In this document: piece by piece, positions 1 to 44,614 of the stretch | How positions within the stretch are numbered: position 1 is the stretch's first letter | Layout of the letters: each line of letters begins with the position of its first letter | Assembly: GCA_002731695.1 (NCBI GenBank) | Contig: PCCK01000012.1 | Span: 96,408 to 141,021 of the forward strand | DNA length: 44,614 nucleotides | Reading direction: 5' to 3' | Source: Porticoccaceae bacterium | GTDB lineage: Bacteria; Pseudomonadota; Gammaproteobacteria; Pseudomonadales; Porticoccaceae | Program-made: the position numbers and the translations under genes | Notes under the pieces: generated by a model | What the model was told of the DNA's origin: nothing | What the model saw: the letters and a program-made list of their open reading frames with translations, nothing else | Databases searched by the model: none

Positions 1-1
1 T

Positions 2-505
2 TTTGCTGGTAGTGACATGGCAAAACCTACAAAAATTGAATATCTAGAACAGGATGCGGTTGGGTACAGGGATATTCTCCAATCACAGAAATCGGTCGCA
101 TACCCTTTCGGATTTGGTTTGCATTACACAGAGTTCGAATTAAGTAATATGAATGTTAAGCAGCGGCCTCATAATGTTCAGGTTTCAATGACGATTACAA
201 ATACGGGGGAATTCTCTGGCGCTGATGTGATACAAGTTTACAGTGTTAATTCTGATAAAGATGACGTTAAGTTCAGAGAATTGAAAGGTTTCAGAAAGAC
301 AGATATTCTCAGCCCTAAACAATCAGCCGATGTCACAGTGACCATTCCATATCGTGAACTTGAAATATTTGACAATGATAATGATTGTGGTTGGATGTTA
401 GAGCAGGGTACTTATCAATTTTTTGCCGCCCAATCGAGTCAACATCTTATGTCTTCACAAATAACTGAGCTAAAGGGAGATCAATCATGTGAAAAAAATG
501 GTTAG
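2..505 (+). CDS. Beta-glucosidase-like GH3 protein, C-terminal fibronectin III-like part (5' truncated by window edge)
   Basis: Frame is open to the window start (FAGSDMAKP...). PFGFGLHYTEFE plus an FnIII-like domain (TNTGEFSGADVIQVY...ELKGFRKTDILSP) are typical of GH3 C-termini. Confidence 0.85.
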   Translation, partial: FAGSDMAKPTKIEYLEQDAVGYRDILQSQKSVAYPFGFGLHYTEFELSNMNVKQRPHNVQVSMTITNTGEFSGADVIQVYSVNSDKDDVKFRELKGFRKTDILSPKQSADVTVTIPYRELEIFDNDNDCGWMLEQGTYQFFAAQSSQHLMSSQITELKGDQSCEKNG

Positions 506-572
506 AAGTCTCGTCGATCAAATCAATTCTATTGAGGATTTAAGAGAATTCTACCTGACCCGCTTGGTGTTA

Positions 573-953
573 TTATCGATTCATAATCAAAGTAAGAGAC
601 GTGATTGCGGTTGAGAAAGTGTCAGCAAAAAATAACAAGCATGTAAAGCAGTACAGAATTGCGAGGGTGACCAACAATCCTGACACAAGCCATTTGGCGG
701 GACTATTTTTGTACTCATTCAGTGGCATTGGCAAAATATTTGAGGCTACTTGAAAGGGAACTCTAATTAAAAATAAACTCAAAAAGAAGCTAATAAAGCA
801 GCACAGTAGCGCTAAAAAATTAGTAATATCGGATACAAAGCCTACACTATTTTGAGGAGACAATATTGTAGTTCTGAGTACTACGCATAGTAGAAATATG
901 ACGAACGCCATAAGTCGATGTCCTTCAATTTGGGTTTTTATTATCTCTCTCAT
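573..953 (-). CDS. Small multi-spanning membrane protein, hypothetical
   Basis: 126 aa ORF with about 3 hydrophobic segments; no family recognised. Confidence 0.5.
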   Translation of the reverse strand: MREIIKTQIEGHRLMAFVIFLLCVVLRTTILSPQNSVGFVSDITNFLALLCCFISFFLSLFLIRVPFQVASNILPMPLNEYKNSPAKWLVSGLLVTLAILYCFTCLLFFADTFSTAITSLTLIMNR

Positions 954-1140
954 ATCATAGATTACGCTTCGTTTAGCTGACCGTATTATTTGCTAGCCTT
1001 TAATCAGCGAACCTACCCAGTTTGTCTAACCGGAGGTATGTTGTAAGATCTAATTTGCTTCAATTGCGCGTTAGAACCACGCAGAAATCTCTAAAGGTCT
1101 ACCGAGCGTATTAATAGGGAGTTTTCAACGATAGGCTTTC

Positions 1141-1272
1141 ATGAAAGCGATAAAGAATAAAAAGTATTTGAATGTGATCAGAAGTGGTGGAAAGGGGTTA
1201 TTGCTTTTTTTTGCCGTGAAAGGCGCAATCTACACCTTTCTATTAGTAGTGGGGTACTTTTATATCAGCTGA
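1141..1272 (+). CDS. Small (43 aa) single-TM protein candidate
   Basis: Manual translation MKAIKNKKYLNVIRSGGKGLLLFFAVKGAIYTFLLVVGYFYIS*; basic N-terminus followed by one TM. Below the ORF-track length cutoff. Confidence 0.45.
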   Translation: MKAIKNKKYLNVIRSGGKGLLLFFAVKGAIYTFLLVVGYFYIS

Positions 1273-1376
1273 TAGATGAAAAAAACAGAATGCGAGTCTG
1301 ACTGATATGCGTCATTGTACGGTAGTAAAAAGTAAATAGAGGAGCACTGCGTGAGATCATAGGAGGTTCTCGCTTC

Positions 1377-1502
1377 ATGAAAAACTTCGATTATCAAGAC
1401 GTTCTTTGGTGGGACGTTGCCCATAATAATTCGGGGTCGCTTCTAGTTTTAGGGTTACTCATTCTCGGCGTTGCGGCGATGCTACTCGTTAACAGAAAAT
1501 GA
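1377..1502 (+). CDS. Small (41 aa) single-TM protein candidate
   Basis: Manual translation MKNFDYQDVLWWDVAHNNSGSLLVLGLLILGVAAMLLVNRK*; preceded by a strong SD (aggaggt, ~10 nt upstream). Confidence 0.5.
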   Translation: MKNFDYQDVLWWDVAHNNSGSLLVLGLLILGVAAMLLVNRK

Positions 1503-1504
1503 AA

Positions 1505-2110
1505 TTAGTGCAGACGTGGCTCGTTCAGGCGCCTGAATTTCCTGTATTTCCACGGCGGGATATTCCTGGTAAGTGACCAAATACCGAGACCTTTGATTTG
1601 CGCCTGTTGCAATGCCCTCCAGTATAGCGGCTCTTGATTATACTTTTTGTTTACCCATGCTAATCCGTTAGCGGTCAATTCCAAACAGACATTTCGGTCA
1701 ACAATATATAGAGTCGCTAACGATTTCTCGAAGTGATCTTTGCAGTGATGGAACACTGCCTTCACCTCTCTCTCGATCAATAATCTCTCCAGAGCCAATA
1801 CTGCCGCTCTGCCACCTCTTTGGGTGTATTCTGGCGTTTCGATATGATTCAACCTTAATTCAAAACAAGCCTTTTTAGTTGATTCTATTTTTTCTGCTAA
1901 AAACTCCCTAGGGATCTCGGCTAACACAGAGTTTCCACCAATCACTTTTAGAACTTTAATATTTAAAGCGTGTTTTGGTGGTGTTTCATGACAGTGCACC
2001 CACGATTTGTTGATAAGATAGCTCTCAGTGTCATCCTTTTTATAAGTGCCTAGAAGCCTTGCAATTATGAGAAATACTACAAGAATAAGAAGAAACCAAT
2101 CCATAATCAT
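1505..2110 (-). CDS. Staphylococcal nuclease-like (SNase/thermonuclease) domain protein with N-terminal TM
   Basis: RLNHIETPE...LATLYIVDRNVCLELTANGLAWVNKKY...GLGIWSL...PPWKYRK matches the SNase-fold pattern. Confidence 0.75.
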   Translation of the reverse strand: MIMDWFLLILVVFLIIARLLGTYKKDDTESYLINKSWVHCHETPPKHALNIKVLKVIGGNSVLAEIPREFLAEKIESTKKACFELRLNHIETPEYTQRGGRAAVLALERLLIEREVKAVFHHCKDHFEKSLATLYIVDRNVCLELTANGLAWVNKKYNQEPLYWRALQQAQIKGLGIWSLTRNIPPWKYRKFRRLNEPRLH

Positions 2111-2163
2111 TCCTTGCTTTAATGGATACCTAGAGACTCACCGATAGATGCTTCCCCCTATGA

Positions 2164-2808
2164 TCACATCCCATTCTTAAAACGTTTGGTTGAAACAACT
2201 TTTGAATCTCGAATCCGCTTGAATGCATTGACGTATTCAATAAGTAAATCAACGCAGAATTCCAATCTTTCCATTAATGAATTTAAATCATCGTTGTCTA
2301 TGGCGCTGTTGTCATTGAGAACTGACTCAACATTTCGTACTATCAAATGCTCTGGTAAGTAACAGATACGACTATTTTTATAGCTACTGGCCCGCAGCTC
2401 ACTAATTGGATAGGCTCCACCAATACCGGATGAAACGGCCGTCAGCAGAGCCGGCTTGTGGGCCAATTCACCCCCACTAAAGTGCAGAAAAAAGTTTTTT
2501 AAAGCGGCTGGAACCATCCCATGCCATTCGGGGCATACAATCACAAATCCGGAAGCGGCTGCAATGTTTTTTTTCAACTCTGCAATATCAACTTTCGATA
2601 TTTGGCCCTGAGTTTCATCCATACCCCAAAGCGGAAGCGTCTGATCTGCTAAGTCAAGGATAGAGGCATTATTCACGGAGCCACGCTCCATTAAGGACGA
2701 CTTGAATACCTTTGAAACTTTTAGGCTCTGTGAGTCGGGCCTATGACTGCCGGAAATTACAATTATTTGTGTCACGAAATCCTCCAGTTCAGATGGGACG
2801 TCTACCAA
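2164..2808 (-). CDS. NADPH-dependent FMN reductase family protein
   Basis: IIVISGSHRPDSQSLKV...FVIVCPEWHGMVPAALKNFFLHFSGGELAHKPALLTAVSSGIGGAYP flavodoxin-like reductase motifs. Confidence 0.85.
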   Translation of the reverse strand: MVDVPSELEDFVTQIIVISGSHRPDSQSLKVSKVFKSSLMERGSVNNASILDLADQTLPLWGMDETQGQISKVDIAELKKNIAAASGFVIVCPEWHGMVPAALKNFFLHFSGGELAHKPALLTAVSSGIGGAYPISELRASSYKNSRICYLPEHLIVRNVESVLNDNSAIDNDDLNSLMERLEFCVDLLIEYVNAFKRIRDSKVVSTKRFKNGM

Positions 2809-3289
2809 ATGTGTATTTAAAATGTTTCTAGTTCTCTAGAACCTAAATCTTTTACGTATCAACGATGGTAAGAGAATACTTTTTATTGAATAAGAGTAGA
2901 AAAAGTTTTTTAGAGTAGTTCTTATGCTTATTATCATACTTCATCCGGGTCAAACATAGTCAAAGAATAAATATAAAAGCAAACACTTTTGAGATAACGA
3001 GCAGAAAGTAAGTTCGGGAATCGTTTACACATTTATATGGTGAAGGTGCCTTGCTCTTATTACTCCGCTGAGTCCAAGTTAGTTGAAATAGAGAACGACT
3101 TTTATGATACTCGACTGCTTTTTAAATGTGTAATTCAATTAGTAATGACAACTTGGTGGTGAGTTACTTAGAGTATCGAATTGATGGATGTATTTTTTCG
3201 AGAATTTCTTACCTAGTGAGATCTTAGTAGTGTAACTTGAAAATGTCTTAACTCGTATTGTTGTAGTTTCGAACAAAAATTTACGATAA

Positions 3290-3307
3290 TATACCCCCAT
3301 GGGTATA
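3290..3307. promoter_or_regulatory. Perfect inverted repeat TATACCC-CCAT-GGGTATA overlapping a start codon; candidate CsoR/FrmR-like metalloregulator operator
   Basis: 7-bp perfect arms with 4-nt spacer; putative -10 GATAAT (3285-3290) and -35 TTGTAG (3261-3266) with an 18-nt gap lie just upstream. Confidence 0.5.
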
Positions 3308-3901
3308 CGAATATTAGCCTTCATTTTTTTTATTCAATCTGTAAATCTGGATGCGAGACCTATATCTTATCCAAGTGGATCAACTCTCATGGCATTTTCT
3401 AATCAATTGAAGGAATCTATCTATTACCACTATTCCCCCTCTTACAGATATTCTGTTGGAGTCGAAAGTCTAAAAGACAAAATTCACAAAATAAACTATT
3501 CTTATCTAAGGTTTACGTACCTGTTGAATCGCACAAATACCACTAATTCTCAGCTTAATATTTATTTCCAATCGGGGATCAGGTTTGACAACTTTGACGA
3601 TAGTTTCTTTGGGTTACGCGGAGATTGGGAGACAAGAAGGTGGTACATGGATTTTAACTATAAAGAACAAGAGACGAATAATCTCAGTTATACCGATCAA
3701 TATTATCAAATCGGTCTTGCTCCCTACCTCGGTGAGTATGGTGACTTACATACATGGGTAATGCTCAAAGCAAGAAGAAATTCTCGCAATGAAACGTGGT
3801 CAGTTTACCCTGTGATAAAATTTTTCAAAGGTGATTTGTTGTTCGAGTCTGGATATAGCAAGGATAATCAGTGGGATATACACCTGATGTATCGGTTTTA
3901 A
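3299..3901 (+). CDS. Predicted exported beta-rich (outer-membrane-like) protein linked to metal genes
   Basis: Signal-peptide-like N-terminus; alternating aromatic/polar beta-strand pattern ending LMYRF. Confidence 0.65.
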   Translation: MGIRILAFIFFIQSVNLDARPISYPSGSTLMAFSNQLKESIYYHYSPSYRYSVGVESLKDKIHKINYSYLRFTYLLNRTNTTNSQLNIYFQSGIRFDNFDDSFFGLRGDWETRRWYMDFNYKEQETNNLSYTDQYYQIGLAPYLGEYGDLHTWVMLKARRNSRNETWSVYPVIKFFKGDLLFESGYSKDNQWDIHLMYRF

Positions 3902-3905
3902 GAGG

Positions 3906-4319
3906 GTGAATATGCGGGAAATGCTTCTTTTCTGGCTTTTAGTGATAGCCTCAATTAAGTTGCTTTCTGCTGAAATGGAGGCGGAACATGATCACTTTAA
4001 CCATACACATGAAGAATCGATTGATGGAGATAAATTTGACTTAGACGCAACAAGATTCAATAAATTTATCAACGGGCTCTCTGATGTGAAAGTCGCAGTT
4101 GTCAGCGTCAATGGGATGGTCTGCGATTTCTGCGCCAGAGGTATCGAAAAAACATTTAAGAGAAATGCTGAGGTACGAAAAGTTGATGTTGACCTAGGCA
4201 GAGGGAAAGTCTTAATTGCTTTTTCGCAAGCTACACGCATAGACTTTGAATATATTAGTAGGAAAATTTTGGAAAATGGACAGACAGCTACTAAGCTAGC
4301 TGTATTGGAAATCCGATAA
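3906..4319 (+). CDS. Exported heavy-metal-associated (HMA/MerP-like) domain protein with His-rich N-terminal segment
   Basis: AEHDHFNHTHEE followed by VAVVSVNGMVCDFCARGIEKTF (GMxCxxC) and a betaalpha-like HMA region. Confidence 0.85.
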   Translation: MNMREMLLFWLLVIASIKLLSAEMEAEHDHFNHTHEESIDGDKFDLDATRFNKFINGLSDVKVAVVSVNGMVCDFCARGIEKTFKRNAEVRKVDVDLGRGKVLIAFSQATRIDFEYISRKILENGQTATKLAVLEIR

Positions 4320-4324
4320 TTATT

Positions 4325-4702
4325 ATGCCTAAGTTCGACATATCCTTGAGTTTCTTGTCACTCTTTGCAGCCTCTTCGACCTTGATATGTTGTGCGATGC
4401 CCGCGCTATTCGTTGCTTTGGGCGCGGGGGCGTCTGTTGCAACTTTGGTGGCTACTTTTCCACTTTTAGTATCGTTGTCAAAGTTTAAGATTTATATTTC
4501 AGTCTCAACTTTTATAATGTTAATAATTGCGGGATATTTTAATTACGTAAGCTTTTATTCGCCATGTCCCCTAGACCCTGGGTTAGGAAAAATTTGCTTA
4601 CGATTGAGGAAACGATCTCGGTATATTTATTACTTCTCATGGTTTATTTTCATTTGTGCGACCATTTTCACTTATCTAATTCCGACTTTGTATTTATATT
4701 AG
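4325..4702 (+). CDS. MerT-like small metal transporter
   Basis: SSTLICCAMPALFVALGAGASVATLV...FYSPCPLDPGLGKIC resembles MerT paired-Cys TM1 and the CPxDP...C loop. Confidence 0.75.
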   Translation: MPKFDISLSFLSLFAASSTLICCAMPALFVALGAGASVATLVATFPLLVSLSKFKIYISVSTFIMLIIAGYFNYVSFYSPCPLDPGLGKICLRLRKRSRYIYYFSWFIFICATIFTYLIPTLYLY

Positions 4703-5027
4703 TAACGAATTCCGCTCAACATGCTGCGACAAACGAGCTTCCCACACAAAAATTGATAAGGTTAGGAGACTTTGATTTATGAGTCCATCAAGTATCCGTG
4801 GTTATAAAAAAGTATTTCTTACTGACCTTATTTTATTTTTTAAGAAAGTACGTATTTGTATTCTTTGAGTGTTTAAGGATCAGCTTGGTAATAAAATAAA
4901 TGACCCTTATTATTTTTCGCTTAATAATTTATTGTTTTTGTGACTATTCAGCAGTATCTTTTTCCCATGGTATAAGATTTAGGTTTACTAGCTAGTTTAC
5001 TATTCGTTGTTTCTGGGAGATTGAATC

Positions 5028-5312
5028 ATGCAAGATTATCTGGTTGTCCACACCTTCAAATCGAAGGAACTAAGGCAAAAACACTTCACGGCAGTCGGAG
5101 AAATGTCACAACACGAAATTGCCGCTGGAATGAAGAATGAAAACGCCAGTTTGCAGATGAATTGGAACAATGGTGAAAATGATATGGCAATGTTTTGCTG
5201 GTGGAAGGCGAAGTCCCCGGATGCCATATTGGAAACGCTAGGAGATATGTCTGATTCTTTTGACAATGACATTAGAGAGATGCCCAACATCATGGACATG
5301 TCCGATCGATGA
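5028..5312 (+). CDS. Hypothetical 94-aa soluble protein
   Basis: Complete ORF with upstream gggaga SD-like sequence; no family recognised. Confidence 0.55.
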   Translation: MQDYLVVHTFKSKELRQKHFTAVGEMSQHEIAAGMKNENASLQMNWNNGENDMAMFCWWKAKSPDAILETLGDMSDSFDNDIREMPNIMDMSDR

Positions 5313-5326
5313 CAAATCGTCAGAGA

Positions 5327-5345
5327 AAGTTCTCGACGAGAACTT
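5327..5345. repeat. 19-bp palindrome AAGTTCTCG-A-CGAGAACTT
   Basis: Perfect 9-bp arms around a single central nucleotide, 14 nt after the stop of the 5028-5312 ORF. Confidence 0.7.
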
Positions 5346-5827
5346 GAATCTAAGGTCTTTCGTGGAAATTCCCTCGAGACCAACTTTGCTTAGGTCTATT
5401 GGTTTCTTTGGGTGAGTTCGAATCTAGTCGAGTGCCTCTCCATTAGTGGGGTGAGAATGCGTTTTAATTTTGGTGATAGGTTCATAACTCGCTCTCTCCA
5501 GAATCATAGATGTTAACGTGATATTTTGTCGACTACTATATAATTATCAGATGACCTTTGTTTTTTATGGCTAAACATTTGCAAGATGATACAGTTTGAT
5601 TAATAACGTTATGAATGTCTCTTAACATGTAGTTTATTAAAAATAAACAAAAGTACTCTGATTGCAACGCTGATAAAATTTTGAGCTCATCATGATGACA
5701 TCATACCAAATCACAGCGATGCTATTCTTGTAAGTTTGGGATGTATTGACAATAAGACTTCAATCTCTTACAGGCATATGAATAAGCATTCAAGAGGGAT
5801 TAAAACCAAAGTGAAGGTCTTACTGCT

Positions 5828-6046
5828 TTGATTGATCATCGTGAAAGAAAACATAAAAAACATAGGTTTTTTGATGTAGTAAGGACCATTGTATTTGCTG
5901 CATTAGGCGTCAATTCAAACAAAAACCGTGAATATGACTTTCGGAATGCAAATCCGCTTCATCTCATTATTGGAGGCGTCATCTTTATGCTTTGTTTCAT
6001 AACAACTATTGCTCTAATAGTGAGTATTGTTCTAAGCAGATCTTAA
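5828..6046 (+). CDS. DUF2970-like small membrane protein
   Basis: FFDVVRTIVFAALGVNSNKNREYDFRNANPLHLIIGGVIFMLCFI matches the remembered DUF2970 pattern. Confidence 0.7.
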   Translation: MIDHRERKHKKHRFFDVVRTIVFAALGVNSNKNREYDFRNANPLHLIIGGVIFMLCFITTIALIVSIVLSRS

Positions 6047-6150
6047 TAGCATATTCAGAAATCTGACTCCTTTTTAACCCACAGCTACTAAAACTTACAA
6101 GTAAAAATTGTACTGTTAAATCATGATTACTACTAACAATAAGACACGTC

Positions 6151-6369
6151 ATGTTCACTGAAGATCTTAAAGTAATTGGAGACAATATGAAACATACTAG
6201 CGTGGTAGAACTTATTGCGGTTTCTCCGAATAATCAACTGTGGAAGTGTAGTTGTTGTTATCAAACACACCTTATGATTGGTAAGGTGTCTTTGAGAATG
6301 ACCTGCGCAGAGGTCGAGGAATTAACGATAATGTTAAGTGAGGTGATTGATAGACCTTTTTTTCATTAG
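6151..6369 (+). CDS. Small protein with C-x2-C type segment, hypothetical
   Basis: KCSCCYQTHLMIGKVSLRMTCAEVEELTIML; possible true start at an internal Met (MKHTSVV). Confidence 0.5.
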   Translation: MFTEDLKVIGDNMKHTSVVELIAVSPNNQLWKCSCCYQTHLMIGKVSLRMTCAEVEELTIMLSEVIDRPFFH

Positions 6370-6649
6370 GTAGATGATCTCAAGGGATCGAACGTTGTTA
6401 ACTAAGCACGAGTTATATGGTTATCTGTTGGATACTTTTGTTGACGGCACTATGGATAAACTTAAAATCATTGACCCTATTACAGGAAAAGGCTTATGGG
6501 GGACTGATTACACTTTCCTTCACATAAATCTAACAGATTTTACACCCTTCAGTATAACCATACTATACTTATTCTGTTTATCTAAAAAATCAGTATCTTT
6601 TTTTCATATAGTTTCTCTATCAAATTAACGGTCTTGAAGGAGAAACAGC

Positions 6650-7093
6650 ATGATGAATACTCGTAATAAATATTTAACCTCTTTATCTTTATCACTCGCA
6701 CTATTACTAGCTCCAATATCAGGGTATTCAAATCATGATAACAACAGTATTGATTGCTCCTGGATTACATTAAACCTTGATTGCACCAGACACGAAGATG
6801 AAAAATCTAAAGAAGCAGGTCAAAAAGTTGTAGCAGTCCTTGTTGGAGCTGCGTTGATTAAGTTAGCATATGACCGTATCTTTGGCTTGGAGGAAGAAGA
6901 AATGTCTCTGAAACTTCAGGAATATTCATCCGGTAAGGGATGGAGATTGAATGAAACAGAGTCACCAATAAGAGTATCTTTGTTACCTAAAAAGAACGAT
7001 TACGCTAATCCATATCAAGAAAACAATACTAACATGTCTTATAATTTCGGGAAAAAAGAGCGGATGCTCTTGTCTGTTCAATATGATTTTTGA
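6650..7093 (+). CDS. Hypothetical exported protein
   Basis: SD-like aaggagaaa before the start; signal peptide LTSLSLSLALLLAPISGYS; Cys pair; aromatic C-terminus SVQYDF. Confidence 0.6.
   Translation: MMNTRNKYLTSLSLSLALLLAPISGYSNHDNNSIDCSWITLNLDCTRHEDEKSKEAGQKVVAVLVGAALIKLAYDRIFGLEEEEMSLKLQEYSSGKGWRLNETESPIRVSLLPKKNDYANPYQENNTNMSYNFGKKERMLLSVQYDF
7058..7089. other. No separate feature claimed; 3' coding end of the 6650-7093 ORF precedes the hairpin at 7158-7189
   Basis: Context marker only; coordinates read from the ORF track. Confidence 0.1.
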
Positions 7094-7157
7094 TATTACT
7101 GACGCTGGTTGTATAGGTATGAGTATAAAAAGCTCTTAGCATAGATTCTATGATATG

Positions 7158-7189
7158 GGGAGATTGTAAGTTGCTTGTAGTAATCTCCC
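7158..7189. repeat. Inverted repeat/hairpin GGGAGATT ... AATCTCCC
   Basis: 8-bp perfect arms (7158-7165 / 7182-7189) with a 16-nt spacer, 65 nt after the 147-aa ORF; no immediate poly-T. Confidence 0.6.
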
Positions 7190-7856
7190 AAGCCTACCCT
7201 GTACTCTTTCATTAATAAGAAAATGAAGGTATTTGACACAATTTATAATATCCACCAACCTATAACCAATACTAACCAGTAGAGATCATCTTGCGTGAAA
7301 CATAATTTTATGTTTTTCTGGTTCTATTTCTATGATCTTTTCTATTAGAAATAATTTGATTTCAGTTATGAATGAAATTGGACTAAAGGTACCTTCAAAA
7401 CATGAGACCAAACAATCCCTAAAAATTGCATTAGTAGCCGATTTCCATATAGTAAATGATTCAAGTGCTTTAAAGGACGCCAAAGCGCTTTTAAAAAGTT
7501 GGGAATTATATAAAAGCTTACGACTGATTTTCAGTGAAAACAGCCCAAGGTTATGAGAGCGCCACGAGTAATCTTGATATAATAAAAAAACATAATTACC
7601 GAAGAATAAATAGCCAATGGACAAGCACTAGCTACCAAATGCTGGGAATCTCACTTTCAAGATTGTGATTAATATCTCCTTTACAGCCTCACTAGCCTGA
7701 AACGTCCAACCACACCTATACATGCCTGAAAAGAGGTATGGCCGCCTATATGGGTAATATTTCTTACAGGAATCCTTACAGGAATTCGGCACTTTTATAG
7801 AAAAATCGATATTAACTAAACCAAAAACAATGGCTTACATACTACTTTCTTATTGA

Positions 7857-7932
7857 TGGTGCCCAGGGGCGGAATCGAACCACCGACACGAGGATTTTCA
7901 GTCCACTGCTCTACCGACTGAGCTACCTGGGC
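7857..7932 (-). tRNA. tRNA-Phe (GAA), CCA encoded
   Basis: Reverse complement GCCCAGGTAGCTCAGTCGGTAGAGCAGTGGACTGAAAATCCTCGTGTCGGTGGTTCGATTCCGCCCCTGGGCACCA folds as a cloverleaf; anticodon GAA. Confidence 0.97.
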
Positions 7933-8054
7933 GTTGTATTATTGCTCATTTACCAAATTTTTATTTTTGCAGCGAGAACAGGTTCTGATGTTTATATTTG
8001 GCTTGCCACAAAAGCGTCGTGTATTAAAACTTCTGACCTGATTTTCGTCAAGGA

Positions 8055-8327
8055 TTATTGACTCTCAGGAACATAACCTTCAACGCTGTCGTAATTTTCA
8101 CCAGAGAGAAATTTCAGCCGTTGCTCAGCTAGATAGTTGCGAGCGCTATGGTCTATCATGTTGAGCCTTTTTTCATTAATTAGAGTTGTCTGGTGCGCAA
8201 TCCAATCGTCCCAAGCTTTTTGTGAGACCTCTTCAAATATTAATTGTCCTTGGGGCCCTGGAAATGGCGGTTTTAATAGCCCCGCAAGTTCTTGTTTATA
8301 TTTTCTGCAAAAGACTTTTCTTGCCAT
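8055..8327 (-). CDS. yggX: Probable Fe(2+)-trafficking protein YggX
   Basis: MARKVFCRKYKQELAGLLKPPFPGPQGQLIFEEVSQKAWDDWIAHQTTLINEKRLNM is highly characteristic. Confidence 0.97.
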   Translation of the reverse strand: MARKVFCRKYKQELAGLLKPPFPGPQGQLIFEEVSQKAWDDWIAHQTTLINEKRLNMIDHSARNYLAEQRLKFLSGENYDSVEGYVPESQ

Positions 8328-8386
8328 AATTTATTTCTCTCTCAGTAACATCTCAATGTCCTAAATATTGAGTACATCATCGCATA

Positions 8387-9433
8387 CTAGTTGTTCAGTT
8401 GCTCTAACAAAGAAACCACCGGCGCGGGCATTCCCAATAAAACAGGACTTTTTGGATTATACCAGCGCTCTTTACACTCTTTTAGGATAGTTTTTTCTTT
8501 AAGTCCCGTCGCGTTAATTAAAACCGGCAGATAGTCGAGGTGATAATGACTGAATGTGTGGCGACTAAGTGCAAGAGTGCGGCTCTTGATGAACTTAAGA
8601 CCCAAGTCTCGTAATATCAAATCAAGCTCCTCCATTTTACTGATTTGAGGAAATACCCATAGACCTCCCCAGATGCCGTGTGATTTATTTTTCCGAAGTA
8701 GGTATCCGAGTTTTTCATTATGAATCATCAGAAAATATGTTTTTTTTACTGGGAGACGTTTTTTAGGTTTTTTCCCAGGATACTTTTGCTGTGTACCACT
8801 TGAAAATGCTTTGCAGCCCCTCGTTAAAGGACATAGATGACATTTCGGTTGAGAGATGCAAACAGTGGCGCCAAGATCCATCATCGCTTGACTAAAGGAG
8901 TCCGTATTTTGTGTCGGAGTGAGTTCCTCTGAGATAGACCAGAGATTTTTTAAGGGACGAGTGTGGCCTGGCCAGCCCTCTATTGCTGCGAAGCGAGCTA
9001 GCACACGCTTGACGTTACCATCTAATATTGCTCCCGGTTTTTTGAAGGCAATAGAGCGTATCGCTCCGGCAGTAGATCGTCCAATGCCCGGCAATTTGGT
9101 GAGGGTTTCAATTTCCGATGGGAAACAACCACCGAGCTGATTAGCAACTATGAGAGCAGTTCGATGTAAGTTCCTAGCTCGAGCATAGTATCCGAGTCCA
9201 GTCCAATAATGTAAAACCTCATCAATGGAGGCGTTAGAGAGCTCGCTTACGTCTGGGAAACGCCTCACAAAGCTCTCAAAATAAGGGATAACAGTACTCA
9301 CACGAGTCTGCTGAAGCATAATCTCTGAAATCCAAACCGAGTACGCTGAGATGTTTTTCTGCCAAGGTAAGTTATCTCGGCCTGATACATAGAACCATCT
9401 TAAGACAGCATTCTGGAACTCTTGTGTTGTCAT
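8387..9433 (-). CDS. mutY: A/G-specific adenine glycosylase MutY
   Basis: LPWQKN..YSVWISEIMLQQTRVSTVIPYFE, LPGIGRSTAGAI, LDGNVKRVLARF, and CxxxxxxCxxC region CISQPKCHLCPLTRGC. Confidence 0.97.
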   Translation of the reverse strand: MTTQEFQNAVLRWFYVSGRDNLPWQKNISAYSVWISEIMLQQTRVSTVIPYFESFVRRFPDVSELSNASIDEVLHYWTGLGYYARARNLHRTALIVANQLGGCFPSEIETLTKLPGIGRSTAGAIRSIAFKKPGAILDGNVKRVLARFAAIEGWPGHTRPLKNLWSISEELTPTQNTDSFSQAMMDLGATVCISQPKCHLCPLTRGCKAFSSGTQQKYPGKKPKKRLPVKKTYFLMIHNEKLGYLLRKNKSHGIWGGLWVFPQISKMEELDLILRDLGLKFIKSRTLALSRHTFSHYHLDYLPVLINATGLKEKTILKECKERWYNPKSPVLLGMPAPVVSLLEQLNN

Positions 9434-9438
9434 ATAAG

Positions 9439-11253
9439 TTATAAATCGGAGAGCGTCTTCAAGAGATCCGATAGCTCTTTATTTTTTATCAGGCCTCCTA
9501 ATGCACCTATGCTTGGAAGACACATTGGTGGACTCGTCGATAACACGTTACCCTTGCAGGTGAAAGGAATATCCTGACCCCGCATGCTGAGTTTGTTGAA
9601 ACAACTATCTTGTGCATTAGATTCATCATTGAGTCGAGCTTTTAATAGGAATTGATAGTCTTTAGACCGCATATCAACCGCACCATGCAAATTCAAATCT
9701 ATATTTTCTGTCCCAGAAATAAGGTCTCTGACCATAAGATTACCTGATTTTACCTCTAACTCAGCACTGAGATCCTGCAGTGAGGTTCCAGTCGGCCAAT
9801 TTTTAGAGGACCGAGCTCTTGTAAGTAAAGTAGCAGCTGAGCACAATGTCTGCTCCAAGTTGATTTTAGAGTAAAGGGGCTGCATCACAGAAATCGCTCC
9901 ACTACCAACCGCAGAGTTAAGAAGATTTTCTAAATCGATACCATTGAATGCTATGTTAAACTCCATATTCAAAGAACCATTTATGTCTGAGTTGTCTATA
10001 ATGGAAGGCAGCATGGATGAGAGATTTATTTTATGAAGGTTTATCTTTAATTCAGACCGCGGAATATTTCTTTGTAAATTGACGAGACCTGTTAAGTCTA
10101 CGTAACCTCCGAATAGGTCCGCATTCAACGTATTCAGTTGAATGATTGACCGAAAGCTTGAAAAATTTGCAAACACATTGGAAATTTCAAATCCATCCAT
10201 CTTCAGTTGCTCTAGATCAATCTCTATTTGTGTTTCGCCCGGCCACATAATCAAAGGAGCAAGAGGAGAGAGTAATATTGAATATTGAACGTCTGAAGTT
10301 TTTTGTTTTGTTTCCCTAGCTCTCGGGAGGTAGTTACCGAGGTTAAACGATTTCGCTGATAATAATACTTGAAGGTTTTGTTTTGAGGTGTCGCCAACCA
10401 ACTTTAAGCCCAAAGGTTGACCGTCGATGCTCAATACTCCGTCAAGATGTGCCGTTTCGGAGGCCATAAAATCAAATTCGGCTGTTGCGCCGATATTTCT
10501 TAAAGACTGCTCTCCTCTCATTCTTGGTATTGAAAATTGTGGAAAATGAAGCTTCAAAAGCTCTGTCAAACCAAATAAATTTATATCGCTAAATTTTAAG
10601 TTGCCAGTAACCGCGCCGGATGCTCCGTCAATCAGCGTTTGCCCACCAATATTTCCTAGTTCGCTTGAAATCTCGAAGCTCGGAATTCTTATCGTTTGCG
10701 ACCGAAGGTCTAGACCTAGCGAGGTTGTAATACTCATATTGAGTTTTTCGAGAACGTTAACTTGTAGTTTTACCGGAAAAGCATCGCCTTGCCCTGAAAT
10801 ATTGTCTACTCTTAGTTGGATATCGGACAAGATAAGCTTTGACAAAGGAATGGAGTTGAAGTGCACCTCGGCATTGAGAAGATGTATATCATCTATAAGA
10901 TCGATTGATTCAGGACCGAGAATCCATTGATTCGATGTAGGATTGATGCTTGAACTTATGATGTGAAACAGCGTGCTCCAGTCTGTTGTGAGAGATAGTT
11001 TTTCGGCACGCATGCTACTTCCTTTGACAAATTTTATTTCAATTGAGTCTATAGAGATCCCCATATTAGGAAAGAGTAAAACATCAATCTCGCCATCAAT
11101 CTTTAGATCAAATCCAGAGTTGAGTGCAAGTTGTTGAAGAGTGGGACGCAAATCGTTTGTATCGTATGTTTGAAGAAAATACACAATTGTGAGAGTGAGC
11201 AGGGCAATTATTAGCAAACCCACTGAGAACACTACCTTAAAAAGTCGATACAA
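9439..11253 (-). CDS. AsmA family protein
   Basis: N-terminal TM plus a long AsmA-like beta-rich region; sits next to mutY/yggX as in many gammaproteobacteria. Confidence 0.85.
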   Translation of the reverse strand: MYRLFKVVFSVGLLIIALLTLTIVYFLQTYDTNDLRPTLQQLALNSGFDLKIDGEIDVLLFPNMGISIDSIEIKFVKGSSMRAEKLSLTTDWSTLFHIISSSINPTSNQWILGPESIDLIDDIHLLNAEVHFNSIPLSKLILSDIQLRVDNISGQGDAFPVKLQVNVLEKLNMSITTSLGLDLRSQTIRIPSFEISSELGNIGGQTLIDGASGAVTGNLKFSDINLFGLTELLKLHFPQFSIPRMRGEQSLRNIGATAEFDFMASETAHLDGVLSIDGQPLGLKLVGDTSKQNLQVLLSAKSFNLGNYLPRARETKQKTSDVQYSILLSPLAPLIMWPGETQIEIDLEQLKMDGFEISNVFANFSSFRSIIQLNTLNADLFGGYVDLTGLVNLQRNIPRSELKINLHKINLSSMLPSIIDNSDINGSLNMEFNIAFNGIDLENLLNSAVGSGAISVMQPLYSKINLEQTLCSAATLLTRARSSKNWPTGTSLQDLSAELEVKSGNLMVRDLISGTENIDLNLHGAVDMRSKDYQFLLKARLNDESNAQDSCFNKLSMRGQDIPFTCKGNVLSTSPPMCLPSIGALGGLIKNKELSDLLKTLSDL

Positions 11254-11471
11254 AATTTGTCCTCAACAATGGGTGAAGGTTATCCGAGTTTTGCGTGTTG
11301 TTACAACTCCAAAGATTATGCATTAATCTACTATTTTTCTTAAACTCGCTGAATTAGTTGGAAATATCACGTTATTGATTAATACAAGCGTTATTCTTAT
11401 CCGAGCTTTTTTTCAGTATACTTCGTTTTTGAGCTCATAACCCAATTTGAGGCTAACTTTTGGAGAAAGCT

Positions 11472-12065
11472 ATGTCTGATCGTTCGGCGAAAGTGACGCG
11501 CGAAACTCTGGAGTCCCAGATTTCTGTGACAATAAATCTTGATGGCGAAGGACGAGGGAACTTTGCGACTCCAGTTAGTTTTTTAAATCATATGCTTGAC
11601 CAAGTTGCGCGCCATGGTTTGCTAGATTTAGACATCGAAGCTCGCGGTGACACTCATATAGATGATCACCATACTGTGGAGGATATTGGGATTACTTTTG
11701 GTATGGCTCTAGCAAAAGCAGTTACAGATAAAGTTGGCCTTGTTCGGTATGGCCATGCTTATGTGCCTCTTGATGAATCTCTATCGAGGGTAGTGTTAGA
11801 TTTATCCGGTCGTCCAGGATTAGTTATGAATGCAAATTTTGTTCGTGGTCGTGTTGGTGATTTTGACGTTGATTTAGTGAGGGAATTTTTTCAAGGAGTG
11901 GTGAATCATTCTTTGATTACATTGCATATCGATAATCTTCGTGGTGCAAACGCGCATCATCAGGTAGAGACAATTTTTAAAGCTTTTGGAAGAGCGCTCC
12001 GGATGGCAGCCACTGTTGATGACCGAATTCCTAGTCTTTTACCCTCTACTAAAGGCGTACTTTAG
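11472..12065 (+). CDS. hisB: Imidazoleglycerol-phosphate dehydratase
   Basis: [41 protein letters not shown] at 11472 preferred over the TTG at 11460 because of SD ttGGAGAaagct. Confidence 0.97.
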
Positions 12066-12098
12066 ACTAGTTTCTTATTGTGACCAAAGATAGCGTGG

Positions 12099-12746
12099 AT
12101 GATGGGGAAAAAAACTCAAAATATTGCCATAATTGATTATGGAATGGGGAATTTGCATTCTGTGTCGAAGGCGCTTCAGCGAGTTTCGCCCAAAGCAAAG
12201 GTTTTAATTACTTCAGATGCCAAAATAATAAACACCGCTGATCGGATCGTTTTTCCTGGAGTAGGTGCAATAGGCGACTGTATGGCAGAGATTATTCGAC
12301 TCGAGTTGGATAGTGCTTTGGCTGCGGCAGTCCGAAATAAGCCAGTTTTAGCAATTTGCGTGGGGATGCAAGCACTAATGAAACATAGTGAAGAGAGTGG
12401 TGGTGTAGAGTGTTTGGGGTTCTTATCAGGAAATGTGAAACGTTTTAATGGGGAAATCGCCGACAGACTTCGATTAAAGGTGCCCCATATGGGTTGGAAC
12501 GAGGTGTATCAAACCAAGCCTCATGCATTGTGGAGAGGAATAGATCAGAATTCCAGGATGTATTTTGTTCATAGCTACTACGTGGAGGTAGAAAATAGTG
12601 CCTTAAATGCTGGGGTCTGCAATTATGGAGTTTCGTTTTCAGCTGCACTTGCGTGTGACAATTTGTTTGCGGTGCAGTTTCATCCAGAGAAGAGTGCTGG
12701 GGATGGATTGCAGATGTTGGAAAACTTCGCGGAGTGGAACATTTAG
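12099..12746 (+). CDS. hisH: Imidazole glycerol phosphate synthase glutaminase subunit
   Basis: IAIIDYGMGNLHSVSKAL, PGVGAIGDCM, AICVGMQ, QFHPEKS. Confidence 0.96.
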   Translation: MMGKKTQNIAIIDYGMGNLHSVSKALQRVSPKAKVLITSDAKIINTADRIVFPGVGAIGDCMAEIIRLELDSALAAAVRNKPVLAICVGMQALMKHSEESGGVECLGFLSGNVKRFNGEIADRLRLKVPHMGWNEVYQTKPHALWRGIDQNSRMYFVHSYYVEVENSALNAGVCNYGVSFSAALACDNLFAVQFHPEKSAGDGLQMLENFAEWNI

Positions 12747-12772
12747 CAAAAAGTTAAGTTCGGATTGGGTAG

Positions 12773-13879
12773 CTAATTACGGTTTACCTTAAACCTTAAC
12801 CATTCTTGAACATCATCAAAATTACCGCGGAACGCAATTTTATCTTTTTTCTGGCTCAGTTGATAATTATACATGGGATCGTAGTAGTCTCTTAATAAGG
12901 GGGCGAGCCATGCTCTATGGTCAAAATAGTTATTACTACCCTGAGTTGCGAGAGCATGATCAATAAGATTCGAAATTTTTTTTGTTCTCTGACCTCCTAA
13001 CCGTTTTTGTATTCGATGCAAGCTATCTTTTAAATACGAGCTAAATCGGCGGTCTCCGTCATCTGGATATCTCTTCAATGTCTTTCGATGGCGATCGATT
13101 ATGTATTCATGTAAAAGACTTGAGACTCGATCATCAAAGGATTTGTCAATAATAACTATCGGACTTTGTTTCATTTTTTCGAACAGATTTGGGGGTATTT
13201 GTCGAGATCCAATCGTCCTACTTTCATCCTCAAAAATAATGGGTAAGTTTGAATTTATATTTACCAAATTAAGTAGATGAAGCAAAATATAACTCTCAAA
13301 ATTTATTTGACTCGGTTGTTCTTCGAGGGAACGACCGAAGCTGGAGCCCTTGTGGTTTGCAGCACCCTCTAAATTTATCGTTCTAAACAAGGAATGAAGC
13401 ATTCTCGTTTTCCCGGTACCAGTCATTCCGCTCAAAATGATTATAGAACCGGTTTTGATGAACTGTTGGAGGGTGTCAAGTAAACAACTTCTTATCGCCT
13501 TAAAACCTCCAGCGACTCGGGAACAAGGATATCCTGCGGCATGAATCCAATCTTGAGCAATTTGCGAGCGAATACCCCCACGGGCACAAAATAAAATAGA
13601 ATTCTGATCTCTCTCCAGCTGCGTGCACCATGCCATAATGCGTTTCTCACGAGTCTCACCGCTAACTATCTGATGGCCTAAGTTGATCGCTGACTGCTGT
13701 CCTGAATGACGAAAGCATATTCCTACCTTTCTGCGCTCGCTGTCGTCAAGCAGCGGAATATTTATGCTCTTCGGAATCGTTCCATGTTCGAATTCACTGG
13801 GAGCCCTCACGTCTATCATTGTGGCGCCTGACAACAATGCTGACCGAATATCAGTTAACACAGTAGCTATTTTTATCAA
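12773..13879 (-). CDS. selU: tRNA 2-selenouridine synthase (rhodanese + P-loop)
   Basis: DVRAPSEFEHGTIPKSINIPLL, FCARGGIRS, GMTGTGKTRML. Confidence 0.95.
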   Translation of the reverse strand: MIKIATVLTDIRSALLSGATMIDVRAPSEFEHGTIPKSINIPLLDDSERRKVGICFRHSGQQSAINLGHQIVSGETREKRIMAWCTQLERDQNSILFCARGGIRSQIAQDWIHAAGYPCSRVAGGFKAIRSCLLDTLQQFIKTGSIIILSGMTGTGKTRMLHSLFRTINLEGAANHKGSSFGRSLEEQPSQINFESYILLHLLNLVNINSNLPIIFEDESRTIGSRQIPPNLFEKMKQSPIVIIDKSFDDRVSSLLHEYIIDRHRKTLKRYPDDGDRRFSSYLKDSLHRIQKRLGGQRTKKISNLIDHALATQGSNNYFDHRAWLAPLLRDYYDPMYNYQLSQKKDKIAFRGNFDDVQEWLRFKVNRN

Positions 13880-13891
13880 AGGAGAACTTAC

Positions 13892-14938
13892 CTACGCACT
13901 AATATGAATTTGGGGTTGGTCTATTTTCTTTGGAATAATTGATCCAATCGAACTATAGAAGCAATCGTGTGTTTTCAAAATTTTTTCGACGATAGCCTGT
14001 TTTTCAGGTCGGACAGTTACGAGGAGACCGCCGCTAGTTTGGGGATCGCAAAATATTTTTTCATCATATAAATTTGAATTAATGATGTCGTCTTTGCAAC
14101 TTTTCCAGTTCCGCTCGCTACCACCTGGGACCGCGCCATTATCGCAGTAGTCATAAATACATTTATCTAAAACTGGTATTAAAGAGCGGCTTACCTTGGC
14201 GGATACATTACTTCCTCTGCATACCTCAAGTAAGTGGCCTAGAAGACCAAAACCGGTTACATCCGTCATGGCGGTCACTCCTGGATGAGCAGCAAGACTG
14301 ATGCCTACTTTGTTTAGTTTTAGCATACTAATTTCGGCAAGCTTCGCGTGCTCTGGTAACAATATTCCTCGTTTTCCGGCTGTAGTTAGAATACCCACGC
14401 CCAGAGGTTTGGTCAGAAAAAGAGTATCACCAACTCGTGCAGTATTATTCTTTTTCAGATTAGCTATGGGCACTGTTCCTGTCGCAGCAAGCCCAAAAAT
14501 TGGTTCTGGAGAGTCAATAGAGTGACCTCCTGCTAGATGAATTCCAGCATCGTGACAGGTTTTTCGTCCTCCCTCAATGACACGTTGACCAGCAGAAAGA
14601 GGGAGCTTACCAATGGGCCATCCGAAAATTGCAATGGCCATCGCCGGAGTTCCACCCATTGCGTATATATCACTTAAAGCGTTAGTCGCCGCTATCCGTC
14701 CAAAGTTAAACGGGTCATCAACAATAGGCGTAAAAAAGTCGGTCGTACTTATAATAGCTCTACCATCTAAAAGGTCATAAACGGCGGCATCGTCTCGATG
14801 TTGGTTACCTACTAATAGGTTACCCTGAGGTGGTTCTACTAGTTTAGATTCCAAAAGGCTTGAAAGGCTATCGGGACTAATTTTACAGCCGCATCCCGCA
14901 CCATGACTGAATTGTGTAAGTTTTATATTTTCCTGCAT
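13892..14938 (-). CDS. selD: Selenide, water dikinase (Cys form)
   Basis: LTQFSHGAGCGCKI, HRDDAAVYDL, TDFFTPIVDDPFNFGRIAATNALSDIYAMGG; Cys in the catalytic position, no in-frame TGA. Confidence 0.96.
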   Translation of the reverse strand: MQENIKLTQFSHGAGCGCKISPDSLSSLLESKLVEPPQGNLLVGNQHRDDAAVYDLLDGRAIISTTDFFTPIVDDPFNFGRIAATNALSDIYAMGGTPAMAIAIFGWPIGKLPLSAGQRVIEGGRKTCHDAGIHLAGGHSIDSPEPIFGLAATGTVPIANLKKNNTARVGDTLFLTKPLGVGILTTAGKRGILLPEHAKLAEISMLKLNKVGISLAAHPGVTAMTDVTGFGLLGHLLEVCRGSNVSAKVSRSLIPVLDKCIYDYCDNGAVPGGSERNWKSCKDDIINSNLYDEKIFCDPQTSGGLLVTVRPEKQAIVEKILKTHDCFYSSIGSIIPKKIDQPQIHISA

Positions 14939-15156
14939 AATTTATTACCCTTTCGTCTTCTGATTTTTAAATAGGGTTGTTAGCGAAGCTTCGAAAGCCA
15001 GTAGTCAAGATAAAACATTAATATATCAACTTTAGTCTCCAACATAATCAGGCCTTTAAAAAGTACACGATCATCTTTATACGACATCACTGGGGGCAGC
15101 TGGGGGTTTTCCCAGAGTTCTATGGCCGAATTACAGACAATGACACGGCAAAACAG

Positions 15157-15813
15157 CTATTCGCCACTTATTTGAGGAGCGCAAAGAGACCTGATAATGG
15201 TTAAGTCATTTAGTGAAGAAACTTTGCCGGTAAGATCATGCAGCAGCCCATCAGACAAACTATAGATCCAACCATGCAGAGATAAATCAATATTCTTGGT
15301 CCACGCGTCTTTCACTAAGTTTAGGTCACCAAGATTAACGATCTGGTTTAATACATTCAATTCACTAAGGCGGTCAAACCTCTCTGCTCCGCAATTCAGT
15401 GTGTCAAGGTTCCTTTTGTGATCAATACTGAGTTGGAGAATATTGTCTATCCATAAATTTATGAATTTTGATGATTGTTTTTTAAATGAAGATTCAATAC
15501 CACCGCAACCGGTATGACCGCAAACTATTATATGTTTCACTTCTAGGAAATAAATTGCGTACTCAAGAACAGAAAGACAGTTTGTATCGTTTACATTCAC
15601 CTGATTTGCAATATTTCGGTGTACAAAAATATTGCCGGGAGGTAAATCAAGAATTTGGCTCGGTGAGACACGACTGTCAGAGCAGCCTATCCAACAATAT
15701 TTTGGCTTTTGCTGTTTTGATGTGTTTACAAAAAACTGAGAATCTTTATCTTTAAGCGACGTGGCCCATTCAATATTTCTTTGGAGGAGGTCTTCTAAAT
15801 CATTCAATTCCAA
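15157..15813 (-). CDS. can: Beta-class carbonic anhydrase
   Basis: CWIGCSDSRVSPSQI, IFVHRNIANQV, VCGHTGCGGI. Confidence 0.95.
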   Translation of the reverse strand: MELNDLEDLLQRNIEWATSLKDKDSQFFVNTSKQQKPKYCWIGCSDSRVSPSQILDLPPGNIFVHRNIANQVNVNDTNCLSVLEYAIYFLEVKHIIVCGHTGCGGIESSFKKQSSKFINLWIDNILQLSIDHKRNLDTLNCGAERFDRLSELNVLNQIVNLGDLNLVKDAWTKNIDLSLHGWIYSLSDGLLHDLTGKVSSLNDLTIIRSLCAPQISGE

Positions 15814-15897
15814 CTCCTTGGCGACCGGTTACAGATCTTTAAATGTGGCCATTGTTTGCTAAATAATTGATGTATTGTGCATCAGGATAACTGCCGG

Positions 15898-16590
15898 TTA
15901 TCCACATTTGGAGTCACCACAATTGAGGCATGTCATACATCCATCGAGCAGTATGAGAGCTTTAGTACTGCACTTCTTACATAATTTCGCCGATTCGGGA
16001 AACCCGATGGTTTTGGCTTCTGTGGTTTCGTAAGCGGTCCGCTTTTCATCCATTATTTTTTGTTGATGTTCCGGTATCTTTGGTTTTGTGATGAGTCCTA
16101 TTTTCTGCAGATGATCTTCTATGGCCCATCCGATTTCGGCCACTAAGGAGGGCATAAATTTACCCCCTGGTTTGAAGTAACCGCCCTGAGGATCAAAAAC
16201 AGCCTTAAGTTCCTCAACTAAAAATGTACAGTCTCCACCTTTTCGGAATACGGCTGACACTACTCTTGTTAGAGCAACAATCCACTGGAAATGGTCCATA
16301 TTTTTTGAGTTGATAAAAATCTCAAATGGACGCCGTAATTCGTGATCAGTACCTTCATTGAGCAAGATATCATTGATAGTCAGATAGAGGGCATGATCAG
16401 AGAGAGGCGTTTTGATCTTATAGGTGCTGCCCGGTAATGCCTCTGGCCTCGAAACTTTTTCATGCATTTGGATGATATTGCTATCAGGAATGGAAGACTT
16501 TTCCTTGAGCTCTGTCTCTCTTGTCAGAACCTTATAACCAACGATTTTTTGATCTATTTTTTTATTCACGAAGCTTCTCCAATGAGACAT
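15898..16590 (-). CDS. nrdJb: Class II ribonucleotide reductase small component NrdJb (TSCPD domain, C-terminal Cys tail)
   Basis: DHFQWIVALTRVVSAVFRKGGDCTFLVEELKAVFDPQGGYF...CMTCLNCGDSKCG. Confidence 0.9.
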   Translation of the reverse strand: MSHWRSFVNKKIDQKIVGYKVLTRETELKEKSSIPDSNIIQMHEKVSRPEALPGSTYKIKTPLSDHALYLTINDILLNEGTDHELRRPFEIFINSKNMDHFQWIVALTRVVSAVFRKGGDCTFLVEELKAVFDPQGGYFKPGGKFMPSLVAEIGWAIEDHLQKIGLITKPKIPEHQQKIMDEKRTAYETTEAKTIGFPESAKLCKKCSTKALILLDGCMTCLNCGDSKCG

Positions 16591-16608
16591 GTCATACTAT
16601 TGATTTAT

Positions 16609-18759
16609 TTAAAACTTTCCGTAATAACCCTCTTTCAAAGCATCAAAGAGGTTGGCAGCAGTATGCTTTTCTCCATCATACTCAATTTCTTCGTTACCTT
16701 TGAATTCAGCAGTTGATCCGTCTTCTAATGTAAAGCAATAAGTGGTGTTCTCTAAATCTTGTTCTTTCACCAAAACACCTTGAAACGCCTCGGGGTTAAA
16801 CCGGAATGTAGTGCAACCTTTCAACCCTTTTTGCGCGGCATATAAATAGATATCTTTAAAATCTTCGTAACTAAAGTCCGTGGGTACATTTATAGTCTTA
16901 GAGATAGAAGAATCTACCCATTTTTGCGCGGCTGCTTGAATATCGACATGTTGTTTGGGCATGATATCCTCAGAGCTTACAAAGTATTCGGGAAGCGCAT
17001 TGTCTGGGTTGTCAGAAAATGGCATAGCAGAACTATTTACTTGAGCTCTGTAAGCAAGTAACTCATATGAGTATACATCCACTTTTTCTTTAGATTTTCG
17101 TCCTTCCCGAATCACATTACGTGAATAATGATGCGCAAAACTAGGTTCTATTCCATTACTGACATTATTTGCCAGTGATAAAGAAATAGTACCTGTTGGA
17201 GCAATAGAGGTGTGGTGACTAAAACGGCATCCTTCTTTAGTGATGGCATCCACCAACTCAGGAGCTATTTCAGCAATTTTTTTCATGTAGTCACTGTACT
17301 TGCCGAGCAATAGCTTTCCGGCAATTTTTTGACCAATTCTGATACCATCTTCTGCGAGTTCAGGTTTTTTAAAAAGCATTTCTGCTGTTACTGTAAAACT
17401 GTCATCCATGATTTTTGCTGGCCCTTTTTCTCTTGCGAGGTCCAGCCCCGCTTGAAGACCAGACACTGCCATTTCACGAGCAACACGTTCAGTAAATTGT
17501 ACTGAACTTTTATCACCATAATGCATACATAGCATTGTAATGGCAGATCCAAGGCCTAAAAAGCCCATGCCATGCCGGCGCTTGTATTCAATTTCTTGCC
17601 TTTGCCTATCCAGTGGTAAGCCGTTAATTTCAACAACATTGTCCAGCATTCTCGTGAAGACCTCTACGACTTCCTTGTATTGTTCCCAATCGAAATGCGC
17701 ATCTTTAGAGAAGGGGTTGCGCACGAATTTAGTAAGATTTATCGAGCCTAGTAAACAGCTACCGTAAGGCGGCAATGGTTGTTCGCCACATGGGTTCGTT
17801 GCACGAATGTCTTCACAGAACCAGTTATTATTGTTTTTATTCACCTGATCAATAAGGATAAATCCCGGCTCAGCAAAATCATATGTCGACGACATAATAG
17901 CATTCCAAAGTTTTTGAGCTCGTATCGTTTCATAGATTTTGCACGCTACTAAGCCCTGTTCGTTGCGAACATAGCCCTCTAATGTTGGGAAGGACTTCCA
18001 GACGATTTTTTCATCATTTAAATCTAGCCCGTTTTCAACCTCTTTTGCAGTGATTGGAAATGTCAAATCCCAATTTCCATTGTCTTTCACCGCGCTGATA
18101 AACTCTTCGGTTATAAGGAGTGAGAGATTAAATTGACGAAGGCGACCGTCTTCTCTTTTCGCACGTACGAAATCGAAAACATCTGGATGACTCACATCAA
18201 AGGTGGCCATTTGCGCACCACGTCGACCACCTGCAGAAGAGACTGTGAAGCACATTTTGTCGAATATATCCATGAAAGATAGTGGGCCAGATGTGTATGC
18301 ACCTGCTCCCGACACATAGGCGCCTTTTGGTCTTAAAGTCGAAAATTCATAACCGATTCCACACCCCGCCTTCAAGGTCAATCCTGCCTCTAAGTTACTT
18401 TCAAGGATTCCTCTCATTGAATCGGGGACAATTCCTGAAACTGTGCAGTTAATTGTGGAGGTCGCAGGTTTGTATTCTTGCGCGCCAGCATTCGATATTA
18501 TCCTACCCGCCGGAATTGCTCCATGCTGAAGCGCCCATTCAAACCGATCCTGCCAAAATTCCATATCCTCCGGATCTTCCACTTCTGCCAACGCAATCGC
18601 AACCCTTCGATAGGTAGCTGATATGTTTTGATCTATCGGATCCATCTGTTTGTCTTTTAATCGATATTTTTTGTCCCAAATATCTATCGATGCATCTTGC
18701 ATTTTTATTCCGTCGTCTCTGATGATCGTTTCAATCGACCTTAGTTTGGCTACGCTCAT
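16609..18759 (-). CDS. nrdJa: Adenosylcobalamin-dependent ribonucleotide reductase NrdJa
   Basis: GRIISNAGA, STINCTVSG, NPCGEQPLPPYGSCLLGSINLTKFV, IAPTGTISL; adjacent nrdJb. Confidence 0.95.
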   Translation of the reverse strand: MSVAKLRSIETIIRDDGIKMQDASIDIWDKKYRLKDKQMDPIDQNISATYRRVAIALAEVEDPEDMEFWQDRFEWALQHGAIPAGRIISNAGAQEYKPATSTINCTVSGIVPDSMRGILESNLEAGLTLKAGCGIGYEFSTLRPKGAYVSGAGAYTSGPLSFMDIFDKMCFTVSSAGGRRGAQMATFDVSHPDVFDFVRAKREDGRLRQFNLSLLITEEFISAVKDNGNWDLTFPITAKEVENGLDLNDEKIVWKSFPTLEGYVRNEQGLVACKIYETIRAQKLWNAIMSSTYDFAEPGFILIDQVNKNNNNWFCEDIRATNPCGEQPLPPYGSCLLGSINLTKFVRNPFSKDAHFDWEQYKEVVEVFTRMLDNVVEINGLPLDRQRQEIEYKRRHGMGFLGLGSAITMLCMHYGDKSSVQFTERVAREMAVSGLQAGLDLAREKGPAKIMDDSFTVTAEMLFKKPELAEDGIRIGQKIAGKLLLGKYSDYMKKIAEIAPELVDAITKEGCRFSHHTSIAPTGTISLSLANNVSNGIEPSFAHHYSRNVIREGRKSKEKVDVYSYELLAYRAQVNSSAMPFSDNPDNALPEYFVSSEDIMPKQHVDIQAAAQKWVDSSISKTINVPTDFSYEDFKDIYLYAAQKGLKGCTTFRFNPEAFQGVLVKEQDLENTTYCFTLEDGSTAEFKGNEEIEYDGEKHTAANLFDALKEGYYGKF

Positions 18760-19198
18760 TCCGATTCCTTTTATTCAACGCTATTTTTATAAACTCATGT
18801 TGTCAAATGACCTTCCACTTTTTTGCTTTTTTGCAACTCGTCGACTTGCGATCTTCTGTTATTCTCAATATTTGGTAGTATATAAATCTACAACTACTAC
18901 ATCTAGTATTATTTTTAACAATTTGTCTTCACTCTTGTTGGTAAATGTTAGGAAAAGCTGTGGATAATTCTGCGGATATCACAAGCATTTTCGATCTTAA
19001 TAGGTCTTTTTGCTTGGGGATAAGATAGGCATGTTAAAGAGTCTGCTGGTTTTTGTTGAGATGTGAAAACCACTTCGATAAGCTTACGTCTGCGGTTTCA
19101 AATTTTCTGTTTGAATTTGCTTTTCTTGTCACAGTTGTGATACCGATTTAAATTTAAAGTGGAAAAACTTTCTTTTTTGGCAATTTTGGGGTTGTGGT

Positions 19199-20458
19199 GT
19201 GGATATTTTTGATTTTTCGAACGGCCGAGATGGCTATTATGGCCAATATGGGGGGGTGTTTCTTCCTGAGGTGCTGCATAGCACTATCGAAGAGCTCCTA
19301 CATTGCTTTAGGGAATGTAAAGAAGACCCCAATTTTTGGAGGGAATATGTACGACTGTTACAGAACTATTCTGGTCGTCCAACGCCGGTAACACATCTTC
19401 CAAACCTGTCAAGTCATCTTGGTGGCGCGCAAATTTACGTCAAGCGCGATGATTTAAACCATACTGGTTCACATAAAATGAACAATGTCATGGGACAAGG
19501 ACTATTGTGTCAGAGACTTGGAAAGAAAAAGGTTATCGCAGAGACTGGGGCCGGGCAACATGGATATGCCACGGCTACAATGGCTGCACGCTTTGGTTTT
19601 GATTGTAAGATTTACATGGGAGCTGTTGATGTCGCGCGCCAGCGGCCTAATGTATTTTGGATGGAAAATCTTGGTGCTGAAGTGATAGCAGTGCAAGATG
19701 GGCAAAAAACCCTTAAAGATGCCATTAATGAATGTATGCGTGATTGGGTTTTAAACATGACTGATACTCATTACGTCCTCGGGACAGCCTGTGGACCGCA
19801 TCCCTTCCCAGAAATGGTAAGCTGGTTTCAGTCGATTATCGGCATTGAAGCTCGCGAGCAAATCTTGGCTTTAGCCGGAAAGTTGCCGGATCGGATTTAT
19901 GCCTGTGTCGGAGGTGGATCTAATGCAATCGGTATTTTTCAGGGATTTTTAAATGACGACAATGTTGAATTAGTAGGTTGCGAGGCGGGCGGGTTTGGTG
20001 CGGGCTCTAATATGCACGCAGCTCGTTTGGCATACAACGACGCCTCTATAGGAGTAGCGCAAGGCTATAAGACCTATTTTCTACAGGATCAGCAAGGAAA
20101 TATGCGAGAGACACACTCAATTGCCGCTGGGCTTGATTATATTGGTGTTAATCCTATTTTTTCTTACTTGTGGGAACAGGGTAAAGTGCGTTTTGAGGCA
20201 GCTACCGATTTGGAGGTCAAGGAAGCTTTACGGCTAATCATGCGGACGGAGGGCTTGATTCCCGCGTTAGAGACTACGCATGCGTTTGTAACTGCGATTA
20301 AGGAGGCGCAAACAATGGCGGCTGATCAGATTATCCTAATCAATCAGTCCGGTCGTGGCGATAAGGATATCTTTATGATTGCGGATGCCCTTAATGATCA
20401 ACAATGGAAAAGTTTCATAAAGGATAAAGCAGCCCAGTATCGGCTTGAGGAAAACTGA
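19199..20458 (+). CDS. trpB: Tryptophan synthase beta chain (GTG start)
   Basis: GGVFLPEVL, KRDDLNHTGSHKMNNVMGQ, ETGAGQHGYATA, CVGGGSNAIG. Confidence 0.97.
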   Translation: MDIFDFSNGRDGYYGQYGGVFLPEVLHSTIEELLHCFRECKEDPNFWREYVRLLQNYSGRPTPVTHLPNLSSHLGGAQIYVKRDDLNHTGSHKMNNVMGQGLLCQRLGKKKVIAETGAGQHGYATATMAARFGFDCKIYMGAVDVARQRPNVFWMENLGAEVIAVQDGQKTLKDAINECMRDWVLNMTDTHYVLGTACGPHPFPEMVSWFQSIIGIEAREQILALAGKLPDRIYACVGGGSNAIGIFQGFLNDDNVELVGCEAGGFGAGSNMHAARLAYNDASIGVAQGYKTYFLQDQQGNMRETHSIAAGLDYIGVNPIFSYLWEQGKVRFEAATDLEVKEALRLIMRTEGLIPALETTHAFVTAIKEAQTMAADQIILINQSGRGDKDIFMIADALNDQQWKSFIKDKAAQYRLEEN

Positions 20459-21222
20459 TGGAACTGAATACTTATATTAGAGAACGTCGTCGGGAAAAGG
20501 AACTTCTAATTATGGCGCATGTCGTCTGCGGGTATCCATCTTTTGAGGAAAATATGCAGGCACTAGAAATTATGCAGCAAGCAGGCGTAGATCTGGTAGA
20601 ACTGCAATTTCCCTTTTCTGAACCTAGTGCTGATGGACCAATTTTTGTTCGGGCTAACGAAGAATCACTTAAATCTGGCACCACGATTGACCAGTGCTTT
20701 GCTTTTATGCATGCTGTAACTTCGCGATTTACGTTCAAAGTTTTAATGATGGGATATTATAATACCGTCTTTAAAATAGGTGAAAAACACTTCTTAAAAC
20801 GTTTGTCTGCTGCGGGGGGTGTTGCATTTATCCTTCCTGACCTTCCGATTGAAGAGTCAATCATGCTTCGTCAGGAAGCTTTATTACGCGGTGTCGATCC
20901 GATCATTCTAATGACGCCAACAACTAGTGATAAGCGTTTGGCTGAATTGGGCGCGGCAAGCAGCGGAATGGTTTATGTTGTTGCCCGAAAAGGGGTTACA
21001 GGGACAAAAAGTAATATTGATGCCGGAGTGTTGGCATTGCTTGAGCGGTGTCGCAGGCACACCGATGTTCCACTAGGCGTTGGGTTTGGAATTTCAAATC
21101 GCGACGATTTGCAAGTATTACGTGGAACTGCCGATATTGCCATCATCGGAACAGCAGCATTAAGGATCTGGCAGAATGCAGGTCCTAGTGGTCTAAAAGA
21201 TTTTTTTCATTCACTTGGTTGA
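20458..21222 (+). CDS. trpA: Tryptophan synthase alpha chain
   Basis: ELQFPFSEPSADGPIFVRANEESL, PDLPIEES, VGFGISNRDD; 1-nt overlap with trpB. Confidence 0.96.
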   Translation: MELNTYIRERRREKELLIMAHVVCGYPSFEENMQALEIMQQAGVDLVELQFPFSEPSADGPIFVRANEESLKSGTTIDQCFAFMHAVTSRFTFKVLMMGYYNTVFKIGEKHFLKRLSAAGGVAFILPDLPIEESIMLRQEALLRGVDPIILMTPTTSDKRLAELGAASSGMVYVVARKGVTGTKSNIDAGVLALLERCRRHTDVPLGVGFGISNRDDLQVLRGTADIAIIGTAALRIWQNAGPSGLKDFFHSLG

Positions 21223-21280
21223 TATTAGCATTAGGGACACCGAACATCTTGTCGCTTTTTTCATGTAGATGTAACCCTAT

Positions 21281-22030
21281 CTAGTTGATAGTGCTTAAGC
21301 TGTTGCGCCAATCATTTAAAACCTGAAAACGAACCTCTTCAAGTGACGGCAAGGGTCCTAGCTCAAAGGATTCGATACATATCAAGTGGTATCCATTCGC
21401 AGATCTTATGGGTTCGCTCCAACATGGCAATGATTGGGTATTTGAGGCGAGGGATACGATTTTATTTCCGGCTTCTTCACCGAAGAGTTCCTCAAGTCTG
21501 ACGCTTGAAACCTGCTCATAATGATTAAGTAGAGGATTCCGGTCACCGGTCGGAATGATTCCCTGTTTGCTTGCTGACAGATCTTTCAAAGCAGCTTCAT
21601 ATGCATGTCCGCCTCGAGCTGAAATCGCGTATGTTACCTGTCTAAATGATATTAACGAACTTTCTCGGTAATCCTCTTGGTTGAGTTTGAAAAAATTTTG
21701 GAGCTCAAATTCTGAGGGCTCTATATTTGTGGTGACTGTTTTGGTTAGTCCGACTAGACGTTTTTCCAGACTACTTTCGGCGAGCTGTTCATTAACTTGT
21801 TGTGGAGATTCGAAGAGGTCATGTTCCTGTTTTATTGATAATTTATTCTCAATGTTATTTTGTAATCTATGCAATATGCCTGATTCTATTTTCGGGGCTG
21901 CTAAATGTGGCAATTTTGATTGCTGGTCGGCTTGCATGTTTAAGATCAAAAACAAACTAAGGGCTAAACCAGCAATTAAGTAAAGAATTAAAAGCTCGAT
22001 CTTCATGTCTAATGTGCGCTCATTCTCCAC
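21281..22030 (-). CDS. Membrane-anchored PpiC-type peptidyl-prolyl isomerase-like protein
   Basis: N-terminal TM; FRQVTYAISA...GGDRNPLL-like parvulin-style region; ANGYHLICIE. True start may be the Met at 22006. Confidence 0.65.
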   Translation of the reverse strand: MENERTLDMKIELLILYLIAGLALSLFLILNMQADQQSKLPHLAAPKIESGILHRLQNNIENKLSIKQEHDLFESPQQVNEQLAESSLEKRLVGLTKTVTTNIEPSEFELQNFFKLNQEDYRESSLISFRQVTYAISARGGHAYEAALKDLSASKQGIIPTGDRNPLLNHYEQVSSVRLEELFGEEAGNKIVSLASNTQSLPCWSEPIRSANGYHLICIESFELGPLPSLEEVRFQVLNDWRNSLSTIN

Positions 22031-22050
22031 ATATCATTTGTTAATGAATT

Positions 22051-23487
22051 TCATTGTCGGAATACTTTTACTATATCCCCCGCGAGCGGCTCCCCGGCAG
22101 GATACAGGCCGTTTATCACTCTAAGGGTGTCCACATCATTTTTAGAGAGGCTGAATGCCTTCGCTAAGCCGTCAAAAGTGGTATTAGCTGTCGCTTTTAC
22201 GTAGTGGATACGCTGCGGCCTCTGGCCTTCTATTTCGGCTCGCGAAATCGGCCTAAAAGTATTGATGGCCTGCAACAATAATTTATCCTGTTCGGCGAAG
22301 TCGGCACCCTCATTAGTTGCTCCCTCGAATACATATGCGCTCAACTTATAATAAATTACGGCAACGCGGATAATGGACCTTTGTTTTGTGATTTCATCAA
22401 ATCTTGGGATTAGTCCTGTAAACCCTTTCAACTGCGACGGAGTGATGTCCTCTCCATTTTTAATTTCAGAAATGTTCAGTTGATTATACAGATATTCTTC
22501 GGGAGTCTGAGCCGTCCTCGCTAAACGCGACATACTTAGTGTCGATAGCCCATCAGGTTCGCGCCCTGTAGTGGCTGTCGGTGCGGGGCCGCGCGAGTGC
22601 ACCCATCCTTTTGGGTAATCAAATCTAACGCGCCACGTTAAGTCTGAAAAACGCTCTTTAGGTATATCTTTGGCAAGGAAATTTTCACCCCAGATCAAGT
22701 TCTGTGTGAGAGCTCTATATTTTTCAGCGCCGTTTCCACGGGTGCTATCAATCGTTAGGTTTTTTGCACGAGAAACTACTGCTCTTAAACGTGCGTCGTT
22801 TCGAGGGTGTGATGCGAAAACTCCATGATAGGTGGGTCTTATTGCCCCTTTCCTTTTTGCTTGATCTTTTTGAAGCGTTTCGAAATCTTTCATGATCGAT
22901 AACATTGAAATCATTTGATCAACATCGTAACCCAGTTTCGCCATATACTCTGCGCCGCTCTGATCTGCTTCAAGCTCATGATTGCGACCCATTGAACGAA
23001 CTTTTGAATTACCATAGGCCATTCCGGCTTCATATACCTCGTTACTATTAGCTAAAACTGCGGCCACGGTCGATAAGATTTGAGTTGCGGCACCGCTAGT
23101 CGACTGCTTGTTAATATGTCCCCGAGTCACATGTGCTACTTCATGCGCAATTACAGAAACAAGCTGAGCCTCGTTACTAACATAGTTTAAAAGTCCTCGA
23201 TTAATGTAAATGTAGTTATCCGCCGTAGCAAAAGCGTTAAGAGCGGGGTCATCAAGTAAGCTAAAGATAAATTTTTCGTCCGCCATCTCTGATACTGATA
23301 CAACTTGAGCTCCTAAGTTTTCGATGTAGGAAGTAAGCTGTGGGTTCTGAAATAATGGTGTCCGCTTCAATAGTTCCTCATATTGTTTTTGGCCACTAGA
23401 GACAGATAGGCCTGTCTGCGACGCTGCAAATGTTGTGGCAAAGACGGCTACTTTAATAAACAAATTGAAGTTTCGGATTGCAGACAT
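22051..23487 (-). CDS. M48 family metalloprotease with C-terminal LysM-like segment
   Basis: VIAHEVAHVTRGH zinc motif, ELEADQSGAEYMAKLGYD; C-terminal TFDGLAKAFSLSKNDVDTLRVINGL. Confidence 0.93.
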   Translation of the reverse strand: MSAIRNFNLFIKVAVFATTFAASQTGLSVSSGQKQYEELLKRTPLFQNPQLTSYIENLGAQVVSVSEMADEKFIFSLLDDPALNAFATADNYIYINRGLLNYVSNEAQLVSVIAHEVAHVTRGHINKQSTSGAATQILSTVAAVLANSNEVYEAGMAYGNSKVRSMGRNHELEADQSGAEYMAKLGYDVDQMISMLSIMKDFETLQKDQAKRKGAIRPTYHGVFASHPRNDARLRAVVSRAKNLTIDSTRGNGAEKYRALTQNLIWGENFLAKDIPKERFSDLTWRVRFDYPKGWVHSRGPAPTATTGREPDGLSTLSMSRLARTAQTPEEYLYNQLNISEIKNGEDITPSQLKGFTGLIPRFDEITKQRSIIRVAVIYYKLSAYVFEGATNEGADFAEQDKLLLQAINTFRPISRAEIEGQRPQRIHYVKATANTTFDGLAKAFSLSKNDVDTLRVINGLYPAGEPLAGDIVKVFRQ

Positions 23488-23511
23488 TTTTTTACCTAAA
23501 GCATACTTTTT

Positions 23512-24156
23512 TTATTTAAATATTGCCTCTAGCTGTGAGGAAAGTCCTTTGCAGGCATCACTTTTTACCGGCGTCAAAAGCGGGATAGGGGCAATGGCAC
23601 CTATGAGATATGAAGTGCCTTCAGAATCGACTCGAACGCGGGCTACTTCACTTACGTCTGATAGATCCCAAACGATTGCCTCATAGATAGATGCCTTGTC
23701 CCAACTTGCAAAACCAAAACATCCAGCGCCTCCAGGACCTGCTGCACAGCTAATAGAGCCGTTTCTGTCGAGTGTTTCTGTCGAACCGTCTAACCACACC
23801 AAGAATCGTATCCCTCTTTCTGTTATCGCTTTTTTAATTAATGGCTCCTGAATTAGTTGTCGCATGCGAAGTAATCCCTTTGGCGCTGTTCTAGGTTCAA
23901 GCCATGGATATAAGGCGTCAATTAGCCCGCGTTCGGGTAAAACATTTAGGCTTTGCGATCGTAATTTATCGCCTACACAGGCAACAAATTCATCGTCTGT
24001 TTCATAATGTCCCGCATCTCTGCGTCCAAGGAGAGCGATAGTCTCCCCGTTACCCATAGATACTCCTTCATCAAAGCTTCGGTACTCGTCGATAGTTGTA
24101 GTAGTATTACAAGCGGTTAGTATGAAAATTAATAGGAAATTTATTACAAGTGGCAT
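23512..24156 (-). CDS. Predicted lipoprotein, hypothetical
   Basis: Lipobox LTAC after a hydrophobic leader; GGAGCFGFASWDKASIYEAIVWDL. Confidence 0.75.
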   Translation of the reverse strand: MPLVINFLLIFILTACNTTTTIDEYRSFDEGVSMGNGETIALLGRRDAGHYETDDEFVACVGDKLRSQSLNVLPERGLIDALYPWLEPRTAPKGLLRMRQLIQEPLIKKAITERGIRFLVWLDGSTETLDRNGSISCAAGPGGAGCFGFASWDKASIYEAIVWDLSDVSEVARVRVDSEGTSYLIGAIAPIPLLTPVKSDACKGLSSQLEAIFK

Positions 24157-24159
24157 GTG

Positions 24160-24768
24160 TTACGAACTCCCCGATTTTTCTCTGAGATGTCTTTCGACTG
24201 CTGGAATTCTATAGAAATCAAGACTAAGTTTGGCACCAATATCTCGCAGAGCGGCTCTGGTAGCAGAACCTACAGCCTTTTCTTTTTGCAGCATGAATGA
24301 GTCGGACGTTTTTCCATACACCGGCATGAACCAGTTATCGATAAGGTTACCTTCAATGTCAGTAAGCCTAAGATTGTACTTGATCCAAATTTCATAGACG
24401 TTGAGGTAGTTTTGAGAGGGAACTGCGATTTGCGCCTCTACTACTGAGGGATAAATTATAATATCTGGCGACTGTTCTATCTTGTCCTCTGAATCAAAAA
24501 AATCGACTGTGTCGAACAGAGCCGCGAAGGTCTTCCGCATAATATTTTCTTGGGCGCTTCCAATTGATAACTTCGTCTTAGTACTGGGACTTGCAACATA
24601 ATTTGAAAAGTCTGGTGTGAAAATCACGACAGCATGGAAGGCACGCGATGGTGCCAGAAGTTCTGGAAAACTCTCCTCAGAGAGTACTTGTGTAGTTCCA
24701 CCGCATCCTTTGACGAATAACGCCATGCAAATAACTGTAGTAAAAAAAAGTGGATGCTGGCTGCGCAT
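24160..24768 (-). CDS. Predicted lipoprotein, hypothetical
   Basis: Lipobox-like FVKGC; compact alpha/beta-looking domain. Confidence 0.75.
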   Translation of the reverse strand: MRSQHPLFFTTVICMALFVKGCGGTTQVLSEESFPELLAPSRAFHAVVIFTPDFSNYVASPSTKTKLSIGSAQENIMRKTFAALFDTVDFFDSEDKIEQSPDIIIYPSVVEAQIAVPSQNYLNVYEIWIKYNLRLTDIEGNLIDNWFMPVYGKTSDSFMLQKEKAVGSATRAALRDIGAKLSLDFYRIPAVERHLREKSGSS

Positions 24769-24781
24769 ATCGGTACCTAAT

Positions 24782-25771
24782 CTAGTTTAAGCTGTTTAAT
24801 CCAACGAAGGTGCCACCATTGTTATAGCTTAATTCTCTCATGAGTGCTGCAAATTTAATCGCTCCAGTTCCCGGTTCTCTTCCCGCAACAAACTGAACAG
24901 GAAATCCTATCGCATGAATCCTTGCGAGACCCCCAGTCGTGCGATCAATTTGATTAATTTGATTCACCATGTCAACGACCCGCTTGACTGACCGGCCTTG
25001 GAAGTCGTCTCCTAATATATATATGCTTATTTTTCTGTCTCGTTCGTAAAAGTCGCGCAGCGCTCCCTCTATCCCTTCCACGGGGCTGGAATTGCTGAAC
25101 GGAGCCCACTGTTGCAATGTTCTCACGATGTCGTCTCTTTGATCAGGATTATCTGCAATCCACTGACCTCTATAAGCGTCATACATATACTGCCCCATAT
25201 CATTGAGCACTTGAAGTCCTTTTACTTCTGGATATACATCTAAAATGTTGATCATTTCTTTTTGTACTTTTTCCCACGCCCTGCTTTGCATACTGCCAGA
25301 TGTATCTATTACAAAAATAATATACTCACTATCGGCGGGAATTCCGCCTACGAGATCATTTTGACTTCTAGAGCCAGCTTCTTGTAGACGAAGCATTTCC
25401 TCAGACAGCACCTGTTGAACGAGTTTCAGTTGTTCTTTCTCTTGAGCTAATGACTGAGCATTTTTCGTTGCTTGGGCCTTGGCGGAGGCTAATTGCGCTT
25501 GTAAGCGGGCAATTCTCTCCAGAAGTTGTGATAGTTGCTCCTGCTGAGAAACTAGTTGTTCCTCTAACAGGATTGTATCCCCTCTAATATCAAAGAGTTC
25601 AAGCTGAAAAGCCTTGAGTGATCCTACAAGTTGATCCTTCATATCTTCGATGGTGGCTGGATCACCAATCCTTGCGATCACAAGAAGTAGCACAATTGCT
25701 CCGAATCCGCAGCTGATCACGTCGAGGAATGCCAAACTCGCCTCGGAGGTTTGACGCCTTTTAGTTTTCAT
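24782..25771 (-). CDS. Single-TM, coiled-coil von Willebrand factor A (VWA) protein A
   Basis: N-terminal SLAFLDVISCGFGAIVLLLVIAR TM, coiled coil, FVIDTSGSMQSR MIDAS. Confidence 0.9.
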   Translation of the reverse strand: MKTKRRQTSEASLAFLDVISCGFGAIVLLLVIARIGDPATIEDMKDQLVGSLKAFQLELFDIRGDTILLEEQLVSQQEQLSQLLERIARLQAQLASAKAQATKNAQSLAQEKEQLKLVQQVLSEEMLRLQEAGSRSQNDLVGGIPADSEYIIFVIDTSGSMQSRAWEKVQKEMINILDVYPEVKGLQVLNDMGQYMYDAYRGQWIADNPDQRDDIVRTLQQWAPFSNSSPVEGIEGALRDFYERDRKISIYILGDDFQGRSVKRVVDMVNQINQIDRTTGGLARIHAIGFPVQFVAGREPGTGAIKFAALMRELSYNNGGTFVGLNSLN

Positions 25772-25798
25772 GTGTCGACCTCGAATTGATTATGCATT

Positions 25799-26857
25799 TT
25801 ATGGCCAGTCCCGAGAGGGGGCGATAAAGGCCCCTTGGGTATTTAAAGCGAGTTGCCAATACAAGGCTGCAGCCTCTGGGTCGCCCTCCATAGGAAATAA
25901 TATTGTGTTCACCGGGATTCCATTGGGTATCTTTTTGATTGCATTTTGAAAGTATTTTCTTCTCTGTTCACCGTCAACCATCGAGGAGGAAGGTACCCGC
26001 GCACCCTGTGTTGGCAGACCATCGGTAAGAATAAAAATATTGTCCGGTGATTTGTCGAAATTATTTATGCTTACCACCGCATTCTCTAAGCTTGTGCCGG
26101 CGGTAGGTGTGAAAGCGCGCAGACCGTCTACAGCCCGTTCAATTGATAGTGAGTCGGCGGCGTCAAGCCATTCTCCATCGGTGCCGTTAATGGCCGCCGA
26201 GACCGACGTATTAAAGATGTATAACTGAAATCTGCTACTGGCAGGGAGCTGTGCTAACAACCATTCCACTGTACTCATTGTCCAAACCCATTTTGGGGCT
26301 GATTGACGTTGTTGGATATCCATATTGCGTCGAATAATCGCATTAACTACATTATCCGCTAGCATGCTGGCCGAACCGTCTACAAATATCAAAACGCGCT
26401 CACCACCCAGTTTCAGACCCGTTAAGTACTGTCGGTTACCATCCCCGACAAATTCTCTAACTTTGTCACCATATTCGGTATCTTCTAGCTCTGCGGTTTC
26501 TTTTTCGAGGATTTCTACTTGACGCCGAAGTTTATCGATTTCTTTTTGGGGATCGGTTTGAGTACTATTTTCTGCCTCTTGTAATTCGGTGATAACCCGT
26601 CTTGATAGTCCTTGTGCTTCGACAACTTTGGTTTCCAAGACCTCAAGGCTATTTAGGAGTGCTGCTTTTTGTTCTTCGGCAACTAGAAGATCTTTTTTCA
26701 ACAACTCCATTTCTGCTGCAGCGTTCGTGTTTGGGTCTTGCAACTCTGACGCGCTGTGCCTAAATATCAAAAAAAGGAGTGTAACGGCGCCAAACCCACA
26801 TGCCATGATGTCCAAGAAGGACAAACTTAGCGCGATATTTCGGCGTTGTTTAGGCAT
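25799..26857 (-). CDS. Single-TM, coiled-coil VWA protein B
   Basis: SLSFLDIMACGFGAVTLLFLIFR TM, coiled coil, IFVDGSASML and ILTDGLPTQG MIDAS-like motifs. Met at 26857 preferred (track start 26869). Confidence 0.9.
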   Translation of the reverse strand: MPKQRRNIALSLSFLDIMACGFGAVTLLFLIFRHSASELQDPNTNAAAEMELLKKDLLVAEEQKAALLNSLEVLETKVVEAQGLSRRVITELQEAENSTQTDPQKEIDKLRRQVEILEKETAELEDTEYGDKVREFVGDGNRQYLTGLKLGGERVLIFVDGSASMLADNVVNAIIRRNMDIQQRQSAPKWVWTMSTVEWLLAQLPASSRFQLYIFNTSVSAAINGTDGEWLDAADSLSIERAVDGLRAFTPTAGTSLENAVVSINNFDKSPDNIFILTDGLPTQGARVPSSSMVDGEQRRKYFQNAIKKIPNGIPVNTILFPMEGDPEAAALYWQLALNTQGAFIAPSRDWP

Positions 26858-28142
26858 TAACCACCTCAATCAGTGTGAGCTGGTGTTTACCAATATGGAG
26901 AGATTCGCCGGGCAGTACTTGGCTTGGGAGAAGAGCATAAAGGTGCTCTTTTTTGTAAGTGATCAAGAGATTTCCGTCTTCCAAAGATAAAACTAAATCA
27001 GCATTGGTATGCTGCTTGCCGGTGATGAATAACCGATCTCGTGAAATCGAGAAGCTCAGGATAGAGCTTAGAGGCCATGCGCATCTGTCGTGCAGAAGGT
27101 GTGTCGCAATCCGTCCTCGAGATTTGTTTTTCTGGATGGACGCCACATATATAGTTTGATCGCTTATTTGCGAGAGTAAAACCTGGTTTAGCCTTTGAAG
27201 AGGTTTTTCCTCTCGTTGCGCTTGCGTCGCAAGTCGCATGCATTTTCTTTCAATAAAAGTGTCCTCTGGCATTTTTACTTCTCTTAATGCTGGACATAAT
27301 GATTTTAGCAGGCCACTTTGAGGCGTCAAACATAATTGCTCAGTCTCGTAATCCTTCAAAGCGGCTTTTAATACCTCAAATTTTGGGTCGAGCATTTGTT
27401 GAATGTGTTTGAGATCTAAATGCAGTGTGAAGTTTGAGTCAGGAGACTTGATATCGATGATAGACTCTGAACTCGTTTTGAATTTGTCTATTATGCTTGG
27501 CAGCTGATTGAATAAGTTCTGTTGAGCAACTGCAGAGTGCATTGGATCGTAACGCGTGGCGAGGATAGAACGCTCTGAGATATACCTTGCGCAATTTTTC
27601 AATAATTGAAGCGCACCGATGTCTGAAATTACCTCAGAGTTTAGAATCTGCAGGTATTGTCCTGTGTTCTCTAGGTGAGATATAACCGTTTGATGCCCAT
27701 GTAGTTGGATTATCGCGCGGTGATAGTCTTCAGCGTATAAAAGAGCGCTTTCAATGACCCCACAGGTTTTGGCTGGCACTGCCTCGATCAGGCCTAGCAG
27801 AAGCTGAAGTCGGCGGTCATTGAAGCTGCTAGGGATCGCAACCAAGAGCTCAGGTGAGTCGATCTTTGAAAGCAATTCGGAAAGTTGGAAAAAAGAAAGA
27901 TCTGCATGGTGTCGCGCCCAGCATGTTGGCCTATCCAAAGGTTTTTCATCCAACTGGTCCCAGTGTCTTGTGTAGCTGTTCTGCGGCTCCAACCATGCAA
28001 GACGTCTCGCTTCTTCTCCTGCAATCAGCCCCTCCTCAGAAATATGGACATAAGCTGGTGATTGGTACTTGCGTTCATCCTCGATAAACATTTGAAGGCT
28101 CTGTCCATTAAAAACGACCGTTGCCAGTGTCATACTATGCAC
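26850..28142 (-). CDS. Divergent Hsp70/actin-fold-like ATPase domain protein
   Basis: SPAYVHISEEGLIAGEEARRLAWLEPQNSYTRHW...LLVAIPSSFNDRRLQLLLGLIEAVPAKTCGVIESALLYAED resembles Hsp70 N-terminal blocks. Confidence 0.55.
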   Translation of the reverse strand: MHSMTLATVVFNGQSLQMFIEDERKYQSPAYVHISEEGLIAGEEARRLAWLEPQNSYTRHWDQLDEKPLDRPTCWARHHADLSFFQLSELLSKIDSPELLVAIPSSFNDRRLQLLLGLIEAVPAKTCGVIESALLYAEDYHRAIIQLHGHQTVISHLENTGQYLQILNSEVISDIGALQLLKNCARYISERSILATRYDPMHSAVAQQNLFNQLPSIIDKFKTSSESIIDIKSPDSNFTLHLDLKHIQQMLDPKFEVLKAALKDYETEQLCLTPQSGLLKSLCPALREVKMPEDTFIERKCMRLATQAQREEKPLQRLNQVLLSQISDQTIYVASIQKNKSRGRIATHLLHDRCAWPLSSILSFSISRDRLFITGKQHTNADLVLSLEDGNLLITYKKEHLYALLPSQVLPGESLHIGKHQLTLIEVVNA

Positions 28143-28937
28143 CTAGACCTTGAGGAAACGCAGTAGTTGGGTTTCACAGTGACGTTGTGAATCATGGACG
28201 AGGCGTTCTTGTATTAATTGGAGTTGGTGCATAAAAAACATTACTACCATGCTGATTAGTAGCGCGACAAATGTGGAATTGAACGCAACTCCAAGGCTAC
28301 TAGTAACGCCAGCGATATTTCCCTGCATGGCTTCATGGGCTTGACCTAGTGCTGCACCGATCCCTCTCACAGTACCAATAAAGCCAATCGACGGTATCGC
28401 CCAAGTAATGTAACGGATCATCGACAACTCTGAGTCAAGGCGCTCACTCTCAGTATCACATACTGCAGCCACTGCGTCGTTTGCAGACTGAATGTTACCA
28501 GTCATTTGGAAGCGCATGAGCGCTGACTGTAACGCCCTTGGGAGCAATAGGTTACGTTGTTCTTCTGCCAATGATTCAAGGGCTTTTGTAAATTGATCTA
28601 CGTCTTCGACCAGTATCCTTGATCCCTCCCTAACATTGATTAACGCGCTGCTTAACAAAGCTTGTTCTTTGTATACGGACCGAGTTTTGAACCCCATGAT
28701 AGCGAAGGCCCAAACCATTAGTATAAAACAGGATTCCTGCTCTAGATCCTTGATTACGACAAAGATAGAGCGTGGCACCACATAGTTTCCGTCTACCGAA
28801 GCCCGTTCCACTTGTTGACGGATAATGACATCAGCATTAGGTCTGACCAAAGTCACGAAAATTGTATGTATGACTATAAACGTTAGTAATAATGTAACTA
28901 ATTGGTAGTACAACTCGTTAGTATCTCTTTTCATCAT
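28143..28937 (-). CDS. MotA/TolQ/ExbB family proton-channel-like protein (about 4 TM)
   Basis: YITWAIPSIGFIGTVRGIGAALGQA...GVTSSLGVAFNSTFVALLISMVVMF matches the MotA_ExbB pattern. Confidence 0.9.
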   Translation of the reverse strand: MMKRDTNELYYQLVTLLLTFIVIHTIFVTLVRPNADVIIRQQVERASVDGNYVVPRSIFVVIKDLEQESCFILMVWAFAIMGFKTRSVYKEQALLSSALINVREGSRILVEDVDQFTKALESLAEEQRNLLLPRALQSALMRFQMTGNIQSANDAVAAVCDTESERLDSELSMIRYITWAIPSIGFIGTVRGIGAALGQAHEAMQGNIAGVTSSLGVAFNSTFVALLISMVVMFFMHQLQLIQERLVHDSQRHCETQLLRFLKV

Positions 28938-28959
28938 TTAATCCAATTCTCTGGCAGTT

Positions 28960-29184
28960 TTAAATATCTGCAGGCAAGGGCACAGGAAAATCTTCTGATA
29001 TTTCCTCAGAAGGCTTGAACTCATCTTTATTTATGTTCTCATCGATCCTTTTTTCTTTTACCGTGCTACTTTTTGTCTCTGATTCAAGCGCTTCTTTTTG
29101 GTCTTTTCTTTCCTCATCAGAGTCGGCTACGTAGGAGAAAAAAATCAATGTTGGGATAGTAAGTGACAAAAGAATTCTGATCAT
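28960..29184 (-). CDS. Small exported acidic/Lys-rich protein, hypothetical
   Basis: Signal-like MIRILLSLTIPTLIFFSYVA then charged low-complexity tail; 4-nt overlap with upstream gene. Confidence 0.6.
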   Translation of the reverse strand: MIRILLSLTIPTLIFFSYVADSDEERKDQKEALESETKSSTVKEKRIDENINKDEFKPSEEISEDFPVPLPADI

Positions 29185-31265
29185 TTTTCTTCAGTGATCC
29201 TATCCACATATCTAGCAATCCGAAAGCCTAGATCAATTCTCGGATCGTTTCCATGATCTCGGTAAGTGAGCCGTAATTCTGACCTTGATCCCATTGCCCA
29301 GCTAGCACCTCTGATCACATGTCGGGTCCCTCCTTCGGGGCCTTTGAGATCTATCAAGGGTTCCCCTCGGTGGGGTTGCAGATCATAATAATCGTTCACC
29401 CACTCGGCTACATTTCCACCTATGTTATAAAGTCCCTTCTTATTCGAGGGGAAAGTCCCTATTGGAGCAGAGACTGGGTACCCATCTGTGTAGCTAAGTA
29501 ATTTAAATCGTACTAGTTTTGCAGCTGCTATATCAGCATAATTGCCAACCACTCGATCAGGAGGAAAGCGGTCATTTTCCCACGGATAAATTTGAGCAGA
29601 CCCGTGAGGACCAGTCCTCGCCACCCACGACCATTCTGCCTCGGTCGGAAGACGGTATCCGTTCGACGACCAATCTATTCTCTCGGTTTGATCTGTATTT
29701 ATTAGATAGAAGGGTGACAACAGATCTTGTTTGCTAAGCCAGTTACAAAATCTTATAGCTTCTTCCCAAGAAACATTGACCACGGGTTGCTCTTCCATGT
29801 CAAGGGTCTTTCCGGAAATTGCCGATGAGCTATGGTTTGTTTTCCACATGCGAAATTGTCGATTTGAGACCTCGGTTTCCCCAATGTAAAAGGGTCTTTT
29901 GAGTGTTACAGCGCGTTCGACTTCATTTGCTCGTCGTCCAGGTTGCCTACGGGGTGCTCCCATGAGGAACGGCGCCTTTGGACGCATTAGTAGTAACTGT
30001 ATGTCAGCAACAGTCTTTATTCGATTGGGACGTGTTGACCAATATGCCGCTTCCTCCGTAAGGAGGGTGACTGAGAGCGCTTGCTGCTGTGATGGTTGCG
30101 GTAATACCTTAAATGTTTCAGTTCGATACCCTTTCTGCTCTATTCTGAGTTCATGTTGCCTTGATGGCAACCGAAGTGTTTGTGATCCGGTACTGAAAAA
30201 CTTGTTGTCAACGTATACTTTTGCTCCTTCGGGGGATATGGAAAGTGCAATTTCTCCGATGTCCTCTTGAAGAGTTAACTGCAACTTAAGTACTTGGTCG
30301 GAGGCAACAGTAAACCCATGCAGTTTTTTGATATATCCCTCCAATATCATCTCGATTTTGTGGCGTTGTTTGGGACGAACCGGTATCTTGAGTGGCGAAA
30401 TTCCCTGAAAATTACCGTTGAGTATTATGCTTGCGCCAGTTGGAACAGTCTCTAGCTGCAGATACCCGTCCGCTGTGACTAGGGGAATTGGCGGGTATAC
30501 CTGCGTTTCACCGGCAGTGATACTTAACGTACCCGACCAATCATTGAATCCGCTTTTTTTAAGCAAGATGGAACTACCTGACTGTAAAACCTCAGCAGTG
30601 GCAGGCGTATTACCTACGAGTTTATCATCTATCCAAAGCTCAGCGGCATTTGGTACAGAGTCAATTTTCAGCGTTCCCCAGCCGGGTTGCAGCTCAGCTT
30701 CAAGGGTTTGTGTTTCACCAAGACCAATGATGTCAACGTCATATTTTGAATCGAGGTACCTGGCTTTGGAGAGGACGATTTGATGAGTGCCTTTTCTCAA
30801 TCCCTTAATAACTCCAGGTAGGATAGCGACAGATGGCGCACCATCTACCAGCGCAGTTATTTCCTTTAACGTTGATTCAACCTTTAATTCTCCTGGAAGG
30901 GGTTCCAGTACTATGTTCAACTGTTGTTCATTATTTGATAATACTTCAAGGTCCATATCGTGTTGTTTATAACCGGTGGCAGTTACTCTGACCTCATATT
31001 TTCCCGGGAGTAAAAGATAATTTGATCCGATTCTAAACGATACGCCTGACAACTCGATGCGGCTGTCTAGGGGAGTGGTGGTAATGATTACTGGACTTGC
31101 TGATGCAAGGTAGAGCATCACAAGTGAGCCTGCTGCGAGGGTAATAGCTAAGACCCACAAACCCACGGAAGTTTTACCCCTATGCTTTTTGGTTTCACCG
31201 TCGAGAGGGGAAAATTTTGTGGGCTTGAGGTTCTCTGTAGGCTCCTCTTGATCTGTTGAGTTCAT
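29181..31265 (-). CDS. TM-anchored protein with about five PEGA repeats and a C-terminal FGE-sulfatase/SUMF1-like domain
   Basis: PEGA-like repeats (e.g. GWGTLKIDSVPNAAELWIDDKLVGNTP, GYLQLETVPTGASIILNGNFQGISP); YIGETEVSNRQFRMW, YRLPTEAEWSWVAR, GNVAEWVNDYY, RGASW..LGFRIAR. Confidence 0.93.
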   Translation of the reverse strand: MNSTDQEEPTENLKPTKFSPLDGETKKHRGKTSVGLWVLAITLAAGSLVMLYLASASPVIITTTPLDSRIELSGVSFRIGSNYLLLPGKYEVRVTATGYKQHDMDLEVLSNNEQQLNIVLEPLPGELKVESTLKEITALVDGAPSVAILPGVIKGLRKGTHQIVLSKARYLDSKYDVDIIGLGETQTLEAELQPGWGTLKIDSVPNAAELWIDDKLVGNTPATAEVLQSGSSILLKKSGFNDWSGTLSITAGETQVYPPIPLVTADGYLQLETVPTGASIILNGNFQGISPLKIPVRPKQRHKIEMILEGYIKKLHGFTVASDQVLKLQLTLQEDIGEIALSISPEGAKVYVDNKFFSTGSQTLRLPSRQHELRIEQKGYRTETFKVLPQPSQQQALSVTLLTEEAAYWSTRPNRIKTVADIQLLLMRPKAPFLMGAPRRQPGRRANEVERAVTLKRPFYIGETEVSNRQFRMWKTNHSSSAISGKTLDMEEQPVVNVSWEEAIRFCNWLSKQDLLSPFYLINTDQTERIDWSSNGYRLPTEAEWSWVARTGPHGSAQIYPWENDRFPPDRVVGNYADIAAAKLVRFKLLSYTDGYPVSAPIGTFPSNKKGLYNIGGNVAEWVNDYYDLQPHRGEPLIDLKGPEGGTRHVIRGASWAMGSRSELRLTYRDHGNDPRIDLGFRIARYVDRITEEK

Positions 31266-31345
31266 ATCTTCGCCTGGGCTGCAATGATTGCTGACGACTT
31301 GTGGTCTACTTCATACACTGACCACACAAGATCGCATCACTGGAT

Positions 31346-32746
31346 TTATATTGTCTCACTACAACGAATGTCAATGGGCACATTATTTGAGCCGATGTCG
31401 ACCGTAAATTCTATCAAAATGTCTCGAAATCCGGTCCTGGCGCCAAGAATGCTGTATTTTCCGGGCCGCAAGGACACTGTTTTGCGCGCAAAAACCCCAA
31501 GTTTTGAAACGCGAAGCAAGGTCACCTCAGTTTGACCATCTGACTGAAGAATAACCTCGGTGGCAGTTTGTGATCGCTCAAGTAATTTCTCTAGATCTCT
31601 AATTTGGCCCGATAACTTCGGTGTATTAACACCGTTATCTGCGATTCCAAGTAGATTATCTAGTAAGACTTTTGCTTCAATATAGGTCTTTTGATTAGCC
31701 AAGGCTAGCGGAGATGCAAGTACAGCGTTAGTTTGGCGATCCATATCACTGCGAATTAAAGCATTGATCTTTTTGACTCGTGGTTGGACTAGAGTGTCGT
31801 CCAGGAGGATAAGGTCGTTGTAGATGTGCAATGCCTCGGCCCATTTTTCGTCCGATTCCAGCTTGCTGGCTAGTTCCATTTTTTTTGTTACTTCGAAATG
31901 TTGTTGTCGCGTCTCAAGTTGTAACAGTGCCTTGTCGACGGATATTTTGCTCTCATCCAATGTCCTTGCTGATAAAAATGCATTCCTAGCGCCTTGAAAC
32001 TGATTTTTTCCGAGTTTATCCCATCCAAGACTCATCAGTGACTGAAAATCTCGACCCTGAATTTTTTTGCTAACTTTTTTAAGCGCTGTTCTCGCTGGAG
32101 TGAAATTATCATCGAGTTCTAGTGCTAATTTATAGTAGCGCTCGGCCAAGTTTAATTTACCAGAATCTTGATGTTTAGTTGCATTTTGGAAGTGTTCAAG
32201 GACCTCCGGCAGTGATTCACTCCTCTTTAACAGTGAGGTGGCTTGAAGATTTTCAGGTGCTATTGTGATTGCAGTTTGAGCATGTTCTCTGGCCTCATAC
32301 ACCTCTCCTTGAAGGATGCTTTTCAATCCACTTTTTATGCTTGCTTCGAGCGTGGCCTCAGCGGTTATCTCCAGCTCTCTCAGTCTGTCAAGTGCGAGAT
32401 TATAACTTACCATCGCTTGTTGATATTTTGTATCCAAGTATAGTTGGTCACCAATTTCAATTAACTTAAAAGACTCAAAGAATACACTTTCCCCCCATTT
32501 TGTGACTCCGCGAGAATCTAATGAGTCCCTCGTTGTGATTATTTGAGCCAGCAACTCTTGCGAAGCAAGGCGATACTTTTGCTTTTCAGCTAACTGAGAG
32601 GGAGTAAGCTGCGGTACTGGTAGGTTGCTTTCAATTAGATTTTCTTTAATTGTGAATAACGGTTCTTCTATCACCCTTGGGAGTACAAAAGCTATACATA
32701 TCGAAACAGATATTAGCAGCAAGAGTGTTATCTGTTTTTTATTCAT
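31346..32746 (-). CDS. TPR protein with C-terminal PEGA-like domain, N-terminal signal anchor
   Basis: Repeated helical TPR-like units (YQQAMVSYNLALDRL, NLAERYYKLALELDDNFTPA); C-terminal VTLLRVSKLGVFARKTVSLRPGKYSILGARTGFRDI. Met at 32746 preferred (track start 32773). Confidence 0.8.
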   Translation of the reverse strand: MNKKQITLLLLISVSICIAFVLPRVIEEPLFTIKENLIESNLPVPQLTPSQLAEKQKYRLASQELLAQIITTRDSLDSRGVTKWGESVFFESFKLIEIGDQLYLDTKYQQAMVSYNLALDRLRELEITAEATLEASIKSGLKSILQGEVYEAREHAQTAITIAPENLQATSLLKRSESLPEVLEHFQNATKHQDSGKLNLAERYYKLALELDDNFTPARTALKKVSKKIQGRDFQSLMSLGWDKLGKNQFQGARNAFLSARTLDESKISVDKALLQLETRQQHFEVTKKMELASKLESDEKWAEALHIYNDLILLDDTLVQPRVKKINALIRSDMDRQTNAVLASPLALANQKTYIEAKVLLDNLLGIADNGVNTPKLSGQIRDLEKLLERSQTATEVILQSDGQTEVTLLRVSKLGVFARKTVSLRPGKYSILGARTGFRDILIEFTVDIGSNNVPIDIRCSETI

Positions 32747-33953
32747 CTTCCGGCGTTCTCCGCTCCTCAGCATAGATCTGTAGTAATAAGGCCTGCCATT
32801 GTTGGTACTTAGCCTGTACGTTACCAGAGAGGGTCACGGTTCGGTCTTCGAGTTCTATTATCTCAGGTGCCAGAGTTGTTTCGAGACTGGAACCCATTTC
32901 AGCCACCGACTCATTATAACTCGCCGCCCTCTGTTTTTTTTCAAGACCCGATTTCACTAACAGGCCTCCTGCCCCTGCTGTGGTGGTACTTGCTAAGCGG
33001 CCCGCGCTGGAGTCACTCTCAAGACGACCATATATTCCTGCCACGATGGTTCCAATTCCCGCTATTATGCGTTGGTTTCCTTGTTTCTGCAGTTGTCTTG
33101 CTTTCACAACCGAGTCATAGGATGCTCGCCTAAAATCCTGATAGGGAATGTGCATTCGCCGCGAAAAACTGTCGTAGAATTCTTGCATCCGGTCTATGTA
33201 AAGGTGATCTCGATCTCTAATTCGGCGCACTCTCTCTAAGAGTGGATCTGCGTCTGCTGGCAGACGAACTATCTGTAATTTACCTTCCTTGTCTGTCCGT
33301 GTGTATGGGTTAAAAGCTTCTGGAGAAAACTGTTGAGCGAAACGCATTTCCGATAGTTTTCGCAGATCGAGCGCGCGTTTTTCTCCATAACTTTCGTATT
33401 GTCGAAGAAGCTCATTCGCTACGCTGATGTATAGATTTTGAAACGGATCACCGGCACCCTTCCTTCTTCTGTCATATGCATATTTTCCGACAGTCGTCCG
33501 GTATTTTTTGGTAAACCATGTAAGGTCTGCGCTGTCTCGAGCCACAATCTCCATTGCCAAGGTTTCACCGTCCGATTGTAAAATAGTACCTTGAATGTAT
33601 AAATCCATTATTGCGTCTTTGTTAGGGATGACTCGAACAGGTCCCCACGCACCGCTCTTTTCAAGTACTCTCAATAGCTGGGTCGAAAAATATACTGTTT
33701 CTGCCAACCGGACTTCGGGGAAGACAGTGTCATCCTCGTCAGTGAGATTAAGACCGTCGTCGAACGCAACTATTCCCACATCCAGTAGCGCTTGCACCGG
33801 AATTGATTTTGTGGGTGAAAGGAGGGTGATTGGGGTCGACGAAGTGATCTTATCGATAGCCGCTTGTGAGCTTGCGGCCATACAAAACGTTACGGCGATG
33901 ACAATCTTCCAAAGATTGGTCCCATTTCCGGTAGGAAAAATGTGGTTCTCCAT
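32739..33953 (-). CDS. Exported hypothetical protein
   Basis: Signal-like FCMAASSQAA; 404-aa ORF; VGIVAFDDGL...; no firm family. Confidence 0.75.
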   Translation of the reverse strand: MENHIFPTGNGTNLWKIVIAVTFCMAASSQAAIDKITSSTPITLLSPTKSIPVQALLDVGIVAFDDGLNLTDEDDTVFPEVRLAETVYFSTQLLRVLEKSGAWGPVRVIPNKDAIMDLYIQGTILQSDGETLAMEIVARDSADLTWFTKKYRTTVGKYAYDRRRKGAGDPFQNLYISVANELLRQYESYGEKRALDLRKLSEMRFAQQFSPEAFNPYTRTDKEGKLQIVRLPADADPLLERVRRIRDRDHLYIDRMQEFYDSFSRRMHIPYQDFRRASYDSVVKARQLQKQGNQRIIAGIGTIVAGIYGRLESDSSAGRLASTTTAGAGGLLVKSGLEKKQRAASYNESVAEMGSSLETTLAPEIIELEDRTVTLSGNVQAKYQQWQALLLQIYAEERRTPEDE

Positions 33954-33956
33954 ATT

Positions 33957-34649
33957 TTATTTTCGTCCTTTGGCTCGGCGATACTCTTCCCATAATTTCT
34001 CACGAAGAATCGGGTCAGTCTCCTGCGACGCAGCTTCTCGTATTTGTCTTTCGACAATGTCATCACCTTGGCCTTCACCAATATCGTCAGGAATCTGGGT
34101 AATTGTAGCATTGCTGGAATCTTTATTTTTGGAGGGAATTGATTCTACGTCTCCCAAAGATTCGGCCTCACCCGCCCCCTGATCTGCGCGTTCTGCGATG
34201 GGGTTTCCGTCCTCCTCCAGTTCCTCATACATCGGCCGATTTGAGTCAGATGCCAGAGTTCTGCTTCCCATCGGGTCAAGCACATCTATACCGGACTCGT
34301 CAGCAGCTCCGCCTAAACGACTGTCAAAATCATCTAGCGAATTTTCGAGGTCTGAGTCCAACTCCTCCAATGAGGGCGCCTTACCATTATCGACAGGGCC
34401 GCCGGCAGCTGATTCGCCTGAACTAGTTGTAGACGATCCGCTTGGCATGGAAACTCCCCCAGGAATACTTACACTGCCACTCGGAATATTAATTGTGGTT
34501 CCTCCAGAAGACGAGCTTGAGTTGGAGGGGATTGGGACAACAGAGTTACAGGCAAGTAAACTGAGGCACAGAAAAATGCCCCCTAACGAGTCTATGGAAC
34601 GAAGTAATTGTTGAAAAATTGTTTTTAAACTTAAAAAGGGTGTATTCAT
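33957..34649 (-). CDS. Ser/Gly/Asp-rich low-complexity predicted lipoprotein
   Basis: Lipobox LLAC; SSSSSGGTTINIPSGSVSIPGGVSMPSGSS; acidic middle and charged C-terminus. Confidence 0.75.
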   Translation of the reverse strand: MNTPFLSLKTIFQQLLRSIDSLGGIFLCLSLLACNSVVPIPSNSSSSSGGTTINIPSGSVSIPGGVSMPSGSSTTSSGESAAGGPVDNGKAPSLEELDSDLENSLDDFDSRLGGAADESGIDVLDPMGSRTLASDSNRPMYEELEEDGNPIAERADQGAGEAESLGDVESIPSKNKDSSNATITQIPDDIGEGQGDDIVERQIREAASQETDPILREKLWEEYRRAKGRK

Positions 34650-34698
34650 GATTTACCTCTTGGCATAAAACTGTGGCACAAGGCTAATTATCAATGCC

Positions 34699-35916
34699 TT
34701 ATCGTGCCAGGAATATTTTATGAGTAGACTCCTCTGGGTTACCCTCATTAAGACGGGGCCTGTATCGACTTTTCTGGATAGATTGACGTATCGACCGCAT
34801 CTCTTCTTCAGATAGGTCCTTGGGAGGGTCAATAAATTGTATATCTCTTGCTCGACCTCTTTTTGTGATGAGCGCGGAAACTTCTAGTACCTTTTGAGTT
34901 TTCGTTTTGCTTTTTTCCGGGAGGTTGAACTCAATTTTTTGTGGCTCGGAAAAAAAAAGTGATTGTACATCTTTAGATACACTCTCATCTAAAAGTGTTT
35001 GGAATGCAAGGCTGTAGGCTTTGATGGCCGCGTGGCTTTGGCCAAAGATAAGGTACCAATCAGCCAACTGAGCAATAGCATCAACCTGACCTAGAAGATC
35101 CGCTACAGGCTGGTTGGATAGAGATTCAACTCTCCTGATTAAGGCGGCTTTACCACGCCGATAATATGTTAGCCCGGCGGCAGAGCGGCCCGTAGTTTGT
35201 GCGCTGGAGTTAGTAGATATTTCATAAGTTGTTTCTGTTGGCAGGCCATTCTGATCTACATAGGTTGCCACGAGGTATTGCACCGCGGCGAGTCTTTGGT
35301 AGTAAATCGGTGCTTTTGCATCTTCTATGGGAATGCTTTGCTCAATTACTCTCGACATCCGTTGTGATATGAGGTCTGCAGCAACGATATAGTCAAGTCC
35401 ACCTCGTCCAGGATTGGCTTCGTAGCGAGCTATCTGCCAGTAAAGAATCTTGTCTAGTGTCTCAAGGATACGGGGATCCAAAGCACCATAGTTGTTTTTC
35501 CCGAGTTGGTATATCGAGTCCATTGCTTTTTGAGCTGATTCTGTGTCTCCTAAGATTGTATCCAGGTCGGCGAGCAAAAAAAGATAGGGCGTTTGAGAGA
35601 TGCTGTGCAGTCCGAAGTTTACCCGCTCTATCTGCATACCTCGTTTGAGAGCACGTTGTGCACCTGAGAAGTTTTCATCGTTCATTAATGCCTGCCCTAG
35701 CCCCATATATAGTTCCGATAACTGGATGGAGAAAGCATTACTATTAGCCTCAGCGCGTTCAATCGCCTCTTGATAGTCTCGCAGGACTTCTTCAGCATTC
35801 AGCGCTCCGTTTACATTCGGTAACAGAGTTATCGCTGTACCGGCTGCCGCTATGCTAAAATACTTCATGAGAGATTGTTTTAGCTTTCGCGAGCAGAGGT
35901 AGGGGGGACGAGGCAT
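34699..35916 (-). CDS. TPR protein with TonB C-terminal-like domain
   Basis: TPR-like helices; KVLEVSALITKRGRARDIQFIDPPKDLSEEEMRSIRQSIQKSRYRPRLNEG resembles a TonB CTD. True start may be at Met-18 (MKYFSIAAAG). Confidence 0.75.
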   Translation of the reverse strand: MPRPPYLCSRKLKQSLMKYFSIAAAGTAITLLPNVNGALNAEEVLRDYQEAIERAEANSNAFSIQLSELYMGLGQALMNDENFSGAQRALKRGMQIERVNFGLHSISQTPYLFLLADLDTILGDTESAQKAMDSIYQLGKNNYGALDPRILETLDKILYWQIARYEANPGRGGLDYIVAADLISQRMSRVIEQSIPIEDAKAPIYYQRLAAVQYLVATYVDQNGLPTETTYEISTNSSAQTTGRSAAGLTYYRRGKAALIRRVESLSNQPVADLLGQVDAIAQLADWYLIFGQSHAAIKAYSLAFQTLLDESVSKDVQSLFFSEPQKIEFNLPEKSKTKTQKVLEVSALITKRGRARDIQFIDPPKDLSEEEMRSIRQSIQKSRYRPRLNEGNPEESTHKIFLAR

Positions 35917-35992
35917 TTAAAGGACCCTCTGTGTGATGAACTATTAATGTGTTGTTAAGTAACCCTACAAGTAGCCTTACTTTAATCAATGC

Positions 35993-36024
35993 AGTAAGAC
36001 ATTAAATATTGTTGACGTCTTACT
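35993..36024. promoter_or_regulatory. Inverted repeat AGTAAGAC-N16-GTCTTACT in the divergent intergenic region
   Basis: Perfect 8-bp arms at 35993-36000 and 36017-36024, upstream of the 15-gene block. Confidence 0.45.
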
Positions 36025-36214
36025 TGCTTGATTATCAAATTCATATTAAATTTCATTGTTGATTAAAACAACAGAACTTTTCCTCTAATAACTTTTAATA
36101 CGAATATCTATCTTTTTTTGGTTTTTAAATGGCGCAAATAAGATTTAATGTCTCTTTACAGCTTTTGATCTTCCATCGCCAACCAAATTCTGTGACAAAA
36201 TAAAGGAGAGCGGT

Positions 36215-37330
36215 TTGAATATAAATTCATTCATCCCCCCACGAAGGACTCTTATGGGTCCCGGTCCATCTGACGTTAGTGAACGAGTTCTAAGTGCCAT
36301 GGCCCGGCCCACTATAGGGCACTTAGATCCATTATTTATAGAAATGATGGACGAAATAAAAACACTTTTGCAGTATGTTTTTCAGACTAAAAATCAGCTT
36401 ACGTTTGCGGTATCTGCTCCTGGTTCAGCAGGCATGGAATGCTGTTTCGCAAATCTGGTTGAGCCCGGCGATGAAGTTATAGTCTGCCAAAATGGAGTTT
36501 TTGGAGGACGTATGCGTGAAAATGTAGAGCGCTGCGGTGGCTCGGCAATTATGGTTCAGGACGAGTGGGGGAGCGCTGTTGATCCGACAAAACTTGAAGA
36601 AGTCCTGAAGCGAAATCCTAACGCGGTCATCGTGGCTTTTGTTCATGCAGAAACTTCTACGGGGGTTCAATCCGATGCTAGATCTTTAGTCCGATTGGCC
36701 CATGAATACGATTGTATAACGATAGTTGATACCGTAACCTCGTTATCGGGGACACCTCTATTTGTCGACGATTGGGAAATCGATGCGATTTATTCGGGGT
36801 CTCAAAAGTGTCTGTCGGCTCCACCTGGTCTATCTCCTGTAAGTTTTAATGAGCGCGCGGCTAAAAAGATTCGTGCCAGAAAAAGTAGAGTCCAAAGTTG
36901 GTTTCTGGATTTAAATCTGGTTATGAATTATTGGGGCGGGGAAGGTAAGAGAACTTACCATCACACGGCACCGGTTAATTGTTTGTATGGGTTGCATGAG
37001 TCTCTTGTCATGGTGCAGGAGGAGGGTCTAGAGGCAGCTTGGAAACGGCACAAAGACAATTATCTTCGACTTCATGATGGTCTTATGTCTCTAGGGATTG
37101 AATTTGTCGTAAACGAGGCTGATCGACTACCTCAGTTAAACGCAGTGTCAATACCAGAGGGGGTTAATGATATGGCAATTCGTAGCCGTTTGCTTGAAGA
37201 ATATAATCTGGAAATAGGCGCCGGATTAGGTACTCTATCTGGTAAGGTCTGGCGTATCGGGCTTATGGGACACGCAAGCACCCCCAAGAATGTTGATTTC
37301 TGTATTAGCTCATTACGTTCGGTGTTATGA
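36215..37330 (+). CDS. Class V PLP-dependent aminotransferase (alanine/serine-glyoxylate aminotransferase-like), TTG start
   Basis: MGPGPSDVSERVLSAMARPTIGHLDP, TGVQSDARSL, VDTVTSLSGTPLFVDDWEIDAIYSGSQKCLSAPPGL. Confidence 0.93.
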   Translation: MNINSFIPPRRTLMGPGPSDVSERVLSAMARPTIGHLDPLFIEMMDEIKTLLQYVFQTKNQLTFAVSAPGSAGMECCFANLVEPGDEVIVCQNGVFGGRMRENVERCGGSAIMVQDEWGSAVDPTKLEEVLKRNPNAVIVAFVHAETSTGVQSDARSLVRLAHEYDCITIVDTVTSLSGTPLFVDDWEIDAIYSGSQKCLSAPPGLSPVSFNERAAKKIRARKSRVQSWFLDLNLVMNYWGGEGKRTYHHTAPVNCLYGLHESLVMVQEEGLEAAWKRHKDNYLRLHDGLMSLGIEFVVNEADRLPQLNAVSIPEGVNDMAIRSRLLEEYNLEIGAGLGTLSGKVWRIGLMGHASTPKNVDFCISSLRSVL

Positions 37331-37347
37331 CGGAGTGTTTTCTTAAT

Positions 37348-38373
37348 TCAATAATTAAAACTATACTGATAGATGAAATCCAAGACAACACGGCCAACCT
37401 GATCCAAACTAGTTGCACTACAAAATTTGATTGTATCGTCAGTGGTGTGCCAACTTTTCGGAAATGGAAAATGGATGAGATTTACGACGGGAATACCCAC
37501 CTCTAGAAATGGAATATGGTCGTCAATAATCGCCCCTCCTATGATATCTTTAAAAGCATCTGCCTCTTGCCGGTCGGCGCTCGCCCATACTCCAGAGAGC
37601 ACCTCGGGCGCGCTCACGGATGAATAGTGCTCTCGGGGTATACGCAAGTTTTTGTCACAAACCATATCAATAATGATACCCGCGGTAGGTCGATATTTCG
37701 GATGTTCCTCTACGAACTTACGTGAACCCATAGCATACGCATTTTTTCCAATATTACCTATATCCTCAAGATCAAAAAAAATAAGATCCACATTTATTTT
37801 GGGCGGTCGTTTATGAAGATGTTTTGCAATCTCGATTAGCACAGCGACACCTGATGCACCATCATTGGCACCCAAAACCGACATATTCCTCTTGGTAATA
37901 TCGGTATCTCGATCAGCTTGCGAACGAGTATCCCAATGAGTACCAAGCATGATGAGAGTAGTTGATTTTTTTTTCGCTGCTCGACTACTTACCCATAAGT
38001 TAGTGCCATTGAAACCATTTGCCTTGAACTTATGTAGTTGTATTTCCATTGAGGAGGGTATTTGGGATCGGATATAAGATAAAGTCTGCAATTTTGCAGT
38101 TGGAGACTCTGGTGATCGGGGGCCAAAGCTCGTTTGAGTTTCGATGTGTCGCATCGCAATCTGGCCGTCGAAGTCAATGGACGCAGCAGAAGATCCTTTT
38201 GGCCGCATTTTTTCGTTGTTTACGTGACCTTTTCCAATTGGTTCGCTTTCTCGAAGTTCTTCCTTGACTGAAGAGAAGTTGGCTGAGATGGTAGCGAAAT
38301 TATCAGAGCAACCAACAAATATTAGAAAGGCGATGATTAAAGGTATCGTCCTAAGAAAAAACAGCCATCTCAA
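37348..38373 (-). CDS. M28-fold glutaminyl-peptide cyclotransferase-like lipoprotein
   Basis: Lipobox FVGC; GTHWDTRSQAD, NDGASGVAVLIEIAK, IDDHIPFLEVGIPVVNLIHFPFPKSWHTTDD (QC-like). Confidence 0.85.
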   Translation of the reverse strand: MRWLFFLRTIPLIIAFLIFVGCSDNFATISANFSSVKEELRESEPIGKGHVNNEKMRPKGSSAASIDFDGQIAMRHIETQTSFGPRSPESPTAKLQTLSYIRSQIPSSMEIQLHKFKANGFNGTNLWVSSRAAKKKSTTLIMLGTHWDTRSQADRDTDITKRNMSVLGANDGASGVAVLIEIAKHLHKRPPKINVDLIFFDLEDIGNIGKNAYAMGSRKFVEEHPKYRPTAGIIIDMVCDKNLRIPREHYSSVSAPEVLSGVWASADRQEADAFKDIIGGAIIDDHIPFLEVGIPVVNLIHFPFPKSWHTTDDTIKFCSATSLDQVGRVVLDFIYQYSFNY

Positions 38374-38414
38374 TTTATTAATTCCTCGGAAGTATGGTGT
38401 CTAGCTTGCTTTTT

Positions 38415-38939
38415 TTACATGGGCCTTTCGAGCAGGAAGCTGTCTATTTGGTTTTGTGATAATTTGGCTCTCGAGGAAGAAACTTTGGCTTTGTTTGCGA
38501 AAGGTCCGATAAGAACTCGGTGCCACCGCTCTCCAGAACTGCTTGTGACTGCTTCAATTTTTGAATCGAGATTAAGCAAGAGTAGTTCGATTCTTTGATT
38601 TTCCGCGTCTTCAATAGACTGGAAAGAGCCTGCTTGAAGGAAGTATGAGCGCTTTGTAATTTTATCGGTCGCAATTTGGGAATCGGAAATTTCAATCTCA
38701 GCAGTTTTTAAGTCGTTGTAAAAAGTGAATTTTAATTCCGGCAGTTTTTCATTTTTTGCAGATTTTACAGCGTTATCTGCGATATCAACCATCTTTTGCA
38801 TGCTAGGAATATAAGGTACGCCAAAATAAGTAATTGAGATGCCCACTGCTAGGCCTACCGCAAAAGGCATTTTCCACGGACCTATAATGCCGAATGCACC
38901 GTTGTCGCGCTTGGTATTTTTGGTATTTTTCTGGCCCAT
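38415..38939 (-). CDS. SPOR domain protein with one TM (FtsN-like topology)
   Basis: TM MPFAVGLAVGISITYFGV; SYFLQAGSFQSIEDAENQRIELLLLNLDSKIEAV...RWHRVLIGPFANKAK. Met at 38939 preferred (track start 39002). Confidence 0.88.
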   Translation of the reverse strand: MGQKNTKNTKRDNGAFGIIGPWKMPFAVGLAVGISITYFGVPYIPSMQKMVDIADNAVKSAKNEKLPELKFTFYNDLKTAEIEISDSQIATDKITKRSYFLQAGSFQSIEDAENQRIELLLLNLDSKIEAVTSSSGERWHRVLIGPFANKAKVSSSRAKLSQNQIDSFLLERPM

Positions 38940-39016
38940 TAGAGTCCAAATTGTTTCTGGTTTTTGTCTCAAACGATTCATTCGACAGAAAGATGAGAAC
39001 AATTACACGTATTAGG

Positions 39017-41230
39017 CTATAGATCTAGGGCATCAACGTCAATTGTCCAGCGAAGTCCTGACCGTTTTGGGTGCTTTTCCATTTCAAAAGCAAGTTGGCT
39101 AAGTAATTTTTGAAGCTCATGACGATCATCTGCCTCAATACGAGACACATACCTATATCGGTTGGATTTACGCTCCAACAGTGCAGGCATTGGATTAGTA
39201 TAAATCATTTTTTTAAAGCTTGGCGAGCATAGCTCCTGCGCCTTTCTTTTGATGTTTTTTAAAAAATTTTCTGCATCTGGCGCGTGAAACGATTCGGCGC
39301 GAACAAGAGCGAGATGACAGTAGGGTGGTAATTTTTGTTGTGCTCGATGAATCAAGAGTGATTGAGCAAATGTACTGTAACCACTATTTAACAGGAGATT
39401 GAGGCTCGGATGAGAGGGTTGGTAAGTCTGGATAAGAACTTCTCCAGTTTTTTCGCTTCTACCGCTTCGTCCTGCAACTTGTGTTAGAAGCTGACCCATT
39501 TTTTCTACAGCGCGAAAATCTGGACTTAAAAGACCTGTGTCTGCATCTAGTATGACGGCCAGAGTGATGCCACCGAAGTGGTGTCCTTTTGCGAGCATCT
39601 GAGTGCCTACCAAAATACAGGGATGGCCTGTTTTGACATCACGATAAACAGAATTCATAAAATCACGCTTTCGTGAAGTGTCCCTATCAACCCTTATTAT
39701 CGGTGTTTTTGGGAAGGCTTTTTGTAAGAGTAATTCACTACGCTCAGTTCCAGCGCCGTGGGCGATTAATTTCATTGATTTGCAGCGCGGGCACTCCGAA
39801 GGAGGAAGAGAGCGGAAATCACAATGATGGCATATCAATTTGTTGTAACTGCGATGGAACGTCATTCGCGAATCACAACTTTTACATTCTGCAACCCATC
39901 CGCAGCAATGACATAACAAAGCAGGTGCAAAGCCGCGACGGTTCAGAAAAACTAGCACCTGTTCTTTTCGAGTCAACGTTTGTTTTATGGCTGAGAGAGT
40001 ATCCTGCGCGATGACTGAGTTAATAGCTTGATTTCTCATATCAATAAGTTTCCACCTCTCAGTTTTTGCGTGACCTGCTCTTTTCGTCAGATGTAGTTGG
40101 GTGTAACGACCAGTATGGCAGTTGTGTAATGATTCTAATGAAGGGGTTGCTGAACCAAGTATAATTGGAACGTTTTCGTGTTTCGCCCGCATCACGGCAA
40201 TATCTCGCGCGGAATAGCGAAAACCGTCTTGCTGTTTATATGAACTATCTTGCTCCTCATCAATTATGATTAATGCAAGCCTCGGTATTGGTGTAAAAAT
40301 AGCGGATCGGGTACCCAAGATAATCGACGCATCGCCATTTTTTGCAGAGGTCCATGCAAGGAGACGTTGGCGGTCAGTCATTCCAGAATGGAGTGATACC
40401 AAAGGCACTGAAAATCGTTGATGGAATCTCCGCACGGTCTGCGGGGTTAGGCCGATCTCAGGCACTAGAATCAGCGTTTGTTGTCCTTTTGCTAGCACTC
40501 TTTCGATGAGTCGTAAATAAACTTCGGTTTTCCCACTCCCAGTTATGCCATTCAATAACCAGCAGTGGTATTTTTTAAGACTAACTTGGTTTAACACCTG
40601 CTGTTGTTCTGTATTAAGTGTCAGCGTCTTATCATTGAGGATTTTGTTAGTTTCAGTTTTTGGTGAGTCAAGAAAGGTTTGTGAGATATATCCATTGTTA
40701 TGGAGCCGTTTGATGATTGATCTGGAGAACTCTTTGGAGAGTTCCTTATCGCTAACAGCCTTGAGACTCATGAGGAGTGTCAGAAGTGCTTTTTGTTTGG
40801 GAGAGTTTTTTACAGTGGATAAGACGGGGTCTATATTCGTTGTGGATAGTTGCCAGTATTTTTTCCGCGTTTCTGGTAAGGGCGAGCCTTTTCTCAGCAG
40901 ATTGGGCATGCCTCGCATAGCGGCGTCACCAAGGGGATGTTGGTAATAACTCGCGCTCCATTCTAACAAACGAAGTAAGGTACAAGGAATCAGCGGACGA
41001 TTATCAAGGATAGATATAATTGTTTTCAATTTTGTTTCATTCAAATCACTTTTTTTTCTTAATCGAATAATTAGACCTATCACTTTGCGACGACCGAAAG
41101 GAACCTCTACGCGAACACCTGGTTTTGGGGATAAGGTGTCTTCACCACAGGTTGGCAGTTTATAATCAAATAACTTGCGGATTGGCTGGGCTAGACCGAC
41201 TTGAGCGATTAATGAATGTTTTATTGGCAT
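39017..41230 (-). CDS. priA: Primosomal protein N' (PriA helicase)
   Basis: NGITGSGKTEVYLRLIE, LVPEIGLTPQ, IIDEEQDSSYKQQDG, Zn-binding CHCCGWVAECKSCDSRMTFH, VAGRSGR. Confidence 0.97.
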   Translation of the reverse strand: MPIKHSLIAQVGLAQPIRKLFDYKLPTCGEDTLSPKPGVRVEVPFGRRKVIGLIIRLRKKSDLNETKLKTIISILDNRPLIPCTLLRLLEWSASYYQHPLGDAAMRGMPNLLRKGSPLPETRKKYWQLSTTNIDPVLSTVKNSPKQKALLTLLMSLKAVSDKELSKEFSRSIIKRLHNNGYISQTFLDSPKTETNKILNDKTLTLNTEQQQVLNQVSLKKYHCWLLNGITGSGKTEVYLRLIERVLAKGQQTLILVPEIGLTPQTVRRFHQRFSVPLVSLHSGMTDRQRLLAWTSAKNGDASIILGTRSAIFTPIPRLALIIIDEEQDSSYKQQDGFRYSARDIAVMRAKHENVPIILGSATPSLESLHNCHTGRYTQLHLTKRAGHAKTERWKLIDMRNQAINSVIAQDTLSAIKQTLTRKEQVLVFLNRRGFAPALLCHCCGWVAECKSCDSRMTFHRSYNKLICHHCDFRSLPPSECPRCKSMKLIAHGAGTERSELLLQKAFPKTPIIRVDRDTSRKRDFMNSVYRDVKTGHPCILVGTQMLAKGHHFGGITLAVILDADTGLLSPDFRAVEKMGQLLTQVAGRSGRSEKTGEVLIQTYQPSHPSLNLLLNSGYSTFAQSLLIHRAQQKLPPYCHLALVRAESFHAPDAENFLKNIKRKAQELCSPSFKKMIYTNPMPALLERKSNRYRYVSRIEADDRHELQKLLSQLAFEMEKHPKRSGLRWTIDVDALDL

Positions 41231-41833
41231 GAATTCTCTTGTGTCTATTAGGAACGTAGATTTTTAAAAACCCTGACCGCTCCTCATTGGCTATTATTAA
41301 TCCCCTTGGGAAGTAAATATTACCACTATTGTAGAAGTTATTTGTAAAGGTGGATTGGAGCCGTATATTAGGTCATACATATCTGTGTAAAATCTTAATG
41401 TCATTAATCCATACGAGTTAAATCTAGCCGAATAGTGTTTGTTATTGTAAATTTATACTCAGATTCACTAAAGGACCTTGATCGGTTATCTGTTATACCG
41501 ATTGTTGAGAGCACTAATAGCTCGGACTTTGACTGGAATGATTTGACATGAGGTCTGCTCAGTCTAAAAGTAATATTCTTCTCACAGTAGCAATTTTGTC
41601 GTTTCTAGAATTCTTGCATCCGAGATGAAATATCAATGGTTGTTGTTTTCATTTGGTCATTTAGGAACAGCAGCATGTTTAAATTATTTCTAATAATGCA
41701 TATCCAAAAGTTTTGAAAGTATGCTGGTCGAGGTTCATCGCGCGTAAAAATTTTTCGACTATTAGCTTGACGTGACTATCTGATCTCGCCCAAAGTATGC
41801 CTTAGTTTCTTTGTTTGTGCACGGGGGATTGAC

Positions 41834-42100
41834 TTGCGGTTCGTTGTATTTTTACTCAAATCTTTCTTTCTTTTTCTGGCTTTAGCTATTGGAGCAATCT
41901 TTGCTGTGTATAACGATGAATCAATTTCTGTTAATTTCGTTTTTGTACACGCAGCTCATGCAAGTGTAGGGGTTTGGTTATTACTTTTTATGTTTGTGGG
42001 TGTTTTGTTAGGAATTTTGTCTAGCTCTCTAATGGTGTTTCGGTATTATCGTATGCTCCTGAGGGCAAAAAAAAATTCAGGAACTTATAACGAGGACTAA
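41834..42100 (+). CDS. lapA: LapA (DUF1049) domain protein, TTG start
   Basis: Two TM segments; FAVYNDESISVNFVFVHAAHASVGVWLLLFMFVGVLLGILSS; position directly before pyrF. Confidence 0.85.
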   Translation: MRFVVFLLKSFFLFLALAIGAIFAVYNDESISVNFVFVHAAHASVGVWLLLFMFVGVLLGILSSSLMVFRYYRMLLRAKKNSGTYNED

Positions 42101-42103
42101 ATT

Positions 42104-42802
42104 TTGTCTAATTGTATTTCAAAAGTCATTGTTGCCCTTGATTATTCGGACGCTGAGAGTGCGCTAGTCTTTGTAGATAAATTGGAACCAAGCTTGTGCA
42201 GGCTAAAAGTTGGAAAAGAACTTTTCACGCGGGAGGGACCACCCATAGTTTCAGATTTGATCAGACGAGGTTTTGATGTTTTTTTAGATTTAAAATTTCA
42301 TGACATACCCAATACGGTTGTCAGAGCGATCGCTGCTGTTGCTGATATGGGAGTCTGGATGACGAATGTCCATACATTGGGTGGGCGTAGAATGATGGAG
42401 GCTGCGAGGGAAGAAATTGATCGTAAAGGTAGTAAAATTATACTCCTCGGCGTAACGATCTTGACAAGCATTGAACAAAGCGATCTATGCGAGTTTGGGA
42501 TGCAAAAAAGCTTGATGGCTCAGGTTAGAAACTTATCCGCTGCTGCTGAGATGAGCGGTCTCCATGGTGTGGTATGTTCGGCCATGGAGGGTCCTTTGCT
42601 CAGGAATGAGAGAAAGGATAGTTTTGTGTTAGTAACTCCGGGGATTCGTTTGAGTAACTCTCCCAAAGATGACCAGCGAAGAGTGGTTACCCCAATTGAT
42701 GCAATTAAGAGTGGTAGTGATTTCATCGTGATTGGACGGCCAGTAACGCAATCAGCAACTCCAGCCGCCACTCTACGAGAGATAGTGCAATCAATTGCGT
42801 AA
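42104..42802 (+). CDS. pyrF: Orotidine 5'-phosphate decarboxylase (TTG start likely)
   Basis: VIVALDYSDAESAL, FLDLKFHDIPNTV, NVHTLGGRRMMEAA, VTPGIRL, VIGRPVTQS. Confidence 0.97.
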   Translation: MSNCISKVIVALDYSDAESALVFVDKLEPSLCRLKVGKELFTREGPPIVSDLIRRGFDVFLDLKFHDIPNTVVRAIAAVADMGVWMTNVHTLGGRRMMEAAREEIDRKGSKIILLGVTILTSIEQSDLCEFGMQKSLMAQVRNLSAAAEMSGLHGVVCSAMEGPLLRNERKDSFVLVTPGIRLSNSPKDDQRRVVTPIDAIKSGSDFIVIGRPVTQSATPAATLREIVQSIA

Positions 42803-42825
42803 GTTGAAATGTTGATCAGTTCAAA

Positions 42826-43152
42826 CTAAAGAGTTTTCGCAGCTTCATAAATTTTATAGCGCATTGATCTTGTAAAAAGCCGCTTTAATGGCTTTGAGCT
42901 CCTAACAATTTCTTCATTTTTGAGTCTCAGTTCACCATAGAGGAAGGTGGTCTCCATTCCATCACGTGTAATAAGAATGCGGTAAATCCCACTTACCCAT
43001 CTAGCTCTTCCCCTGTGAGTGAGTTCAACCCTCCCTACCTCGCTTAGAAAACAACAGTCCCATGCAAATTTAGGAGGCATATTGATATATATATAATTTA
43101 CGATCGATGACTTGGTATGTTTTTTAGTTATCATTCTTTTCTTAGTCCACAT
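42826..43152 (-). CDS. Hypothetical protein
   Basis: 108-aa ORF, basic, no recognised family. Confidence 0.4.
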   Translation of the reverse strand: MWTKKRMITKKHTKSSIVNYIYINMPPKFAWDCCFLSEVGRVELTHRGRARWVSGIYRILITRDGMETTFLYGELRLKNEEIVRSSKPLKRLFTRSMRYKIYEAAKTL

Positions 43153-43403
43153 TCGAAGTCGCTTTGCAGCAACATCTTATCTTTAATCGCGACACCTGTG
43201 CCAAATTTACGATTGCTCCTCTTTACTAATTCGTTTTGAGTAAATCCATTTTAAAAGACTTCAAGACAAACCCAGAAATTTTAAGTTTGCTATAATTCAC
43301 TTTATTCACAATGAGCTGTGAATATTATACTTACAGACTTGTAAAATTGAATACCATCAGTCGCTAGCTTTAAATTGAAGTAGGATAAGTTGAGAGCAGG
43401 ATT

Positions 43404-44393
43404 TTGAACGAAGAACGCACTAGATCTGATGAATTGTCCTGTGTCACTTGCACACTTTATAAGTTTGTACGTCTGGATAACTTTAAAAAACTTAAAAAAC
43501 CATTATTTAAAAAAATGTTGGATCACTCCGTTTATGGAACTTTTTTGCTAGCTCGAGAGGGGATAAATGGCACAATATCAGGATCCATACTTGCCACAGA
43601 TAGTATCTTGAAGTGGTTGTCTGGTTGGCCTGGCCTCAACAACATAGAGGTAAAGCGTTCCTTCCACACTGAAGTCCCATTCAATAGGGCAAAGGTAAAA
43701 TTAAAAAAAGAGATAGTCTCCATGGGTGTTAAAGGCATTGACCCTAACAGATCCTCTGGGACTTATGTAGAGCCGAGAGATTGGAATAGGCTGATTAACG
43801 ATCCGGATGTTTTGGTAATCGATACGCGGAATGATTATGAGGTTGGGATAGGAACCTTTAAGGGCTCAATCAATCCTAAAACGAAAAGTTTTAGAGATTT
43901 CCCAGATTGGGCATCTCAGAACCTTGACGCAAAGAAACATAAAAAAATAGCAATGTTCTGTACCGGTGGGATTCGTTGCGAAAAATCTACAGCATTATTG
44001 AAAAAAAGGGGGTTTAAGACGGTTTATCACTTGCACGGAGGTATTTTAAAGTACTTGGAGGACATTCCGATTGATGACTCTCTTTGGAGGGGGGAGTGTT
44101 TTGTCTTTGATAACCGCGTTGCGGTTGATCACGAATTAGTCCGCGGAACATATGACCAATGTTTTGCCTGCAGGATGCCAATCACAGATGCTCAGAAGAA
44201 TCTGCAGACTTTTGTTCTCGGTGAGTCATGTTGCCACTGTTTCGATTCGCGAGATGCACAACAAAAAAAACGTACGGCTGAGCGACAAAAGCAAATTGTA
44301 TTGGCAAAGCAAAGGGGTGAGTCTCATGTCGGTGAATCAGCGAGAAAGACCGCAGCCCATCGAAAAGCTTTGAAGAAGGTGCGTTTGGATTAA
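43404..44393 (+). CDS. trhO: tRNA uridine hydroxylase TrhO (rhodanese-domain YceA family), TTG start
   Basis: [65 protein letters not shown]-terminal Cys-rich region. Confidence 0.95.
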
Positions 44394-44614
44394 CACACAT
44401 TTCAAAAGGGGGTATCTATGTATCGTGATCTGGGCACTGACCTTTGAGCGTAAACTCGAAAAACCTACCATATTCTCTGGTTTAGTATACTAGTAGTGAC
44501 TCTTTTGGTGAAATTACAATTTGCGCCAACCGTGTCTAACTTGATCAGCTCGTTTTGAGACAGCTTTTGGTGCGGGGCCCATAGAATATGATTACAGCTT
44601 GCGTAATTTGGATA

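Follow-up and report, generated by a model that had tools for sequence, protein, structure and literature searches.

A conserved gene cassette with a TolQ-like channel, paired VWA proteins and a small exported peptide in a Porticoccaceae bacterium: a candidate proton-driven envelope motor

The window analyzed here is a stretch of 44,614 nucleotides from a Porticoccaceae bacterium. Positions 21281-35916 of the window hold a run of 14 ORFs, all on the minus strand, with ORF-to-ORF distances (5' to 3') of 49, 3, -35, 80, -4, 22, 0, -20, 27, 13, 3, 24 and 20 bp. This spacing (-35 to +80 bp) bears out the same-strand block with short gaps and overlaps described in the first-pass annotation, which had counted 15 genes although its own list, like the ORF set, comprises 14. 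A promoter and terminator scan returned fewer sites than were found in shuffled sequences and was uninformative. The genes are given below in 5' to 3' order; counts refer to the 75 loci with enough flank for gene order to be scored.

34699..35916, minus strand: TPR protein with weak TPR matches, and with a C-terminal TonB_C domain in relatives; accessory, 52/75 loci
33957..34649, minus strand: SG, Ser/Gly-rich lipoprotein with lipobox LLAC; core, 73/75 loci
32739..33953, minus strand: EXP, exported protein with a PelC/TolB-N/LptE-like domain and a Gly-rich helical hairpin; core, 72/75 loci
31346..32773, minus strand: TP, one N-terminal TM helix (hydropathy) and TPR repeats (TPR_2, 7.4e-8); core, 73/75 loci
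29181..31265, minus strand: PF, one TM helix, PEGA repeats (9.5e-38) and an FGE-like domain (FGE-sulfatase, 2e-37); core
28960..29184, minus strand: p74, small exported peptide of 74 aa (alignment and tail scan); core
28143..28937, minus strand: MOT, TolQ/ExbB/MotA-family channel (PF01618, MotA_ExbB, 4.1e-14); core motor
26850..28142, minus strand: ACT, 430 aa, Hsp70 nucleotide-binding-domain fold with a degenerate FHA-like C-terminus; accessory
25799..26869, minus strand: VWA-B, TM helix, coiled coil and VWA domain; core, rotor candidate
24782..25771, minus strand: VWA-A, TM helix, coiled coil and VWA domain; core, rotor candidate
24160..24768, minus strand: L2, lipoprotein with invariant Cys22; accessory, 59/75 loci
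23512..24156, minus strand: L214, Cys-containing lipoprotein with invariant Cys16; accessory, 58/75 loci
22051..23487, minus strand: M48 metalloprotease (PF01435, 6.3e-30); accessory, 53/75 loci
21281..22030, minus strand: PpiC-like protein with one N-terminal TM helix (weak PpiC/Rotamase_2 match, 4e-5, below cut-off); 8/75 loci

The Ser/Gly-rich lipoprotein, the channel, the Hsp70/actin-like protein, the two VWA proteins, the two lipoproteins downstream of VWA-A and the M48 protease had all been named correctly in the first pass. Other names held in part: PF carries both PEGA and FGE-like domains, with four PEGA stretches in Pfam rather than the five reported; the supposed TPR/PEGA protein TP (475 aa) has TPR repeats and no PEGA match in Pfam; and the TonB-like C-terminus of the first gene is found in a relative (TonB_C, 2e-7, locus L111) but yields no TonB match in the window copy. 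The name PpiC-like rests on the sub-threshold match listed above.

SG ends in a conserved C-terminal helix with the alignment consensus DDIVxRQIREAAxxExDPxLREKLWxEYRxxK. EXP is a lipoprotein in most relatives; its AF2 model (pLDDT 80) gave Foldseek matches to PelC (4e-4) and TolB (9e-4), and PDB profile searches with EXP and L2 yielded nothing usable. The true start of TP possibly lies near 32746. Across 87 sequences, none of the columns with at least 95% conservation in the FGE-like domain of PF is a cysteine, and a conserved catalytic cysteine pair is not seen; because no cysteine is invariant, this domain is probably not a formylglycine-generating enzyme. A PHROGs match of PF is confined to the same domain.

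The small peptide p74 combines a variable body with a conserved C-terminal PxD(I) tail, PLPADI in the window copy. A tail scan gave 97 matches among 11,423 ORFs, 96 of which immediately precede MOT or, where the locus is rearranged (two cases), ACT; in these 96 loci the ending is [hydrophobic]-P-x-D-I/M. The scan also recovered p74 in the distant cores, where it was missed by HMM. Judged by its tail and position, p74 belongs to the core of the cassette.

MOT exceeds the curated PF01618 cut-off (52.9 versus 22.9 bits) and aligns with the TolQ/ExbB proteins of its own genome at E 3.7e-6 (hhalign); a PDB profile search gave no match at 0.01. Thr189 and Thr222 fall on the pore threonine positions of TolQ, and both are kept in the family alignment. 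No exbD/tolR gene (PF02472) is found near the block; the three of the same genome sit on other contigs (C6, C45 and C103), where they adjoin separate Tol- and Ton-type channel genes.

The window copies match VWA models weakly, but the domain is clear in their families, with VWA_2 detected in 27 of 31 VWA-B members and an invariant DxSxS motif in VWA-A. The MIDAS residues are D164/S166/S168/T259/D283 in VWA-B and D156/S158/S160 in VWA-A. In the family alignments, the N-terminal TM helix contains an invariant Asp in both proteins (Asp20 in VWA-B, Asp17 in VWA-A) and is followed by coiled-coil matches (residues 46-150 and 38-147, respectively). VWA-B probably does not begin at the listed TTG; its conserved Met5 places the start near 26857. 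The first-pass annotation had taken the VWA proteins for effectors; because an invariant Asp sits in the TM helix of each and exbD/tolR genes are missing from the neighborhood, they are better read as a putative ExbD/TolR-like rotor pair inside a TolQ-like pentamer. PF02472 matches neither protein and their TM helices did not match ExbD/TolR helices significantly (hhalign, 15% and 2%), so the parallel rests on position, Asp and partner.

ACT is Hsp70-like by PDB profile (5.8e-5) and by its model (pLDDT 91.3; Foldseek to Hsp70 structures ~1e-14). Residues 1-310 share the nucleotide-binding-domain fold with Hsp70/DnaK, whereas an FHA-like tail stands in place of the substrate domain and the glycine-rich phosphate-binding motifs of the Hsp70 ATPase were not seen among the conserved columns. 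The cytoplasmic actin-fold switch proposed earlier thus keeps its fold and loses its central place: ACT is accessory, because it is missing from distant, core-only cassettes and from the MOT/VWA-B interval in two loci of the same family. The PpiC-like gene, found mainly in Porticoccaceae/SAR92 loci, and, more broadly, the genes for the M48 protease, the small lipoproteins L2 and L214 and the TPR-TonB_C protein are lineage-specific additions.

Loss of co-conservation had been named beforehand as grounds for abandoning a single-system reading; in the survey of gammaproteobacterial genomes and loci, the block genes proved strongly co-conserved. MOT and VWA-A occur in an identical set of 20 of 274 genomes, and EXP in 19, 18 of them common to that set; the associated probabilities (P ~1e-30 for MOT/VWA-A, 5e-25 for EXP) assume independent genomes, which these are not. 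SG, EXP, TP, PF, MOT, VWA-B and VWA-A are all complete and in order in 71 of the 75 loci, and this seven-gene set is also present in another class of Pseudomonadota. A point against is one genome (G213) in which the MOT gene sits apart from the VWA genes, on another contig. The block is a conserved cassette rather than a chance run of genes, and many marine bacteria, the culturable carriers Halioglobus and Bowmanella among them, preserve it as a unit.

The first-pass annotation had not recognized the gene set. Its center has in fact been published: Williams-Jones et al. 2025 (PMC12204202) predicted TolQ with paired Asp-helix VWA proteins (TPH-vWA) as a 5:2 motor without known function, with Idiomarina among the members. 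As described there, a TolQ homolog likewise stands beside two different VWA genes with tolR/exbD absent, a TM helix with a conserved Asp and a Thr ring are likewise present, and an AF3 model of a matching gene set has the same channel/VWA arrangement (PMC12204202). The motor idea is therefore not new. PEGA is unmentioned in the text of that paper, and the section consulted does not discuss the FGE-like protein, lipoproteins, tailed peptide or Hsp70-like gene; a literature search found no later paper on these motors. The extended cassette, the tailed peptide and the accessory tiers appear to be undescribed additions.

With Tol-Pal and Ton (TolQR, ExbBD) the cassette has in common the MotA_ExbB family, the pore threonines and coupling to the proton motive force; it differs in having VWA proteins in the place of TolR/ExbD and a core without TolA, Pal or a TonB-dependent receptor. 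A single proton-driven trans-envelope assembly, as first proposed, remains the best reading of these co-conserved genes, with the roles of the VWA and Hsp70-like proteins revised. We consider it likely that the block encodes an extra, dedicated motor, separate from the bacterium's own Tol and Ton motors, in which a MOT pentamer around a VWA-A/VWA-B dimer acts on an outer-membrane-side assembly. Co-conservation, gene order, domains, the invariant Asp, Thr and MIDAS residues and the conserved tail are observed; the stoichiometry, the pairing of VWA-A with VWA-B, the rotation and the partners contacted are inferred. The pentamer would enclose the dimer, with the proton-binding Asp on the VWA N-terminal helices, and proton flow would turn or pull it. 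The coiled coils, of about 100 residues (~15 nm if helical), would carry the two heads across the periplasm, where the heads, via their metal sites, may act on an assembly of EXP and SG lipoproteins. TP and PF, anchored in the inner membrane, would provide the scaffolding, and the tail of p74 a peptide for docking.

An unlikely alternative, for which several likenesses speak, is that the motor powers export or movement over surfaces, in a machine of the secretion or gliding type such as GldLM with GldK/GldN (type IX) or AglRQS-Glt of Myxococcus. GldK/GldL/GldM too couple a PMF motor with long periplasmic partners and an FGE-like domain protein, and GldK is the best NCBIfam model for PF, but its score of 95 bits falls far below the cut-off (350) and comes from the common FGE domain; within the cassette, type IX genes are absent, as is any SprA/PorV-like or adhesin gene. 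EXP has a fold like that of the lipoprotein PelC, which forms rings. The pairing of a single TolQ-like gene with two unlike partners resembles AglR with the TolR-like AglQ and AglS; that machinery is not known to have a VWA rotor. The operon might also be conserved without its products forming one assembly, for example if the motor and a group of lipoproteins were separate. Two loci (L103 and L119) do keep the motor half without SG-EXP-TP-PF nearby, but both halves are in order in the 71 loci, and the sole genome with EXP and no motor match (G185) retains broken EXP and TP fragments and lacks motor genes throughout the 20 kb examined, so that loss and decay go together, which makes separate assemblies decidedly improbable.

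The chance is slight that the block energizes Ton-like import, with the TPR-TonB_C protein opening an outer-membrane receptor: TonB_C is found in relatives of that protein, but its gene is missing from distant cassettes, the window copy has no strong TM helix, the block holds no receptor gene and ExbB/ExbD loci exist elsewhere in the genome. Most improbable is an anti-phage or conflict system of the Zorya or VWA-MoxR type. Published conflict systems do contain VWA, PEGA and FHA domains, and the MotA-family protein gave a ZorA profile match (0.0028), but this match amounts to 14.7 bits, PADLOC matches are weak, ZorB, effectors and MoxR are absent from the block, and MOT is kept in 33 of 37 family members, small genomes included. 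This defense reading was rejected, as was a phage or plasmid origin, no VWA-A relatives being found in plasmids or viruses.

Regarding the dedicated motor, its physiological role is the weakest step of the explanation, and no phenotype for cassette genes was found in the literature. By analogy with the logic of Tol, force-driven remodeling or mobilization of outer-membrane lipoprotein assemblies may tentatively be suggested. On the main reading, marine gammaproteobacteria, the SAR92 clade among them, would carry an extra proton-driven envelope motor, with a design in which the rotor itself bears the force-carrying head. More doubtfully, the block could represent a kind of trans-envelope machine not described before: a proton-driven VWA heterodimer would turn in the TolQ-like pentamer while its metal-binding heads grip the acidic C-terminal PxDI tail of a dedicated exported micro-protein, as integrins bind a ligand Asp, and pass force to an outer-membrane lipoprotein ring. 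At the DNA level, a pattern for the TTY-type tail had two other matches in the bacterium's own genome versus one in the control, and the window's own spelling of PLPADI lies outside that pattern.

The block between trpBA and an aminotransferase V gene is a real, widely conserved and uncharacterised PMF-motor cassette. It lies in a window of 44,614 bases from an assembly of 2.35 Mb (G000:C12) and consists of 14 minus-strand ORFs with intergenic gaps of -35 to +80 bp, flanked by:

19199-21222, plus strand, trpBA, one flank of the block
36215-37330, plus strand, aminotransferase V gene, the other flank

The first-pass annotation had counted 15 ORFs; the actual number is 14, matching the 14 names in its own list, and domain searches showed its domain assignments to be correct for the most part. 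Among the matches listed, the nearest named relatives were Porticoccaceae/SAR92 genomes, with VWA-A identities of at most 71%. The TTG listed as the start of VWA-B (window 26857-26869) probably lies 12 bases too far upstream, and the true start is likely the conserved Met5. Loci L211 and L214 share both flanks with the window, so the cassette site looks ancestral in the family.

VWA-A was present in 20 of the 274 gammaproteobacterial genomes searched (two of them scored only via a weaker match to VWA-B, on short contigs), and the family of the TolQ-like channel MOT (E < 1e-30) occurred in the identical set of 20. The exported protein EXP, which is unrelated, was found in 19 genomes, 18 of them common with the motor set. 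If the genomes were independent, the overlap probabilities would be ~1e-30 (MOT/VWA-A) and ~5e-25 (EXP), values that are illustrations rather than P values because the genomes share kinship. The block exceeds a chance grouping. A VWA-A scan of one genome per species confirmed at least 538 relatives. The 80 best of these were retained, and loci from further genomes were then added. MOT is retained in 33/37 genomes of the window's family, including ones with listed sizes of 1.3-2 Mb, not all of which are complete. G185 is the sole genome of the 274 with EXP yet without a MOT or VWA-A match; there (L210:10373-13174) EXP is broken by an internal stop, the TPR protein TP is fragmented, and the 20 kb fetched contain no motor gene. 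This decaying remnant is consistent with the cassette having been lost as a whole.

Gene order was compared in the 75 loci whose sequence extends 9 kb or more beyond VWA-A on its upstream side. The Ser/Gly-rich lipoprotein SG, EXP, TP, the PEGA-FGE protein PF, MOT, VWA-B and VWA-A were complete and in this order in 71. The exceptions were L040 (MOT relocated to the end), L042 (no EXP found, and MOT on a separate contig) and the pair L103 and L119 (SG-EXP-TP-PF half missing from the fetched stretch). Only this core, with unrelated flanking genes, is present in L161-L170, from another class of Pseudomonadota (at a guess, Zetaproteobacteria), and in the distant gammaproteobacterial loci L045 and L047; the Hsp70-like ACT, the lipoprotein genes L2 and L214, the metalloprotease M48 and the TPR-TonB_C protein are thus additions. 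ACT is absent between MOT and VWA-B in loci L211 and L214 despite the shared flanks, and PpiC is mostly confined to Porticoccaceae/SAR92. G559, of the same genus as the window, carries a second, divergent EXP, TP, PF, MOT, VWA-B, VWA-A core on C31 (L212:2570-10058) in addition to a main-type MOT copy. L115, from a record titled Klebsiella pneumoniae MAG, holds a complete marine-type cassette, and the label is probably wrong.

MOT scored 52.9 bits against MotA_ExbB (cut-off 22.9) and matched the TolQ/ExbB proteins of the same genome (hhalign E 3.7e-6); its pore threonines Thr189 (GTVRG) and Thr222 (FNST) are conserved in 97% or more of the 98 sequences. The N-termini of VWA-A and VWA-B are alike, comprising basic residues, SFLDxxxCGxGA and a single TM helix, with the Asp invariant in both alignments. 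These helices are mutually homologous (99.7%), with no homology to ExbD/TolR detectable. Coiled-coil matches cover residues ~38-150, and MIDAS residues are kept in both VWA domains. We infer a rotor role for the VWA pair, based on its Asp and position, on its partner and on the lack of exbD/tolR in the block.

The motor idea is already in print as a prediction: Williams-Jones et al. 2025 (PMC12204202) describe VWA proteins with a TM tether, a family found chiefly as heterologous pairs that adjoin tolQ without tolR/exbD and whose conserved Asp helix is predicted to rotate within the pentamer. The window motor agrees with that account on every testable feature. Since that paper does not mention PEGA, the extended cassette, tailed peptide and accessory tiers are taken as new here, although one of its figures may display neighbour genes its text passes over. 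Relative to this source, and within the freely accessible literature searched, the new detail is the make-up of the cassette together with a tail motif that lends itself to testing.

ACT has the fold of an Hsp70 nucleotide-binding domain. An FHA domain was detected at the C-terminus of two relatives (best 1.8e-12); by eye, the usual FHA residues are absent from the window protein. One domain of EXP is PelC/TolB-N/LptE-like (lowest Foldseek E 4e-4); the protein also has a long helical hairpin, the Gly-rich middle of which is modelled at low confidence. In PF, PEGA repeats are joined to an FGE-like domain that has no invariant Cys, and TonB_C was found in relatives of the TPR protein.

The profile of the 74-aa exported peptide p74 gave no match in the most distant loci. 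In distant loci the peptide amounts to hardly more than one hydrophobic stretch plus a tail of 15-20 residues. A scan for C-terminal [LFIMV]PxD[IM] across 11,423 ORFs from 111 loci, in which Pro and Asp are fixed by the pattern itself, gave 97 matches; 96 are same-strand and directly before MOT (before ACT in two rearranged loci), and one sits at the contig edge of L104. The final residue is Ile in 95/96. With the off-pattern tails LHADI (L051) and YPVDI (L171), every MOT locus has a p74 gene with a near version of the tail. The tail has the look of a docking motif; binding of its Asp to a VWA metal site is purely hypothetical. In many loci SG carries P-x-D-I shortly ahead of a conserved C-terminal helix, resembling the p74 tail end (window 33957-34649 and 28960-29184, respectively), and the two may possibly have a common binding partner.
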